Source: Polytrichum commune
Lineage: Eukaryota > Streptophyta > Polytrichopsida > Polytrichales > Polytrichaceae
Reading direction: 5' to 3'
Length of the DNA: 64,000 bases
NCBI GenBank assembly: GCA_950295325.1
Contig: OX485808.1
Coordinates: forward strand, 30,214,527 to 30,278,526
The position numbers were made by a program, and so were the translations under genes. The notes under the pieces are model-generated. The model made no database searches. It had not been told where the DNA came from and was given only the letters and a program-made list of their open reading frames with translations. Below, piece after piece: positions 1-64,000 of the stretch. Position 1 is the first letter of the stretch, and every line of letters starts with the position of its first letter.

Positions 1-137
1 AGTGGTTCTAAGTTTGCTTAGCTTGAGAACGTTTGTAGTTTTATTCTCTGCAAAGAATAAAATATAAAATTTGTGTCTTGCATATTGGTATATCACATAA
101 TTATGTTGATTGTGATGTTTTGTGTATGATTTTCCAG
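1..137 (+). other. Intron 3' end upstream of receptor copy 1
   Basis: A pyrimidine-containing stretch ends in a tttccag acceptor at 136-137. The same acceptor is present at 42701-42702 in copy 2. An ATG at 78 is in frame with the exon, but it lies in sequence that looks intronic, so the true start codon is probably in an upstream exon outside the window. Confidence 0.6.
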
Positions 138-1865
138 GAACATATGCAAATTATGACAAACATACAAGGCTTACTAGAGGAAGTTACAAACTTCCCTAAA
201 ATAGAGGAGAATCCAAAGGTTTTGAATAGTAAGCAATGCAAGAATTTGTTGGTGAATATTCAAAATGGTGTGGAAACAATTCAAAGCATGATCGATGGTT
301 CCTATAGCGCGGATGTGTTCCACCAAGTAGAGCAAAAGATGCTTGGTATTATGAAGAAAGCAAGGCATATGGTTGAAGAATGTTGCAAGGTTGGTGATTG
401 GTGTCGAGTGGTGGTAATGCAATTGAATAACAAAGAATCCTTCAGAGAACTTCTCTTGGATTTTGAGTATTGTTTCCACACAATGTGCGAAATATTTTGC
501 CAATCTTTTCCCAGTCGTGAAGTTGAAATCCGAGATATGGAAAAGTCTACAACATTCTACCCAACATCCATTGATGACGTTGAGCAAGACCAAAATGCAA
601 TATTTGAACGACTATCCATGGAGGTGAATTTGTGTAGAATTGACAATTGCAAAGATCATTGCATGCTTTTGCGATATTTAATGGAACGAATAACGGGGTT
701 GCAAAAGGTTGCGGGTGGTGAATTAGATAGCATTGTCTTTCCATATATTTATGAACCCCCTAACTATGGGAGGAGACCTAAGCCTTTGGGTAAGGGGGGT
801 TATGGGAGTGTATACTCAACCCAATGGTTAGGATTTGAAACTGCTACAAAGGTTATCAAAGTTGAGAACCCTGAGCATGAGACAATCGTTCGCAAAGAAG
901 CTAGTATTTTGGGCGGATTGAATCATCCCAACATCATCAAGTTTTTTTGGTGTGGCTTAGCAACAGATGGTGATGCACATGGAGGAGAAAGTCAAGGACT
1001 TGAAATCGTCATGGAACGAGGAATTATGAGCTTATCAAGTTTTTTGGAAGAAGGTGTGCTCACAGAAGCCGTGGTAATTGACATTATGATACAAATTGCA
1101 AGTGGAATGTGTTATCTTCATGACATGAAAGTGGCGCATCGTGATTTGAAGCCCGATAATGTTATATTGACTTCAAGGGGTGGCTCAACTTTGAAACATG
1201 TGCATGTGAAGATACTTGATTTTGGGATTTCAAAGATTGAAGTGAAAAACTCCCCACAAGTGCCTACAAATGGAGGTTGTTTTGGTACTTGCGGATATAT
1301 GGCACCTGAAGCTCATACACAACGAAGTTCAGAGGTGGATGCATTCAAAACGGATGTATTTAGTTTTGGCATGATGTGCTACGAGATTCTTTCGAACAAG
1401 AGAGCTTACACTGGAAAGATCTTACGCGACTATGTGAGGTTTTTGGAAAACAAGAGACCGGAGTTACCCAAAACTTGTTCTAAAGATTTGAAATCCTTGA
1501 TACATGAATGTTGGTCTTCGGAACCTTTGAATAGGCCCACATTCCTTGATATCTTTGAGAGGTTGAGAAAAGTCAAAAGTGATGCAATGCTCAAGGTTGC
1601 TAGTGATGTGAGAGTGGCTAGAATTTTGCACAAATCCACAACTCCTAGCAATTCTATTGAATATCCAAAGCGATGTTGGACAATGGTCAAACAAAAACTC
1701 CATGCATTCAATATATGGGCAATTCTTCTGTTGTGGCAAATGTTTATCACCTTTGCTCAATGGTTGCTATGTCACGTATCAAATTTCTTGGAGGCATTTT
1801 CCATTTCATCATCAAGTGCTCAAGAGAATTCAAACATCACAACATCAAATAAAATAGCTCATCAG
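138..1865 (+). CDS. Receptor copy 1, exon A: DUF1221-like domain plus protein kinase
   Basis: The exon encodes 576 residues, counted here from the codon after the acceptor at 137. Residues about 1-150 are helical, with a conserved CCKVGDW motif followed by an NKESF motif, resembling the DUF1221 domain of plant kinases. A complete kinase domain follows: glycine loop GKGGYGSV 218-225, probable VAIK lysine K238, HRDLKPDN 334-341, DFG 361-363, APE 389-391 and the late arginine R466. The HRD and DFG motifs predict an active Ser/Thr-type (TKL-like) kinase. Residues 526-551 are strongly hydrophobic, a possible membrane or amphipathic segment. The exon ends ...CAG|GTAAG at phase 0. The activation segment reads GTCGYMAPE where copy 2 has GTRGYMAPE, and a subdomain III-IV glycine is W here. 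The start is a splice acceptor, so upstream coding sequence is probably missing. Confidence 0.88.
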
Positions 1866-2022
1866 GTAAGCATTGAATGAGGTCAACCTTCATTGTCAAC
1901 TTTTAGTAGGGGTCTAAAGGTTGTGCATTGTGACTTTATTGGAAAAATTTGGAATTTAGTGGTATTTTTCTAGTGAGGATTGTTGGATGGCAATGAAATT
2001 TTTCATTTGGCATTTTATGCAG
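1866..2022 (+). other. Intron 1 of receptor copy 1 (157 bp)
   Basis: GTAAG donor and tatgcag acceptor, phase 0. Copy 2 has an intron of identical length (44344-44500). If the intron is retained, both copies read four extra residues (VSIE) and stop at TGA, giving a protein with the DUF1221-like domain, kinase and hydrophobic tail but no NB-ARC or LRR. Confidence 0.85.
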
Positions 2023-3075
2023 GTCACTAAGGAAACAAAGCGAATCTCCAAATTGATCGGACTCGAAGGAAAGAAATTGGAATTGGAGAAGAAACTTCAC
2101 GACCTTGGTAGTTTGGGGATTGTTGGCATGGGAGGAATTGGCAAATCAACTTTGGCAAATGCTCTAACCGACCATGTTTCCCACAAATTTGGTGCGACAT
2201 GCTTCGTGGGTGACTTTACAAGTGAAAGTTGTACCATTCAGGTGAAATACAAACTACAAGATGTGAAAGAGCCACCTCAAAGCAAAACATTGAAAGAAGG
2301 GCACATATTTTTGAAACAATTGCAAGAGACCAAAAAAATCCTTATTGTTTTGGACAATGTGGGCAACGCAAGGCAAGTGGAAGAACTATTAGGTGATCGC
2401 ACATGTCTTGATGTTCATGGTAGCAAACTTATTGCTACGTCCCGTAATTGGGAGTCTTTGAAACGACACATACCTATAGATGGTAAAGTAGATATGAAGA
2501 CCCTTGATAAAGAGCAATCTAAAGAATTGTTTTCTCTCCATGCATTTGCGACCAACCAACCATGTTTGCCATATTTGGAACATGTAGTTGAGAAGATTAT
2601 AAAGGCTTGTGATGGGCTTCCTTTGAGTTTGGAGGTGATGGGTAGTTATTTGCATGGAGAAAGGAGGTTGAGAATATGGGAGCGAACTTTACAAAGGTTG
2701 TTGAGGGCAAGACATGATGGAAGCATAGATGGAAAAATATGGGAAACATTGAGGATTAGCTTTGATGAACTCGGTGAGAAAGAACAAAGTATGTTTCTAG
2801 ACATAAGTTGTTTCTTTTCCAAGGACTCGTGGACTAGTGATTGGTTTTATACAAAAGCAACACTACTTAGAATGTTTGATGATGACATCAAGAGTACTCA
2901 TCACACATTGGAAAGTCTACAAGACAAATCGATGGTGAAATTTGACAAAAGGGACTTTTTGGTAATACATGATCAATTGCGGGATATGGGACGCATGATT
3001 GTTGAAAAAGAGTTTCAACAAAGTCGAGTTTGGAATTTATCTTTGACAACATTCCTCGAATATTGGAATGACAAG
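2023..3075 (+). CDS. Receptor copy 1, exon B: NB-ARC domain
   Basis: This exon encodes 351 residues (577-927 of the predicted product) and contains the whole NB-ARC nucleotide switch. Visible motifs are P-loop GMGGIGKST (611-619, lysine 617), kinase-2 LIVLDNV (683-689, aspartate 687), RNBS-B GSKLIATSRN, GLPL (774-777), RNBS-D-like MFLDISCFF and a VIHD motif (890-893) in place of MHD. These are the ATP/ADP-binding and autoinhibition elements of plant NLR receptors. No TIR, RPW8 or classical coiled-coil domain precedes it; a kinase takes that place, as in the PNL class described from Physcomitrella. The exon is flanked by phase-0 introns and ends ...AAG|GTATG at 3075. Copy 2 exon B is exactly the same length. 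Confidence 0.93.
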
Positions 3076-3179
3076 GTATGATACATAATGCAAATGAAAT
3101 TGTAGATTCTTTGCTACTTTGTTAGAATATGGTGATAATTATACCAGAGAATTAATTGCATGTGGTGTTGTACTTGCAG
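3076..3179 (+). other. Intron 2 of receptor copy 1 (104 bp)
   Basis: GTATG donor and cttgcag acceptor, phase 0, same length as intron 2 of copy 2 (45554-45657). Retention would stop translation within two codons. Confidence 0.88.
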
Positions 3180-4670
3180 GGCATAGAACTTGTGGAAGGC
3201 CTTTCATTTACTACGTTTGAAAGGAATAATTTGGCAATTCAAACAAATGTAGGTGTGAACACCATGAAAAACCTACGATTTTTGAGTATTAAGAATTGTG
3301 AACATATCGACATGCTTTTAGCTATCATTACCAAAACAAAGACATTGAAATGGTTGAGGATCCATTTCTCAACTCTATATGACAACATTTTACAGCAGCA
3401 TACATATTTTATGAAGGAATTCATGAAGGTTGGTGAAGATCATCTTCAACAATTGGGTGTACTTGAACTATTTGAAATCATAATTTGCACACCTGCTATA
3501 TTCCAAAATTTCCAACCTAAATTCTTGAAAGAAATATCTTTCATCAAGTGCACATTCCCACAAGGGGAATTTCCGATTGGCCTTGGAAACATAGAATTGG
3601 AAGAACTCAACATTTATGACTGTGAACAACTGAAAACACTACCCAAAGACTTTATCCATTTGACATCTCTACTCAAATTGGACATCTCCAAATGTACGAG
3701 CTTGGAGGAGTTCCCATCCGGAATATGCACTCTCAAGGCTTTGGAGGAATTAGATTTCAATGGATGCAGATCTTTGAGGAAAATACCGGAAGGGTTGGGG
3801 GGGTTGACTTGTTTGAAGAAATTGATGATGTGGGATTGCGAGGCCTTGGAGGTGTTCCCTTCCGGAATATGCACTCTCAAGGCTTTGGAGGAATTACATT
3901 TCAATGGATGCAAATCTTTGAGGAAAATACCGGAAGGGTTGGGGGGGTTGACTTGTTTGAAGAAATTGATGATGTCCGATTGCGAGGCCTTGGAGGAGTT
4001 CCCTTCTGGAATATGCACTCTCAAGGCTTTGGAGGAATTGTCATTAAGCGGTTGCAAATCTTTGAGGAAAATACCGGAAGGGTTGGGGGGGTTGACTTGT
4101 TTGAAGACATTGTACATGTGGGATTGCGAGGCCTTGGAGGAGTTGCCTTCCGGAATATGCACTCTCAAGGCTTTGGAGGAATTAGATTTCAATGGATCCA
4201 AATCTTTATGGAAAATACCGGAAGGGTTGGGGGGTTTGAGTTGTTTGAAGAAATTGATGATGTGGGATTGCGAGGCCTTGGAGGAATTCCCTTCCGGAAT
4301 ATGCACTCTCAAGGCTTTGGAGGAATTAGATTTCTCTAAATGCAAATCTATGAGGAAAATACCGGAAGGGTTGGGGGGGTTGACTTGTTTGAAGAAATTG
4401 ATGATGTGGGATTGCGAGGCCTTGGAGGAGTTCCCTTCCGGAATATGCACTCTCAAGGCTTTGGAGGAATTATCATTCAGAGGATGCAAATCTTTGAGGA
4501 AAATACCGGAAGGGTTGGGGGGCTTGACTTGTTTGAAGAAATTGATGATGTCATATTGCAAGGCCTTGAAGGTGTTCCCTTCCGGAATATGCACTCTCAG
4601 GGCTTTGGAGGAATTACATTTCAATGGATGCAGATCTTTGAGGAAAATACCGGAAGGGTTGGGGGGTTGA
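3180..4670 (+). CDS. Receptor copy 1, exon C: LRR domain, seven repeat units
   Basis: The exon continues at phase 0 for 496 codons. About 170 residues of irregular LRR sequence come first, then seven near-identical 48-residue units, each holding two 24-residue LRRs (EEFPSGICTLKALEEL, then RKIPEGLGGLTCLKKL). LRRs normally provide ligand recognition and autoinhibition in NLRs. The frame ends at TGA 4668-4670 because the seventh unit has six Gs (4661-4666) where the others have seven, so GGLTC becomes GG followed by a stop. The array physically continues to about 9262 in shifted frames, so this is either a truncated product, a consensus error in a homopolymer, or the start of pseudogenisation. 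Total predicted product with exons A and B is about 1423 residues. Confidence 0.82.
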   Translation, partial: GIELVEGLSFTTFERNNLAIQTNVGVNTMKNLRFLSIKNCEHIDMLLAIITKTKTLKWLRIHFSTLYDNILQQHTYFMKEFMKVGEDHLQQLGVLELFEIIICTPAIFQNFQPKFLKEISFIKCTFPQGEFPIGLGNIELEELNIYDCEQLKTLPKDFIHLTSLLKLDISKCTSLEEFPSGICTLKALEELDFNGCRSLRKIPEGLGGLTCLKKLMMWDCEALEVFPSGICTLKALEELHFNGCKSLRKIPEGLGGLTCLKKLMMSDCEALEEFPSGICTLKALEELSLSGCKSLRKIPEGLGGLTCLKTLYMWDCEALEELPSGICTLKALEELDFNGSKSLWKIPEGLGGLSCLKKLMMWDCEALEEFPSGICTLKALEELDFSKCKSMRKIPEGLGGLTCLKKLMMWDCEALEEFPSGICTLKALEELSFRGCKSLRKIPEGLGGLTCLKKLMMSYCKALKVFPSGICTLRALEELHFNGCRSLRKIPEGLGG

Positions 4671-5680
4671 CTTGTTTGAAGAAATTGATGATGTGGGATT
4701 GCGAGGCCTTGGAGGAGTTCCCTTCCGGAATATGCACTCTCAAGGCTTTGGAGGTATTAGCATTCAAAGGATGCACATCTTTGAGGAAAATACCGGAAGG
4801 GTTGGGGGGGTTGACTTGTTTGAAGAAATTGATGATGTGGGATTGCGAGGCCTTGGAGGAGTTCCCTTCCGGAATATGCACTCTCAAGGCTTTGGAGGAA
4901 TTGGATTTCTCTAAATGCAAATCTTTGAGGAAAATACCGGAAGGGTTGGGGGGTTGACTTTTTTGAAAATATTGCACATGTGGGATTGCGAGGCCTTGGA
5001 GGAGTTCCCTTCCGGAGTATGCACTATTAGGGCTTTGGAGGAATTACATTTCAATGGATGCAAATCTTTGAGGAAAATACCGGAAGGGTTGGGGGGGTTA
5101 AGTTGTTTGAAGCAATTGTGCATGAAGGATTGCGAGGCCTTGGAGGAGTTCCCTTCCGGAATATGCACTCTCAAGGCTTTGGAGGTATTAGCATTCAAAG
5201 GATGCACATCTTTGAGGAAAATACCGGAAGGGTTGGGGGGGTTGACTTGTTTGAAGAAATTGGACATGGCGGACTGCGAGGCCTTGGAGGAGTTCCCTTC
5301 CGGAATATGCACTCTCAAAGCTTTGGAGGAATTCTCTTTCTATGGATGCAAATCATTGACAAAAATACCAGAAGGGTTGGGGGGGTTGACTCGTTTGAAG
5401 GAATTGTACATGTGGGATTGCGAGGCCTTGGAGGAGTTCCCTTCCGGAATATCCACTCTCAAGGCTTTGGAGGAATTACATTTCAATGGATGCAAATCTT
5501 TGAGGAAAATGCCTGAAGGGTTGAGGGGGTTGACATGTTTGAAGAAATTGGACATGTCGGACTGCGAGGCCTTAGAGGAATTCCCTTCCGGAATATGCAC
5601 TCACAAAGCTATGGAGGAATTCGCTTTCTATGGATGCAAATCATTGAGGAAAATACCAGAAGGGATGGGGTGGTTGACAT
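3694..5680 (+). repeat. Tandem 144-bp LRR array, copy 1, left block
   Basis: About fourteen head-to-tail units of 144 bp, each encoding two LRRs. Units differ mainly at a few codons in the middle of the unit (DFNG, HFNG, SLSG, SFRG, DFSK). Most contain TT-G7-TTG. Because 144 is a multiple of three, the array is open over long stretches in two sense frames and on the antisense strand; these extra frames are by-products of periodicity. The block ends at the CACTA insertion. Confidence 0.92.
4671..5680 (+). pseudogene. Frameshifted continuation of the LRR array, copy 1
   Basis: LRR units continue without a gap after the stop at 4670. A second G6 tract at about 4948-4953 shifts the frame again, so units 4671-4957 and 4958-5680 lie in two different frames. 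The last unit is degraded (GMGWLTS) and is cut by the transposon at 5681. A reading frame from 4958 runs into the transposon and ends at 5772, giving about 30 transposon-derived residues. With both G6 tracts restored to G7 the LRR frame would be continuous from 3180 to the insertion. Confidence 0.82.
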
Positions 5681-7027
5681 CACTAGAGGAAAACAATGTT
5701 TTGTCCAGTGTTTTTCTACGTCATCTGAAACGTAAAACCCATAATATCCGGAATTATAATAGGTTGTTGTGACCTCACCGTTGGCTTGATCACGTGGGCT
5801 GTGTAGATTAAGAAGAATCCAACCTGAGCCTCCCGGGATGTACACACGTTTGCCTCCTTTACATGTCAACCACATCTCCATGAGGTGGATCCACTGATTT
5901 TCGTAGGCAATTGCACGCTACGGCATTGTTCATGTAGACTTTAGGCTCTGTTGTATTTAATTGACAGAACATTGTATCTGCATTATTTTAAATGAAATCT
6001 AGAATTTTTCATATTGTGCCACACCTCTTCGTGCGCACAATGAATTGCTCAATCTTACACCCATGCTCCGTTTAGTGATGTTCATATGCGTATTTATGAA
6101 TGTGATATGTACGTTTTTAATGACGTTATAACGTGTTTATTTGTGTGTTACAAAGCGTTTAATTGTGTGTTAGAAAGCGTTTGTTTGTGTTTCAAAGCAA
6201 TTAATTGTATGTTACAAAGCGTTTAATTGTGTGTAACAAAGCGGTTAATTATGTGTTAACAAGCGTTTAATTGTGTGTCACAACACGTTATAACGCGTTT
6301 AATTGTGTTTTAATTGACGTTTTGTTCGCGTTTTGTATGACCTTATCTCGTGTTACAGAACGTTATTATTTACGTTCAATAGTGTTGTATGTGTCATAAT
6401 GGTCATGAGCTATGCGTCTGGATGAACATTACATTGCGTTTCAGTGAACACACAAAATCCTCTTTGATGTTACAAAGAGTTGACGGTGCGAACGTCAACT
6501 TCCGTCTTAAAGCGTTTTCCAAAACGCATTCAAATATGTGACACATGCGTTTATCAGCGTCCAAACACGTTATAATGAACGTCCAGAACGCACTTCCAAA
6601 ACACGCTACACTGCGTTTACGTAAACATACAATACCCGACACCCTAAATGCGATCCGTAAATATTAGATTATTCCATGATCATGACATGTGTCACCATCT
6701 CAACCATCTAAATCCAACTGCCACGTCAACTGCCACGCAATATCCACGTAAGCTCCAACGTGGAATAAAAACAGCGGGAAATGCTCACGTGGCAAGTAAG
6801 TAACTTCCTCGATTTACTGACCCCATGTAATTTTTGGTTATCACAATTAACGTGAATTAACGGGAATAACGTGCGCGCGTTAAACCGTTTAACGTGCACA
6901 TGACGCGTCGCGTTAAAACCAAAAGACGTGACACAAGCGTCACTTTTCACTAGTCAAAAAACCCACGTTAAACCGCGTTAAAAACCGCATTAAACCGCGT
7001 CATTTTCGACGCGGCTTTCTTCTAGTG
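5681..7027. mobile_element. CACTA (En/Spm-like) non-autonomous transposon in the LRR exon
   Basis: The element is 1347 bp. It starts CACTAGAGGAAA and its other end, read in reverse complement, starts CACTAGAAGAAA. It is flanked by a perfect 3-bp target duplication (cat at 5678-5680 and 7028-7030), the hallmark of the CACTA superfamily. Subterminal regions are packed with short repeats: GCGTTTAATTGTGTG-type units at about 6130-6310 and CGCGTTAAA-type units at 6840-7010. No transposase-like frame is visible, so it would need enzyme supplied from elsewhere. Copy 2 has no insertion in its array. Confidence 0.9.
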
Positions 7028-9262
7028 CATGTTTGAAGAAATTGGAGTTGTCGGATTGCGAGGCCTTGGAGGAGTTCCCTTCCGGAATATGCATTCTCAA
7101 GGCTTTGGAGAAATTATCATTCAAAGGATGCAAATCTTTGAGGAAAATACCTGAAGGGTTGGGGGGGTTGACATCTTTGAAGAAATTGGACATGTCCCGT
7201 TGTGAGGCCTTGGAGGAGTTCCCTTCCCGAATATTCACTCTCAAGGCTTTGGAGGAATTACGTTTCAATAGATGCAAATCTTTCAAGAAAATACCGGAAG
7301 GGTTGGGGGGGTTGACATGTTTGAAGAAATTGTACATGTAGGATTGCGAGGCCTTGGAGGAGTTCCCTTCCGGAATATTCACTCTCAAGGCTTTGGAAGA
7401 ATTATATTTCAATGGATCCAAATCTTTGAGTAAAAAACCAGAAGGGTTGAGGGGGTTGACATGTTTGAAGAAATTGGACATGTCGGACTGCGAGGCCTTG
7501 GAGGAGTTCCCTTCCGGAATATTCACTCTCAAGGCTTTGGAGGAATTATGCTTCAATAGATGCAAATCTTTGAGGAAAATACCGGAAGGGTTGGGGGGGT
7601 TGACATGTTTGAAGAAATTGTACATGTGGGATTGCGAGGCCTTGGAGGAGTTCCCTTCCGGAATATTCACTCTCAAGGCTTTGGAAGAATTATATTTCAA
7701 ATACCAGAAGGGTTGGGGGGGTTGACATGTTTGAAGAAATTGGATATGTCGGAATGCGAGGCCTTGGAGGAGTTCCCTTCCGGAATATGCACTCTCAAGG
7801 CTTTGGAGAAATTATCATTCAAAGGATGGAAAACACAGGAAAATACATGAAGAGTTGGGGGGGTTGACGAGGGGTTGACTTGTAAGAAGACATTGATGAT
7901 GTGGGATTGCGAGGCCTTGGAGGAGTTCCCTTCCGGAATATGCACTCTCAAGGCTTTGGAGGAATTATCATTCAGAGGATGGAAATCTTCATAGAAAATA
8001 CCGGAAGGGTTGGGGGGTTGACTTGTTTGAAGAAATTGATGATGTGGGATTGCGAGGCCTTGGAGGAGTTCCCTTCCGGAATATGCACTCTCAAAGCTTT
8101 GGAGGAATTCTCTTTCTATGAATGCAAATCATTGAGGAAAATACCAGAAGGGTTGGGGGGGTTGACATGTTTGAAGAAATTCGACATGTCGGACTGCGAG
8201 GCCTTGGAGGAGTTCCCTTCCGGAATATGCACTGAAAGCTTTGGAGGAATTCTCTTTCTATGGATGCAAATCATTGAGGAAAATACGAGAAGGGTTGGGA
8301 GGGTTGACTCGTTTGAAGAAATTGGACATGTCGGACTGCGAGGCCTTGGATTAGTTCCCTTCCGGAATATGCACTCTCAAGGCTTTGGAGGAATTACATT
8401 TCAATGGATACAAATCTTTGAGGAAAATACCAGAAGGGTTGGGGGGTTGACATGTTTGAAGAAATTGGACATGTCGGACTGCGAGGCCTTGGAGGAGTTC
8501 CCTTCCAGACTATGCACTCTCAAAGCTTTGGAGGAATTCTCTTTCTATGGATGCAAATCATTGAGGAAAATACCAGAAGGGTTGGGGGGGTTGACTTGTT
8601 TGAAGAAATTGTACATGTGGGATTGCGAGGCCTTGGAGGAGTTCCCTTCCGGAATATGCACTCTCAAGGCATTGAAGGAATTAGATTTCGATGGATGCAA
8701 ATCTTTGAGGAAAATACCGGAAGGGTTGGGGGGGTGGACTTGTTTGAAGAAATTGTCCATGTCGTGTTGCCAAGCCTTGGAGGAGTTCCCTTCCGGAATA
8801 TGCAGTCTCACAGCTTTGGAGGAATTACATTTCAATGGATGCAAATCTTTGAGGAAAATACCGGAAGGGTTGGGGGGTTGACTTGTTTGAAGACATTGAT
8901 GATGTGGGATTGCGAGGCCTTGGAGGAGTTCCTTTCCAGAATATGCACTCTCAAGGCTTTGGAGGAATTGCATTTCCATGGTTGTAAATCTTTGAGGGAA
9001 TTACCAGAAGGGTTGGCGGGGTTGATTTGTTTGAGGAAATTGTACATGTGGGATTGGAAGGCCTTGGAGGAATTCCCTTCCGGAATATGCACTCTCAAAG
9101 CTTTGGAGGAATTATCATTCAAAGGATGCAAATCTTTGAGGGAAATACCGAAAGGGTTGGGGGGTTCGGTTGTTTGAAGCAATTGGGCATGAGGGATTGT
9201 GAGGTCTTGAAGGAGTTGACTTCTGGAGTATGCACTGTTAAGGCTTTGGAGGTATAAGTTTT
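7028..9262 (+). pseudogene. LRR array right of the transposon, decayed
   Basis: About fifteen further 144-bp LRR units resume in register after the transposon. The frame is broken many times: a TAG at 7339-7341 (W to stop), a deletion in the unit at about 7700, a scrambled unit at 7830-7900, a loss of five bases near 8232, and G6 tracts at about 8014, 8441, 8871 and 9160. Terminal units are more divergent (LPEGLAGLICLRKL). Even with the transposon removed this part could not be read as one frame, so it is a relic of a once longer LRR domain. Confidence 0.85.
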
Positions 9263-10006
9263 CAAAGGGTACAAATCTTTGAGATAGGTGATTGCATACA
9301 TTGGTGATTGCGAGGCTTTGGAAGAGTTCCTTTCCGGAATATGTACTCTAAGGCTTTAAAGGATCATCATTCAATGAACGCAACTCTTTGAGGAAAGTAA
9401 CAGAAGTGTTGGGGGGTTTGACTTGTTTGAGTAAATTGAGATAGTGAGGCGTTGGAGGAGTTTCGTATTGAGCTATGGACTTACGGAGTTTGGAGGCGTT
9501 ATCATTGTACTGTAGGATATCTTTGAGGTATGTACGGGATGGATTTGAAGGTTTTTGGTGTTTGAAGGAATTGTCCATGGCTTGATATAAACTGACTTTA
9601 TTTGTTCAATGATTTGTTTGTAAGATATGTTGCACAATTTGTGACTTTTCAACTTGGCATACAATTTTGACCAATGGATCTTATTGGGCATTGTGCCATT
9701 CCTGTTGTATGTTGTGTATCATGCAGTTTGTTATTTCAAGTTCAAATTGGGAGTTTTGATGTCAAAGTTAAAGTTGGTCAAAGCAAGGATTTTATTTTCC
9801 TTTAGATAGTGCCAATTGAGGATGTAGGGCAGGATGTTGGAAAACATGCCTCCATGAACTGTGAGGATGAATGGGGTTGTTCAAGACACAACAATGGCTG
9901 AAGTGAATTTTATTTGGTTTTGCATGTGGACATTCCTATATGAGAGTTTATGTTTTGCATCCTATTAAATTTTTGATGTTGAAATCCCCGTTTAAATTAA
10001 GGTTGA
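9263..10006 (+). other. Decayed LRR tail and 3' flank of receptor copy 1
   Basis: 9263-9560 holds degenerate LRR fragments with stops in all frames. About 9560-9960 is almost identical to 48258-48660 in copy 2 although non-coding, which suits a 3' untranslated or downstream region. Homology with copy 2 breaks at 10006. Confidence 0.6.
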
Positions 10007-11722
10007 ACCACATTTTAAAGGTTGCTTCAATGGGGCGGAGGTCCGCCTCTTTATTGACGTGGGCTTTTGTTGACTATGTAGAAAATTGCTCGCCATCCGT
10101 TTGCTTAACATTTTAGTTTTGAAATTTAGGATCCCTTGGACTTTCATCTGATTTGTTTTCATTTTAGTTGATTTATCATTGTCAAGAAATGCTTGTTTAT
10201 TGAACCTTCTATCGTCGAGAAAATCTATATTAAATCAAGATACAAATTTCACTATATCTATTAAAGTCAACACAGTTACCTCTACACGGATCCTCTTGGG
10301 ATGGCCTTTGGACCTACAAGGAATACTCACCGACCTCAAAATTCTTAAGACAATTAAGTCTTTATCCTTAATTATCTAATTTTGCTTAGTTCCCTTAAAT
10401 AACTTGTACATAAAAATTTAAAATCTGTTATTTATGTCCTCTTCACCCTAAGCTAATTTCTATCACTAAAACCTCATAATTAAAATACCACTCTCTTAAT
10501 AACCCAAATAATGATAATATTAAGATTGTTTGTTGAAAGAATCAAATCAACCCATCAAAATTCCTTTCATTCATACCTTCAATATTGAGAATACTATGTA
10601 GAAGTAGATAAGAAATCTCTTAATTTTAAAATCAATTCAATCTTGATCTAGTGAATGAGTAAGTAATGATGTTTGTGGGTGTGTGTTTTTTGAAATATAG
10701 CTTCACATATTTCAGCTTAATCATGTCTACAATAATAAACTTTATGCCGTTGTTAATTTCTTACTTGTGAATTAGGAAGCGCGGTGCAAAGACAACCACG
10801 ATCCACCATTAAAGGTGAAGAATAGTTTAGAGTTGGCGTATTTGCATTGTGCAATTAAGCTAGCTCCCCCTATGGAAAGTGATAGCGTAGCACCATAGCT
10901 GGTTCGTGCAAATCAAAAATTGAAAAAAATCAAGAATTATGAACTCAATTAAATGAAGAAGTGAAAAATTATATTAGGGGAAAAAACTAATCAATGAAAA
11001 TTTTGGACTCTTCTAAGCTCCAACCACGTCAACGCAACATGAGAGGTTGCATGCTAATGCGTTAATGACTTGGCGCCCGGCTCACTCAAAGCGGCAAACT
11101 CTCTTTCTATATCCATCTCCCTCTCCTCCTTGCTAAAAGGGATAAAAGCAAAATCAACCTATCATTCTTTTGGTGCCAATTCCAACACTCTTCACACATA
11201 TGCCAAAGTGCAAATACATACAAAAAACATAACTCATAGATTTTGCAAAGGCAAACAAGAGCCACACTAAGTAAGGTTAAGGTGAATACTTAGGTTTAAG
11301 GCCAAGAAGCTGCCACGAATGAATGAAAAAAACACCAACCTACTTTGAGTATTGCTGGACCATACCCAAAAAATGAATTAATTTTTTTAAAATCACAAGA
11401 CTGACGAGGTTTCATAAATTATATTTTTAATTGACGAACCTTATTCTGAAAATAAATGAATGTTCGTTTCGAGGTGCATGAGCCTGCTATGGTGCTACGG
11501 TAGTGACCATGAAAACGGGTCTCCAAAAGAACCAGAAAACGGGTCACAAGCGGAGGAAACCTCAATTCATCTTAAACAAATCCTCTGAACATCAACTTTT
11601 GAGCGTTCAAATTTTGTGACGCTTTGGATCTAGCCAATGTGACCGAAGATGAATGTGAGTCTCGTAGCAAATCTGATAGCTATGACATCAATACACATCT
11701 AGAAACGACAACACAAATCAAT

Positions 11723-11944
11723 ACACTAAATATGATGTTTAGGGTGACTTACTGTTTGGAATTACGCAATGCTATATCTAGTATTTACTATACATCTCAT
11801 GTTTTATCAACAAATATTGAATTGGTAAGTTGGACATTATAGAACATTGACAACGTTACTTGGTAGAAAATTATATCAATGGTAAAAAAATATAGCACCA
11901 TGTAAATCCAAATGGTTAATCACACTAAATATCATATTTGGTGT
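11723..11944. mobile_element. MITE family A, element 1
   Basis: About 220 bp with imperfect terminal inverted repeats near 55 bp. The left end reads CACTAAATATGATGTTTAGG; the right end in reverse complement reads CACCAAATATGATATTTAGT. TA lies at both ends, which would fit a TA target duplication. Elements 16496-16725 and 55219-55444 share the design and internal sequence. Confidence 0.7.
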
Positions 11945-11995
11945 TTTGAAGTTCTCACTACAGTAACACAAGACACACTAATAAATTTACAACCA

Positions 11996-12070
11996 GTGTG
12001 TGTGTGTGTGTGTGTGTGTGTATACATATATACATATATACATATATATACACGTATATATACATATATA
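11996..12070. repeat. (GT)n-(CATA)n microsatellite
   Basis: About 12 GT repeats run directly into alternating TA/CATA repeats. Confidence 0.95.
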
Positions 12071-12951
12071 ATTATTTTCATGAGGTGTAATATAGGAAGA
12101 CTAAATTTTGGTTTTAGAGAAAACGGTCTTGTTTTGATGGCATGTTAGCAAACATGTTCGTTCGATGTGGTGAGTATATATGAGATAATTTTGGTTGAAG
12201 ACCTTCAGAGACCACTAGGAGAACCAATCTTGTTAGCTAATTTTGGATGTGGATAGTGTATCATGGTCAATGAGATTTAGTGCATAGGCACTGCTTTGGC
12301 GACAACAACATGTTTGCTAGTTTCTTGATGTATTGAAAAGGTTTTTTCAATCAACACATTCTTGGTAGTCCCAACTTAAGAAACCAAACCTCAAGCTTTG
12401 GTCCAACTTTGAGTCAAAAAACAAGGTCCATGAAGGGGTGTTTTGGATCCCAAGATTTGTCCTTGACTTAGTTATCAATAAGAGAAATCCGTTTGACAAA
12501 TTGGACTCAAGCTAGATTTATCCTTAAAGTCCTTCCACTCAAAGAGGCACTAAATAGTGGGTTTAATCCTTCTTTGGATAAACTTTGTATTAAGAGCTCA
12601 TTGGCTCGTTCTATGTCAAAACCTATTTTGAAAGTTGGGTGAAACTTTTGGGACCTCAAATTCTAACTGCTTAAAATTTTATACATGAAGAGTGGCATCG
12701 GGCTATTAAACACCGGCCTTTTAGCTTGTCCTACTAGAATGGGTGGACCAAGCTCCCTATATGTTCTGCATCCATTCAAACTTCCTTAGGCCCTCAAGCC
12801 CGAAGTGAAAATTAAAGTGGGGGTGTCTTCGTAATTTCAACCAATGAGAGATTTTAGATTTCAATGGTCATGGGCAATCAAGCTTCAGTGTTGAAGTGTC
12901 CCTAACTTGTAAATATTTCCAAAGACAAAATAAATAAATAAATGCACATAC

Positions 12952-14364
12952 CTTGTTGAGTGAGGTAGGTTGTCATTAATCCTCCAGATGCGAACATTGC
13001 GTTGAAGCACAAAAGAACATGTGCTAAACTTGCCGGCAAAATAGGTTGAGCCAAGTACTGCTTCCATCCCCGAATCATAGCTTGTAATCCACCCTCAATT
13101 GCAAATAGGACCACAAAAACTAGCTTAGAATACTACTATCAAAATGGGTGCTCAATCTTACAACTTTGGTCGCCATTTTGAGCAAAAGTATGATTTGAAG
13201 GTTAATTGGAACAATAATATCAAATTTCATAAACCATTCCTTGGAGAATACATGATTTTAACAAGCATATTAACAGTGCATATGTTTTTCTCTCATTTTA
13301 CAAGAAATTATTCATGGCAAGACTATACCTAGCTCTTCATGTTGAGCATCGAAGGTAGCGTTCTTGCTCTTGTCTAAATGCTTTGGACGTTGTAACGTGC
13401 CTTTGGATAGTTTATTACTAAGCTCCACTAGAGTCAATTGTATTAGAATAGCAAATCCAATCAAAACATTGTGCTTGCAAATACTTATAGCATGACCAAT
13501 ATGCACAAATGTGGAATATTTTATGCAACTTATTGTTATTAAAAGCAAGTGACGGCCTGCAGTGACATAAAATGCCAATCTAAGGTGGGTTTACCTTAGG
13601 GTCTAGGTTCAAGACACTCGGGTTCCAAACTAACCCTCAATGGACCTTACTTTTAGACTCAAGACTGGACCTAAGCTAGAGTTGAAGATTAGAGTTATCC
13701 TTATCGTCTCTACGAAACTCTTGGTTTGGTAGGGAGTTTTGGCCCACTTTTGACATTCTATAATGTTTAAGGAGTGTTCAAATGGTGTTGGAATCCCCAA
13801 TTTAAGCAAAATAAAGGGGTGGCATTTAACCTTGACCGAAAGATGGTTATATTAAAACGGATTTCATGGCAAACTTTTAAAGGCACCTAAACCGGTGCTT
13901 TTAAAGTTTAGTAATGAGTTCTTTTGGCCAAAGTCAAGTACCCCCCCCCCCCCTTCATTGCACTAAATTGGGGGTTTTGACCCACTTCAACATTCTAAAA
14001 TGTCAATAGGTGGACTAAATCTCTCTACCAAACCATGCGTTTTTGAGAGACTTTGAAGATGAGTCTATCAATCCGTCAAACTAGGAGCATTTTCGTGAGT
14101 GGGCACCATCGAGATATAGTGGGAAAGTGATGCCACATTAGAGGCACTTCATTTTTTCATACCTCAGACGCAGACCCTAATTCAAAGTCTTGGGGTCCAA
14201 GATTCTACTCTCGACCAATAGTATCAATCGATTTTGGAGTTTTTTTGGTCTTGGACCACCCAGAAGGATCATAAGCACTTACCAGCAAAGGAAGGGTAAT
14301 GACCATTGCTCCCACAGCCAGCTTCACACAAAGCTTTGGATTATATTTTGAATGGGCCTGCTAT
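12952..14364 (-). pseudogene. Ferroportin-like (IREG/MAR1-type) gene relic, copy 1
   Basis: Minus-strand exon fragments lie in correct gene order. 14364-14283 encodes the FGLLLSKYNPKLCVKL region, ending at a GTAAG donor. About 13430-13325 encodes TNKLSKG-like sequence (reads SNKLSKG). About 13126-12952 encodes the conserved block with YLAQPILPASLA and GGLMTTYLTQQG, ending at a GTATG donor. Ferroportins are membrane exporters of iron and related metals; plant FPN3/MAR1 acts in organelles. The first fragment is 82 bp against 102 bp in copy 2, a 20-bp frameshifting deletion. The N-terminal exon present in copy 2 is missing and no C-terminal exons are visible, so this copy cannot make a transporter. 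Confidence 0.75.
13706..14051. mobile_element. MITE in the ferroportin relic intron, copy 1
   Basis: 346-bp element with about 41-bp imperfect inverted ends: the left end contains TTGGTTTGGTAGGGAG and the right end, in reverse complement, ATGGTTTGGTAGAGAG. It encloses a C13 homopolymer near 13939. The matching element in copy 2 is 51941-52299, so insertion predates the duplication. Confidence 0.55.
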
Positions 14365-15564
14365 CTGCGCATATTAACAATTCCAAAAAAAAAAAAAACA
14401 TCATGAGACCCCTAGTTTGTAGGCTGGTATGGTGTGATATGAAGTCTGTTGTTAAAAGCAACTAGAAAATAAATAGCATATATTCTTTGAACAAAGGGGA
14501 ACAAGGAACACATACCTCACAAACAACTTCAACTCAGCCAATATAGAATGCTCTTCTTTGTTCAAACCTCCACACTACTACCTCCAAGCATGCACCAAAG
14601 ACTTATCAAATATGGAAGGTGTTGTATGCAAACCGAGCAACTCCCGACCATAACCCATGTTGAATTCATGGATAACTATTGTCATTATTATAGCAGTCAT
14701 TATTTGAGATTTTGTCTATTCTATTGATGTTATGATGAAGATTGTCGTTCAAGTTCTAGAATTGGAGTTGAGATCTAGAAGTTATAAGAGGTCAAATGAA
14801 GATGACTCTCTTTCTCTTTTAGTGATTACATAGGCTATGCTCCCAAGGCATGTCCCAAGGGGCTCCCAAATGTGATGTTGTTCACTATTCAACCTAGAGT
14901 GGTATTGAAAATGAGCACATAGTCCAATCTCATCGTACACATGTAACCTTTTGGATGTCCATTCATAACTACAAGCCTTGCCACATACCAGTCAAATATA
15001 GGTTTATTGGTCACCTATAAAGCCTCGACCTATCAAGAAGAGGCATCCTATCTTTGACATGTTCAATACCATTGTAACGATATCTTATGACAAGGTAGAG
15101 AATGCAATATCAATATAACAAGTTAAAGAAATTTCTTACACAAACACCCACTTTAGGTGTGGTGATATGGTTACTCTTCTCCTAAGACAAACACTTCTAG
15201 GTGTCTTCTAAGGATTGTTACGATGGCCCATTAACTCATATGGTTGGCCAAAAAGTTAATGACAAACAACCGCTCAACATTGACCACTTTGTGCATACCT
15301 ATATAATCACTTGTTAAGAAGATTGCAAAACAATCAAAACAACTCACGACCAAATGTCACGTTGAAATAAAGGATAACCGTATTAGGTATCTTGCAATGA
15401 TATTTTTTTAATGAAAGAAACAAAATTTGAGACAATTTGAGACCAATGAACCAAGTTTAATTATTTTCCCAAAACAAAGGAGGCCACCAAGTCTTGGACA
15501 AAAGAGTGGCAACTCTCTTGATTGCATACTATGAAACCACTAAATCCTTGGAAGAGTAAGCAAC
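14365..15564. other. Non-coding sequence between ferroportin and LINE relics
   Basis: Shared with 52620-54252 of copy 2, except that about 460 bp present in copy 2 (53646-54106), including a ferroportin N-terminal exon, is replaced here near 15400 by a short AT filler. A diverged 130-bp repeat lies at about 14870-15000. Nothing else is recognised. Confidence 0.5.
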
Positions 15565-15891
15565 CTAAGCATGATCAACATAGCCCACATGAGGTGCCCC
15601 AGGAATCCAAATCACTTTCCTAGTGTTCTCCCTGGAATAGAGAAGGTCGTTACGACCCCATCTTGGCATTTCAATGTTGGCAAGTGCCTCATCATAGATG
15701 GCAACCCTCCCTACATCTTGGAGAACTTTTTGTCAATCAATTTTAGTATAGTCAAGTAAGGCTTGCCAAATTGTTTGATGAATATTCTTGATGTCCCACC
15801 TAGTGTTGTTAAAGGTAAGGTCATTCCTTTTTAACGCAAATGGTCCATAAAGTGATTGGCCTATACCCAAGTCTCTAACAAAGCAAGGAAT
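15565..15891 (-). pseudogene. LINE retrotransposon C-terminal relic, copy 1
   Basis: On the minus strand the sequence reads a piece like the end of plant non-LTR retrotransposon polyproteins: TLWTI, then RNDLTFNNTRWDIK, IHQTIWQALLDYTK, and later YDEALANIEMPRWG, ending at TAG 15567-15565. A one-base insertion separates TLWTI from RND, and a TGA interrupts the middle, so it is dead. The copy-2 homologue (54253-54565) keeps TLWTIWVERND in frame. Assignment rests on the W-x-I-W-x-x-R-N motif typical of LINE C-termini; the downstream part is unassigned. Confidence 0.45.
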
Positions 15892-18800
15892 TTATGCTTA
15901 ATGATTATCTTAGAAATGACAGTTGTATATTAATATCGCCTTTGGGCATGGATGTTTCAGGGAGTTTGAATAGACTTAGAAAATATGACCATGCTAGATT
16001 GTGGGAAGGTATCATTTGAGAGGTGAACTTTGGATACAAAGTTTCTAGGTGCACATTCACCTACCCTTAGGAAATCCCCTTTAAAATATCATATGAATGT
16101 TAAAGAAAGAAAAGTATGTAGGGGTGCCATATCATTCGAAAGTTGACTACAAATTGTCTAACAAAACCCAAGTAGTTTCTACCTCCCTTCCTTCGTCTCC
16201 TAATTATCTCCTTCACTCTTCCTTCCTTCCTTCCTTATTAGTTATGCCATTCGTGGATTTTCCGTTGCTTTCATATAGAATATCCTCATTGACGCTCCAA
16301 TAAGGTTCAAGATTATGACTATGTTCAATGAAAAAAGTAGATGCATGCAAGGAGCGATGAAATAATCAAAGGAATATAGAACACGTGCAACTACTAGTCA
16401 ACACAAGAATGCTCATGATTATAGTTGTTAAAACAATGATCAGGTGATCAAATTGCTTTCACAGGCCATGAGCAATGGATATGAATCTAAAGTGGTACAC
16501 CGTTTATGGTATTGAATGTCACTTGCTATTTGGAATTGCATAACGCTATAACTTCTTACTATACATTTCAATTTTCACCAACATAGATTGAAGAGGTTAT
16601 ACGAACATTATACAACCTACTTACATAAATGACTTTACTTGGTAAAACATTTACATTATTAGCAAAAAGTTATAGTGGTGATGAACTCCAAATAGAAAGT
16701 GACACTAAATACCATAAATGGTGTAGTTGAACTCAACCTTGAGATCATTTCCCCAACCTTGCTTGCCTACTAGTCCCTTCTAATTCCTTCTTCTACTTTC
16801 TACCATTGGCCGTTCCAATTAAATTTCTTAACATTTGTGGTGCCCCAACCCTCCGCCCCCAACCAATAACGTTACATGAATCAAGGAATGTATATAGGAG
16901 AGCCTTATGTTCATCACAACAACTGCACAATAACCTTCTCTAGTTTCACATAAATGCTCCTTCAAGGCACTTGAATGAAACCATCCATTTTTTTAAACAA
17001 AAACCCGAATTCATTTTAGTGATTCTTAAGCATGTGTAAGGACGCTCTCTTTCTACTGCAATGTAAGCGGGTCTTAAAACGGACACTTGTTGTAGGATAT
17101 GCCACACGCAATCAGTGCAAAATGATTACCAATTCCAAATCGTGTTTTTGCATTTTCTTAAGAAGAAAACCCTATTCATTGTGAAATGTGAAGATTTTTT
17201 GGTTTAATAATTTGTTGAATAGGGCCGTCTCAATTATCTTGATTGTTACGTCTAGAATGGTGAACAAATTTTTAACACATAGTCCAATCTTTTTTCAACA
17301 CATGTGTTTTTGGTGTCCATTCTTAGATTCACACACAACCATACACCACTCAAATATGTTATAGGTGTTTGTTTTAAGATTAGAGATTGTTTAGGCACAT
17401 CCAACTTAGATGCTTGGATAAATATGCTCAAGAATCAAGGTTTTCGTTGGACATGAAGCTTTCTTCCATCTACCACGAATTAATTTGAAGAGGTGTGTCC
17501 CCAATGGATCATTCTTAGGTTATCCGGATTACCAAAGAATCATTCCAATTGCATTGCAACCTAAATTGGCTACTCAAGAATGTTATGTACCCAAGTTCAC
17601 AATTGCCACTTGAATGTAGCCCAATATTCGGCACACAAGGGATTTTAGAAAACGCATCGCACACCACAATAAGGTAAGTGGGTGTAATTTGGTTTGTTTT
17701 TCATGTTCCCCAACTTCTACCAATTTGATGTTAATAACAATAAAAAATCGTGTTGCATCAGCAAACCTACAATGAAACATATGCAAAAATAAGATTGAAA
17801 ATCAAGTCTCCCTTGATTTATTTATGATTGTTAGAAGTGAATGTTTGTTGATTTCTTAACTAGATACATAGGTCCTCCCAATTGTGTTCACTATGGAGTG
17901 TAAAGTAGTTATTAAAATTCTGAAGACGTGGTCCAATCTCTTTTAAACATGTGTCTTTATGATGTTTGTTCTTTGATCCTCACTAGACCACATGCCAATC
18001 AAACCTAGGGGTTCAATGAAGAGAACGAGCCTATTAAGACCCATCTACCTTACATATCACATGAATTTTTTGGTCAATATTTTTCTACAATTCAAGCGGC
18101 TGTAGAGTTTTGTATCAAAGTTTCTTATCATAAAAATTATATTCTTAAAAAGTGGCTCAAATACAAGGCCATAAATACAAGAATTGGATCCTAAGCCATG
18201 CAAATTGCAAGCACTTTGTATGTAATGGGTGAAATTTGAGGATGAGATCCCAACTTGGAAGATCTCATAATGTGACTTGGGTCAAATCTTGAGTATCAAG
18301 TTTCAAGTTGGTGGACGTTCCTCTAAATTGGTGACGGGTTCCAAGTTGATGTTCCACTAAGGAAACACAAATTTTAAGTGCACTTCGTCCCATGGACACT
18401 TCACTCTTCCTTCTATCTAGTGTGGGTTTCATTATTTCAAAGCTTTCGCACTACTTTAGTTATCTTGATCTAATGTGGTACATACTATAGTACGTTGTCA
18501 CATTATTAAGCAAAATAAAGAAATTAATGTAGTGTGCAAGCCATTACATTTCATGATTTAATGTGTCAAGCTTACATTTACACGCCTTAATCTCAAAAAA
18601 ATCTAAAACACACTATTCACATCAGCCTATGGGGGCATCATGGTAGGATGCGGCTGTCTTGAGTTTTTTAGAGATGTTTTTTAGTTTCAAACTACTAGTG
18701 ACTGTGTGCAAGGAGTGGTGGCCAAACAATGGTGGCATAAGCCCATGCAATGACCCATACGAGCTATTGTTATTTAATTGAGCCACTTTATTTCATCAAA

Positions 18801-19720
18801 AAACCTTCAATTAAAGTGGGTCATCCTAATATGTTGCACATTATTTAAGAGCCCACACTACATAAAACCAAGGGTGTAGTGTTGATACTTTATGAAGGAA
18901 ACATGTCAAGTTTCATGCACACTTTTGTGAGCTGGAAATGGTATGTGATAAAAATGATAGGTTCTTTTATTCTTCATGGAGTTTTCTAATCATAGATTTC
19001 ACATGCTTTAACACATGAAGATCATTTTTTGTTTTTATCATAAAAAAATTTAATTCATTTTTTTTCTTGATAAAGCTTGCATCACCTTTATTGAAATTTG
19101 ATTTGAAAATACATGTCAACGATTGTTTTAGTGGACCTTGAAACTATCTCCAACTCATATGTTATATATTTAACTAAGTTATGAGTTGGACCCCCTCCTC
19201 CCATGCATTTTGGGACTTAACTAAACATGTTCAACCTCACAAACAATGTAGCCAATAATTGCAGCAACTTAATGATAAAATTGAAGAAAGTACCAAACAT
19301 TTGATCTATCAAAAAAATGTACAATTGTAACAAACTATCTGACCCAATATTTTCAAATACTTACTAGTTGACTTGGAGTTTATTATTGAGCACCAAACAA
19401 CTTACTAGCTAGTACCCCACCCCCAACTCTCATCATTCTCTTTAAAATGATTTTCAAGAATGATTTGCGTCAAACACCAAATGAGTTGACTTTCGAACCT
19501 TACAAGAATTTCAATACAAGTTTAATCAAACGTTAAAAGAATCAGATTCATTGCACTTTTGTACAAGATGAACACCATCACAAGCAACGCCACTGAAAGG
19601 AAAGGGGAGGCAAAGGTCACTCAACGACCTCAGTAATGATTGTTGTTCAATAAGCTAGGAGAGTAGATTCATTGGACAAATAATGACATACTATTATATT
19701 AATTCAAGAAGAAAAATTAT
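15892..19720. other. Non-coding duplicated sequence with MITE and dispersed repeats
   Basis: Matches 54566-58460 of copy 2 almost throughout. It holds MITE A element 2 (16496-16725) and two diverged copies (about 17225-17360 and 17875-18010) of a 130-bp repeat also present at about 14870-15000. A polypyrimidine run (ttcc)n lies near 16185-16235. No frame over 75 codons shows recognisable protein features. Confidence 0.5.
16496..16725. mobile_element. MITE family A, element 2
   Basis: 230 bp with about 58-bp inverted ends: TACACCGTTTATGGTATTGA on the left and TACACCATTTATGGTATTTA for the right end in reverse complement. It is present in copy 2 at 55219-55444, so it was inserted before the duplication. 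Confidence 0.75.
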
Positions 19721-20582
19721 GGTGGACGTTAAGTTCCCCCACGAACTTTTCGGGGGAGGAATATTCGGGCAGGGGCAGCCGTCTGTCCAGAAAATCAAGA
19801 TTTTCAGGACCCGACCGAAAATTGTTGTCCGCCCGCCTGTCTTCGAAAAAACCATTGTCCTTGCATTCTTGAAGGTCACTTATCCACAAATCCCATATTG
19901 AGAGAACTTCATTTTCAAGGTTCCAAATCCAATATATATGTTCACTTCCATTCAGTAAGTAAGCAATTCACAGGGATTTCATTTTCAAAGTGAAAATGCC
20001 AATTGAAGCATTTACTTAACTTGGAAGTCAAAAATATTACAAAATCCTCATTAGCACTGAGGTTATCATTTTTGTGACTTACCACTGAAAGGGTCTTTGT
20101 TGTTCTAAAATTGAATTAAAGTAAGTGATTTATTTTCAATATTTGTAATAGTCTAAAATTTAATATTCTATAATAATGTAGTTAATACCTTCTACTATCA
20201 CAAAATTTCCATACGCATTTAAGTAATTAAGTGTGATTGTGATTGAATATAACTAAGTCCAATGAATTCTGATTAATCCTGCTTAATTCTAATTAAGTCC
20301 AATTAAATCACAAAGCATGCTTACCAAATTCATGAAGCCTAATTAATTATAATCATTACTTACTTGATTTAAATCCAGTACATATAAATTAAGATCAATT
20401 ATGCTTAACTAATTTGGTAAGCATATTTTCTGACGTAATTAGGCTTAACTAGGATTAATCAGAATTAATTGGACTTAGTTATATTCAATCACACTTAATT
20501 ACTTTAAATGCATATGTATACTTTGTGAAAGTAGAAGATATTAACTAGACTATAATATTAAAGATAATAAAAACTAATCACT
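19721..20582. mobile_element. MULE-like long-TIR foldback element, right arm deleted
   Basis: Left terminus GGTGGACGTTAAGTTCCCCC follows aaaaattat, the same site as in copy 2. About 430 bp of the left arm and the internal hairpin-rich spacer (TTAATTNG-type repeats) are kept. The right arm and about 700 bp of flank found in copy 2 (59319-60393) are missing; the junction near 20582-20612 has a small inverted filler. See 58461-59729 for the full element. Confidence 0.7.
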
Positions 20583-20641
20583 CGGGGGAGAATGATTAGT
20601 TTTTATTAGTTTTTGATTGTAATGAGAATGGTTGTTGTTCG

Positions 20642-21259
20642 CTCGGGGGGGGGGGGTCACTCCCTCTCATATTAATGCATACACGTGCGCTCAAGACTTG
20701 TTTATCGGGGGGCTATTTATCTTGTAGAAATGATTATAAGGCATGATATTTCTTAATAAAGGTAAATGCTTGTATTTTAATACACCCTATCAGTAATTAT
20801 AATTTTTTAAGGGAATCATTCAAAAATACATGATTTTACTTAAACTGCCAAAAAAATTTGGAAAGAAGATTGCAATTCAAACAACGCACAAAAATTCTCC
20901 CTCCCAGCACGTAGGTAGAGAACAATAACTCCACATTGGATACGTTGGTTCAGTAATGTTCAAGCCAACCAGCCTGCAGAGTCATCTATCCAAGCTTTTT
21001 AAACAGAAAATTACCTCTTTTCATCCACTAGCACAAACCATACGCTAGACCTGCTACCCCTAGTAATTGTCTCCACACGATTTTACATATACTAATTAGA
21101 TAAAAGAGGCCATCATATGTGATGGTATTTTACATGTAAACATGTTTCATTATTTTAAAACCCCCTATATAATATGTACATTTTTTGCAAAATTTATCTA
21201 CAATGAATATATTAGACCCTATTTTTTATCGCACGTTGTTTCTACAATTTTTGCCAGTG
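20642..21259. mobile_element. hAT-like element with poly-G terminus, copy 1
   Basis: Left end CTC followed by a G run and TCACTCC, identical in site to 60417 in copy 2. The right CCCCCCGAG terminus was lost together with about 0.9 kb of flank present in copy 2 (about 61040-61963). No coding capacity seen. Confidence 0.6.
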
Positions 21260-23308
21260 ACCCCGCTAAGTTTATCTTGGGTAAACTTTTGTAAGACCAC
21301 ACAAGGGCATGGGTGTGCACATACAAATTAATGGTCACTTTAAGGGAGTTAATTCAAAACGGCCTAATCAAACAATTTTCCCATTTAAAATTTTGGCGAT
21401 CAAGGAGAATTTGAAATCTAGTATTGAAATTTACAACACCATGGATATACATTCATAATACCCAACTGCCACTATAAAATTCAATGATGTTTTTTTAATA
21501 CTATACTCAGTACTTGGGTCAATAATGATTATGCCATGTTCAATTTTATGTTATCTAGCACAGTGTCCAGGGAGATTTTTGGGCATAATCAGTCAAAATC
21601 CGAGTGCTTTCAAGTCCAACCGGTTACATTCTTGTGATCTTTCGGTTTTTATTTATTAATGTCGGGTATATTCCATAGATTCCCCTAAAGTGATGGATAA
21701 TTTTCCTTGAAGACTTGAACTTTGACCGGTTTTGTCTCATTGAACTCAACCGGTTCATTTGTAACTAGCGGTCAGTTTTCCCCGTCCATTGATCTAGCAT
21801 GCACTTACCGAAAGCAAAATGTAATTTGAAATATGGGCACCCAAATAATAAAAATGAAAAAGATAGAAAATCTTGATGATTTAGAGTTGGTTTGTATTGA
21901 ATATGTTGGGACCCGCACACAAGCAATGCCTACATAGCAACACACCTATTGTTGTAAAGAATTCTAACTTGCACCATTCACATGTAATTCACACAATGAT
22001 GTCCAAAGTATGTGATTTGAATTGCACTATGTAGTCTCCTTGAGAACTCGCTAATCACTCAAAATTTAATTTGCATTTATATTCCAGTCTTTTGAAAACA
22101 TTCAACTCTTTCCCCAAGTCTAATTAGTCTACCTCATTTAAGAGAGACTTTGCAACATACCGTAGAGGTCTCTCTCATTCATCTATACTTGTGTTGGCAT
22201 GTAGTTTCAAGGTGGGATACTAGTAGGTCTTACCGAATGTGAGCATGACACATGGCAAGCTTGAAGGGAAAATCAATATTTTGTGTCGGAATAGAGAGCC
22301 CTCTATGGTGCTACCAATGGAGGTGCCTTACTAGCACGACCACCACATGTGGAAGTACACTATTTTTTTGTTAGTTATGTTAGCATTTGGTTCCCAATGG
22401 ATTTGTTGGCTCCATCTTACTTTTCACATCATAAAATCTTGGATACCCAAGACATGCAACAATCAACCCACATAACATTATTGAGCCATGTGGGTCGGTT
22501 CCATGACCTTGGAATATGCCAAGGCCCTCGAACAAACTAGAAATATTTGTTACTATTCGTACATTCAGGCTGAACTTGGAAATTTGGGTGGAGTTATACT
22601 CCTAGCACTATGCGCACGAATTACTAGTCATGCCAAGAATATTTGCAAAAAAGATTGTTCATCCCAACATTATATCATATAAAATTTGTTAATAGCACAC
22701 TATCGTTGAAAATACCAACACTCTGCACAATACTCTTACTATTCAAACTGACACTATTCATTATTCTTATCGGCATCAATTTCCAAGTTTCATCCCATGA
22801 AGGTAGGATAGTGGCGGCCCATGACATATGCTAAATATAGAATGAGGCACAACCATGCAGTTGAATAATGTTATGCATGTTTTGGAACGCTATGATTGCA
22901 TTGCCCTCCGTAATAAATGTGCTAATCATTAAAAAAAACTAAACATAATTGATGCCAAGATGAATCAAAATCCATTGACCTTTATTACGATTGGCTAAAA
23001 GTGTGACTTTCATACTTGATGGACAAGGTGAAGAACAATCATCAGAAGGACCTTCTCACCTACCCAAATAGTGAATTAATTAGGAAAGGAAGAAAAAAAA
23101 TGCTAACCACGTCAAGATCCAAATATTAAAGTCCTTAATAGATCATTCCAAGCCATTTGGTCTAGATGATGTGCAACTTTATTAATCCAAAGTACAAGAT
23201 ACACAATTATAAATAAATAACAAAAATAACAAAAATGCCTTGAAAAATATACAGTTGAAAACGCTCACACCCACTTTTTGGCTTCATAAGAATTTGGGAT
23301 ATTTTAGT
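21260..23308. other. Non-coding duplicated sequence to the copy-1 breakpoint
   Basis: Matches 61964-63992. It includes MITE B (22157-22311). Short frames at 22349-22834 are kept in copy 2 but resemble no protein I know and have no coding signature. Homology ends at 23308. Confidence 0.5.
22157..22311. mobile_element. MITE family B, element 1
   Basis: About 155 bp with inverted ends built on TAGAGGTCTCTCTCATTC and ATAGAGGGCTCTCTATTC. A copy in the opposite orientation is at 29967-30123 and the duplicate is at 62853-63008. Confidence 0.6.
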
Positions 23309-23660
23309 TGATATATAGTTGAGTGGCGGAGCCGGTGGAAGGTTGTTTCAATGCACCCTGGCTATGGACTACAGGTATAACTCCATCGGGGTTCTGAGTT
23401 TTTTTCGCTGGCTGCGGCCTTGCTGATCTCCGTTGTTGTGGTGCAAAGGAAGAAGAGCTGCATGGGATGTATGATACTTTGAACATCGAGCCCACCATGA
23501 TCTGTAGCTGCCTGTTGTTGCAACGCCGACTCCATCACAATTCGCAGCAAGTGAGGAGGAAGCTGCCATATATCAACAGTCGGCCTGTGGCAATAGCTCT
23601 TCCAGTTGGTCTCATGAGAGCTTTCCGGGCCAGCATCACGTGGGGGTGCTTCTAACGCTC
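23309..23660 (-). other. Possible minus-strand exon fragment, unrecognised
   Basis: The minus strand between about 23650 and 23370 has an open frame with protein-like composition (SHETNWKSY, then PPHLLRIVMESALQQQ and GGLDVQS). I do not recognise the family. GC content is higher than in the flanks. It starts exactly where homology to copy 2 stops. It may be a captured gene fragment or part of a transposon; no splice structure could be set. Confidence 0.3.
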
Positions 23661-23747
23661 ATGCGGTGATTGCTGTTGCAGGTTTAACCAGTCCTCCTTC
23701 CCCACATGCTGGAAGCTGCTCCTGTTGGTTGCTCATGTGTCTATATG

Positions 23748-23797
23748 GGTCACGGGTAGATCACTCTAAGGCATTTTTGTGCACCACGTGCGGTTCG

Positions 23798-23828
<31 letters not shown>

Positions 23829-24275
23829 GGTTATTTACCTCCAAGGGGCCAAGGGCTTAATTAAAGCCTCCCTATAATTACTTAAATTTCAAAAAAGGCC
23901 CATTTGTTTGCACCCTTCCATTACTTATTTTATGTACTCTATATTCCTTTTAAGTAATAAACGGGCGTGGGGAAGACGACCCCAACAACGGCGTGTTCCC
24001 TTTTCATTCATTTTTGGACAGACGGAAATCCCAATTATCATCCATCCCCGTGAGTCCTATCTTCAACCCCTATATTAATTTTACAAAAAAATAATGGCCC
24101 ACGTTTTAGGTCCATCTAACTTACTTATAATGGGATTGTCTACATTTAATGGCCCCTTCATTATTTGGAATTCCTTTATAATTTTTATTTCAAATGATTT
24201 TAATCCTCTCTATATTATGCCGCACATCGTTTTTAAAATGCACTAAGTGATCTACCCGTGATATGGGTGTTGTTT
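23748..24275. mobile_element. Candidate inverted-repeat element with T29 tract
   Basis: GGGTCACGGGTAGATCACT at about 23753 is repeated in inverted orientation at about 24248-24272 (AGTGATCTACCCGTGATAT). The 530-bp interval holds a T29 run at 23800-23828 and nothing coding. No clear target duplication was seen, so it may be a MITE or a chance foldback. Confidence 0.4.
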
Positions 24276-24640
24276 TTTGTAGGACGTTTGTAGTTCATGT
24301 GGGGTTTGTAAATTTGATGGGAGGTGTATGCATATTATTGTTAGCAATGGTTCTACTCATAAAAAGTAATGACATAAACAATACTTCATACCAAATTTGG
24401 AAATTTGAAATTAATTCTCTATTGGAAAATTTGTTGGCATGAACCACCCAACCACAAGACAAGATTAAAGACCTTTACTCTTGCTCAAGAGCCCTTTACA
24501 TAACTCCCCACCATGCCCGGTTGTCTTAATTTTAATCAAAGTAAAAGCATGTTCATTATTAGCAAATATAATGAACTGTGTTTTTACTTTAAACTCATTC
24601 TAGACTACCATTATCTTAGTTCTAGTCAACATGTACCAAT
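24276..24640. other. Unassigned AT-rich spacer
   Basis: I see no gene, repeat or motif here. The base composition changes to A/C-rich on the plus strand at about 24640. Confidence 0.4.
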
Positions 24641-27600
24641 AATCGCCCGTATTACATATATAAATAAAAACATTCCATGACAACAAAATCATATACAACA
24701 ACTCTAACAACACACAAACACAAACATAGCTGATACTCCGAACCCACCTCAGCTAGCATACTAGCAATGATACCCAAATTTATACACACAAATGAAAACC
24801 TTACCGAAGTCCCAACCCCCAACTCAATATTGCCATAGCTCCAAGCAATTGTAATCAACAACAAACCCATAACATCCATACTCATTTTAAATATGTACAT
24901 GCCAACACAACTCCAAGATACACACCTCATACAAGAAATCCAAAGTCATATCGAAACATTGGTAAATCAACACCCAAAACACCAAACTATCCTAACATGT
25001 GATTTAATCGGGACATACTACTAAAGGGTAGATCATCCAACGGCATACCATCTCCCCAAACTTAAACAACAAGCCTGCACAAGATCACCCATCGCCATAA
25101 GACTCTTCCTACTTTCGAGTATACAAAATACACACCACCACTACAAACCGCGCATTCCCCATCAAAAAGACCCCACTAGAGCAAGCATGGAGATCCAATT
25201 CGACATACGCCAACTTCACAAATAATGCAAAGACAAAATTCCAGCCATAACTTGATAAATTATACACATACGGTATCACAATGCTACCACAAATCCAAAA
25301 CAAATAGACTATAGCCATACTAGCCCCGGAGTAATTCCGAACCACATACAAACACGCACCCAAAATCATAAAAGATGCATTACAACAAGCCCATTCACTA
25401 TTCCCTCCCCTGCCAACACTCAAACCCAATCGGAACCACCCACAAACAACACAACGCACACTTGCAACCATCGCACATGACATAAAGACCCCACCACAAC
25501 CTATACTAGGGCAAACAATCCACACCATAATTAATGAAAAAACCACCACCAAAGAAGATAAGTGGGGGGCAAGCCATCAAAAAAAACGTACCTATGCCAA
25601 TGGCAAACCCCAAGAGGAGCCACATAACAATGGAGCATAGAGGACGACCTCCTGCAGCCAGACAACATACTACTAGACCATAATTTACTACTTATAACAC
25701 AATACCATATGAAGGCTCTAAAACAAAAAACCACCCAAACCTACACTACATACCTCAACCATACCCAAACAAAGGTCAACAAATTCATACATCCCCCACT
25801 AAAAATCACCAACCTCAAGTTATCCACACAAGAGTGCAACCCGGACAAGGACATCCTCACAAATAAACCAACCCTACAAATACAAGACGCAAAGTCCCAC
25901 ATATACAACCAAGGCAAAAACTACATGGCCACCATCACTACAAAAAAACTCCATTAACTATGGAACCGATACTCCCATATTAACCTCCCGCACCTAACCA
26001 ACTTCCTAAAACCCCAACCACAAGCCTTTGAAACCGAAATCCTATGGCTTATACAAAGATACATAACTATATTCCCCAAGGAAAAACCAAAAAATATACA
26101 ACCCAACAACAACCACCATACGCTACATCTGGAAATCACCAAACTGCTAATAGATCCCTTTAAAAGCACGCGTTCATACTACTCCTCCCCACTTACTTGC
26201 CCCATCCAACTCACACAATACAATTCACCCCACCACCATGACATAATATTCGGCTTCTTGGGCCACGTAAAATCCTCCAGATGGGAAGGAATAGGCCTAG
26301 CGTATCCCACATACCACAACGCATCCCTAAAAGCCATCCACTGGGCTAGAATGGCAGCCAAAGAAGACGCCCACACAATCACCATCCTAATAATCAACCG
26401 CAACGACTAGACATCACAAAAACTCCCAATCACCACACACGTAGACATACATATAATAGCAACCACCCCACCCCACGCTATACATTATGACCCCACACCA
26501 TAATGGACAAAATACTACAAACGCATAGAACCATCCTTGACATCAATAATATATGCATACATAACCAAGTAAACCTCACAACAAACTTACAAACCCCACA
26601 CGAACTACAACAAGTCCTAAAGACCACAATTAACATACACGTAGACAAATACCCCATTAAACCAAACCCCTCACACACCCATGTTAAATTCTCCGAAGCA
26701 TGGAAAGATGCCACCAAAACAAACGCCCCCATCCCAATAAACACCTACTAGCCAAATACAACCACATCCGTCCCCTTAAATACCACCCACAACATTGCAT
26801 TTACACATATGACACATTTATCCCACCCACCATAAACTTTGAAGACCAAATAGAGGGCAATACAACCATATCAAGAATCTATAACCCCAACAACAACACA
26901 CAAATAACAGAGTGATTCCCAAGCTACCAAAACATCTTGCAAGCATGACTTCACACAATACTCATTGCTATCAAAACCTTACAAACCACTCAACTAAACA
27001 TACACATATTTACAAACAACCTAAATATCATATTCTTAATCAACAATCACATACAACACCCGACATCCCAACATCATCACCCCAAAAAACTATTAATAGC
27101 AACAATTGTACACAAAATATACTAGACCCCACACACAATTCACATCCATAACGTACGCGCACACTCGGGCATTACTGGAAATGAAATAGCTGACACACTA
27201 GCCAACAAAGGAATACTTAAAGAAAAATTGACCACCACCCCACACATACACACGGCTCCCTACTAGCTAGTAAGTTGCCCAACAACTACACATGACGGAG
27301 CCATTCGCAACCTTTGCACATTCATAGCAAAAGAACACGGAAACTGTGAAACTAAAACAACCAAAACCAAATTCCCATACATGGACAAATGGTTATCCGA
27401 CACTCAAATAAACCAAAAACTCTCCAACCACTTTTGGAAAAATGAAAACGTAACAGATGCCCAAATCACCCAAAAGTTCAAATTCGGATACGCACAATAC
27501 GTGGGTAGCCACATGATGAATATCTTCTGGCCCCCTTACACATCAAAACCCAATTGCACATTGTGTCAACACAATGACAAAGACACCTGGCCCCACCTTC

Positions 27601-28690
27601 TATCAACATGTGAACACCCATACTTAAAAGGCCTAAGAATCGCCTCGGGGGGGGGGGGGTAGTCATTGGTTGGAGTAGCAATATACGTGCGAACAAATGA
27701 TAGGGTATTTTAAAAATATGGGGGCAAAAAATTATAAATGGACTTAAGAGTAATATAGGGTATCAAAAATGACACTGGACATCTTTAAAGTACTATAGGG
27801 TATGGAATAATAGGTGATTTGGAATTATAAGTAATGCAAGCCATTTTTCTATTAACCCAAAGTAGAAATTTACATAATGATAGCATGTGAAAAAAAAAAA
27901 AAATTGAAAGTAATACCCCCCTATAAAATAGTGGTTGTTCGCACCTATATCCTTAATTTTTTAACACACTGCCCCCCCCCCCGAGAGAATCGCACGACAC
28001 AATAAAGGAGTACACCTCATTACCCAAACACTATAAGCTAACAAAAACACCTGGTTCTTCACACTAACCAATGCAGGCAACCTTAACAACAAACCACCCA
28101 AACAAACAATCCTAGACTAGCTCTTTAAATGTACATGTTCCCAAATAATATGCCTATGCTAGCCAAATTACGACCAAACATTCTATGCATAATCGGCATC
28201 CCGAACCACACACAAATACCAATATCACCCTCCCCCACACTCACAATCCAACTCATTGAATTCACATATAGCCACGATAGATACCCCGATCATGCCGTCA
28301 CACACAAACACACTAAATACAACCCTCTAATCAAAACCTTACAAAACAATGGATGGAAAACCAACTTCCTCATTATCATCACAACTGGAGTTAGAGGCAC
28401 CATACACAAACACTCCATTAACAAACTTAACAATTTAAAACTCCCAAAACCAACCATTAAAACCCTCATGAAGAAAATACACCAGAATGCCATCAAATAC
28501 CTTACAAATCTCGTCCTAAACACAAGAAAACTTGAAAACAAACAAGCACCCGTTGCCCCCCACCCCCACCCCCAAACACGCACACAATGAAATGGGAAAA
28601 CATATACAAACACATGAGCCCACTCACGGACAACCGTGATCAACACTAGGTTTACGGGCTCACATTCATGCCAACACCTAGCTACGGGCG
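24640..28690 (+). pseudogene. A/C-rich LINE with RNase H domain, degenerate
   Basis: The plus strand is strongly A+C-biased, unlike its surroundings. Translation shows a degraded RNase H domain: IFTNNLNIIFLINNHIQHP near 27005, then VRAHSGITGNEIADTLANKG near 27150-27210. A Cys/His knuckle typical of LINE C-termini follows (CTLCQ...HLLSTCEHP, about 27555-27620). A C-terminal domain with IQLIEFTY, WKTNFLIIITTGVRG and IKYLTNLVLNTRKLENKQAP ends near 28590. Upstream, 25600-26400 is open but interrupted and probably covers the reverse transcriptase region; I could not place its catalytic motif. Several stops and frameshifts show it is inactive. A 342-bp hAT-like element interrupts it. Confidence 0.72.
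27644..27985. mobile_element. hAT-like MITE with poly-G/poly-C ends, nested in the LINE
   Basis: 342 bp, starting CTC plus G13 and ending with a C run plus GAG, so both ends read CTCGGGGGG inwards. It is flanked by a perfect 8-bp target duplication agaatcgc (27636-27643 and 27986-27993). Removing one duplication and the element joins the LINE sequence around the RNase H-linked C-terminal region. An 8-bp duplication is diagnostic of hAT-type integration. It has no coding capacity. Confidence 0.88.
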
Positions 28691-29004
28691 TTACTTTTTC
28701 TTTTTCTTTTTGTGTTGTTGAATTTGGAATATGTGCGTAGTATATAGAGATCTTTAGATGCTTTGTAATGTACACAATTAAGAGGGCCTATGTGATCCCT
28801 TAAAATGAAAAATAAATTTCACTTTGATCTTTGATAAGTTTCTCTTCTCAACCCCGCTTTTGAAACTTTAAATGATAATGCTTGTGATAACGCAATTGTT
28901 AACTGGATGAGATAGTTCCCATTTGATCCAACGGCCAAACTTGCATGTGGATTGCAAAGTGCCCACACTAGGGCCACTTTTCCTTGGGACCACTACACCA
29001 ATTA

Positions 29005-29815
29005 AGAAATCTAGTGTCACATGCTATTTAGAGTTACTCGACGCTCTAAGTTGTTACAAAGAGTGGATGATTTTCGCAGGTAAAGTCGTTTATGTTTAGC
29101 ATTGTCCAAACAACTTAGTTGAGCTTTGCTACATAGATTATCCCAATTAGTGCGTGTTATTATTTGAAATCACGCAGTGCAATAACAACTTACTCATGAA
29201 TTTGATATTCACTAACGAAAGTTCAATACTGTTGTTCAGATAGAATATTGCAATCTCATTAAATTATTATGGCATTACGTAACTCCGCATAGGGACCCAC
29301 ACTAATTGGGATAACTAGTGTGGTAGGAAAGGAATTGTATCGTAAACATTTAATAGCCTGCATGACTCTGAATAGTATGGGACATTAAAAAAATTCATAA
29401 AGGGTGCAGGGACTCCAACAAGGCGAAGCCGCGTTTATTCCATTTGCATAAGTTAAGGATTGGAACCTTCTTCCGAATTGGCTTGGTGGGTTTGAGTGCG
29501 CAAGGTAACAAGGGCACTTGCTTGGCCCTGCTTCATCGGCGCTCGTGTCCCCAATTTTTTCCTGATGGGGGAGGTTATATATTATATAAGCACCGAATTC
29601 CAATGCACCTCAAGTGGGTATCTTCTATTGTCCGTATCTTCTATTGTCCCGGTGTTGCACCAATTGTGCTACCTTGTGATCTTGCTTTCGGGTGCTAATA
29701 AGTTCCGACAATTTCATCGTGCTGGGGAGAAGGTGTCAAGGGTGGTTAAAAATATGTGGAGGACGGGGTCCACCCAACCACATCGTCAACTTGTGCACAT
29801 CTGGCTGTCTTGAAA
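29005..29815. repeat. Dispersed 0.8-kb repeat, copy 1
   Basis: Aligns with 34618-35440 including an embedded MITE C and a block containing CGGCGCTCGTGTCCCCAA. The minus strand of the other copy is open for 160 codons but this copy is not, so coding is unlikely. Probably a non-autonomous element. Confidence 0.6.
29138..29314. mobile_element. MITE family C, element 1
   Basis: 177 bp with inverted ends TTATCCCAATTAGTGCGTGT (left) and TTATCCCAATTAGTGTGGGT (right, reverse complement). Confidence 0.7.
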
Positions 29816-29966
29816 GTTGTGACTTTTCAAGTGGAGTGTAATACATTAGCGTAACCCTTAAGGTATGCATCGTGCAATGTCTAGGGAACACCAAAGTAAA
29901 ACCGGCGTCCATGATTTAAGAATAATCTAATATTCAAGAACATAGTTATATCTCTAGGTAACCGTA

Positions 29967-30123
29967 CATAGAGGGCTCCCTATTCTGACAGAAGTTCATT
30001 AATTTCCTTCAAAATTTGCCGGGTATAGTATGATGCTCACATTCAACACGGCCCACTTGTATCCCACGTGGTAACTACATTCCGGCACATGTAAAGATGA
30101 AAGAGGGAGCCCTCTATAGTATG
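29967..30123. mobile_element. MITE family B, element 2 (inverted)
   Basis: About 157 bp; ends ATAGAGGGCTCCCTATTC and, in reverse complement, ATAGAGGGCTCCCTCTTT. Internal sequence matches the reverse complement of 22157-22311. Confidence 0.6.
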
Positions 30124-32206
30124 TGTGACAATATTGGGCACCTTGCTTTGTTGTTCATTGTATTTGAGTTTCTTCCTTGTTTTAGAATGTAGTACTACGT
30201 AGTCTCGAGTTTTTCTTCCAACTGGACCATCAAGTGGATATTAACTTCCGTCAATCATAAGCCATCATAGTCCGTTACTTTGGTTGTATTATAATTTATA
30301 AACTCCATTCATTGGGTGGAAACTCTTACGAAGACAAAGAATAATGAAACCCTGACATATAAACAGTTGGGGGTGATGATTTTACAACTGACTTCAATTA
30401 TTCTTGAATTCTTCATGTAAATTCAATAATTATACATCCATTATTCTTTACTAAAATGCAAGGTATGTGAATAGTCATATCTACTCCCCTTATTTCCATG
30501 ATATTTTATATATACCACTTACGTAATTTGATGATGTTATGTCAAATACTACATTACATGCATAAATGTTTCACACACCTAGAGCACTATTTTACGTTTT
30601 TTTACCCTTAATTAATATACAAAATCCTATATTTTATCACACGTAGTTTGTACTTTATTTTTTTGCTAGTGCCCCCCTACTTTGAACTACGTGCTTTCAA
30701 TATTTGATTGATGTTGTCAAAAGCAATGCTATGTAAAAGTTATGCATTGTTTTGATAGTTTCACAATGATAGAAAATTTGGAATTAGTTATAATTTGGGT
30801 TAAAAGACACAAATTGGGTGCCCTTGGATACAAACACATACCTTGTATTTTGATCATTTATGTCAAATGTGAGATTTGATAAAAAAATCAAGATAAAAAA
30901 TTATCCCTTCCCCGTGGAATACAATAGTTTACAAAAGCAAAGCACATAAACCAAACGTATTTGGTGAGGTTTGTAGAATTTGTGTATTTGGCCATATATT
31001 TTGCCCTAAGTTCTTCATCATGACCACGTGATCACACCTCGGTCGATGTTAAACACAAGCAACAAACATTACAAATAATGTGGAAAATTCTTCAAAGTAA
31101 TAATTCTCCAAAAATCATTCTACGAGATTTCTCATTTAAAAAAATCCAAGGCTTTGAATTGTGAAAAAAGAAATAAAATCCTACATGATAAGAAAAAGCT
31201 CTTCAAATTTGGAGATCATTCTCCAACCCACATTACATTTTCCAACCACTAATTCCTCCCTACTCACTTGACCTAAGTCATGTCCATAAGATAGTAGCCA
31301 TTCACCCTAACTACATGGACACTTCTTAGTCACCGCTGGGCGTTTTCCGAATCTATGATGTCTACTTTACCAAAATGGACACATCAATAGGTGAGGTCAG
31401 CCTTGCGTTGTGCTACACGACAATTTTGACAAGGCTTTATTCTAAGCAGTTGCCTTCCGTAATGGCAAACAACATATCTTGCAAAAAGAATGGGAATCAT
31501 GTCAAAGGAAGTTGCCCGCACTTAATCTACAAATAATTTATTTTTCATTTATCAAGTGTGAATCTTTAAATCGTGAATAATCGATCAATAAATACCTTCA
31601 AAATTTGTAGAATTTTGTTCAACCCACTATAGGGTGATGTTCCGGAGCATCTACCAAAGTGGAGGGTGAAAACACTGATTGCTATATAGAGCTTGAGTGT
31701 TTCTATATTTAGTCAAATCAATGCCTACATCACACATAGAGACTCCAAATTAACATGAATACATTAATGTAGGATGAAGCAACATCAAATTTGTAGAAAG
31801 TAAGTTTTTATCAATGTCTAGTCCGTATCATTCGGGTATCTAAGGTAGACATGCCTAATTCAATTACTTATGCTAATCAAACACTTGTATTTCAATAGTA
31901 CATGGTTTGGTGTGATTTTCTGAACATATACCAAAAAGAGGTATGTATGAATGGGACTGGTGTTCAAAATATGATATCCATTTTAGGCTCCAAAACTAAA
32001 CATAATTTTGGGGAAGGGGATACATATGATCATTTAGGAGCCATTTAACAAGTGCAAAAATCCTCACTTTGATAATAAATAAGATATTCACACAAGCTCC
32101 AAATATTACGAGGAAAGTGGTCCATGGCCTTGATTTAGACTTGCTAAACCATCTCATAGGTACTAATCGCGTGTTTCATATCCTAGGAGAAGTGGGCTAG
32201 ACTGAT

Positions 32207-32399
32207 TCATCCCAATTAGTGCGTGTTATTATTCGGAGTCACGCATTACTTAATGAGAACGTAGCATTTTACCAAGCAAAGTCATTTATATAGCCTATAA
32301 TATCCAATTGAACTTTCGTTAAGGAACATTGAACTCCCGAGTAAGACGTTATTGCACCGTGTAACTCCCCGAGTAGTGACACGCACTAATTGGGATAAT
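32207..32399. mobile_element. MITE family C, element 2
   Basis: About 193 bp with ends TCATCCCAATTAGTGCGTGT and TTATCCCAATTAGTGCGTGT (reverse complement of the right end), nearly perfect inverted repeats. Confidence 0.75.
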
Positions 32400-32570
32400 C
32401 AAGTGTGGTTGGAAAAAAGTAAGCATTTAAAGCCCACCTATCTTAATTAGTGTGACACTTAAGTCCCTCCGCACTCAACTAATAACCTAAGTCATGTCGA
32501 TGATTATTACTAAGTAGCTGACTACGTGGCCACTCCCCAGTCGCCGTTGGGCGCAAGCAACAACAAAGGT

Positions 32571-34155
32571 CCTAGAAAGTAACGGATGAACTACACGTCC
32601 CCCACCCCGCTGACGTCATCCGGCGCCCGGCTCCCCCTTCCTCCCACCTTCCTTCCCGACGTACCACTTGACCTCCCCGTGCCCGGGCCGCGCCGCCCGA
32701 CCCGCTCCTCTGCGTCCCCGTCGTCTCCCACCCGGCCCGGCCCGTCCCTGGCGTCCTTCCTCCACAACACCCACACAGGGAAGCACAAGCCCAGCAGCTT
32801 CCATAGCCCCCGTCGCCTCTCAACTTGGAGCCCTCTCGCAGAACCATTTCTCTCTCTCTCTCTCTCGTGCTCGTGTGTCCGCCATTTGCAGTGGAGCCCA
32901 GTTGAATCACAACTTGTTCCCACCTCCCCCGCATCAACGTTTCAAGCTTTTCGGGCAGGAATTTGGTGTCTTGTGGAGGTTGGGGCGCTCCTTGGAAGTG
33001 GAGGGAAGTGGAGGGGAGGGATATGTTGTGGTGGCGATGTCGTGGTCAGTGATCGACAATGGGAGCGTTTGGAGTGGTGGTGAGTGATCCCACCCTTGGA
33101 GACAGAAAGAATGTTTGCAGATTTGAACGTGTGGAAGGTTTGGGATGTGTTGATGGTTGTCTGTGGAGTTTGGAGTGCTGTTGGCTTGTGTTTGAGTTGC
33201 GATCAGTTGAGGGTTTAGCTTTAAAATTCAATTTTAGATTTGGGTGTGTGGGCTTCGCGGCCTTTTGGGCTGATTCTTTGTTGTTGAGATGGGGAGGACA
33301 TCCTCTGGGCCGGTCTTCAGCTTTCTCTGTTTTGTGTTGTTTTGTGTTGTTTTGTTTTATTTTGTTTTGTTTCATGTTAGTTTAGCGAAGGTGTCTTCGT
33401 TTTCGGTACGTTGTTGCATTTCTGGGTGTCCAAAGGGTTCCATCTCGAGTTCACAGTAGTTATGTGATGTGTGAGTGGTTGTTGTTGTTGTTAATGGGAT
33501 GTTGCAGAACACCATTTCTCTCTCTCTCTCGTGCTCGTGTGTACGCTATTTGCAGTGGAGCCCAGTTGAATCACATTTTGTTCCCACCTCCCCCGCATCA
33601 ACGTTTGAAGATTTTGGGGCAGGAATTTGGTGTTTTGTACAGGTTGGGGCGCTCCTTGGAAGGGGAGGGAAGTGGAGGGGAGGGATATGTTGCGGTGGCG
33701 ATGTTGTGGTCAGTTATCGACAGTGGGAGCGTTTGGGAGTTGTGGTGAGTGATCCCACCTTGGAGACAGAAAGAATGTTTGCAGATTTCAACGTGTCGAA
33801 GGTTTGGGATGTGTTGATGGTTGTCTGTGGAGTTTGAAGTGTTGTTGGCTTGTGTTTGAGTTGCGATCAGTTGAGGGTTTAGCTTTAAAATTCGATTTCA
33901 GATTTGGGTGTGTGGGCTTCGCGGCCTTTTGGGCTGATTCTTTGTTGTTGAGATGGGGAGGATATCCTCTGGGCCGGTCTTTAGCTTTCTCTGTTTTGTG
34001 TTGTTTTGTTTTGTTTTGTTTTGTTTCATGTGAGTTTAGCGAAGGTGTCTTCGTTTTCGGTACGTTGTTGCATTTCTGGGTGTCCAAAGGGTTCCATCTC
34101 GAGTTCACAGTTATGTGATGTGTGAGTTGTTGTTGATGTTGATGGAATGTTGCTA
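32571..34155 (+). promoter_or_regulatory. GC-rich promoter/5' leader-like block with tandem duplication
   Basis: 32580-32830 is GC-rich, contains a TGACGTCA core, and leads into (CT)n and a leader-like stretch ending in a possible GTGAGT donor near 33080. 32838-33502 (665 bp) is repeated directly as 33503-34153 with high identity, including the (CT)n tract, the GTGAGT and a TTTTG-rich pyrimidine/purine segment. Several overlapping frames on both strands are open only because GC is high. It resembles a plant 5' untranslated exon plus first intron, but no coding exon could be tied to it. Confidence 0.5.
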
Positions 34156-34617
34156 ATGTATTGTTGAAATTGTACTGATGGTTAACAACTTTTCCAACCA
34201 GCCGGAGGATATGAAACACATAATTTGTATAAACTCCTGATGGAGGCCACAGTCACTTTTCTCGTAGGTTTTGGAGTTCTTATGAATATTTCATCCATTA
34301 CGGAAGTGAAGATTCTTGTACTCATTAAATGGCCATATGGGATGTCTGACATATATCTAACCTAGAATATTTTTTTAATTCATTCTTCATGAATGTTCCA
34401 ATTGGTTTCATGTATATGAAGAATGGGTTTAACTTCATAAATAGTCAACTTTGATTTTTATTTATTTTTTGCTGAAAAGGCCATCCAAATTTCTCAATCC
34501 CTATCGATGACATCCAGAGGCTCAAAAAATGGGATCTCTTACACGTATAAGGGTCAAGGGAAGTGGGCTTACTTCAATTACGTATCTTAATCGAACATTC
34601 AATCAAACTTTTCCTTG

Positions 34618-35440
34618 GGAAAATGGTGTCACTTGCCATTCAGAACTACTCATTGCTCTAAATTGTTACAAAGAGTGGAAGGTTTCCGCAAGTAAAGTCG
34701 TTAATGTTTTTACATTGTGCAAACACCTTATTTGAGCTTTGCTACATAGATTATCCCCAATCAGTGCATGCGACTATTCGAAATTACACAGTGCAATTAC
34801 ATCTTACTCGGGAGAATACTTTTTACTAGAAAAGGTTCAGTACAATAAGTTGTTCAAACATTATTGAACATAAATGACTTTGCTCAGTAGAATATTGCAA
34901 TCGCATTAAATAGTTATAGCATTACGTAATTCCGCATACTAACACACAGTAATTGCGATAACCAGTGTGGTAAGAAAGGAATTATATTTTGAACATTTTA
35001 TAGCCTTGCATGACTCTGAATAGTATGGTACACTTAAAAACCCATAAACGGTGCAGGGACCACCAAGCCGCATTTGTTCCATTTGCATAAGTGAAGGAAC
35101 GTGATCTTCTTCCGCAGTGGCTTGGTGGGTTTGAGTGGGCAAGGTAGCAGGGGCGCTTGCTTGGCCCTACTTCGTCGGCGCTCGTGTCCCCAAAATTTTC
35201 CTAATGGGGGGAGGTTATAGATTCTATAAGCTAAGAATTTCGACACACTCAAAGCGGGTCCTGCCACTCTTGTGTTATCCTGGTATTGCACTACTAATTG
35301 TGCTACCTTGTGAGCTTGCTTTCCGGTGCGAATAAGCTTAATAAGTACCGACAATTTCATTGTGTGTTGGGAGAAGGTGTCAAGGGTTGTTAAAACTATG
35401 TGGCGGACGAGGGTCCACCCAAGCACATTGTCAACCAAGG
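34618..35440. repeat. Dispersed 0.8-kb repeat, copy 2, with MITE C element 3
   Basis: Counterpart of 29005-29815; the embedded MITE C lies at 34751-34961 with degraded ends (TTATCCCCAATCAGTGCATG). A minus-strand frame of 160 codons over it is not conserved in the sister copy. Confidence 0.6.
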
Positions 35441-36385
35441 AGCCCTCGGCCCAAGTCGTGGGGCCCCACGATGAATAATAAAAACCCCCCAAAAAATGGT
35501 GGTCTATGAATGACACACTTCAAAACTTTAAAACATTAATCACTTTGATTCCAAAATTAACAAGGCGAACTCTAATGGTTGTTAGATTGAATTTGGCCAG
35601 ATTTAGTTATTATTATACACAGAAGCAGATTGGTGATATAAAGAAACCCAATGATGTAAAGAAACCCATTCAAGATCAAGTCCATCTTATGGCAACCAAA
35701 TAAACAATTTGGCCAGTTGTTGTACAAGAATGTTCTACTAGGTGTAAGACAGAAATACAAAGAACGGTGGAATTAAACTGATTTGGCCAGAAAGTGTGGC
35801 TTGAAATTTGTGCAAGATTTCTTCAATGATGGAGTAGAGGAAATGACGAGGAATGCAAGTTGTTTGTAATTTTATTCCCTTTAAATAATTAGTTAGATTT
35901 TTTCAAAGAGGCAAGCAAATCAAACTCCGTACTTGTATAATAGGGTCTCCCCAATTTGAGCATCAAAATTTGGTCTATGTTGTTGTTGGGTTGCATTTGT
36001 CAACATTTGTGATCTTCAGGATTTGAGTTATATGTGAAGTCGAAGATCATTTGTTGTGGTGCGGTTGATTTGGTTGTGGTGCGGTGCGGTGATCAATCTT
36101 TAGAGTTGGACTTGTACATGGAGGTGAGTGTGGAAAGGAAAGCGCATTGTGTTGGCAAGGTTGGAGAGGACTGCCAATGTGCTCTCGACCGGAACGGGGG
36201 TGGATGTGTAGGTTGTTGTGCTCTACACGAGTTGACGGTCTCATGCACTTATATGTCTCAAATGGTTGTGGTTACATGTATTGTTACAAACGTTGAATTT
36301 CTTCGAGCATCGGGTGGGGGATGGGGTCCTTAGAAGTTGCTTGTTGATGATGTGCGTCTGTTTCTAATGGAGTTGGCATGTCAAG
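35441..36385. other. Unassigned spacer
   Basis: A plus-strand frame at 36034-36333 (99 codons) is cysteine- and valine-rich with no recognised motif. Nothing else supported. Confidence 0.35.
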
Positions 36386-37250
36386 GTTTATGAACCAATA
36401 TGAGGAAGTTTTAGGGTTCTTTGAGTGGAAGTGGATGTGCCAAGATCCTTGTATGACATGACTTAGGGGGGGGTTTCATCTCTGTTTTTTAAAACCGTAG
36501 TTACTCTTGCCTTTGAGTATATGTGATACTCTTCTTTCTCTCTATTATGGCAGTACAAAAGTGTCCGAGGGGGTTTAGATCATTTCATGCGAGGACAAAG
36601 ACCTAGTCTTCCCAAAGTTGTAAGGGGAGCGAGGAAACGGGCTCCCCTACTTTTTTACTCACATGTAGATGATTCGAAATTATTCCATGATTTGAACACT
36701 CAAATTGTATACTTCAAGTCTGCTTCCACACACCTAAGCGAGGACTTCAAGCCTGGAGGACAATTCCTATAGAAAATGTCATATCTCGAAATCATCGCAC
36801 TGCAGTCACTTTAAAAATTAGTAGTGATGAGGACATGGTTCACAAGGCTATAGATAGAGTAGCGTGTCGATGGGAAGATTGTATTGCTTTTCTTATAGAA
36901 TGATTGATTGCAATGATTGAGGCTATGTAAATTTGTTTTTAATGTCTTCCTGATGTGGGTTTCACAAATCCTTCTTTGGTTTATTGAATTCGTGATGGCT
37001 GACATGTACTTTCAAGAGCTGATATCATTGGTTGTGCAGGAAGCCAACAATGAAATAGCATGAATTGAAATGGTCCAAGTTTGAAGCAATTTGATACTTT
37101 CTTGCGTTTAGTGAAAAGGGATTTCTTTTGATTACATAAGAGACTACTCGTGAGGCCTTTTCCGTCGAGCAACGCTGGTCATGACCACGGGTTAAAGTGA
37201 CTAGTTTGGATTGCCTCTCAGGTTGATGATGATGGTTTGGCAACCTGCAA
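36386..37250 (+). pseudogene. Decayed copy A of an unrecognised multi-exon gene
   Basis: Aligns with 38236-38960. Conserved peptide islands are FFEWKWMCQDP, VQKCPRGFR, FKSASTHLSEDFKPGGQF, SSDEDMVHKAIDRVACRWE and LKQFDTFLRLVK, separated by stops, frameshifts and intron-like sequence. The family is not recognised. Shared islands between two decayed copies imply a real ancestral protein-coding gene. Confidence 0.4.
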
Positions 37251-38235
37251 AAATATAGAGAAAAATCTGTTCTTGTACGATGTTTAATCGGAAATCTACT
37301 ATCGGAGCACTTTGTTTGTCATCGGTGCGGGTGGCCTTGGAAATGCAGTTTGGGCTACAACTCGTGGGCTCAGGTGGGTTTTGTTCTTGTGTGGATTTAG
37401 TGTAGCTTGGTGAGGGCTGTGGAGTAAGCAAATATGAATCAGGGGTTGGTGTGTTTTGTTATGTGGTCGGGTTGGGGTGGAGCTTCTATAGGGATGAATG
37501 AAGGAAAGGTCGTATCTAATGGGGTTTTGGTCAACGCCAAGAAAAATGTTTTGTAAGTGTCTTGAAAAAGTTGGGATCTACTTGGTTTCTTGTTAATTGT
37601 TTAGACATTTGTAGAGAGGATGTATGCTTTGTTGGTAGAAATTTGCATTCTAAACGCCTACTCGCTATAATCATGCGTTGAGTCCATTTTCTTTGCCCAA
37701 AGGCAGACTTTTCAAATTGTTTTTTGTTCTTGCTTACAGTAATGTGACAGTTCCCTGGGGCCATTCATCGTAGCAACGCCTAGTCAATACCTATCTGTTT
37801 TAAAGCTTTCCTCGCAAGTGACTGCAAGCGTGTATGTAGGAAGTTCAAAGCGGATTGCAGACTCCTGAAGAAAGTGATTTTATGGACATTTGTGAATTTT
37901 GTGTCTCCCTAATTTTGTTACTTCATCTAATGCTCGTAACTTAATTGTGTTCTTGATTGAGTTGTGGCCATGGCCAGTCAGTGACACGTGGAGTATGAAG
38001 CATGTTGTTGAGTAGACTTGATTCGATTGAATGTATTTGAATCCACTGCACTGTGAATTGTGTAAGATAGGACACTGATTTGTTACAAGGATCTTCGAAA
38101 TTGTACAATCCATAGCATGTTTGGAAGCTCACACCTCTACAATTTAGTTTGTTCCTCTCAACCTTGAACCGTTTATTGTTCACTTGGTTTTTTTTTATAA
38201 GTGTGTTGTATTGACATGAAATCAATCAACTCTAG
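37251..38235. other. Spacer between decayed gene copies
   Basis: 37590-37745 resembles 40505-40645 (both contain TTTAGACATTTGTGGAGA-like and GCCCAAAGGCA blocks), suggesting the repeated unit extends beyond the coding islands. No gene seen. Confidence 0.35.
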
Positions 38236-39270
38236 GGCGTTTAGGGTTCTTTGAGTGGAAGTGGATGTGCCAAAATCCTCGTATGACATGACTTATCTGC
38301 AAACTGTTTCTCGGTTTCTTAGAACAGTTGGTACCCTTGCCTTCAAATATGCGATACTCTTCGTTCTCTCTAGTATTCAGGTGGTACAAAAGTGTCCGAG
38401 GGGGTTTAGACCATTACACGACCTCCTCTTACCGAAGTTGTCGGGATAGTGAGGAAATGAGCTCCCTTGCTTTTTGTACTCACTCATGCAGATGACTGGA
38501 AATTTTTGCACAGTTTGAACACTCAAAATGCATACTTTTAAGTTTGCTTCCACACATTTGAGTGAGAAAGACTTCAAGCCCGGAGGATAGTTCATGTAGA
38601 AAGTGTTATATCTCGAAATCATCGCACTGTTGTCACTCGAAAAAATTAGTAGTGATGATGACATGGTTCACGAGGCTCTAGATAGAATAGGGTGTGGATG
38701 GGAAGTTTGTATTGCTCTTCTTACAAAATGATGGATTGCAATGATTGAAGATGCCCAAATTCGTTTCAAATATCTCCCCGATGTGGATTTCATAGATCCT
38801 TGTCGGGAATATTGAAGTTGTGATTGCTGATGTGTATTTTCAGGGGTTAGGATCATTGGTTGTTGAGGAAGCCAACAATGAATGTTGGAATAGGGGTGTT
38901 CCAACTTTGAAGCAACTTGATACTTTCTTGTATTTAGCAAAAGGGTACTTCTCTTGATCAGGTGAGAGCCTATTCATGGGGTCCTTTTAATGGAGATATA
39001 AATTTCAACGTACATTCACATGTGATTGTTCATCGTCGTATGAGTATCAATAATGGAGGCATTTACTATATGCTAGCCGAATGTTGCAACTAAATTTTTT
39101 TGCATCTAATGATGTCTTCCAGGTATACATTTTCAGTCATCACGGTTGTGAACATCATTGTACATCCCAAGGGTCGTACGCTTCTTTGGGAAGGGAGCAA
39201 AATTGTCGCAAACAATTATACTCTTGTAAGTGGTGTTGAAGGAGATGGCGCCGGACTACAAGGTGAGCAT
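38236..39270 (+). pseudogene. Decayed copy B of the unrecognised gene
   Basis: Counterpart of 36386-37250, with islands VVQKCPRGFRPLHDLLLPKL (after a ttcag acceptor near 38380), SSDDDMVHEALDRIGCGWE, RFKYLPDVDFIDP and LVVEEANNECWNRGVPTLKQ. A further island, VHPKGRTLLWEGSKIVANNY, lies at about 39155-39215 before a possible GTGAG donor near 39263. Internal stops make it non-functional. I could not identify the product. Confidence 0.4.
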
Positions 39271-42200
39271 TTCTAGACCTCAAGACTTATGACGTGTTTG
39301 TTAGTTCCAAATCATTTGAAACGTATGTAACCATTTTGGTTCAATCGTTTACTCGTCTGGTTCGTGCTTTGGTTGATGCTCACAAACAAGTTATGGAGTA
39401 AGGAAATCGTTGGTGGTACTTCATGCAATGTTGTGACGGTGCACAACTATAACAAATGCTTGTCGGCTAGTTGCGCAACAATATGTAATAATGCTATTGC
39501 TTGTAGAAACCATTATGTATCAATGTCATAGGTTGGAAAACTTCCTCATAGATGCTCGATGAAATAGGCTCACTAGTGCAATCTTTTGAATACTGTGATT
39601 TGTTTTGTTCATTTGGGGTTTGAAGTCATTGGGAAAGCATCAAGCTCAACTATTTGAACAACTTTATGTGTATTCTCCATGTGAGGATATCCTATATTGT
39701 AGATAATAGGGTTTAATATGCTAAGCATGAATTTAAATAGTAATCTTCTTGCTTATATCCCTCGTAATTCATTGTATGGGATGGTTTCATCTACCATTAC
39801 ATTCATTATTACAATAATAGTATTGGTTTTGAACATTTATGAAAAGTTTGGAAGTTGATGATGGTCAAATTGATTAGCCATTTATTGCAGTGGAAAGATC
39901 CACAAACCTTGTTGAGGGGAGATTTTGCATTGTGCATGAATTGAATTTCTAGGCAAGGAGATGGGACAAGTCAAACGGTAGGAAGATCATTCCACCATGC
40001 AATAAGGTCATTGATAACCAATAATATATTATATGTTGAGCTCGTGCAAGAGTGAACCCAATTGTAGAAGTTTGATGTTTTGGCACATACAATTCCAGAG
40101 AGCACACCATTGTGTTGTCTCCTATAATTTTGTTGAAAGTTAGAGTGGTGCTCATGCTAATAGGAGTTTGTAATGTCGGTATTCTAGGAAATGAATATGT
40201 GGTCATGTTGTTGTCACTTGTCCCTTGAAGGTGTGGTAGAAAATGATATATTAAGTTATTGGAATTGTGCATTCCAACATTCCTAGACATGGTCACTAGG
40301 CGTTATCAACAAGAATGTGTGCTCATCGTTTTTGGACATTCATGTCTTGAGAATGCGGACACTAGAAGCTCTTTGTGCTCTATCTTCACTTCTTTGTCTT
40401 TGACAATTTGTTTGAATTGTGTTGAAGTTAAATCATTTTGGTATGATATTCTCTTATGTGTATATTATATTCGGGATCTATGTGGGTTGTGCACCTTTGT
40501 TTGTCCTAGGTAGTTTAGACATTTGTGGAGATGACAGGTGTTCTTGGTGAGTGCAAATTTGCATTCTTAGTTGCGAGAATGTTGCTCGAGTCAGGTTTTT
40601 TGGCCCAAAGGCAAACCTATCGGTTTTAAGTTGTTCATGGGCATAGTTTTGTTACAAATTCTCTAGGGTTGGTCATCGTAATATCTTTGATACCCTCACA
40701 GTCAAGCTCTTCTCATGTTGTAAACTCATGTTGCCCTCAAACAAGCTAGGAATACGGATCTTGTAACGTTGTTATCTTCATGCAATGTTGTGATGTTGGA
40801 AAAGCAAAATCGAATAGTTGTCATCTAGATGGGGAATTACCTATAATTATGTTATTGCTTGAAAAATATGTATCATCGAAAGTGGTTGTAAGATGGAGTC
40901 CCAAACCAATTGTAAGTAGGAGTTTGCAAGTGTAGATGTTTAAAATTCTTGAATGGGTGAATCAAATCCAATGTGTTTTAACCCTTAAAGGACGAAGGGG
41001 GATTGATGTACGACCTATATGCATAATGTTTTTTTGTTTCTCTTTGGAATATGAAACATAATAACATTTTTATCTTTAGTGGTTTGAAACTTTACATAGC
41101 AATTATCTAATGCAAGAGAAGAAAAAGAATAATTTTTAAATGCAACATTGATGATTAGCATATGTATTATATATATGCTGCCACAATGTGTATTTGAATC
41201 AATTTCATCACAACATACTTCAAAAGTGCATTTGAAGAGAGAATTACATAGGATTGTTTTTAAAACAATCGTCCAAAAATGCATGTATGTAGCCTAAACA
41301 TACGTTTTTGTGCACGGTGGTTGAGGTGTGGACTTGCGATACCAAGTCACTATGGTAAAGTGAAATTTCACTTCAACAAGTGGATCTAGGTAAGTGTACA
41401 TGCTATTGTGAAGACTAGGATGTAAGATGTTTTTTTAATATTACTAACAATGATCTTGTTTCTTATTTACCAATAGAATATTTTCTTGTAGCAATTTTAG
41501 TCCAATATGACATTCAATATTACAATATTTGTAATATATTCATGACATGTTGGGGGATTAATATTGTCACATTGATGAGCCAATTTAGTGTAGTTGAAAT
41601 CCTAAGCTAGAAATGTTCTTAGGAAGTTAGAGGAAGTCATCTGGTAGGATGATCGTTCCACCTTGCAACATGTTCTCCTTGAACTAAGAATTCAAGATTT
41701 GTCGAGCAAATACAAACTATAGAATAAACAACACTAGGTAGACATTGTGCAAAGCTAGCCAGTGATGACCAACTTGATAATCTACAATAATAGTGTCTTT
41801 GAGACATAGATATATACACATTGTGACATAGTGGGCGAACATTTAGAGGTAGGCATGTGTATATTGCAAGAAGAGGGATTTATTGATAGAATCAAATAGA
41901 GTGCACATTATGCTTGTTGAAGTTGAATTGCTATCTCAACGACAATGGTTTGTCTTAACCATTCATGCTAAGTGCCTCTTGTTTGACATGTTTGGTTTGG
42001 CTTAAATGTCTATGTATGGCCTAAATTAATAACTTATGTTTCGTCATTAAACGTTGTCAGGGAAGGAATAATATGCATCAATAGTTGTAAATCTTTGATT
42101 ATGTTTGTTGATTACATTGTTGTAGTTCTTGAAGAAAAGGTGAATTGTGTAGTTCACCTCTCAGTTTTGAAATTTTGTTCATTGAGTTGTGTACATTGTG

Positions 42201-42386
42201 TCTTGTCAAGGTTAACAATGTGAGTTGTCATGTGGAAGCGGCTAAAGCTTTAAAGGAGAATTGTCATTGTAGAATGAACTATAATTGTATGTGTTCATTT
42301 GAGCATATTGTATTGATTTCAATTTGAAGAGGTTGTGGTTGGTACGTTGAATATCATTCACTAGCTTTTTTGTAAATATGAACATT
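39271..42386. other. Non-coding spacer with diverged repeat fragments
   Basis: Pieces at 39930-40040 and 41620-41700 resemble each other (GGTAGGATGATCGTTCCACC-like core), and 40505-40645 repeats 37590-37745. Overall this looks like further decayed copies of the same unit. No intact coding frame. Confidence 0.35.
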
Positions 42387-42702
42387 TGAGGTTCTAGTTT
42401 TGCTTAGCTTGAGGACGCTTGTAGTTTTATTCTCGTCAAAGAATGAAAATAATATTCCTTTTGGTCTTGCTTATTGGAATATTAAATATTTTATTGATTT
42501 GTGATGTTTTGTGTATAATTTAGTAGAAATATATGCAAAGTATGTTTTGATGGAAAACGGACAAAGAGCGATTCCTTTATGAAAATGACAAATATACAAG
42601 GCTTACTGGAGGAAGTTACAAACTTCCCTAAGGTTTTGTGTTTTGCATATCGGTATATGACATAATTATGTTGATTGTGATGTTTTGTGTATGATTTTCC
42701 AG
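42387..42702 (+). other. Upstream intron of receptor copy 2 with a partial exon duplication
   Basis: 42500-42635 is a decayed tandem duplicate of the splice acceptor and first about 60 bp of the kinase exon (compare 42677-42760), carrying an unrelated filler of about 43 bp and a changed acceptor region. The functional acceptor is tttccag at 42696-42702. Copy 1 lacks this duplication. Confidence 0.6.
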
Positions 42703-44343
42703 GAACATATGCAAATTATGACAAACATACAAGGCTTACTAGAGGAAGTTACAAACTTCCGTAAAATAGAGGAGAATCCAAAGGTTTTGAATAGTAGGCA
42801 ATGCAAGAATTTGTTGGTGAATATTCAAAATGGTTTGAAAACAATTCAAAGGATGATCGATGGTTCCTATGGCGCAGATGTGTTCCACCAAGTAGAGCAA
42901 GAGATGCTTGGTATTATGAAGAAAACAAGGCATATGGTTGAAGAATGTTGCAAGGTCGGTGATTGGTGTCGAGTGGTGGTCATGCAATTGAATAACAAAG
43001 AATCCTTCAGAGAACTTCTCTTGGACTTTGAGTATTGTTTCCACACAATGTGCGAAATATTTTGCCAATCTTTTCCTAGTCGTGAAGTTGAAATCCGAGA
43101 TATGGAAAAGTCTGCAACATTCTACCCGACAACCATTGATGAAGTTGAGCAAGACCAAAATGCAATATTTGAAAGACTTTCCAAGGAAGTTGATTTGTGC
43201 ACAACTGACAATTGCCACGATCATTGCATGCTTTTGCGATATTTGATGGAACGAATAAGGGGGTTGCAAAAGGCCACGGGTGGTGAATTAGATAGCATCA
43301 TCTTTCCAGATAACTTTGAACCCCCTGACTATGGGAGGGCACCTAAGCTTTTGGGTAAGGGGGGGTTTGGGAGTGTGTACTCAACCCAATGGTTTGGATT
43401 TGAAACTGCTACAAAGATTTTCAAAGTTGAGAACCTTGAGCATGAAACAATTGTTCGCAAGGAGGCTAGTATTTTGGGCGGATTGGATCATCCCAACATC
43501 ATCAAGTTTTTTGGTTGTGGCTTATCAACGGAATGTGACGCACGTGCAAGAGAAAGTAAAAGATTTGAAATCGTCATGGAACAAGGAATTTTGAGCTTAT
43601 CAAGGTTTTTGGAAGGAGATATGTTGACAGAAGCCATGGGAGTTGACATTTTGATACAAATTGCAAGTGGAATGTGTTATCTTCATGACATGAAAGTGGC
43701 GCATCGTGATTTGAAGCCCGATAATGTGATATTGACTTCAACGGGTGGCTCAACATTGGAACATGTGCATGTGAAGATACTTGATTTTGGGATTTCCAAG
43801 ATTGAAGTGAAAAACTCGCCACAAGTGCCTACAAATGAAGGTTGTTTTGGTACTCGCGGATATATGGCACCTGAAGCTCATAAAAAACGAACATCAGAGG
43901 TGGATGCATTCAAAACGGATGTATTTAGTTTTGGCATGATGTGCTACGAGATTCTTTCGAACAAGAGACCGGAGTTACCCAAAACTTGGTCTAAAGATTT
44001 GAAATCATTGATACATGAATGTCGGTCTTTGGAGCCTTTGAATAGGCCCACATTCCTTGATATCTTTGAGAGGTTGAGAAAAGTCAAAAGTGATGCAATG
44101 CTCAAGGTTGCTAGTGATGTGAGAGTGGCTAAAATTTTGCACGAATCCACAACTCCTAGCAGTTCTATGGAATATCCAAAGCGATGTTGGACAATGGTGA
44201 AACATAAATTCCATGCATTCAATATATGGGCAATTCTTCTTTTGTGGCAAATGTTTATCACCTTTGCTCAATGGTTGTCACGTTACATATCAAATTTTTT
44301 AAAGGCAATTTCCATTTCGTCATCAAATAAAATAGATGACGAG
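42703..44343 (+). CDS. Receptor copy 2, exon A: DUF1221-like domain plus shortened kinase
   Basis: 547 residues, collinear with copy 1 exon A. The DUF1221-like N-terminus (CCKVGDW), glycine loop GKGGFGSV, K238, HRDLKPDN 334-341, DFG 361-363 and GTRGYMAPE are intact. Two in-frame losses relative to copy 1 stand out. Eighteen residues just after EILSNKR, in the kinase C-lobe around helix alpha-G, are gone between 9-bp direct repeats. Eleven residues are lost from the linker before the intron. Loss of the alpha-G region would be expected to disturb substrate docking, so this may be a weakened or dead kinase, although the catalytic residues remain. A hydrophobic segment (WAILLLWQMFITFAQWL) follows the kinase. 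Ends ...GAG|GTAAG, phase 0. Confidence 0.87.
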
Positions 44344-44500
44344 GTAAGCATTGAATGAGGTCTACCTTCATTGTCAACTTTTAGTAGGGGTCTAAAGATT
44401 GTGCATTGTGACTTTATTGGTAAAATTTGGAATTTAGTGGTATTTTTCTAGTGAGGTTTGTTAGATGGCAATGAAAGTTTTCATTTGGCATTTTATGTAG
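44344..44500 (+). other. Intron 1 of receptor copy 2 (157 bp)
   Basis: GTAAG donor, tatgtag acceptor, phase 0. The acceptor reads tgtag, where copy 1 has tgcag. Retention again yields VSIE then TGA. Confidence 0.85.
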
Positions 44501-45553
44501 GTCACTAAGGAAACAAAGCGAATCTCCAAATTGATCGGACTCGAAGGAAAGATATTGGAATTGGAGAAGCAACTTCACGACCTTGGTAGTTTGGGGATTG
44601 TTGGCATGGGAGGAATTGGCAAATCAACTTTGGCAAATGCTGTAAGCGACCATGTTTCCCACAAATATGGTGCGACATGCTTCGTGGGTGACTTTACATG
44701 TGAAAGTTGTACCATTCACGTGAAATACAAACTACAAGATGTGAAAGAGCCACCTCAAAGCAAAACATTGAAAGAAGGGCACACATTTTTGAAACAATTG
44801 CAAGAGACCAAAAAAATCCTTATTGTTTTGGACAATGTGGGCAACGCAAGGCAACTGGAAGAACTATTGGGTGATTGCACATGTCTTGATGTTCATGGTA
44901 GCCAACTTATTGCTACTTCCCGTAATTGGGAGTCTTTGAAACGACACATACCCATAGTTGGTAAAGTAGATATGGAGACCCTTGATAAAGAGCAATCTAA
45001 AGAATTATTTTCTCTCCATGCATTTGCGACCAACCAACCATGTTTGCCATATTTGGAACATGTAGTTGAGAAGATTGTAAAGGCTTGTGATGGGCTTCCT
45101 TTAAGTTTGGAGGTGATGGGTAGTTATTTGCATGGAGAAAGAAGGTTGAGAATATGGGAGCGAACTTTACAAAGGTTGTTGAGGGCAAGACACGATGGAA
45201 GCATAGATGGGAAAATATGGGAAACATTGAGGATTAGCTTTGATGAACTCGGTGAGAAAGAAAAAAGTATGTTTTTAGACATAAGTTGTTTCTTTTCCAA
45301 GGGCTCCTCAATTGGTGACTGGGTGTTTACAAAAGCAACACTAGTTCGAATGTTTCATGATGACATCAAGAATACCCATCACACATTGGAAAGTCTACAA
45401 GGCAAATCGATGGTGAAATTTGACAAGAACGACAATTTGGATATACATGATCAATTGCAGGATATGGGACGCATGATTGTTGAAAAAGAATTACAACAAA
45501 CTCGAGTTTGGAATTTATCTTTGACAACATTCCTCGAATATTGGAATGACAAG
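44501..45553 (+). CDS. Receptor copy 2, exon B: NB-ARC domain
   Basis: 351 residues with P-loop GMGGIGKST, kinase-2 LIVLDNV, GSQLIATSRN, GLPL, MFLDISCFF and an IHD motif. The exon is the same length as copy 1 with only scattered substitutions, densest after the RNBS-D region (SSIGDWVFTKATLVRMF against TSDWFYTKATLLRMF). No disruption is visible. The uninterrupted frame after an ancient-looking duplication suggests constraint, at least until recently. Confidence 0.93.
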
Positions 45554-45657
45554 GTATGATACATAATGCAAATGAAATTGTAGATTCTTTGCTACTTTGT
45601 TAGAATATTGTATTAATTATACTAGAGAATTAATTGCATGTGGTGTTGTACTTGCAG

Positions 45658-47604
45658 GGCATAGAACTTGTGGAAGGCCTTTCATTCACTACGTTTGAAA
45701 GGAATAATTCGGCAATTCAAACAAATGTAGGTGTGAACACTATGAAAAACCTACGATTTTTGAGTATTAAGAATTGTGAACACATCGACATGCTTTTAGC
45801 TATCATTACCAAAACAGTGACATTGAAATGGTTGAGGATCCATTTCTCAACTCTAAATGACAACATTTTACAGCAGCATACATATTTTATGAAGGAATTC
45901 ATGAAGGTTGGTGAAGATCATCTTCAACAATTGGGTGTACTTGAACTATTTGAAATCATAATTTGCACACCTGCTATATTCCAAAATTTCCAACCTAAAT
46001 TCTTGAAAGAAATATCTTTCATCAAGTGCACGTTCCCACAAGGGGAATTTCCAATTGGCCTTGGAAAGATAGAATTGGAAGAACTCAACATTTCTGACTG
46101 TGAACAACTGAAAACACTACCCAAAGACTTTATCCATTTGACATCTATACTCAAATTGGACATCTCAAAATGTACGAGCTTGGAGGAGTTCCCTTCCGGA
46201 ATATGCACTCTCAAGACTTTGGAGAAATTATCATTCAGAGGATGCAAATCTTTGAGGAGAATACCGGAAGGGTTGGGGGGGTTGACTTCTTTGAAGAAAT
46301 TGATAATGTGGGATTGCGAGGCCTTGGAGGAGTTCCCTTCCGGAATATGCACACTCAAGGCTTTGGAGGAATTACATTTCAATGGATGCAAATCATTGAG
46401 GAAAATACCAGAAGGGTTGGGGGGGTTGATTTGTTTGAAGAAATTGTACATGTGGGATTGCGAGGCCTTGGAGGAGTTCCCTTCCGGAATATGCACTCTC
46501 AAGGCTTTGGAGGAATTACATTTCAATGGATGCAAATCTTTACGGAAAATACCGGAAGGGTTGGGGGGGTTGAGTTGTTTGAAGAAATTGATGATGTGGG
46601 ATTGCGAGGCCTTGGAGGAGTTCCCTTCCGGAATATGCACTCTCAAGGCTTTGGAGGAATTATCATTTAGAGGATGCAAATCTTTGAGGAAAATACCGGA
46701 AGGGTTGGGGGGGTTGACTTGTTTGAAGAAATTGATGATGTGGGATTGCGAGGCCTTGGAGGAGTTCCCTTCCGGAATATGCACTCTCAAGGCTTTGGAG
46801 GAATTCTATTTCTATAACTGCAAATCATTGAGGAAAATACCGGAAGGGTTGGGGGGGTTGACTTGTTTGAAGAAATTGTACATGTGGAATTGCGAGGCCT
46901 TGGAGGAGTTCCCTTCCGGAATATGCACTCTCAAGGCTTTGGAGGAATTACATCTCAATGGATGCAAATCTTTGAGGAAAATACCGGAAGGGTTGGGGGG
47001 GTTGACTTGTTTGAAGAAATTGATGATGTGGGATTGCGAGGCCTTGGAGGAGTTCCCTTCCGGAATATGCACTCTCAAGACTTTGGAGGAATTATATTTC
47101 AATGGTTGCAAATCTTTGATGAAAATACCGGAAGGGTTGGGGGGGTTGACTTGTTTGAAGAAATTGTACATGTGGAATTGCGAGGCCTTGGAGGAGTTCC
47201 CTTCCGGAATATGCACTCTCAAGGCTTTGGAGGAATTACATCTCAATGGATGCAAATCTTTGAGGAAAATACCGGAAGGGTTGGGGGGGTTGACTTGTTT
47301 GAAGAAATTGATGATGTGGGATTGCGAGGCCTTGGAGGAGTTCCCTTCCGGAATATGCACTCTCAAGGCTTTGGAGGAATTATCATTCCAAGGATGCAAA
47401 TCTTTACGGGAAATACCGGAAGGGTTGGGGGGGTTGACTTGTTTGAAGGAATTATATATGTCGGATTGCGAGGCCTTGGAGGAGTTCCCGTCCACAATAT
47501 GCACTCTCAAAGCTTTGGAGGAATTATCATTCAGAGGATGCAAAATCTTTGAGGGAAATACCAGAAGGGTTGGGGGGTTAAGTTGTTTGAAGCAATTGGC
47601 ATGA
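45658..47604 (+). CDS. Receptor copy 2, exon C: LRR domain, ten repeat units
   Basis: 648 codons after intron 2 (45554-45657). The irregular N-terminal LRR part matches copy 1, then ten 48-residue units follow. Nine consecutive G7 tracts are intact. In the tenth unit an extra A (GCAAAATCT near 47540) shifts the frame, a G6 tract at 47570-47575 shifts it back, and loss of a G in TTGGCATGA produces the stop at 47602-47604. Copy 1 has TTGGGCATG at the same place, so the ancestral frame ran further. The complete predicted product (exons A-C) is about 1546 residues, with the longest LRR domain in the window. Confidence 0.87.
   Translation, partial: GIELVEGLSFTTFERNNSAIQTNVGVNTMKNLRFLSIKNCEHIDMLLAIITKTVTLKWLRIHFSTLNDNILQQHTYFMKEFMKVGEDHLQQLGVLELFEIIICTPAIFQNFQPKFLKEISFIKCTFPQGEFPIGLGKIELEELNISDCEQLKTLPKDFIHLTSILKLDISKCTSLEEFPSGICTLKTLEKLSFRGCKSLRRIPEGLGGLTSLKKLIMWDCEALEEFPSGICTLKALEELHFNGCKSLRKIPEGLGGLICLKKLYMWDCEALEEFPSGICTLKALEELHFNGCKSLRKIPEGLGGLSCLKKLMMWDCEALEEFPSGICTLKALEELSFRGCKSLRKIPEGLGGLTCLKKLMMWDCEALEEFPSGICTLKALEEFYFYNCKSLRKIPEGLGGLTCLKKLYMWNCEALEEFPSGICTLKALEELHLNGCKSLRKIPEGLGGLTCLKKLMMWDCEALEEFPSGICTLKTLEELYFNGCKSLMKIPEGLGGLTCLKKLYMWNCEALEEFPSGICTLKALEELHLNGCKSLRKIPEGLGGLTCLKKLMMWDCEALEEFPSGICTLKALEELSFQGCKSLREIPEGLGGLTCLKELYMSDCEALEEFPSTICTLKALEELSFRGCKIFEGNTRRVGGLSCLKQLA
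46176..47590 (+). repeat. Tandem 144-bp LRR array, copy 2
   Basis: Ten units. Units 6-7 and 8-9 form a higher-order duplicate: segments from about 46878 and 47166 match almost perfectly at a 288-bp spacing (both read YMWNC, then HLNG, then MMWDC). This is the footprint expected of a two-unit unequal exchange. Confidence 0.9.
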
Positions 47605-48054
47605 GGGATTGTGAGGTCTTGGAGGAGTTGCCTTCTCGAGTATGCACTGTTAAGGGTTTGGAGGTATAAGTTTTCAAAGGGTGCAAATCTTTGAGAGAAA
47701 TACCGGAAGGGTGGGAGGGGTTGAATTATTTGAAAGAATTTGGCATGAGGGATTACGAGGCCTTGGAGAAGTTCCGTTCCGGAATATACACTCTCAAGGC
47801 TTTGGAGGAATTAGATTTGGATGGATGCAAAAGTTTGTGGAAAATACTTGAAGGGTTGGGGGGGTTGACTTGTTGGAAGAAATTGATCATTTGGGAATGC
47901 GAGGCTCCGACGGAGTTCCCTACAAGAATATGCATTGTGAAGGCTTTGGACAAACTATCAATTCGTGAATGCATATGTTTGAAGAAATTGTACATAGGTG
48001 ATTGCGAGGCCTTGGAAGAGTTCCTTTCTGGAATATGCACTCTAAGGCTTTAAA
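47605..48054 (+). pseudogene. Broken C-terminal LRR units, copy 2
   Basis: Three more LRR units follow the stop; 47691-48053 is open for 120 codons (REIPEGWEGLNYLKEF onward) and more diverged than the main array. Copy 1 has only a shortened version at 9180-9360. It was probably coding before the single-base loss that creates the stop at 47602. Confidence 0.7.
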
Positions 48055-48737
48055 GGAATCATCATTCAATGAATGCAACTTTTAGAGGAAAGTAACAGAA
48101 GTGTTGGGGGATTTGACTTGTTTGAAGAAATTGAGATGGTGAGGTGGTGGAGGAGTTTCGTATTGAGCTATGGACTTAAGAAGTTTGGAGGCATTATCAT
48201 TGTACTGTAGGATATCTTTGAGGTATGTACGGGATGGATTTGAAGGTTTTTGGTGTTTGAAGGAATTGTCCATGGCTTGATATAAACTGACTTTATTTGT
48301 TCAATGATTTGTTTGTAAGATATGTTGCACAATTTGTGACTTTTCAACTTGGCATACAATTTTGACCAATGGATCTTATTGGGCATTGTGCCATTCCTGT
48401 TGTATGTTGTGTATCATGCAGTTTGTTATTTCAAGTTCAAATTGGGAGTTTTGATGTCAAAGTTAAAGTTGGTCAAAGCAAGGATTTTATTTTCCTTTAG
48501 ATAGTGCCAATTGAGGATGCAAGGCAGGATGTTGGAAAACATGCCTCCATGAATTGTGAGGAGGATGAATGGGGTTGTTCAAGACATGACAATGGCTGAA
48601 GTAAATTTTATTTGGTTTTGCATGTGGACATTCCTATATGAGAGTTTATGTTTTGCATCCTATTGTGGGCTTGAACTATTCTGCATATATATATAAAATT
48701 TGTGATGTTGAAATCCCCGTTTAAATTAAGGTTGAAT
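48055..48737 (+). other. 3' flank of receptor copy 2
   Basis: Nearly identical to 9360-10006, with an extra stretch of about 40 bp (TATATATATA-containing) near 48665-48700. Probable 3' untranslated/downstream region. Homology to copy 1 stops at 48737, where the MULE-like element begins. Confidence 0.6.
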
Positions 48738-49671
48738 CCCATATTGAGTGCACTTCATTTTCAAGGTCTCAAATCCAATATATATGTTCACTTCCATTGA
48801 CTAAATAAGTATTTGGCTACATTTCATTTTCAAAGTGAAACCGTCAATAAAGCTTGTAATTAACTTGGAAGTCAAAAATATTACAAAATCCTCATTACCA
48901 CTGAGGTTATAATTTTTGTCACTTACAATTGAAATGGACTTTGTCATTCTAAAATGAAACTAAAATTTATGATTTATTTTTATATTTTAAATATATTATA
49001 TATTTATTATATCCTATATATCCTATATTAAATTAGGCTTAATTAATTTGGTAAGCATATTTTCTGATTTAATTGGGTTTAATTAGGATTAATCAGAATA
49101 TATTAGACTTAGTTGCATTCAATCTTACTTTAACTAGTTTAAATGCGTATGAAAACTTTGTGATTGTAGAAGGTATTAAATATATATTATATAGTATAGT
49201 ATAGTATACTATATTATAGTATATATTTTCTATAATATATAATACTATATATTATATAATACTATATATAAAATCTATATAAAAATAAAAATAAATCATA
49301 AATTTTAGTTTCATTTTAGAATGACAAAGTCCCTTCCAATTGTAAGTGACAAAAATTATAACCTCAGTGGTAATGAGGATTTTGTAATATTTTTGACTTC
49401 CAAGTTAATGACATGCTTTATTGACGGTTTCACTTTGAAAATGAAATGTAGCCAATTGCTTATGTACTCAATGGAAGTGAACATATATATTGGATTTGAG
49501 ACCTTGAAAATGAAGTGCACTCAATATGGGATTTGTGGACAAGTAGCCTTCAAAATACAAGTACACTAGTTTTTTCGAAATCGGGCGGGTGCAAAAAAAA
49601 TGTCGGGGGCTGCCCCATGACAGAATATTCCCCCCCCCCCCCCGAAAAGTTCATGGGGGGGTACTTAATGT
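48738..49671. mobile_element. MULE-like foldback element, left end truncated
   Basis: Two inverted arms: 48738-48990 and 49290-49535 are near-perfect reverse complements, separated by an AT-rich spacer with TATA-type palindromes. The right terminus GAGGACATTAAGTACCCC (reverse complement of 49654-49671) matches the family end at 58461, while the left outer 170 bp are missing. It sits exactly at the copy-1/copy-2 homology break. Confidence 0.7.
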
Positions 49672-51176
49672 CCTCATTGACCAAGTATTGAGGAAGTTAT
49701 GCCTGTTCAAACCTTGGCAGTCCCGGGAATCACTCCGAGGCACTGCTGTACCAGGGTGTTGTCCGGGGACAACGCCCCACTCAAATTGCCATAACTCTTA
49801 GCTCACACCTCCGATTGAGGTGATCTTGAGCATTCTAGAATCACCACGCGATGAGCTACACATAGCTCATGGCCTTACCCTTGTGCATTGTGAGGCCAAA
49901 CCACCCACCCTTATGCGTCGTAGTCCGGGTGGGGGCATGGGCTCACATTCCTGCTTGTCTATCTCCAATTCTTTTTACGTCATTGAACTCCCTTGCATTC
50001 CACATCAATCTTGGCACACCAATTCATTCCACGATAAGATTACAAGTGTTAAAGAACACTCTTCTCTATGATGGCACTATTAGCCCACTCTATTTCAACC
50101 CCACACAACTCGACCGCAAGTTCAACCTCCCCTAATGCCACCTTCTAACACCTTGTGGCCTTCACTCCTTAATTGAGATAATTCTCTAGTTTAACACTCC
50201 ATATTAAGCCCACTTAACTAGCCTACAATCTAACTTAGTCTAAATACTCCTAGCCCTTACCCCCGTTCGATCTCTATCCCTCCTTCTCGGTACTCCAGGC
50301 TTGGTATTGAGTTGTCATCCCTGGTTTGGCGACCTTGCCTTCGGCCAGCTCGACAGCCTTCAAGCATTCAACCTTCAAGCACTCAGCTGCTTCGGCAGCC
50401 TTCAAACAATCCGCTAGTTCGGCAGCCTTCAAACATTCAGCCTTCAAGCATTCAGCTGCTTCGGCAGCCTTCAAACATTCATCCTTCAAGCATTCAGCTG
50501 CTTCGGAGTAAAAACTCAACCCCCTCCGTCTCCCGGCAGTCGGCCCCCTCCTCTTCCGAAGTTGAGAGAGAGAAAAATCTGTGGTGAGAGCTGCTCCTGG
50601 ATGCCTCGCAGTTGATCCCTCCGAGGATCCAGCGTTGCCCGAATTGTAAGGCCTACCCCCCCCCCCCCCGATTCTAACAAAGCTACCACCCAATTCCACC
50701 AGCCCCCGGTCCCAATGTGGGCAGCCTCTAAGCCCTATTCGGGCACATAACCCAGCCTTAAGCCTCAAGCTCCCATTCCCCTTCCTAATAACAAAAGTAC
50801 TAACTACAATCCTTTTAACTAAATCTAATTAACACTAACCCTCTCTCAACACACAAATGACGTAAATCCCTTGTTAACACAAAAACACACCAAACCCACA
50901 GGTTACACTCTTTTTAGTTTTTTAAAAAGTAATCACAATAAAAAGGGACAATTCCCAATAACTTTTGATGTTAAACACACATGTGGGCACCGTTTTGGGC
51001 TCACATGCATCCTAGTCTCCGTGGGTGGGAGGCGTTCCCAACACCCAGGGCCCTCGCCCACACTAGGATCACTTGGGCCCTCTCACCAACGGCGCCACAA
51101 GTCCCGGGTGTCACTCCGGGGTCCCCCTTGTGCCCATGGTGTTTCAGGCACTCCTCATGGAGAGATGCGCGACATA
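49672..51176. other. Copy-2-specific segment, GC-richer
   Basis: No counterpart in copy 1. It holds a 42-bp-period minisatellite (50354-50506), a C15 run near 50657, and two related GC-rich bits containing GTCCCGGG followed by TCACTCCG (near 49720 and 51098). Possibly part of an unidentified retroelement; no protein motif was recognised. Confidence 0.4.
50354..50506. repeat. Minisatellite, 42-bp period
   Basis: Four units of 42, 27, 42 and 42 bp, each starting CAGCCTTCAA and ending TTCGG. The 27-bp unit has an internal 15-bp loss. All lengths are multiples of three, so both strands stay open, but no gene context is visible. Confidence 0.9.
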
Positions 51177-51187
51177 AATGCACATAC

Positions 51188-53850
51188 CTTGTTGAGTGAG
51201 GTAGGTTGTCATTAATCCTCCGGATGCTAACATTGCGTTGAAGCACAAAAGAACATATGCTAAACTTGCCGGCAAAATAGGTTGAGCCAAGTACTGCTTC
51301 CATCCCCGAATCACAACTTGTAATCCACCCTCAATTGCATATAGGACCACAAAAACTAGCTTAGAATACTACTATCAAAATGGGTGCTCAATCTTACAAC
51401 TTTGGTCGCCATTTTGAGCAAAAGTATGATTTGAAGGTTAATTGGAACAATAATATCAAATTTCATAAACCATTCCTTGGGGCCTACATGATTTTAACAA
51501 GCATATTAACAGTGCATATTTTTTCTCTCATTTTACAAGAAATTATTCATGGCAAGACTATACCTAGCTATTCATGTTGAGCATCGGAAGTAGTGCTCTT
51601 GCTCTTGTCTGAATGCTTCGGATATTGTAATGTGCCTTTGGATAGTTTATTAGTAAGCTCCACTAGAGTCAATTGCATTAAAATAGCAATTCCAATCAAT
51701 ACATCATGCTTGTAAATACTCATAACATGACCAATATGCACAAATGTGGAATATTTTATGCAAATTATTGTAATTAAAAGAAAGTGATGGCTTGCAATGC
51801 CATAAAATGCCAATCTAAAATGGGTTTACCTTAGGGTCCAGGTTCAAGACACTCGGGTTCCAAACTAACCCTCAATGGACCTTACTTTTAGACTCAAGAG
51901 TGGACCTAAGCTAGAGTTGAAGATTAGAGTTATCCTTATAGTCTCTACGAAACTCTTGGTTTGGTAGGGAGTTTTGGCCCACTTTTGACATTCTAGAATG
52001 TTTAAGGAGTGTTCAAATGGTGTCGGAACCCCCAATTCAAGCGAAATAAAGGGGTGGCATTTAACTTTGACCGAAAGATGGTTATATAAAAACGGATTTC
52101 ATGACAAACTTTTAAAGGCACCTAAACCGGTGCTTTTAAAGTTTAGTAATGAGTTCTTTTGGCCAAAGTCAAGTACCCCCCCCCGCCCCCCCCCCCCCCC
52201 CTTCATTGCACTAAATTGGGGGTTTTGACCCACTTCAACATTCTAAAATGTCAATAGGTGGACTAAATCTCTCTACCAAACCATGGGTGTCTCAGAGACT
52301 TTGAAAATGAGTCTATCAGTCCGTCAAACCATTTTCGTGAGTGGACACCATCGAGATATAGTGGGAAAGTGATTAGTGGCACTTCATTTTTTCATACCTC
52401 GGACGCGGACCCTACTGTAAACTCTTGGGGTCCAAGATTCTACTCTCGACCAATAGTATCAATTGATTTTGGAGTTTTCTTGGTCTTGGACCACCCAGAA
52501 GGATCATAAGCACTTACCAGCAAAGGAAGGGTAATGACCATTGCTCCCACAGCCAGCTTCACACAAAGCTTTGGATTATATTTTGAAAGCAACAGACCAA
52601 ACACAAATGGGCCTGCTATCTGCGCATATTAACAATTCACAAAACAAAACAAAAACATCATGAGACCCCTTGTTTGTAGGCTGGTATGGTGTGATATGAA
52701 GTCTGTTGTTATAAAGCAACTAGAAAATAAATAGCATATATTCTTTGAACAAAGGGGAACAAGGAACACATGCCTCACAAACAACTTCAACTCAGACAAT
52801 ATAGAATGCTCTTCTTTGTTCAAACCTCCACACTACTACCTCCAAGCTTGCACCAAAGACTTACCAAATATGGAAGGTGTTGTATGCAAACCGAGCAACT
52901 CCTGACCATAACCCATGTTGAATTCATGGATAATTATTATCATTATTATAGCAGCCATTTTTTGAGATTTTGTCTATTCTATTGATGTTATGATGAAGAT
53001 TGTCGTTCAAGTTCTAGAATTGGAGTTGAGATCTAGAAGTTATAAGAGGTCAAATGAAGATGACTCTCTTTCTCTTTTAGTGATTACATAGGCTATGCTC
53101 CCAAGGGGCTCCCAAATGCGATGTTGTTCACTATTGAACCTACAGTGGTAATGAAAATGAGCACATAGTCCATCTCATCGTACACATGTAACCTTTTGGA
53201 TGTCCATTCATAACTACAAGCCTTGCCACATACCAATCAAATATAGGTTTATTGGTCACCTATAAAGCCTCAACCTATCCAGAAGAGACATCCTATCTTT
53301 GACATGTTCAATACCATTGTAACGATATCTTATGACAAGGTAGAGAATGTAATATCAATATAACAAGTTAAAGAAATTTCTTACACAAACACCCACTTTA
53401 GGTGTGGTGATATGGTTACTCTTCTCCTAAGACAAACACTTCTAGGTGTCTTCTAAGGATTGTTACGATGGCCCATTAACTCATATGGTTGGCCAAAAAG
53501 TTAATGACAAACAACCGCTCAACATTGACCACTTTGTGCATACCTATATAATCATTTGTTAAGAAGATTGCAAAACAATCAAAACAACTCACGACCAAAA
53601 GTCACGTTGAAATAAAGTATAATTGTATTAGGTATCTTGCAATGAATTTCCTTTGTGGATTGCTGACAATTTATGTGATTCGATGGTAGTAGGAGGGACC
53701 TACCTGGCTGACGAAGCTAATGACAACCTCACGGAGAAAGGTATGATGCATGACAACAATGACAGCTTGCAAGGCAAAACTCCAGATGTGTTCCACAAAG
53801 CAAGAGGAGAAGTAGCTGCCATACACAACTGAACTATGCAAAACAACAAC
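51188..53850 (-). pseudogene. Ferroportin-like gene relic, copy 2
   Basis: Minus-strand exons in order. About 53838-53703 encodes VVYGSYFSSCFVEHIWSFAL then a GTAGG donor, matching the first transmembrane region of plant IREG3/MAR1. 52619-52518 (102 bp, phase 0) encodes IAGPFVFGLLLSKYNPKLCV and ends at GTAAG. About 51670-51570 encodes LTNKLSKG. About 51365-51188 encodes WKQYLAQPILPASLAYVLLC and GGLMTTYLTQQ, then a GTATG donor. A TAG replaces the GAG of copy 1 in the loop exon (plus strand near 51572), and exons for the second and third membrane regions and the C-terminus are not visible. The first-listed exon is the least certain. Confidence 0.72.
51941..52299. mobile_element. MITE in the ferroportin relic intron, copy 2
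   Basis: Counterpart of 13706-14051 with the same inverted ends. Its C-rich homopolymer is longer and interrupted once by G (near 52177-52200). Confidence 0.55.
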
Positions 53851-54252
53851 AACACAACCACCACCATTGTAAGGAAAAAAGAAGGGAAGGAAAGAACATG
53901 GAAATGTCTGACCAACAAAGCTAATCATAGCAACATGAAGTAGGGATTTGTACATCTGGGCTACCACAAAGGATAATGCAAAGCGCTGAACTCACTCCAT
54001 AAAACATGATGCAACAAACATGGGATACATTGTTGGCATGGCAACATTCCAACCCCCGTCCCCTCACATAAGCCCAATGTTGACCCCATCCTTTTTACTT
54101 TCGAGAAACAAAATTTGAGACAATTTGAGACCAACGAACCAAGTTTAATTCTTCTCCCAAAACAAAGGAGGCCACCAATTCTTCGACAAAAGTCTGGCAA
54201 CTCTCTTGATTGCATACTATGAAACCACTAAATCCTTGGAAGAGAAACCAAC
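52620..54252. other. Non-coding interval around the ferroportin N-terminal exon
   Basis: Apart from the exon at about 53838-53703 nothing coding is supported. 53646-54106 is absent from copy 1. Confidence 0.45.
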
Positions 54253-54565
54253 CTAAGCATGATCAACATAGTCCACATGAGGTGTCCTAGGAATCCAAAT
54301 CACTTTCCTAGTGTTCTCCCTGGGATAAAGAAGGTTGTTGCCACCCCATCTTGGCATGTCAACGTTGGCAAGTGCCTCATCATAGATGGCAACCCTCCCT
54401 ACATCTTGGAGAACTTTTTGTCAATAAATCTTAGTATAGTCAAGTAGAGCTTGCCAAATTGTTTGATGAATCTTCTTGATGTCCCATCTAGTGTTGTTAA
54501 AGGTAAGGTCATTCCTTTCAACCCAAATGGTCCATAAAGTGATTGGCCTATACCCAAGTCTCTAA
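54253..54565 (-). pseudogene. LINE C-terminal relic, copy 2
   Basis: The minus strand reads RPITLWTIWVERNDLTFNNT, then WDIKKIHQTIWQALLDYTK, a TGA, and YDEALANVDMPRWG, ending at TAG 54255-54253. TLWTIWVERND fits the W-x-I-W-x-x-R-N segment near the end of plant LINE polyproteins. It has one internal stop, against a frameshift plus a stop in copy 1. Confidence 0.48.
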
Positions 54566-57500
54566 CAAAGCAAGGAATTCATGCTTAATGGTTATCTTAG
54601 AAATGACAGTTGTATATTAATATCGCCTTTGGGCATGGATGTTTTAGGGAGTTTGAATAGACTTAGAAAATATGACCATGATAGATTGTGGGAAGGTATC
54701 ATTTGAGAGGTGAACTTTGGATACAAAGTTTCTAGGTGCACATTCACCTACCTTTAGAAAATCCCCTTTAAAATATCATATGAATGTTAAAAAAAGAAAA
54801 GTCTGTAGGGGTGCCATATCATTGACTACATATTGTCTAACAAAACCCAAGTAGTTTCTACCTCCCACGTGACCCCCCTATCTCCCTACCTCCCTTCCTT
54901 CGTCTCCTAATTATCTCCTTCTCACTTCCTTCCTTCCTTCCTACCTTCCTTCCTTCACTAATAGTTATGCCATTCGTGGATTTTCCCTTGCTTTCATATA
55001 AAATATCCTCATTGAAGCTCCAACAAGTTTCAAGATTATGATTGTGTTCAATGAAAAAAGTAGATGCATGCAAGGAGCGATGAAATAATCAAAGGAATAT
55101 AAAACACATGCAACTATTAGTCAACACAAGAATGTTCATGATTATAGTTGTTAAAACAATAATCATGAGATCAAGTTGCTTTCACAGGCCATGAGCAATG
55201 GATATGAATCTAAAGTGGTACACCGTTTAATTGAATGTCACTTGCTATTTAATACTGCATAACGCTATAACTTCTTACTATACATTTCAATTTTTACCAA
55301 CATAGATTGAATAGGTTATACAAACATTATGCAACCTACATACATAAATGACTTTACTTGATAAAACATTTACATTATTAGCAAAAATTTATAGTGGTGA
55401 TGAACTCCAAATAGTAAGTGACACTAAATACCATAAATGGTGTAGTTGAACTCAACCTTGAGATCATTTCCCCAACCTTGCTTGCCTGCTAGTCCCTTCT
55501 AATTCCTTCTTCTACTTTCTACCATTGGCCATTCCAATTAAATTTCTTAATATTTGTGGTGCCCCAGCCCTCCGCCCCCAACCAATAGCGTTACATGAAT
55601 CAAGGCATGTATATAGGAGAGCCTTATGTTCAACACAACAACTGCACAATAACCTTCTCTAGTTTCACATAAACATGCTCCTTCGAGGCACTTGAATGAA
55701 ACCATCCATTTTTTTTTTTTACAAAAACCCGAATTCATTTTAGCGATTCTTAAGCATGTGTAAGGACGCTCTCTTTCTACTGTAATGTAAGCATGTCTTA
55801 AAACGGACACTTGTTGTACGATATGCCACACACAATCAGTGCAAAATGATTAGCAATTCCAAATCGTGTTTTTGGAATTTCTTAAGAAGAAAACCCTATT
55901 CATTGTGAATGTGAAGATTTTTTGGGATAATAATTTGTTGAATAGGGCCCTCTCAATTATCTTGAGTGTTACGTCTAGAATGGTGAACAAGTTTTTAACA
56001 CATAGTCCAATCTTTTTTCAACACATGTGTTTTTGGTGTCCATTCTTAGATTCACACACAACCATACATCGCTCAAATATGTTGTAGGTGTTTGTTTTAA
56101 GATTAGAGATTGTTTAGGCACATCCAACTTAGCTGCTTGAATAAATATGCTCAAAAATCAAGGTTTTCGTTGGACATAAAGCTTTCTTCCATCTACCACG
56201 AATTAATTGAAGAGGTGTGTCCCCAATGGATCATTCTTAGGTTATCCGGATTACCAAAGAATCATTCCAATTGCATTGCAACCTAAATTGGCTACTCAAG
56301 AATGTTATGTACCCAAGTTCACAAGATGCTCGACATGCCAATCGCCACTTGAATGTAGCCCAATATACGGCACACAAGGGATTTTAGAACACGCATCGCA
56401 CACCACAATAAGGTAAGTGGGTGTAATTTGGTTTGTTTTAAATGTTCCCCAACTTCTACCTATTTGATGTCAACAACAATTTGAAAACTTTTCGTGTTGC
56501 ATTAGCAAACCTACAATGAAACATATGCAAAAATAAGATTGAAAATGAAGTCTCCCTTGATTTAGTTATGATTGTTAGAAGTGGATGTTTGTTGATTTCT
56601 TAACTAGATACATAGGTCCTCCCAATTGTGTTCACTGTGGAGTGTAAAGTAGTTATTAAAAATTTGAAGATGTGGTCAAATCTCTTCTAAACATGTGTCT
56701 TTATGATGTTTGATCTTTGATCTTCACTGAACCACATGCCAATCAAACCTAGGGGTTCAATGAAGAGGACAAGCCTATTAAGACCCATCTACCTTACATA
56801 TCACAAGAATGTTTTGGTCAGTACTTTTCTACAATTCAAGTGGCTATAGAGTTTTGTATCAAAGTTTCTTATCATAAAAATTATATTCTTAAAAAGTGGC
56901 TCAAAGTCAAGGCCAGAAATACAAGAATTGGATCCTAAGCCATGCAAATTGCAAGCACTTTGTATGTAATGGGTGAAATTTGAGGATGAGATCCCAACTT
57001 GGAAGATCTCATAATGTGACTTGGGTCAAATCTTGAGTATCAAGTTTCAAGTTGGTGGACGTTCCTCTAAATTGGTGACGGGTTCCAAGTTGATGTTCCA
57101 CTAAGGAAACACAAATTTTAAGTGCATTTCGTCCCGTGGACACTTCACTCTTCCTTCTATCTAGTGTGGGTTTCATTATTTTCAAGATTTCGCACTACTT
57201 TAGTTATCTTGATCTAATGTGGTACATATTATAGTATGTTGTCACATTATTAAGAAAAATAAAGAAATTAATGTAGTGTGCAAGACATTACATTTCATGA
57301 TTTAATGTGTCAAGCTTACATTTGCACGCCTTAATCTCAAAAAAATCTAAAACACACTATTCACATCAACCTATGATGGCATCATGGTAGGATGCGGTTG
57401 TCTTGAGTTTTTTAGAGATGTTTTTTACTTTCAAACTACTAGTGACTGTGTGCAAGGAGCGGTGGCCAAACAATGGTGGCGTAAGCCCATGCAATGACCC

Positions 57501-58460
57501 ATACGAGCAATTGTTATTTGATTGAGCCACTTTATTTCACCAAATAACCTTCAATTAAAGTGGCTCATCCTAATATGTTGCACATTATTTAAGAGCCCAC
57601 ACTACATAAAACCAAGGGTGTAGTGTTGATACTTTATGAAGGAAACATGTCAAGTTTCATGCACACTTTTGTGAGCTGGAAATGGTATGTGATAGAAATG
57701 ATAGGTTTTTTATTCTTCATGGAGTTTTCTAATCATAGATTTCACATGCTTTAACACATGAAAATCATTTCTTTTTTTATAAACATTTTTTAATTCATTT
57801 TTCTATTTGATAAATCTTACATCACCTTTATTGAAAATTGATTTGAAAATACATGTCAACGATTATTTTAGTGGACCTTGAAACTATCTCCAACTCATAT
57901 GTTATATATTTAACTAAGTTATGAGTTAGACCCCCTCCTCCCATGCATTTTAGGACTTAACTAAACATGTTCAACCTCACAAACAATGTAGCCAATAATT
58001 GCAGCACCTTAATGATAAAATTGAAGAAAGTACCAAACATTTGATCTATAAAAAAAATGTACAATTGTAACAAACTATTTGACCCAATATTTTCAAATAG
58101 TTACTAGTTAACTTGGAGTTTATTATTGAGCACCAAACAACTTACTAGCTAGTACCCCACCCCCAACTCTCATCATTCTCTTTAAAATGATTTTCAAGAA
58201 TGATTTGCGTCAAACACCAAATGAGTTGACTTTTGAACCTTACAAGAATTTCATTACAAGTTTAATCAAACGTTAAAAGAATCAGATTCATTGCATTTTT
58301 GTACAAGATGAACACCATCACAAGCAACGCCACTGAAAGGAAAGGGGAGGCAAAGGTCACTCAACGACCTCAGTAATGATTGTTGTTCAATAAGCTAGGA
58401 GAGCAGATTCATTGGACAAATAATGACATACTATTATATTAATTCAAGAAGAAAAATTAT
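54566..58460. other. Non-coding duplicated sequence, copy 2
   Basis: Matches 15892-19720, including MITE A (55219-55444) and the diverged 130-bp repeats. A (ttcc)n run near 54890-54955 differs in length from copy 1. No gene is supported. Confidence 0.5.
55219..55444. mobile_element. MITE family A, element 2 duplicate
   Basis: Counterpart of 16496-16725; the left inverted repeat has lost a few bases (TACACCGTTTAATTGAATG). Confidence 0.72.
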
Positions 58461-59729
58461 GGAGGACGTTAAGTTCCCCCACAAACTTTTCGGGGGAGGA
58501 ATATTCGGGTAGGGGCAGCCGTCTGTCCAAAAAATCAAGATTTTCAGGACCCGACTGAAAATTGTTGTCCGCCCGCTTGACTTCGAAAAAATCATTGTCC
58601 TTGCATTCTTGAAGGCCAATTATCCACAAATCTCATATTGAGAGCACTTCATTTTCAAGGTCCCAAATCCAATATATATGTTCACTTCCATTGAGTAAGT
58701 AAGCAATTGACCGGGATTTCAGTTTCAAAGTGGAACTGTCAATTAAAGCATTTACTTAACTTGGAAGTCAAAAATATTGCAAAATCCTCATTAGCACTGA
58801 GGTTATCATTTTTGTGAGTTACACCTAAAAGGGTCTTTGTTGTTCTAAAATGGAATTAGAGTAAGTGATTTATTTTCAATATTCTAAATTTTCTAAATTT
58901 TCATATTCTATAATAATTTAGTTAATACCTTCTACTCTCACAAATTTTCCATACGCATTTAAAGTAATTAAGTGTGATTGAATATAACTAAGTCCAATGA
59001 ATTCTGATTAATCCTGATTAATTCTAATTAAGTCCAATTAAATCAGAAAGCATGCTTACCAAATTCATGAAGCCTAATTAATTATAATCATGACGTACTT
59101 CATTTAAATCCAGTACATATTATAATTTATAATCAATTAGGCTTAACTAATTTGGTGAGCATTTTTTCTGATGTAATTGGGCTTATCTAGGATTAATCAG
59201 AATTAATTGGACTTAGTTATATTCAATCACACTTAATTACTTTAAATGCATATGTATACTTTGTGAAAGTAGAAGATATTAACTAGACTATAATATTAAA
59301 GATAATAAACATTAATCACTAATTTTAGTTCCATTTGAGAATGACAAAGACCCTTTTAATGGTAAGTCACAAAAATTATAACCTCAGTGCTAATGAGGAT
59401 TTTGTAACATTTTTGACTTCCAAGTTAAGTAAATGCTTTATTGGCGGTTTCACTTTGAAAATGAAATCCCAGTCAATTGCTTACTTACTCAATGGAAGTG
59501 AACATATATATTGGATTTGGGACCTTCAAGATGAAGTGCACTCAATATGGGATTAGTAATAAAGTGGCCTCCAAGAATGCAAGGGCAATGGTTTTTTTGA
59601 AGTCCGGCAGGCGGGCAACAATTTTTTGTCAGGTCCAGAAAATCTTGATTTTTTGGACAGGCGGATGCCCTTGCCTCGATATTCCTCCCCTACAAAGTTC
59701 GTGGGGGGGGGGGGGACTTAACATCCTCC
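58461..59729. mobile_element. MULE-like long-TIR foldback element, complete
   Basis: 1269 bp with inverted arms of roughly 400 bp. Ends: GGAGGACGTTAAGTTCCCCC and, in reverse complement, GGAGGATGTTAAGTCCCCC. Flanks aaaaattat (58452-58460) and aaaaataat (59730-59738) form a 9-bp target duplication with one mismatch, the size usual for Mutator-like elements. The spacer is rich in short AATTAAG-type palindromes. No transposase is encoded. Related members lie at 19721 and 48738. Confidence 0.8.
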
Positions 59730-60416
59730 AAAAATAATCACCCGGATGGTGACCCGTACTTCAACATCATGGGCCACATATTTGGTGGGTAGAGACCAAA
59801 CTTCGCTTTCTCCATAAGTCTTGCAAGTTGCAAATCTCCCAAACCACTCTCAATGTTTTACTACGGGTTCATGGTCTACGTCTCCTTGTAACCACACTAG
59901 GCACATCCCGTGATGCAAGTTGAAATAAATTTTTGGACCACCACATGATAGGCTTGTCAAAGCACCATCTCTTGGTTACGTACCTTACTACTTAAATTTT
60001 GAATTGATGATTGGAAAAAAGGGATTGTTAAATTGACACACATTGGTTGAAACGACCACATAGACATATAGAAAAGCGTTGGCCAAGTTTATGAATTCTA
60101 ACATACAACTAATACCTTGCTCTTCTCTTCATGTGTACAATGAAAAAATTGAATTCTCATTGGCCATATTGACTACATAACGCATCTTTGTGGTTGTTTT
60201 AACATACTACGTTGTTGGTTTAACAATCCCCCCAAAAAACCATGTGTATGGTATTGTGATACTAGGAGTATGTATTATTTAGGTCAGATATGGGAAGGGA
60301 GATAGGTAGCTTGACCAAACGGGAGAATTTGCATTAAAAAAGGAACACATAATAACCACTGGCCAATCGACATGTGTGGTAGACAATGAGTATGTAATGA
60401 GAATGGTTGTTGTTGG
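59730..60416. other. Spacer absent from copy 1
   Basis: Lies between the MULE-like and hAT-like elements; copy 1 has a deletion here. No gene or motif seen. Confidence 0.5.
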
Positions 60417-61049
60417 CTCGGGGGGGGGGGGGGGTCACTCCCTCTCATATTAATGCATACACGTGCGCTCAAGACCTATTTATCGGGGGGTTATTTATCT
60501 TGTAGAAATGATTATAAGGCATGGTATTTTTCAAAATAAAGGTAAATGCTTGTATTTTAATACACCCTATCATTAAGTATAATTTTTTGAGGGAATCATT
60601 CAAAAATACCCGATTTTACTTAAACTGCCAAAGAAAATTGGAAAGGAGATTGCAATTCAAACAACGCACAAAAATTCTCCCTCCTGGCACGTAGGTAGAG
60701 AACAATAACTCCACATTGGATACGTTCGTTCAATAACGTTCAAGCCAACCAGCCTGCGGAGTCATCCATCCAAGCTTTTTCAACAGAAAATTACCTCTTT
60801 TCATTCACTAGCACAAACCATACCCTAGACCCGCTACCCCTAGTAATTGTCTCCACGCTATTTACATATACTAACTAGATAAAAGAGGCCATCATATGTG
60901 ATGGTATTTTACATGTAAACATGTTTCATTATTTTTAAACCCTCTAGATTATATTTACATTTTTTGCAAAATTTATCTACAGTGAATATATTAGACCCTA
61001 TTTTTTATCGTATGTTGTTTCTACAATTTTCGCGAGTGAACCCCCCGAG
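60417..61049. mobile_element. hAT-like element with poly-G ends, complete
   Basis: 633 bp. It starts CTC plus a G run plus TCACTCC, and ends GAGTGAACCCCCCGAG, so both ends read CTCGGGGGG then T-CACTC inwards. It is flanked by a perfect 8-bp duplication gttgttgg (60409-60416 and 61050-61057). It belongs to the same terminal family as 27644-27985 although the internal sequences differ. No coding capacity. Confidence 0.88.
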
Positions 61050-61914
61050 GTTGTTGGTTTGAGTAATGTCTTGTGGTTCTTGTAGTTCACCGAAATGACT
61101 ATGAATACCACTCATTGGTGCAAGAGCTAAGTTATATATATCATCACCCTCAACCTTTACTTCTAGAAAAGTTGACCTACAAGTGTGCTAGATTTTTATG
61201 TTACATCAATGGATTAATGCAATTATTTTATTAAGGATTTTTACATAAATTTGAAGAGGTCAAGTATCTATTCGGCCCTTTATCATCATGTACATGTTAT
61301 CTAAAACATCATGAGTTATGTATTTCCATTATGTTTTATTTCTCAATGTGTGGCATGAGCCATACATAATGAGAAGATGCAAAAATGAAACGAGGATGAC
61401 TTTACCTTGGTATGCAAGGTTCTTGCATAATATATAGACCCCCATGGTATTAAAAACAACAACTTTGTTAAGTATCCATACCCTACTAGTATGTGAAATG
61501 TGAAATCTCATTATAGATGTCATATTAATATCAACAAATATGACCAAACCAACATCAGTTTGGGCTTAGATTATTATTGCCTCTCGTACGGGAGCTTGTG
61601 GAAGGTCAAGGGTTGATTCACACGCTTTACACGACATTTTATGATATTTTCAATCTCACATGATGTGGAGGTTCTTGAAGTCTACTAGCTTTTCCACTTT
61701 TACAAATTAGAATGTTTTTGAAAAAATTTAAGATTTTAACTACATGACCTAACATGTTTTATTTCTCCAAAAAAAATAATCATTCGGATATACAATAGCC
61801 AAATTTGACCTCATCATGATAAAATCCATACATATGCTACACATTTTGTGATTTTTATTTTCTGACATTTTAGGATTTGTAAATTCCATGTCTGCATTAT
61901 TCAATTATCATTTC

Positions 61915-61953
<39 letters not shown>

Positions 61954-61963
61954 ATAAGGTTTG
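61050..61963. other. Spacer absent from copy 1, with (TA)16 at 61917-61948
   Basis: This interval is missing in copy 1 (junction near 21260). It ends in a pure TA microsatellite at 61917-61948. A minus-strand frame of 72 codons has no recognisable feature. Confidence 0.5.
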
Positions 61964-64000
61964 GACAGCTAAGTTTGTCGTGGGTCAACTTGTAAGACCA
62001 CACAAGGGCATGGGTGTGCACATACAAATTAATGGTCACTTTAAGGGAGCTAATTCAAAACGGCCTAATCAAACAGTTTTCCCATTTGTAATTTTGGCGA
62101 TCAAGGAGAATTTGAAATTTAGTATTGAAATTTACAACACCATGGATATACATTCATAATACCCAACTGCCACTATAAAATTCAATGATGTTTTTTTAAT
62201 ACTATACTCAGTACTTGGGTCAATAATGATTATGCCATGTTGAATTTTATGTTTCTAGCACAGTGTCCAGGGAGAATTTTGGGCATAATCAGTCAAAATC
62301 CGAGTGCTTTCAAGTCCAACCGGTTACATGCTTGTGATCTTTCGGTTTTTATTTATTAATGTGGGTATATTCCATAGATTCCCCTAAAGTGATGGATAAT
62401 TTTCCTTGAAGCTTGAACTTTGATTGGTTTTGTCTCATTGAACTCAACCGGTTCATCTGTAACTAGCGGTCAGTTTTCCCCGGCCATTGATCTAGCATGC
62501 ACTTACCGAAAGAAAAATGTATTTTGAAATATGGACACCCAAGTAATATAAATAAAAAGATAGAAAATCTTGATGATTTAGAGTTGGTTTGTATTAAATA
62601 TGTTGGGACCCGCACACAAGCAATGCCTACATAGCAACACACCTATTGTTGTAAAGAATTCTAACTTGCACCATTCACATGTAATTCACACAATGATGTC
62701 CAAAGTATGTGATTTGAATTGCACTATGTAGTCTCTTTGAGAACTCGCTAATCACTCAAAATTTAATTTGCATTAATATTCCAGTCTTTTGAAAATATTC
62801 AACTCTTTCTCCAAGTCTAATTAGTCTACCTCATTTAAGAGAGACTTTGCAGCATACCGTAGAGGTCTCTCAAATTCATCTATATTTGTGTTGGCATGTA
62901 GTTTCAAGGTGGGATACTAGTGGGTCTTACCGAATGTGAGCATGACACATGGCAAGCTTGAAGGGAAAATCAATTAATTGTGTCGGAATAGAGAGCCCTC
63001 TATGGTGCTACCACTGGAGGTGCTTTACTAGCACGACCACCACATGTGGAAGCACACTAGTTTTTGTTAGTTATGTTAGCATTTGGTTCCCAATGGATTT
63101 GTTGGCTCCATCTTACTTTTCACATCATAAAATCTTGGATACCCAAGACATGCAACAATCAACCCACACAACATTATTGAGCCATGTGGGTCGGTTTCAT
63201 GACCTTGGAATATGCCAAGGCCCTCGAACAAACTAGAAATATTTGTTATTATTCATACATTCAGGCTGAACTTGGAAATTTAGGTGGATTTATACTCCTA
63301 GCACTATGCGCAGGAATCCCAAGAATATGTGCAAAAAAAATTCTTTGTCCCAACATTACATCCTATAAGTACTATTTATAGCACACTATCATTGAAAATA
63401 CCAACACTCTACACAATACTCTTACTATTCAAAGTGACACTATTCATTATTCTTATCGGCGTCAATTTCCAAGTTTCATCCCATGAAGGTAGGATAGTGC
63501 CGGCCCATGACATATGCTGAATATAGAACGGGACACAATCATGCAATTGAATAATGTTATGCATGTTTTGGAACGCTATGATTGCATTGCCCTCCGTATA
63601 AATGTGCTAATCATTAAAAAAGCTAAATGTAATTAATGCCAAGATAAATCAAAATTGATTGACCTTTATTACGATTGGCTAAAAGTGTGACTTTCATACC
63701 TTATGGACAAGGTCAAGAACAATCATCAAATTGACCTTCTCACCTACCCAAATAGTAAATTAATTAGGAAAGGAACAAAATTTCTAACCACTTCAAGATC
63801 CAAATATTGAAGTCCTTAATAGATCATTCCAAGCCATTTGGTCTAGATGATGTGCAACTTTATTAATCCAAAGTACAAGATACACAATTATAAATAAATA
63901 ACAAAAATAACAAAAATGCCTTGAAAAAGATATAGTTGAAAACGCTCACACCCACTTTTTGGCTTCATAAGAATTTGGGATATTTTAGTTGGTGTCTTTT
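61964..64000. other. Non-coding duplicated sequence to window end
   Basis: Matches 21260-23308 and includes MITE B (62853-63008). The copies part at about 63992. No gene supported. Confidence 0.5.
62853..63008. mobile_element. MITE family B, element 1 duplicate
   Basis: Counterpart of 22157-22311 with the same ends around TAGAGGTCTCTC and ATAGAGGGCTCTCT. Confidence 0.6.

What the first reader, a model, noticed from the sequence alone, without database searches (positions are those of the whole stretch)
138..4670. Kinase at the N-terminus of an NLR: DUF1221-like, kinase, hydrophobic segment, NB-ARC, LRR
The sequence joins a complete kinase and a full NB-ARC by phase-0 introns exactly at domain borders, in both copies. 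Kinase-NB-ARC-LRR (PNL) receptors are known from Physcomitrella, but the DUF1221-like N-terminus and a strongly hydrophobic stretch (526-551) between kinase and NB-ARC are worth attention. They suggest a receptor that carries its own signalling enzyme and perhaps a membrane contact or helical-bundle executor.
Basis: partly seen in the sequence, partly recalled or inferred. Interest (0 to 1): 0.8.

Follow-up and report, generated by a model that had tools for sequence, protein, structure and literature searches.

The report
Immune receptor with MLKL-like front end
In this moss-type plant genome, a large family of immune receptors carries at its front end a helical-domain-plus-kinase unit related to the plant relatives of the animal cell-death protein MLKL, so that sensor and likely executioner may sit in one protein.

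Summary
Window 153-4670 encodes N-domain, kinase, hydrophobic segment, NB-ARC and LRR in three exons joined by phase-0 introns; a second copy lies at 42718-47604. ATG 153 is the better start. Of 76 exon-A places listed genome-wide, 72 have the NB-ARC exon close downstream. Four of four relatives read carry all parts in one uninterrupted frame, so the fusion needs no splicing there. The class is known: moss kinase-NBS-LRR (PNL). The new point is the front end. Its N-domain profile matches kinases that pass Pfam's DUF1221 cut-off; a combined profile finds plant MLKL 6LBA at 1.3e-10; divergent PNL L036 matches 6LBA at 2.3e-41 against 2.7e-21 for the next kinase family; the kinases group with MLKL. 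Against: no direct DUF1221 hit for the window protein, failed fold models (pLDDT 32 and 45), window kinase alone no closer to MLKL than to MLKs. The window kinase keeps its catalytic residues; three of four apparently stand-alone relatives do not. No held paper that I saw (passages and listings) calls moss PNLs MLKL-type. Mechanism is inferred.

The parts
153..563 (+). N-terminal domain (residues 1-137), DUF1221/HeLo-like helical domain
   Evidence: PNL-only profile hits DUF1221 proteins L033/L034; combined profile hits MLKL structure 6LBA; no direct Pfam DUF1221 hit
564..782 (+). linker and brace-like helix (residues 138-210), with YLxxRxxGLQxxxGGELD
   Evidence: collinear with 6LBA through the GL..xxG motif
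783..1577 (+). Ser/Thr-type protein kinase domain, catalytic residues present (GKGGYG, K233, E249, HRDLKPDN, DFG)
   Evidence: Pfam 147 bits; motif survey; trees
1713..1769 (+). hydrophobic, Trp-rich segment IWAILLLWQMFITFAQWLL
   Evidence: hydropathy and conservation
1866..2022 (+). phase-0 intron 1 (GTAAG...TGCAG)
2023..3075 (+). exon B: NB-ARC with GMGGIGKS P-loop, winged helix and IHD (MHD-like) motif
3076..3179 (+). phase-0 intron 2
3180..4670 (+). exon C: LRR, 144-bp (48-aa) tandem modules, first stop 4668-4670
4671..5772 (+). LRR homology out of frame with exon C, second break near 4957
42718..44343 (+). copy 2 exon A, 18-residue kinase deletion
44501..45553 (+). copy 2 exon B (NB-ARC)
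45658..47604 (+). copy 2 exon C (LRR)

Best explanation
The gene is a member of the moss kinase-NBS-LRR (PNL) class whose front end is an MLKL-type unit: HeLo/DUF1221-like helical domain, brace, kinase. Most likely the LRR or NB-ARC senses a pathogen cue, the NB-ARC oligomerises, the clustered kinases phosphorylate each other or partners, and this frees the helical domain to act on a membrane, helped by the hydrophobic segment where present. Shown: gene structure, domain order, covalent fusion in relatives, homology to plant MLKL through intermediates, intact catalytic residues in the window kinase. Inferred: helical-bundle fold, oligomerisation, kinase activity, membrane action, cell death.
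For: A profile from 34 PNL N-domains hits 7 of 7 fetched DUF1221-type N-domains L033-L039 (17.8-120.6 bits; 7 of the 15 places were fetched); the best of 2,100 shuffles scores 12.9. L033 and L034 pass the Pfam DUF1221 cut-off (29.6 and 25.5 bits against 25). Combined profile: 6LBA 1.3e-10, 6KA4 1.8e-5; 6LBA is named an MLKL protein in PMC10881975 (passage). Divergent PNL L036: 6LBA 2.3e-41, 6KA4 6.4e-36, next 2.7e-21. PNL-only profile against the 6LBA/6KA4 pair: 168 collinear columns, score 28.9; 100 column shuffles reach at most 20.6. PNL, stand-alone and MLKL kinases are separated from the outgroups with support 99.3/100 and 100/95. All parts in single frames in 4 of 4 read; 26 of 90 places lie in stop-free frames of at least 1,200 aa. 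Catalytic Lys, alphaC-Glu and DFG in 34 of 34 PNLs, HRD in 33 of 34. The hydrophobic segment recurs in 29 of 34 PNLs and in L057 and L058. Published: a P. patens Pkn-NLR N-terminal part, made up to the NB-ARC start, gave a modest, variable HR; mild ion leakage was seen for all tested kinases except one Tsn1 mutant (PMC11218826, passages).
Against: The window protein has no DUF1221 hit at E<=1; among 26 PNL N-domains one has a DUF1221 hit (E 0.088) and four have MLKL_N hits (best 0.0033), weak and beside unrelated families with similar scores. The PNL-only profile finds no solved structure at E<=1; hhalign gives 20% probability. The combined profile also hits an apparently unrelated protease-domain protein at 1.4e-5. 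For the window kinase alone MAP3K9/MLK score slightly better than MLKL. 11 of 34 PNLs depart from GxGxxG in the glycine loop, and L036/L037 have HLD and DYG, so some PNL kinases may be inactive. AlphaFold models failed (pLDDT 31.8 and 44.8). Six of ten kinases fetched as outsiders (L044, L045, L047-L050) fell inside the MLKL clade. The hydrophobic segment is missing in 5 of 34 PNLs and in L035-L037, L055 and L056.
Confidence: 0.6

Rival explanations
1. The kinase is the output: the active receptor phosphorylates downstream proteins, and the N-terminal helical domain only regulates or scaffolds the kinase, as a brace or dimerisation part.
For: Catalytic residues are kept in PNLs but partly lost in the apparently stand-alone relatives L033, L034 and L038 (L039 keeps them). 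Exon A is free of stops in all but 2 of 77 rows; dN/dS of the kinase is below 1 in 14 of 15 pairs.
Against: The helical domain is constrained too (dN/dS below 1 in 15 of 15 pairs) and belongs to a family described as cell-death inducing (PMC10951266 and PMC9950082, passages). 11 of 34 PNLs have a degenerate glycine loop.
Confidence: 0.25
2. The hydrophobic segment is a membrane anchor that makes many PNLs membrane-tethered receptors; the rest is an ordinary kinase-NLR.
For: Strong hydrophobicity in the window gene (octanol scale -17.2 kcal/mol, Kyte-Doolittle 1.75 for the best 19 residues) and recurrence at the same place in 29 of 34 PNLs and in L057 and L058 at about -15.
Against: Missing in L017-L020, L022, L035-L037, L055 and L056. 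Trp-rich and only about 20 residues; it may pack as an amphipathic linker.
Confidence: 0.2
3. The kinase unit is an integrated decoy that baits pathogen effectors, and execution is done by helper receptors.
For: Kinases are among the integrated domains known to be effector targets, and mosses are reported rich in NLRs with integrated domains (PMC8559963 and PMC11218826, passages).
Against: In every PNL that I read the unit sits at the N-terminus, in the signalling position, and the unit is spread over 133 places (union; not all were checked for NB-ARC).
Confidence: 0.12
4. The two window copies themselves are decaying genes (truncated LRR, kinase deletion in copy 2) of a living family.
For: Frame breaks in the LRR of both copies and an 18-residue kinase deletion in copy 2.
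Against: About 2.8 kb of exons A and B are open with splice sites kept; stops lie at different places in W1, W2, L051 and L052, while L053 and L054 are open to the end of the piece; some breaks may be homopolymer errors.
Confidence: 0.35

Closest known systems
PNL / Pkn-NLR class of mosses (PMC3352924, PMC3991678, PMC11218826; passages seen)
   Same: Kinase, NBS and LRR; phase-0 introns between PK and NBS and between NBS and LRR; large moss family
   Different: The passages that I saw name only a kinase at the N-terminus; here a HeLo/DUF1221-like domain, a brace-like region and an often present hydrophobic segment are recognised. I could not test whether P. patens members have them.
Plant MLKL (Arabidopsis; structures 6LBA and 6KA4; original paper not held, known here from PMC9950082 and PMC10951266 passages; that 6KA4 is an MLKL is recalled)
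   Same: Helical N-domain, brace, kinase-like domain in the same order; profile and tree relation
   Different: Fused to NB-ARC-LRR; window kinase has HRD and DFG, where 6LBA has HGD and GFG in the alignments
RPW8-type helper NLRs (ADR1, NRG1)
   Same: HeLo-like bundle at the N-terminus of an NLR (PMC9950082, passage); weak RPW8 hits in L035 (20.3 bits) and L037 (17.0 bits), both below the cut-off of 30.4
   Different: A kinase lies between N-domain and NB-ARC here
Wheat Tsn1 kinase-NLR
   Same: Kinase at the N-terminus of an NLR
   Different: Monocot kinase-NLRs are placed inside the CC/RPW8 clade (PMC11218826, passage); relation to this unit not tested
Fungal HeLo and MLKL-like NLRs (PMC9815663, listing only; PMC10952240, passage)
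   Same: HeLo-type domain on an NLR
   Different: Other kingdom; no test of homology made here

Membership tests
PNL (moss kinase-NBS-LRR) | N-terminal protein kinase domain | tested here: met
   Pfam 147 bits
PNL (moss kinase-NBS-LRR) | NB-ARC followed by LRR | tested here: met
   89 bits and several LRR models
PNL (moss kinase-NBS-LRR) | Phase-0 introns between PK and NBS and between NBS and LRR | tested here: met
   definition from PMC3352924 passages
PNL (moss kinase-NBS-LRR) | Transcribed as one mRNA | not testable with these tools
   No transcripts; single-frame relatives are indirect support
Plant MLKL (DUF1221-kinase) | Pfam DUF1221 match of the protein itself | tested here: not met
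   No hit at E<=1 for the window protein
Plant MLKL (DUF1221-kinase) | Homology of the N-domain family to DUF1221 proteins | tested here: met
Plant MLKL (DUF1221-kinase) | Kinase domain of the MLKL clade | tested here: met
   nine outgroup kinases, poor resolution inside the clade, window kinase alone no closer to MLKL than to MLKs by BLAST score
Plant MLKL (DUF1221-kinase) | Four-helix-bundle fold | tested here: inconclusive
   AlphaFold pLDDT 31.8 and 44.8
Plant MLKL (DUF1221-kinase) | Pseudokinase (loss of catalytic residues; a trait of Arabidopsis MLKLs, recalled, seen in the 6LBA alignment) | tested here: not met
   Catalytic residues present in the window kinase
Plant MLKL (DUF1221-kinase) | Cell-death activity of the N-domain | not testable with these tools
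   Needs expression
RPW8-type NLR (RNL) | RPW8/CC-R domain directly before NB-ARC | tested here: not met
   A kinase lies between; no RPW8 hit for the window protein

The most novel reading that the evidence does not exclude
The whole moss PNL class is an 'MLKL-NLR' class: an entire MLKL-type cell-death module, in many members with a catalytically complete kinase and a membrane-seeking segment, fused to NB-ARC-LRR, so that sensing, oligomerisation, phosphorylation switch and membrane execution are in one polypeptide, a necrosome and resistosome in one; plant MLKLs and PNLs descend from one ancestral HeLo-kinase.
Probability: 0.45. Interest if true: 0.85.

Novelty: new variant of a known kind. 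Interest (0 to 1): 0.64.

Why it matters
The output of moss kinase-NLRs is unknown; one review expects phosphorylation of target proteins and asks for evidence (PMC10952240, passage), and another describes plant MLKLs as a family of seed plants (PMC9950082, passage). If the front end is an MLKL-type module, a direct test becomes available (does it permeabilise membranes, and does its own kinase license it?), and the MLKL module reaches back to the bryophytes as part of an NLR.

Tried and rejected
Window-only AlphaFold models of exon A and of residues 1-190 (two sequences each) were too poor, so no fold search was made. A coding exon just upstream of 138 was looked for by eye in about 1.2 kb of upstream sequence and in copy 2; none stood out, and copy 2 has a small partial repeat of the exon-A start; a 21-base piece of that repeat was found in none of the 58 loci. 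That the pairing of exons A and B is chance was rejected. That N-domain similarity is composition only was rejected by shuffles. Antisense ORFs in the LRR array I take to be by-products of the 144-bp repeat. An inverted-repeat search of window 1-10000 (40 bases or more) found none. The hydropathy script stopped with an error after L033; W1, W2, L034-L039 and L055-L058 were done. The tree controls were the 10 best PF07714 matches of the genome; six grouped with the MLKL clade, so four (L041-L043, L046) served as outgroups beside CTR1, MAP3K9, MLK4, SRC and EGFR. Rows dropped before counts: 8 of 116 exon-B rows; only 14 of the 126 NB-ARC rows (those in long frames) were used, so '12 of 26' is a lower bound; two rows that cover one place were merged.
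Full report
What is there. The window lies in a 408-Mb plant genome (G000:C6:30214527-30278526). I take the plant to be a moss because it is rich in PNL genes; no call named it. The gene at 153-4670 has three exons. Exon A (153-1865, 571 codons from the Met at 153) holds an N-domain, a brace-like linker, a protein kinase and a hydrophobic, Trp-rich segment. Exon B (2023-3075) holds the NB-ARC and winged helix. Exon C (3180-4670) holds 48-residue LRR modules. Both introns are phase 0, as Xue et al. describe for PNL genes (PMC3352924, passages). The second copy (42718-47604) has the same joins.

Is it more than chance? Exon A matches 76 listed places in the genome (76 of 805 candidates scored, so a lower bound), and only 2 of 77 rows hold a stop. 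In 72 of 76 the NB-ARC exon begins 125-1125 bp beyond the matched stretch on the same strand; about 0.0005 per place would be expected within 4 kb (108 of 116 exon-B rows used). Two of the four others (L016, L020) have a broken exon B. The best evidence for the fusion is a related subfamily. The 475-residue N-unit of L055 matches 90 listed places (90 of 755 candidates scored), 81 of them free of stops, and 26 lie in stop-free frames of at least 1,200 aa, up to 3,674. At least 12 of these 26 have an NB-ARC match within 1 kb (14 of 126 rows used; itself scored 126 of 466 candidates). Four of four such frames that I read (L055-L058; 1503, 1583, 2930 and 2140 aa) contain N-domain, kinase, NB-ARC and LRR in one frame. 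No splicing is needed there.

What the N-domain is. Pfam finds no DUF1221 in the window protein. Among 26 PNL N-domains one has a DUF1221 hit (E 0.088), four have MLKL_N hits (best 0.0033) and two RPW8 hits (best 0.015); unrelated families score as well. The genome scan with DUF1221 found 15 matches at E<=1, one above the cut-off; three of the weak ones lie just upstream of NB-ARC matches. I fetched seven of the 15. A profile made only from 34 PNL N-domains scores 120.6 and 117.1 bits on the divergent PNLs L037 and L036, 55.5 on L035, 36.3 and 35.8 on the kinases L033 and L034, and 20.2 and 17.8 on L038 and L039; 2,100 shuffles reach at most 12.9. L033 and L034 pass Pfam's DUF1221 cut-off. No exon-B match was found in the fetched pieces of L033, L034, L038 and L039, so these look like stand-alone kinases. 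A profile of 20 N-domains of both kinds finds 6LBA at 1.3e-10 and 6KA4 at 1.8e-5, but also an apparently unrelated protease-domain protein at 1.4e-5. The PNL-only profile finds nothing at E<=1. Compared directly with the 6LBA/6KA4 pair it aligns 168 collinear columns with score 28.9 (hhalign probability 20%, E 0.0012); 100 column-shuffled pairs reach at most 20.6. 6LBA is named an MLKL protein in PMC10881975 (passage); that 6KA4 is another Arabidopsis MLKL is recalled.

What the kinase is. For the divergent PNL L036 the best solved structures are 6LBA (2.3e-41) and 6KA4 (6.4e-36); the next, Src, has 2.7e-21. For the window kinase alone, MAP3K9/MLK are slightly ahead of MLKL. In trees of 24 and 34 kinases the PNL, stand-alone and MLKL kinases are separated from the outgroups with support 99.3/100 and 100/95. 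Six of ten kinases that I had fetched as controls also fell inside that clade; they may be further MLKL-type kinases, but only L044, L047 and L048 give N-domain scores, and weak ones (9-14 bits with the combined profile). The order of branches inside the clade is poorly supported. Lys, alphaC-Glu and DFG are present in 34 of 34 PNLs and HRD in 33 of 34; L036 and L037 have HLD and DYG; L033, L034 and L038 have lost some of these residues, L039 has HLD with DFG. The glycine loop fits GxGxxG in 23 of 34 PNLs, the window gene and copy 2 among them; the 11 others are L016 and L023-L032. So the window kinase looks complete, while some relatives may be weak or inactive.

The hydrophobic segment. Residues 521-539 score -17.2 kcal/mol on the octanol scale. 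A segment of this kind lies between kinase and NB-ARC in 29 of 34 PNLs (W1, W2 and 27 of L001-L032; weak in L030) and is missing in L017-L020 and L022. The single-frame relatives L057 and L058 have one at the same place (about -15), so there it cannot be an artefact of exon borders; L055, L056 and L035-L037 have none. It is a recurrent but optional module; membrane insertion is untested.

Selection. In 15 pairs dN/dS of the N-domain is 0.25-0.83, and of the kinase 0.31-1.07; short segments are too noisy.

Defects. The LRR frame of the window gene stops at 4668-4670 after a G6 run; homology goes on to 5772 with a second break. W2, L051 and L052 stop elsewhere; L053 and L054 stay open to the end of the fetched piece. 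Copy 2 lacks 18 kinase residues. These particular copies may be truncated or affected by homopolymer errors.

Structure. Two AlphaFold jobs, limited to the two window copies, gave pLDDT 31.8 and 44.8. The second shows helices at 4-12, 26-47, 53-77, 82-92, 97-117, 140-163 and 166-186, but such models prove nothing, and I made no fold search.

Literature. Moss kinase-NLRs are well known (PMC3352924, PMC3991678, PMC11218826, PMC10952240; passages). In Chia et al. the N-terminal part of a P. patens Pkn-NLR, made up to the NB-ARC start, gave a modest, variable cell-death response, and mild ion leakage was seen for all tested kinases except one Tsn1 mutant. I looked for an earlier statement that moss kinase-NLRs carry an MLKL-type unit: searches for DUF1221 (3 papers), MLKL with bryophyte and HeLo (1 paper), and combinations of HeLo, NLR, moss, kinase, MLKL, kinase-NLR, NB-ARC, Physcomitrium, Sphagnum and Ceratodon, of which only the top of the longer lists was shown; passages of two moss-defence reviews and of the third DUF1221 paper. 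I saw none. I read passages and listings only; Mahdi et al. 2020, the plant MLKL paper, is not held, nor are most subscription papers.

Conclusion. The finding is real. The class is known; the recognition that its front end is an MLKL-type HeLo-brace-kinase unit appears to be new within what I could search. The mechanism (NB-ARC clustering, kinase switch, release of the helical domain onto a membrane) follows from the parts and from what is known of MLKL and of HeLo-type plant NLRs; it is not shown.

Noticed in passing
L055-L058; one search list: A PNL subfamily with N-domain, kinase, NB-ARC and LRR in one uninterrupted frame (4 of 4 read); 26 of 90 places have stop-free frames of at least 1,200 aa, up to 3,674 aa.
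   Followed up: partly
L057 about residues 504-522, L058 about 514-532 of the open frame: Trp-rich hydrophobic segment between kinase and NB-ARC inside a single reading frame, like the one of the window gene but in a distant subfamily.
   Followed up: partly
L033, L034, L038, L039: DUF1221-type kinases without an NB-ARC exon match in the fetched pieces; L033, L034 and L038 look like pseudokinases, L039 less so.
   Followed up: partly
L044, L045, L047-L050: Six kinases picked as tree controls fell into the MLKL clade; possibly a further expansion of MLKL-type kinases.
   Followed up: partly
window 42570-42640: Partial repeat of the exon-A start just upstream of copy 2, ending in a possible donor site.
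   Followed up: partly
window 7028-9283: Second, broken array of the same 144-bp LRR module downstream of the gene, without an exon A or B in the ORF list.
   Followed up: no
window 24001-28000: Stretch with strong strand asymmetry (GC skew about -0.4, AT skew 0.24 to 0.33).
   Followed up: no
G000:C6 28.8-33.1 Mb: Cluster of 18 of the 76 exon-A places, among them a copy 435 kb away whose exon A is 99.7% identical in protein to that of the window gene.
   Followed up: no
window 50274-50828, minus strand: ORF with repeated AECLKAAE-like units.
   Followed up: no
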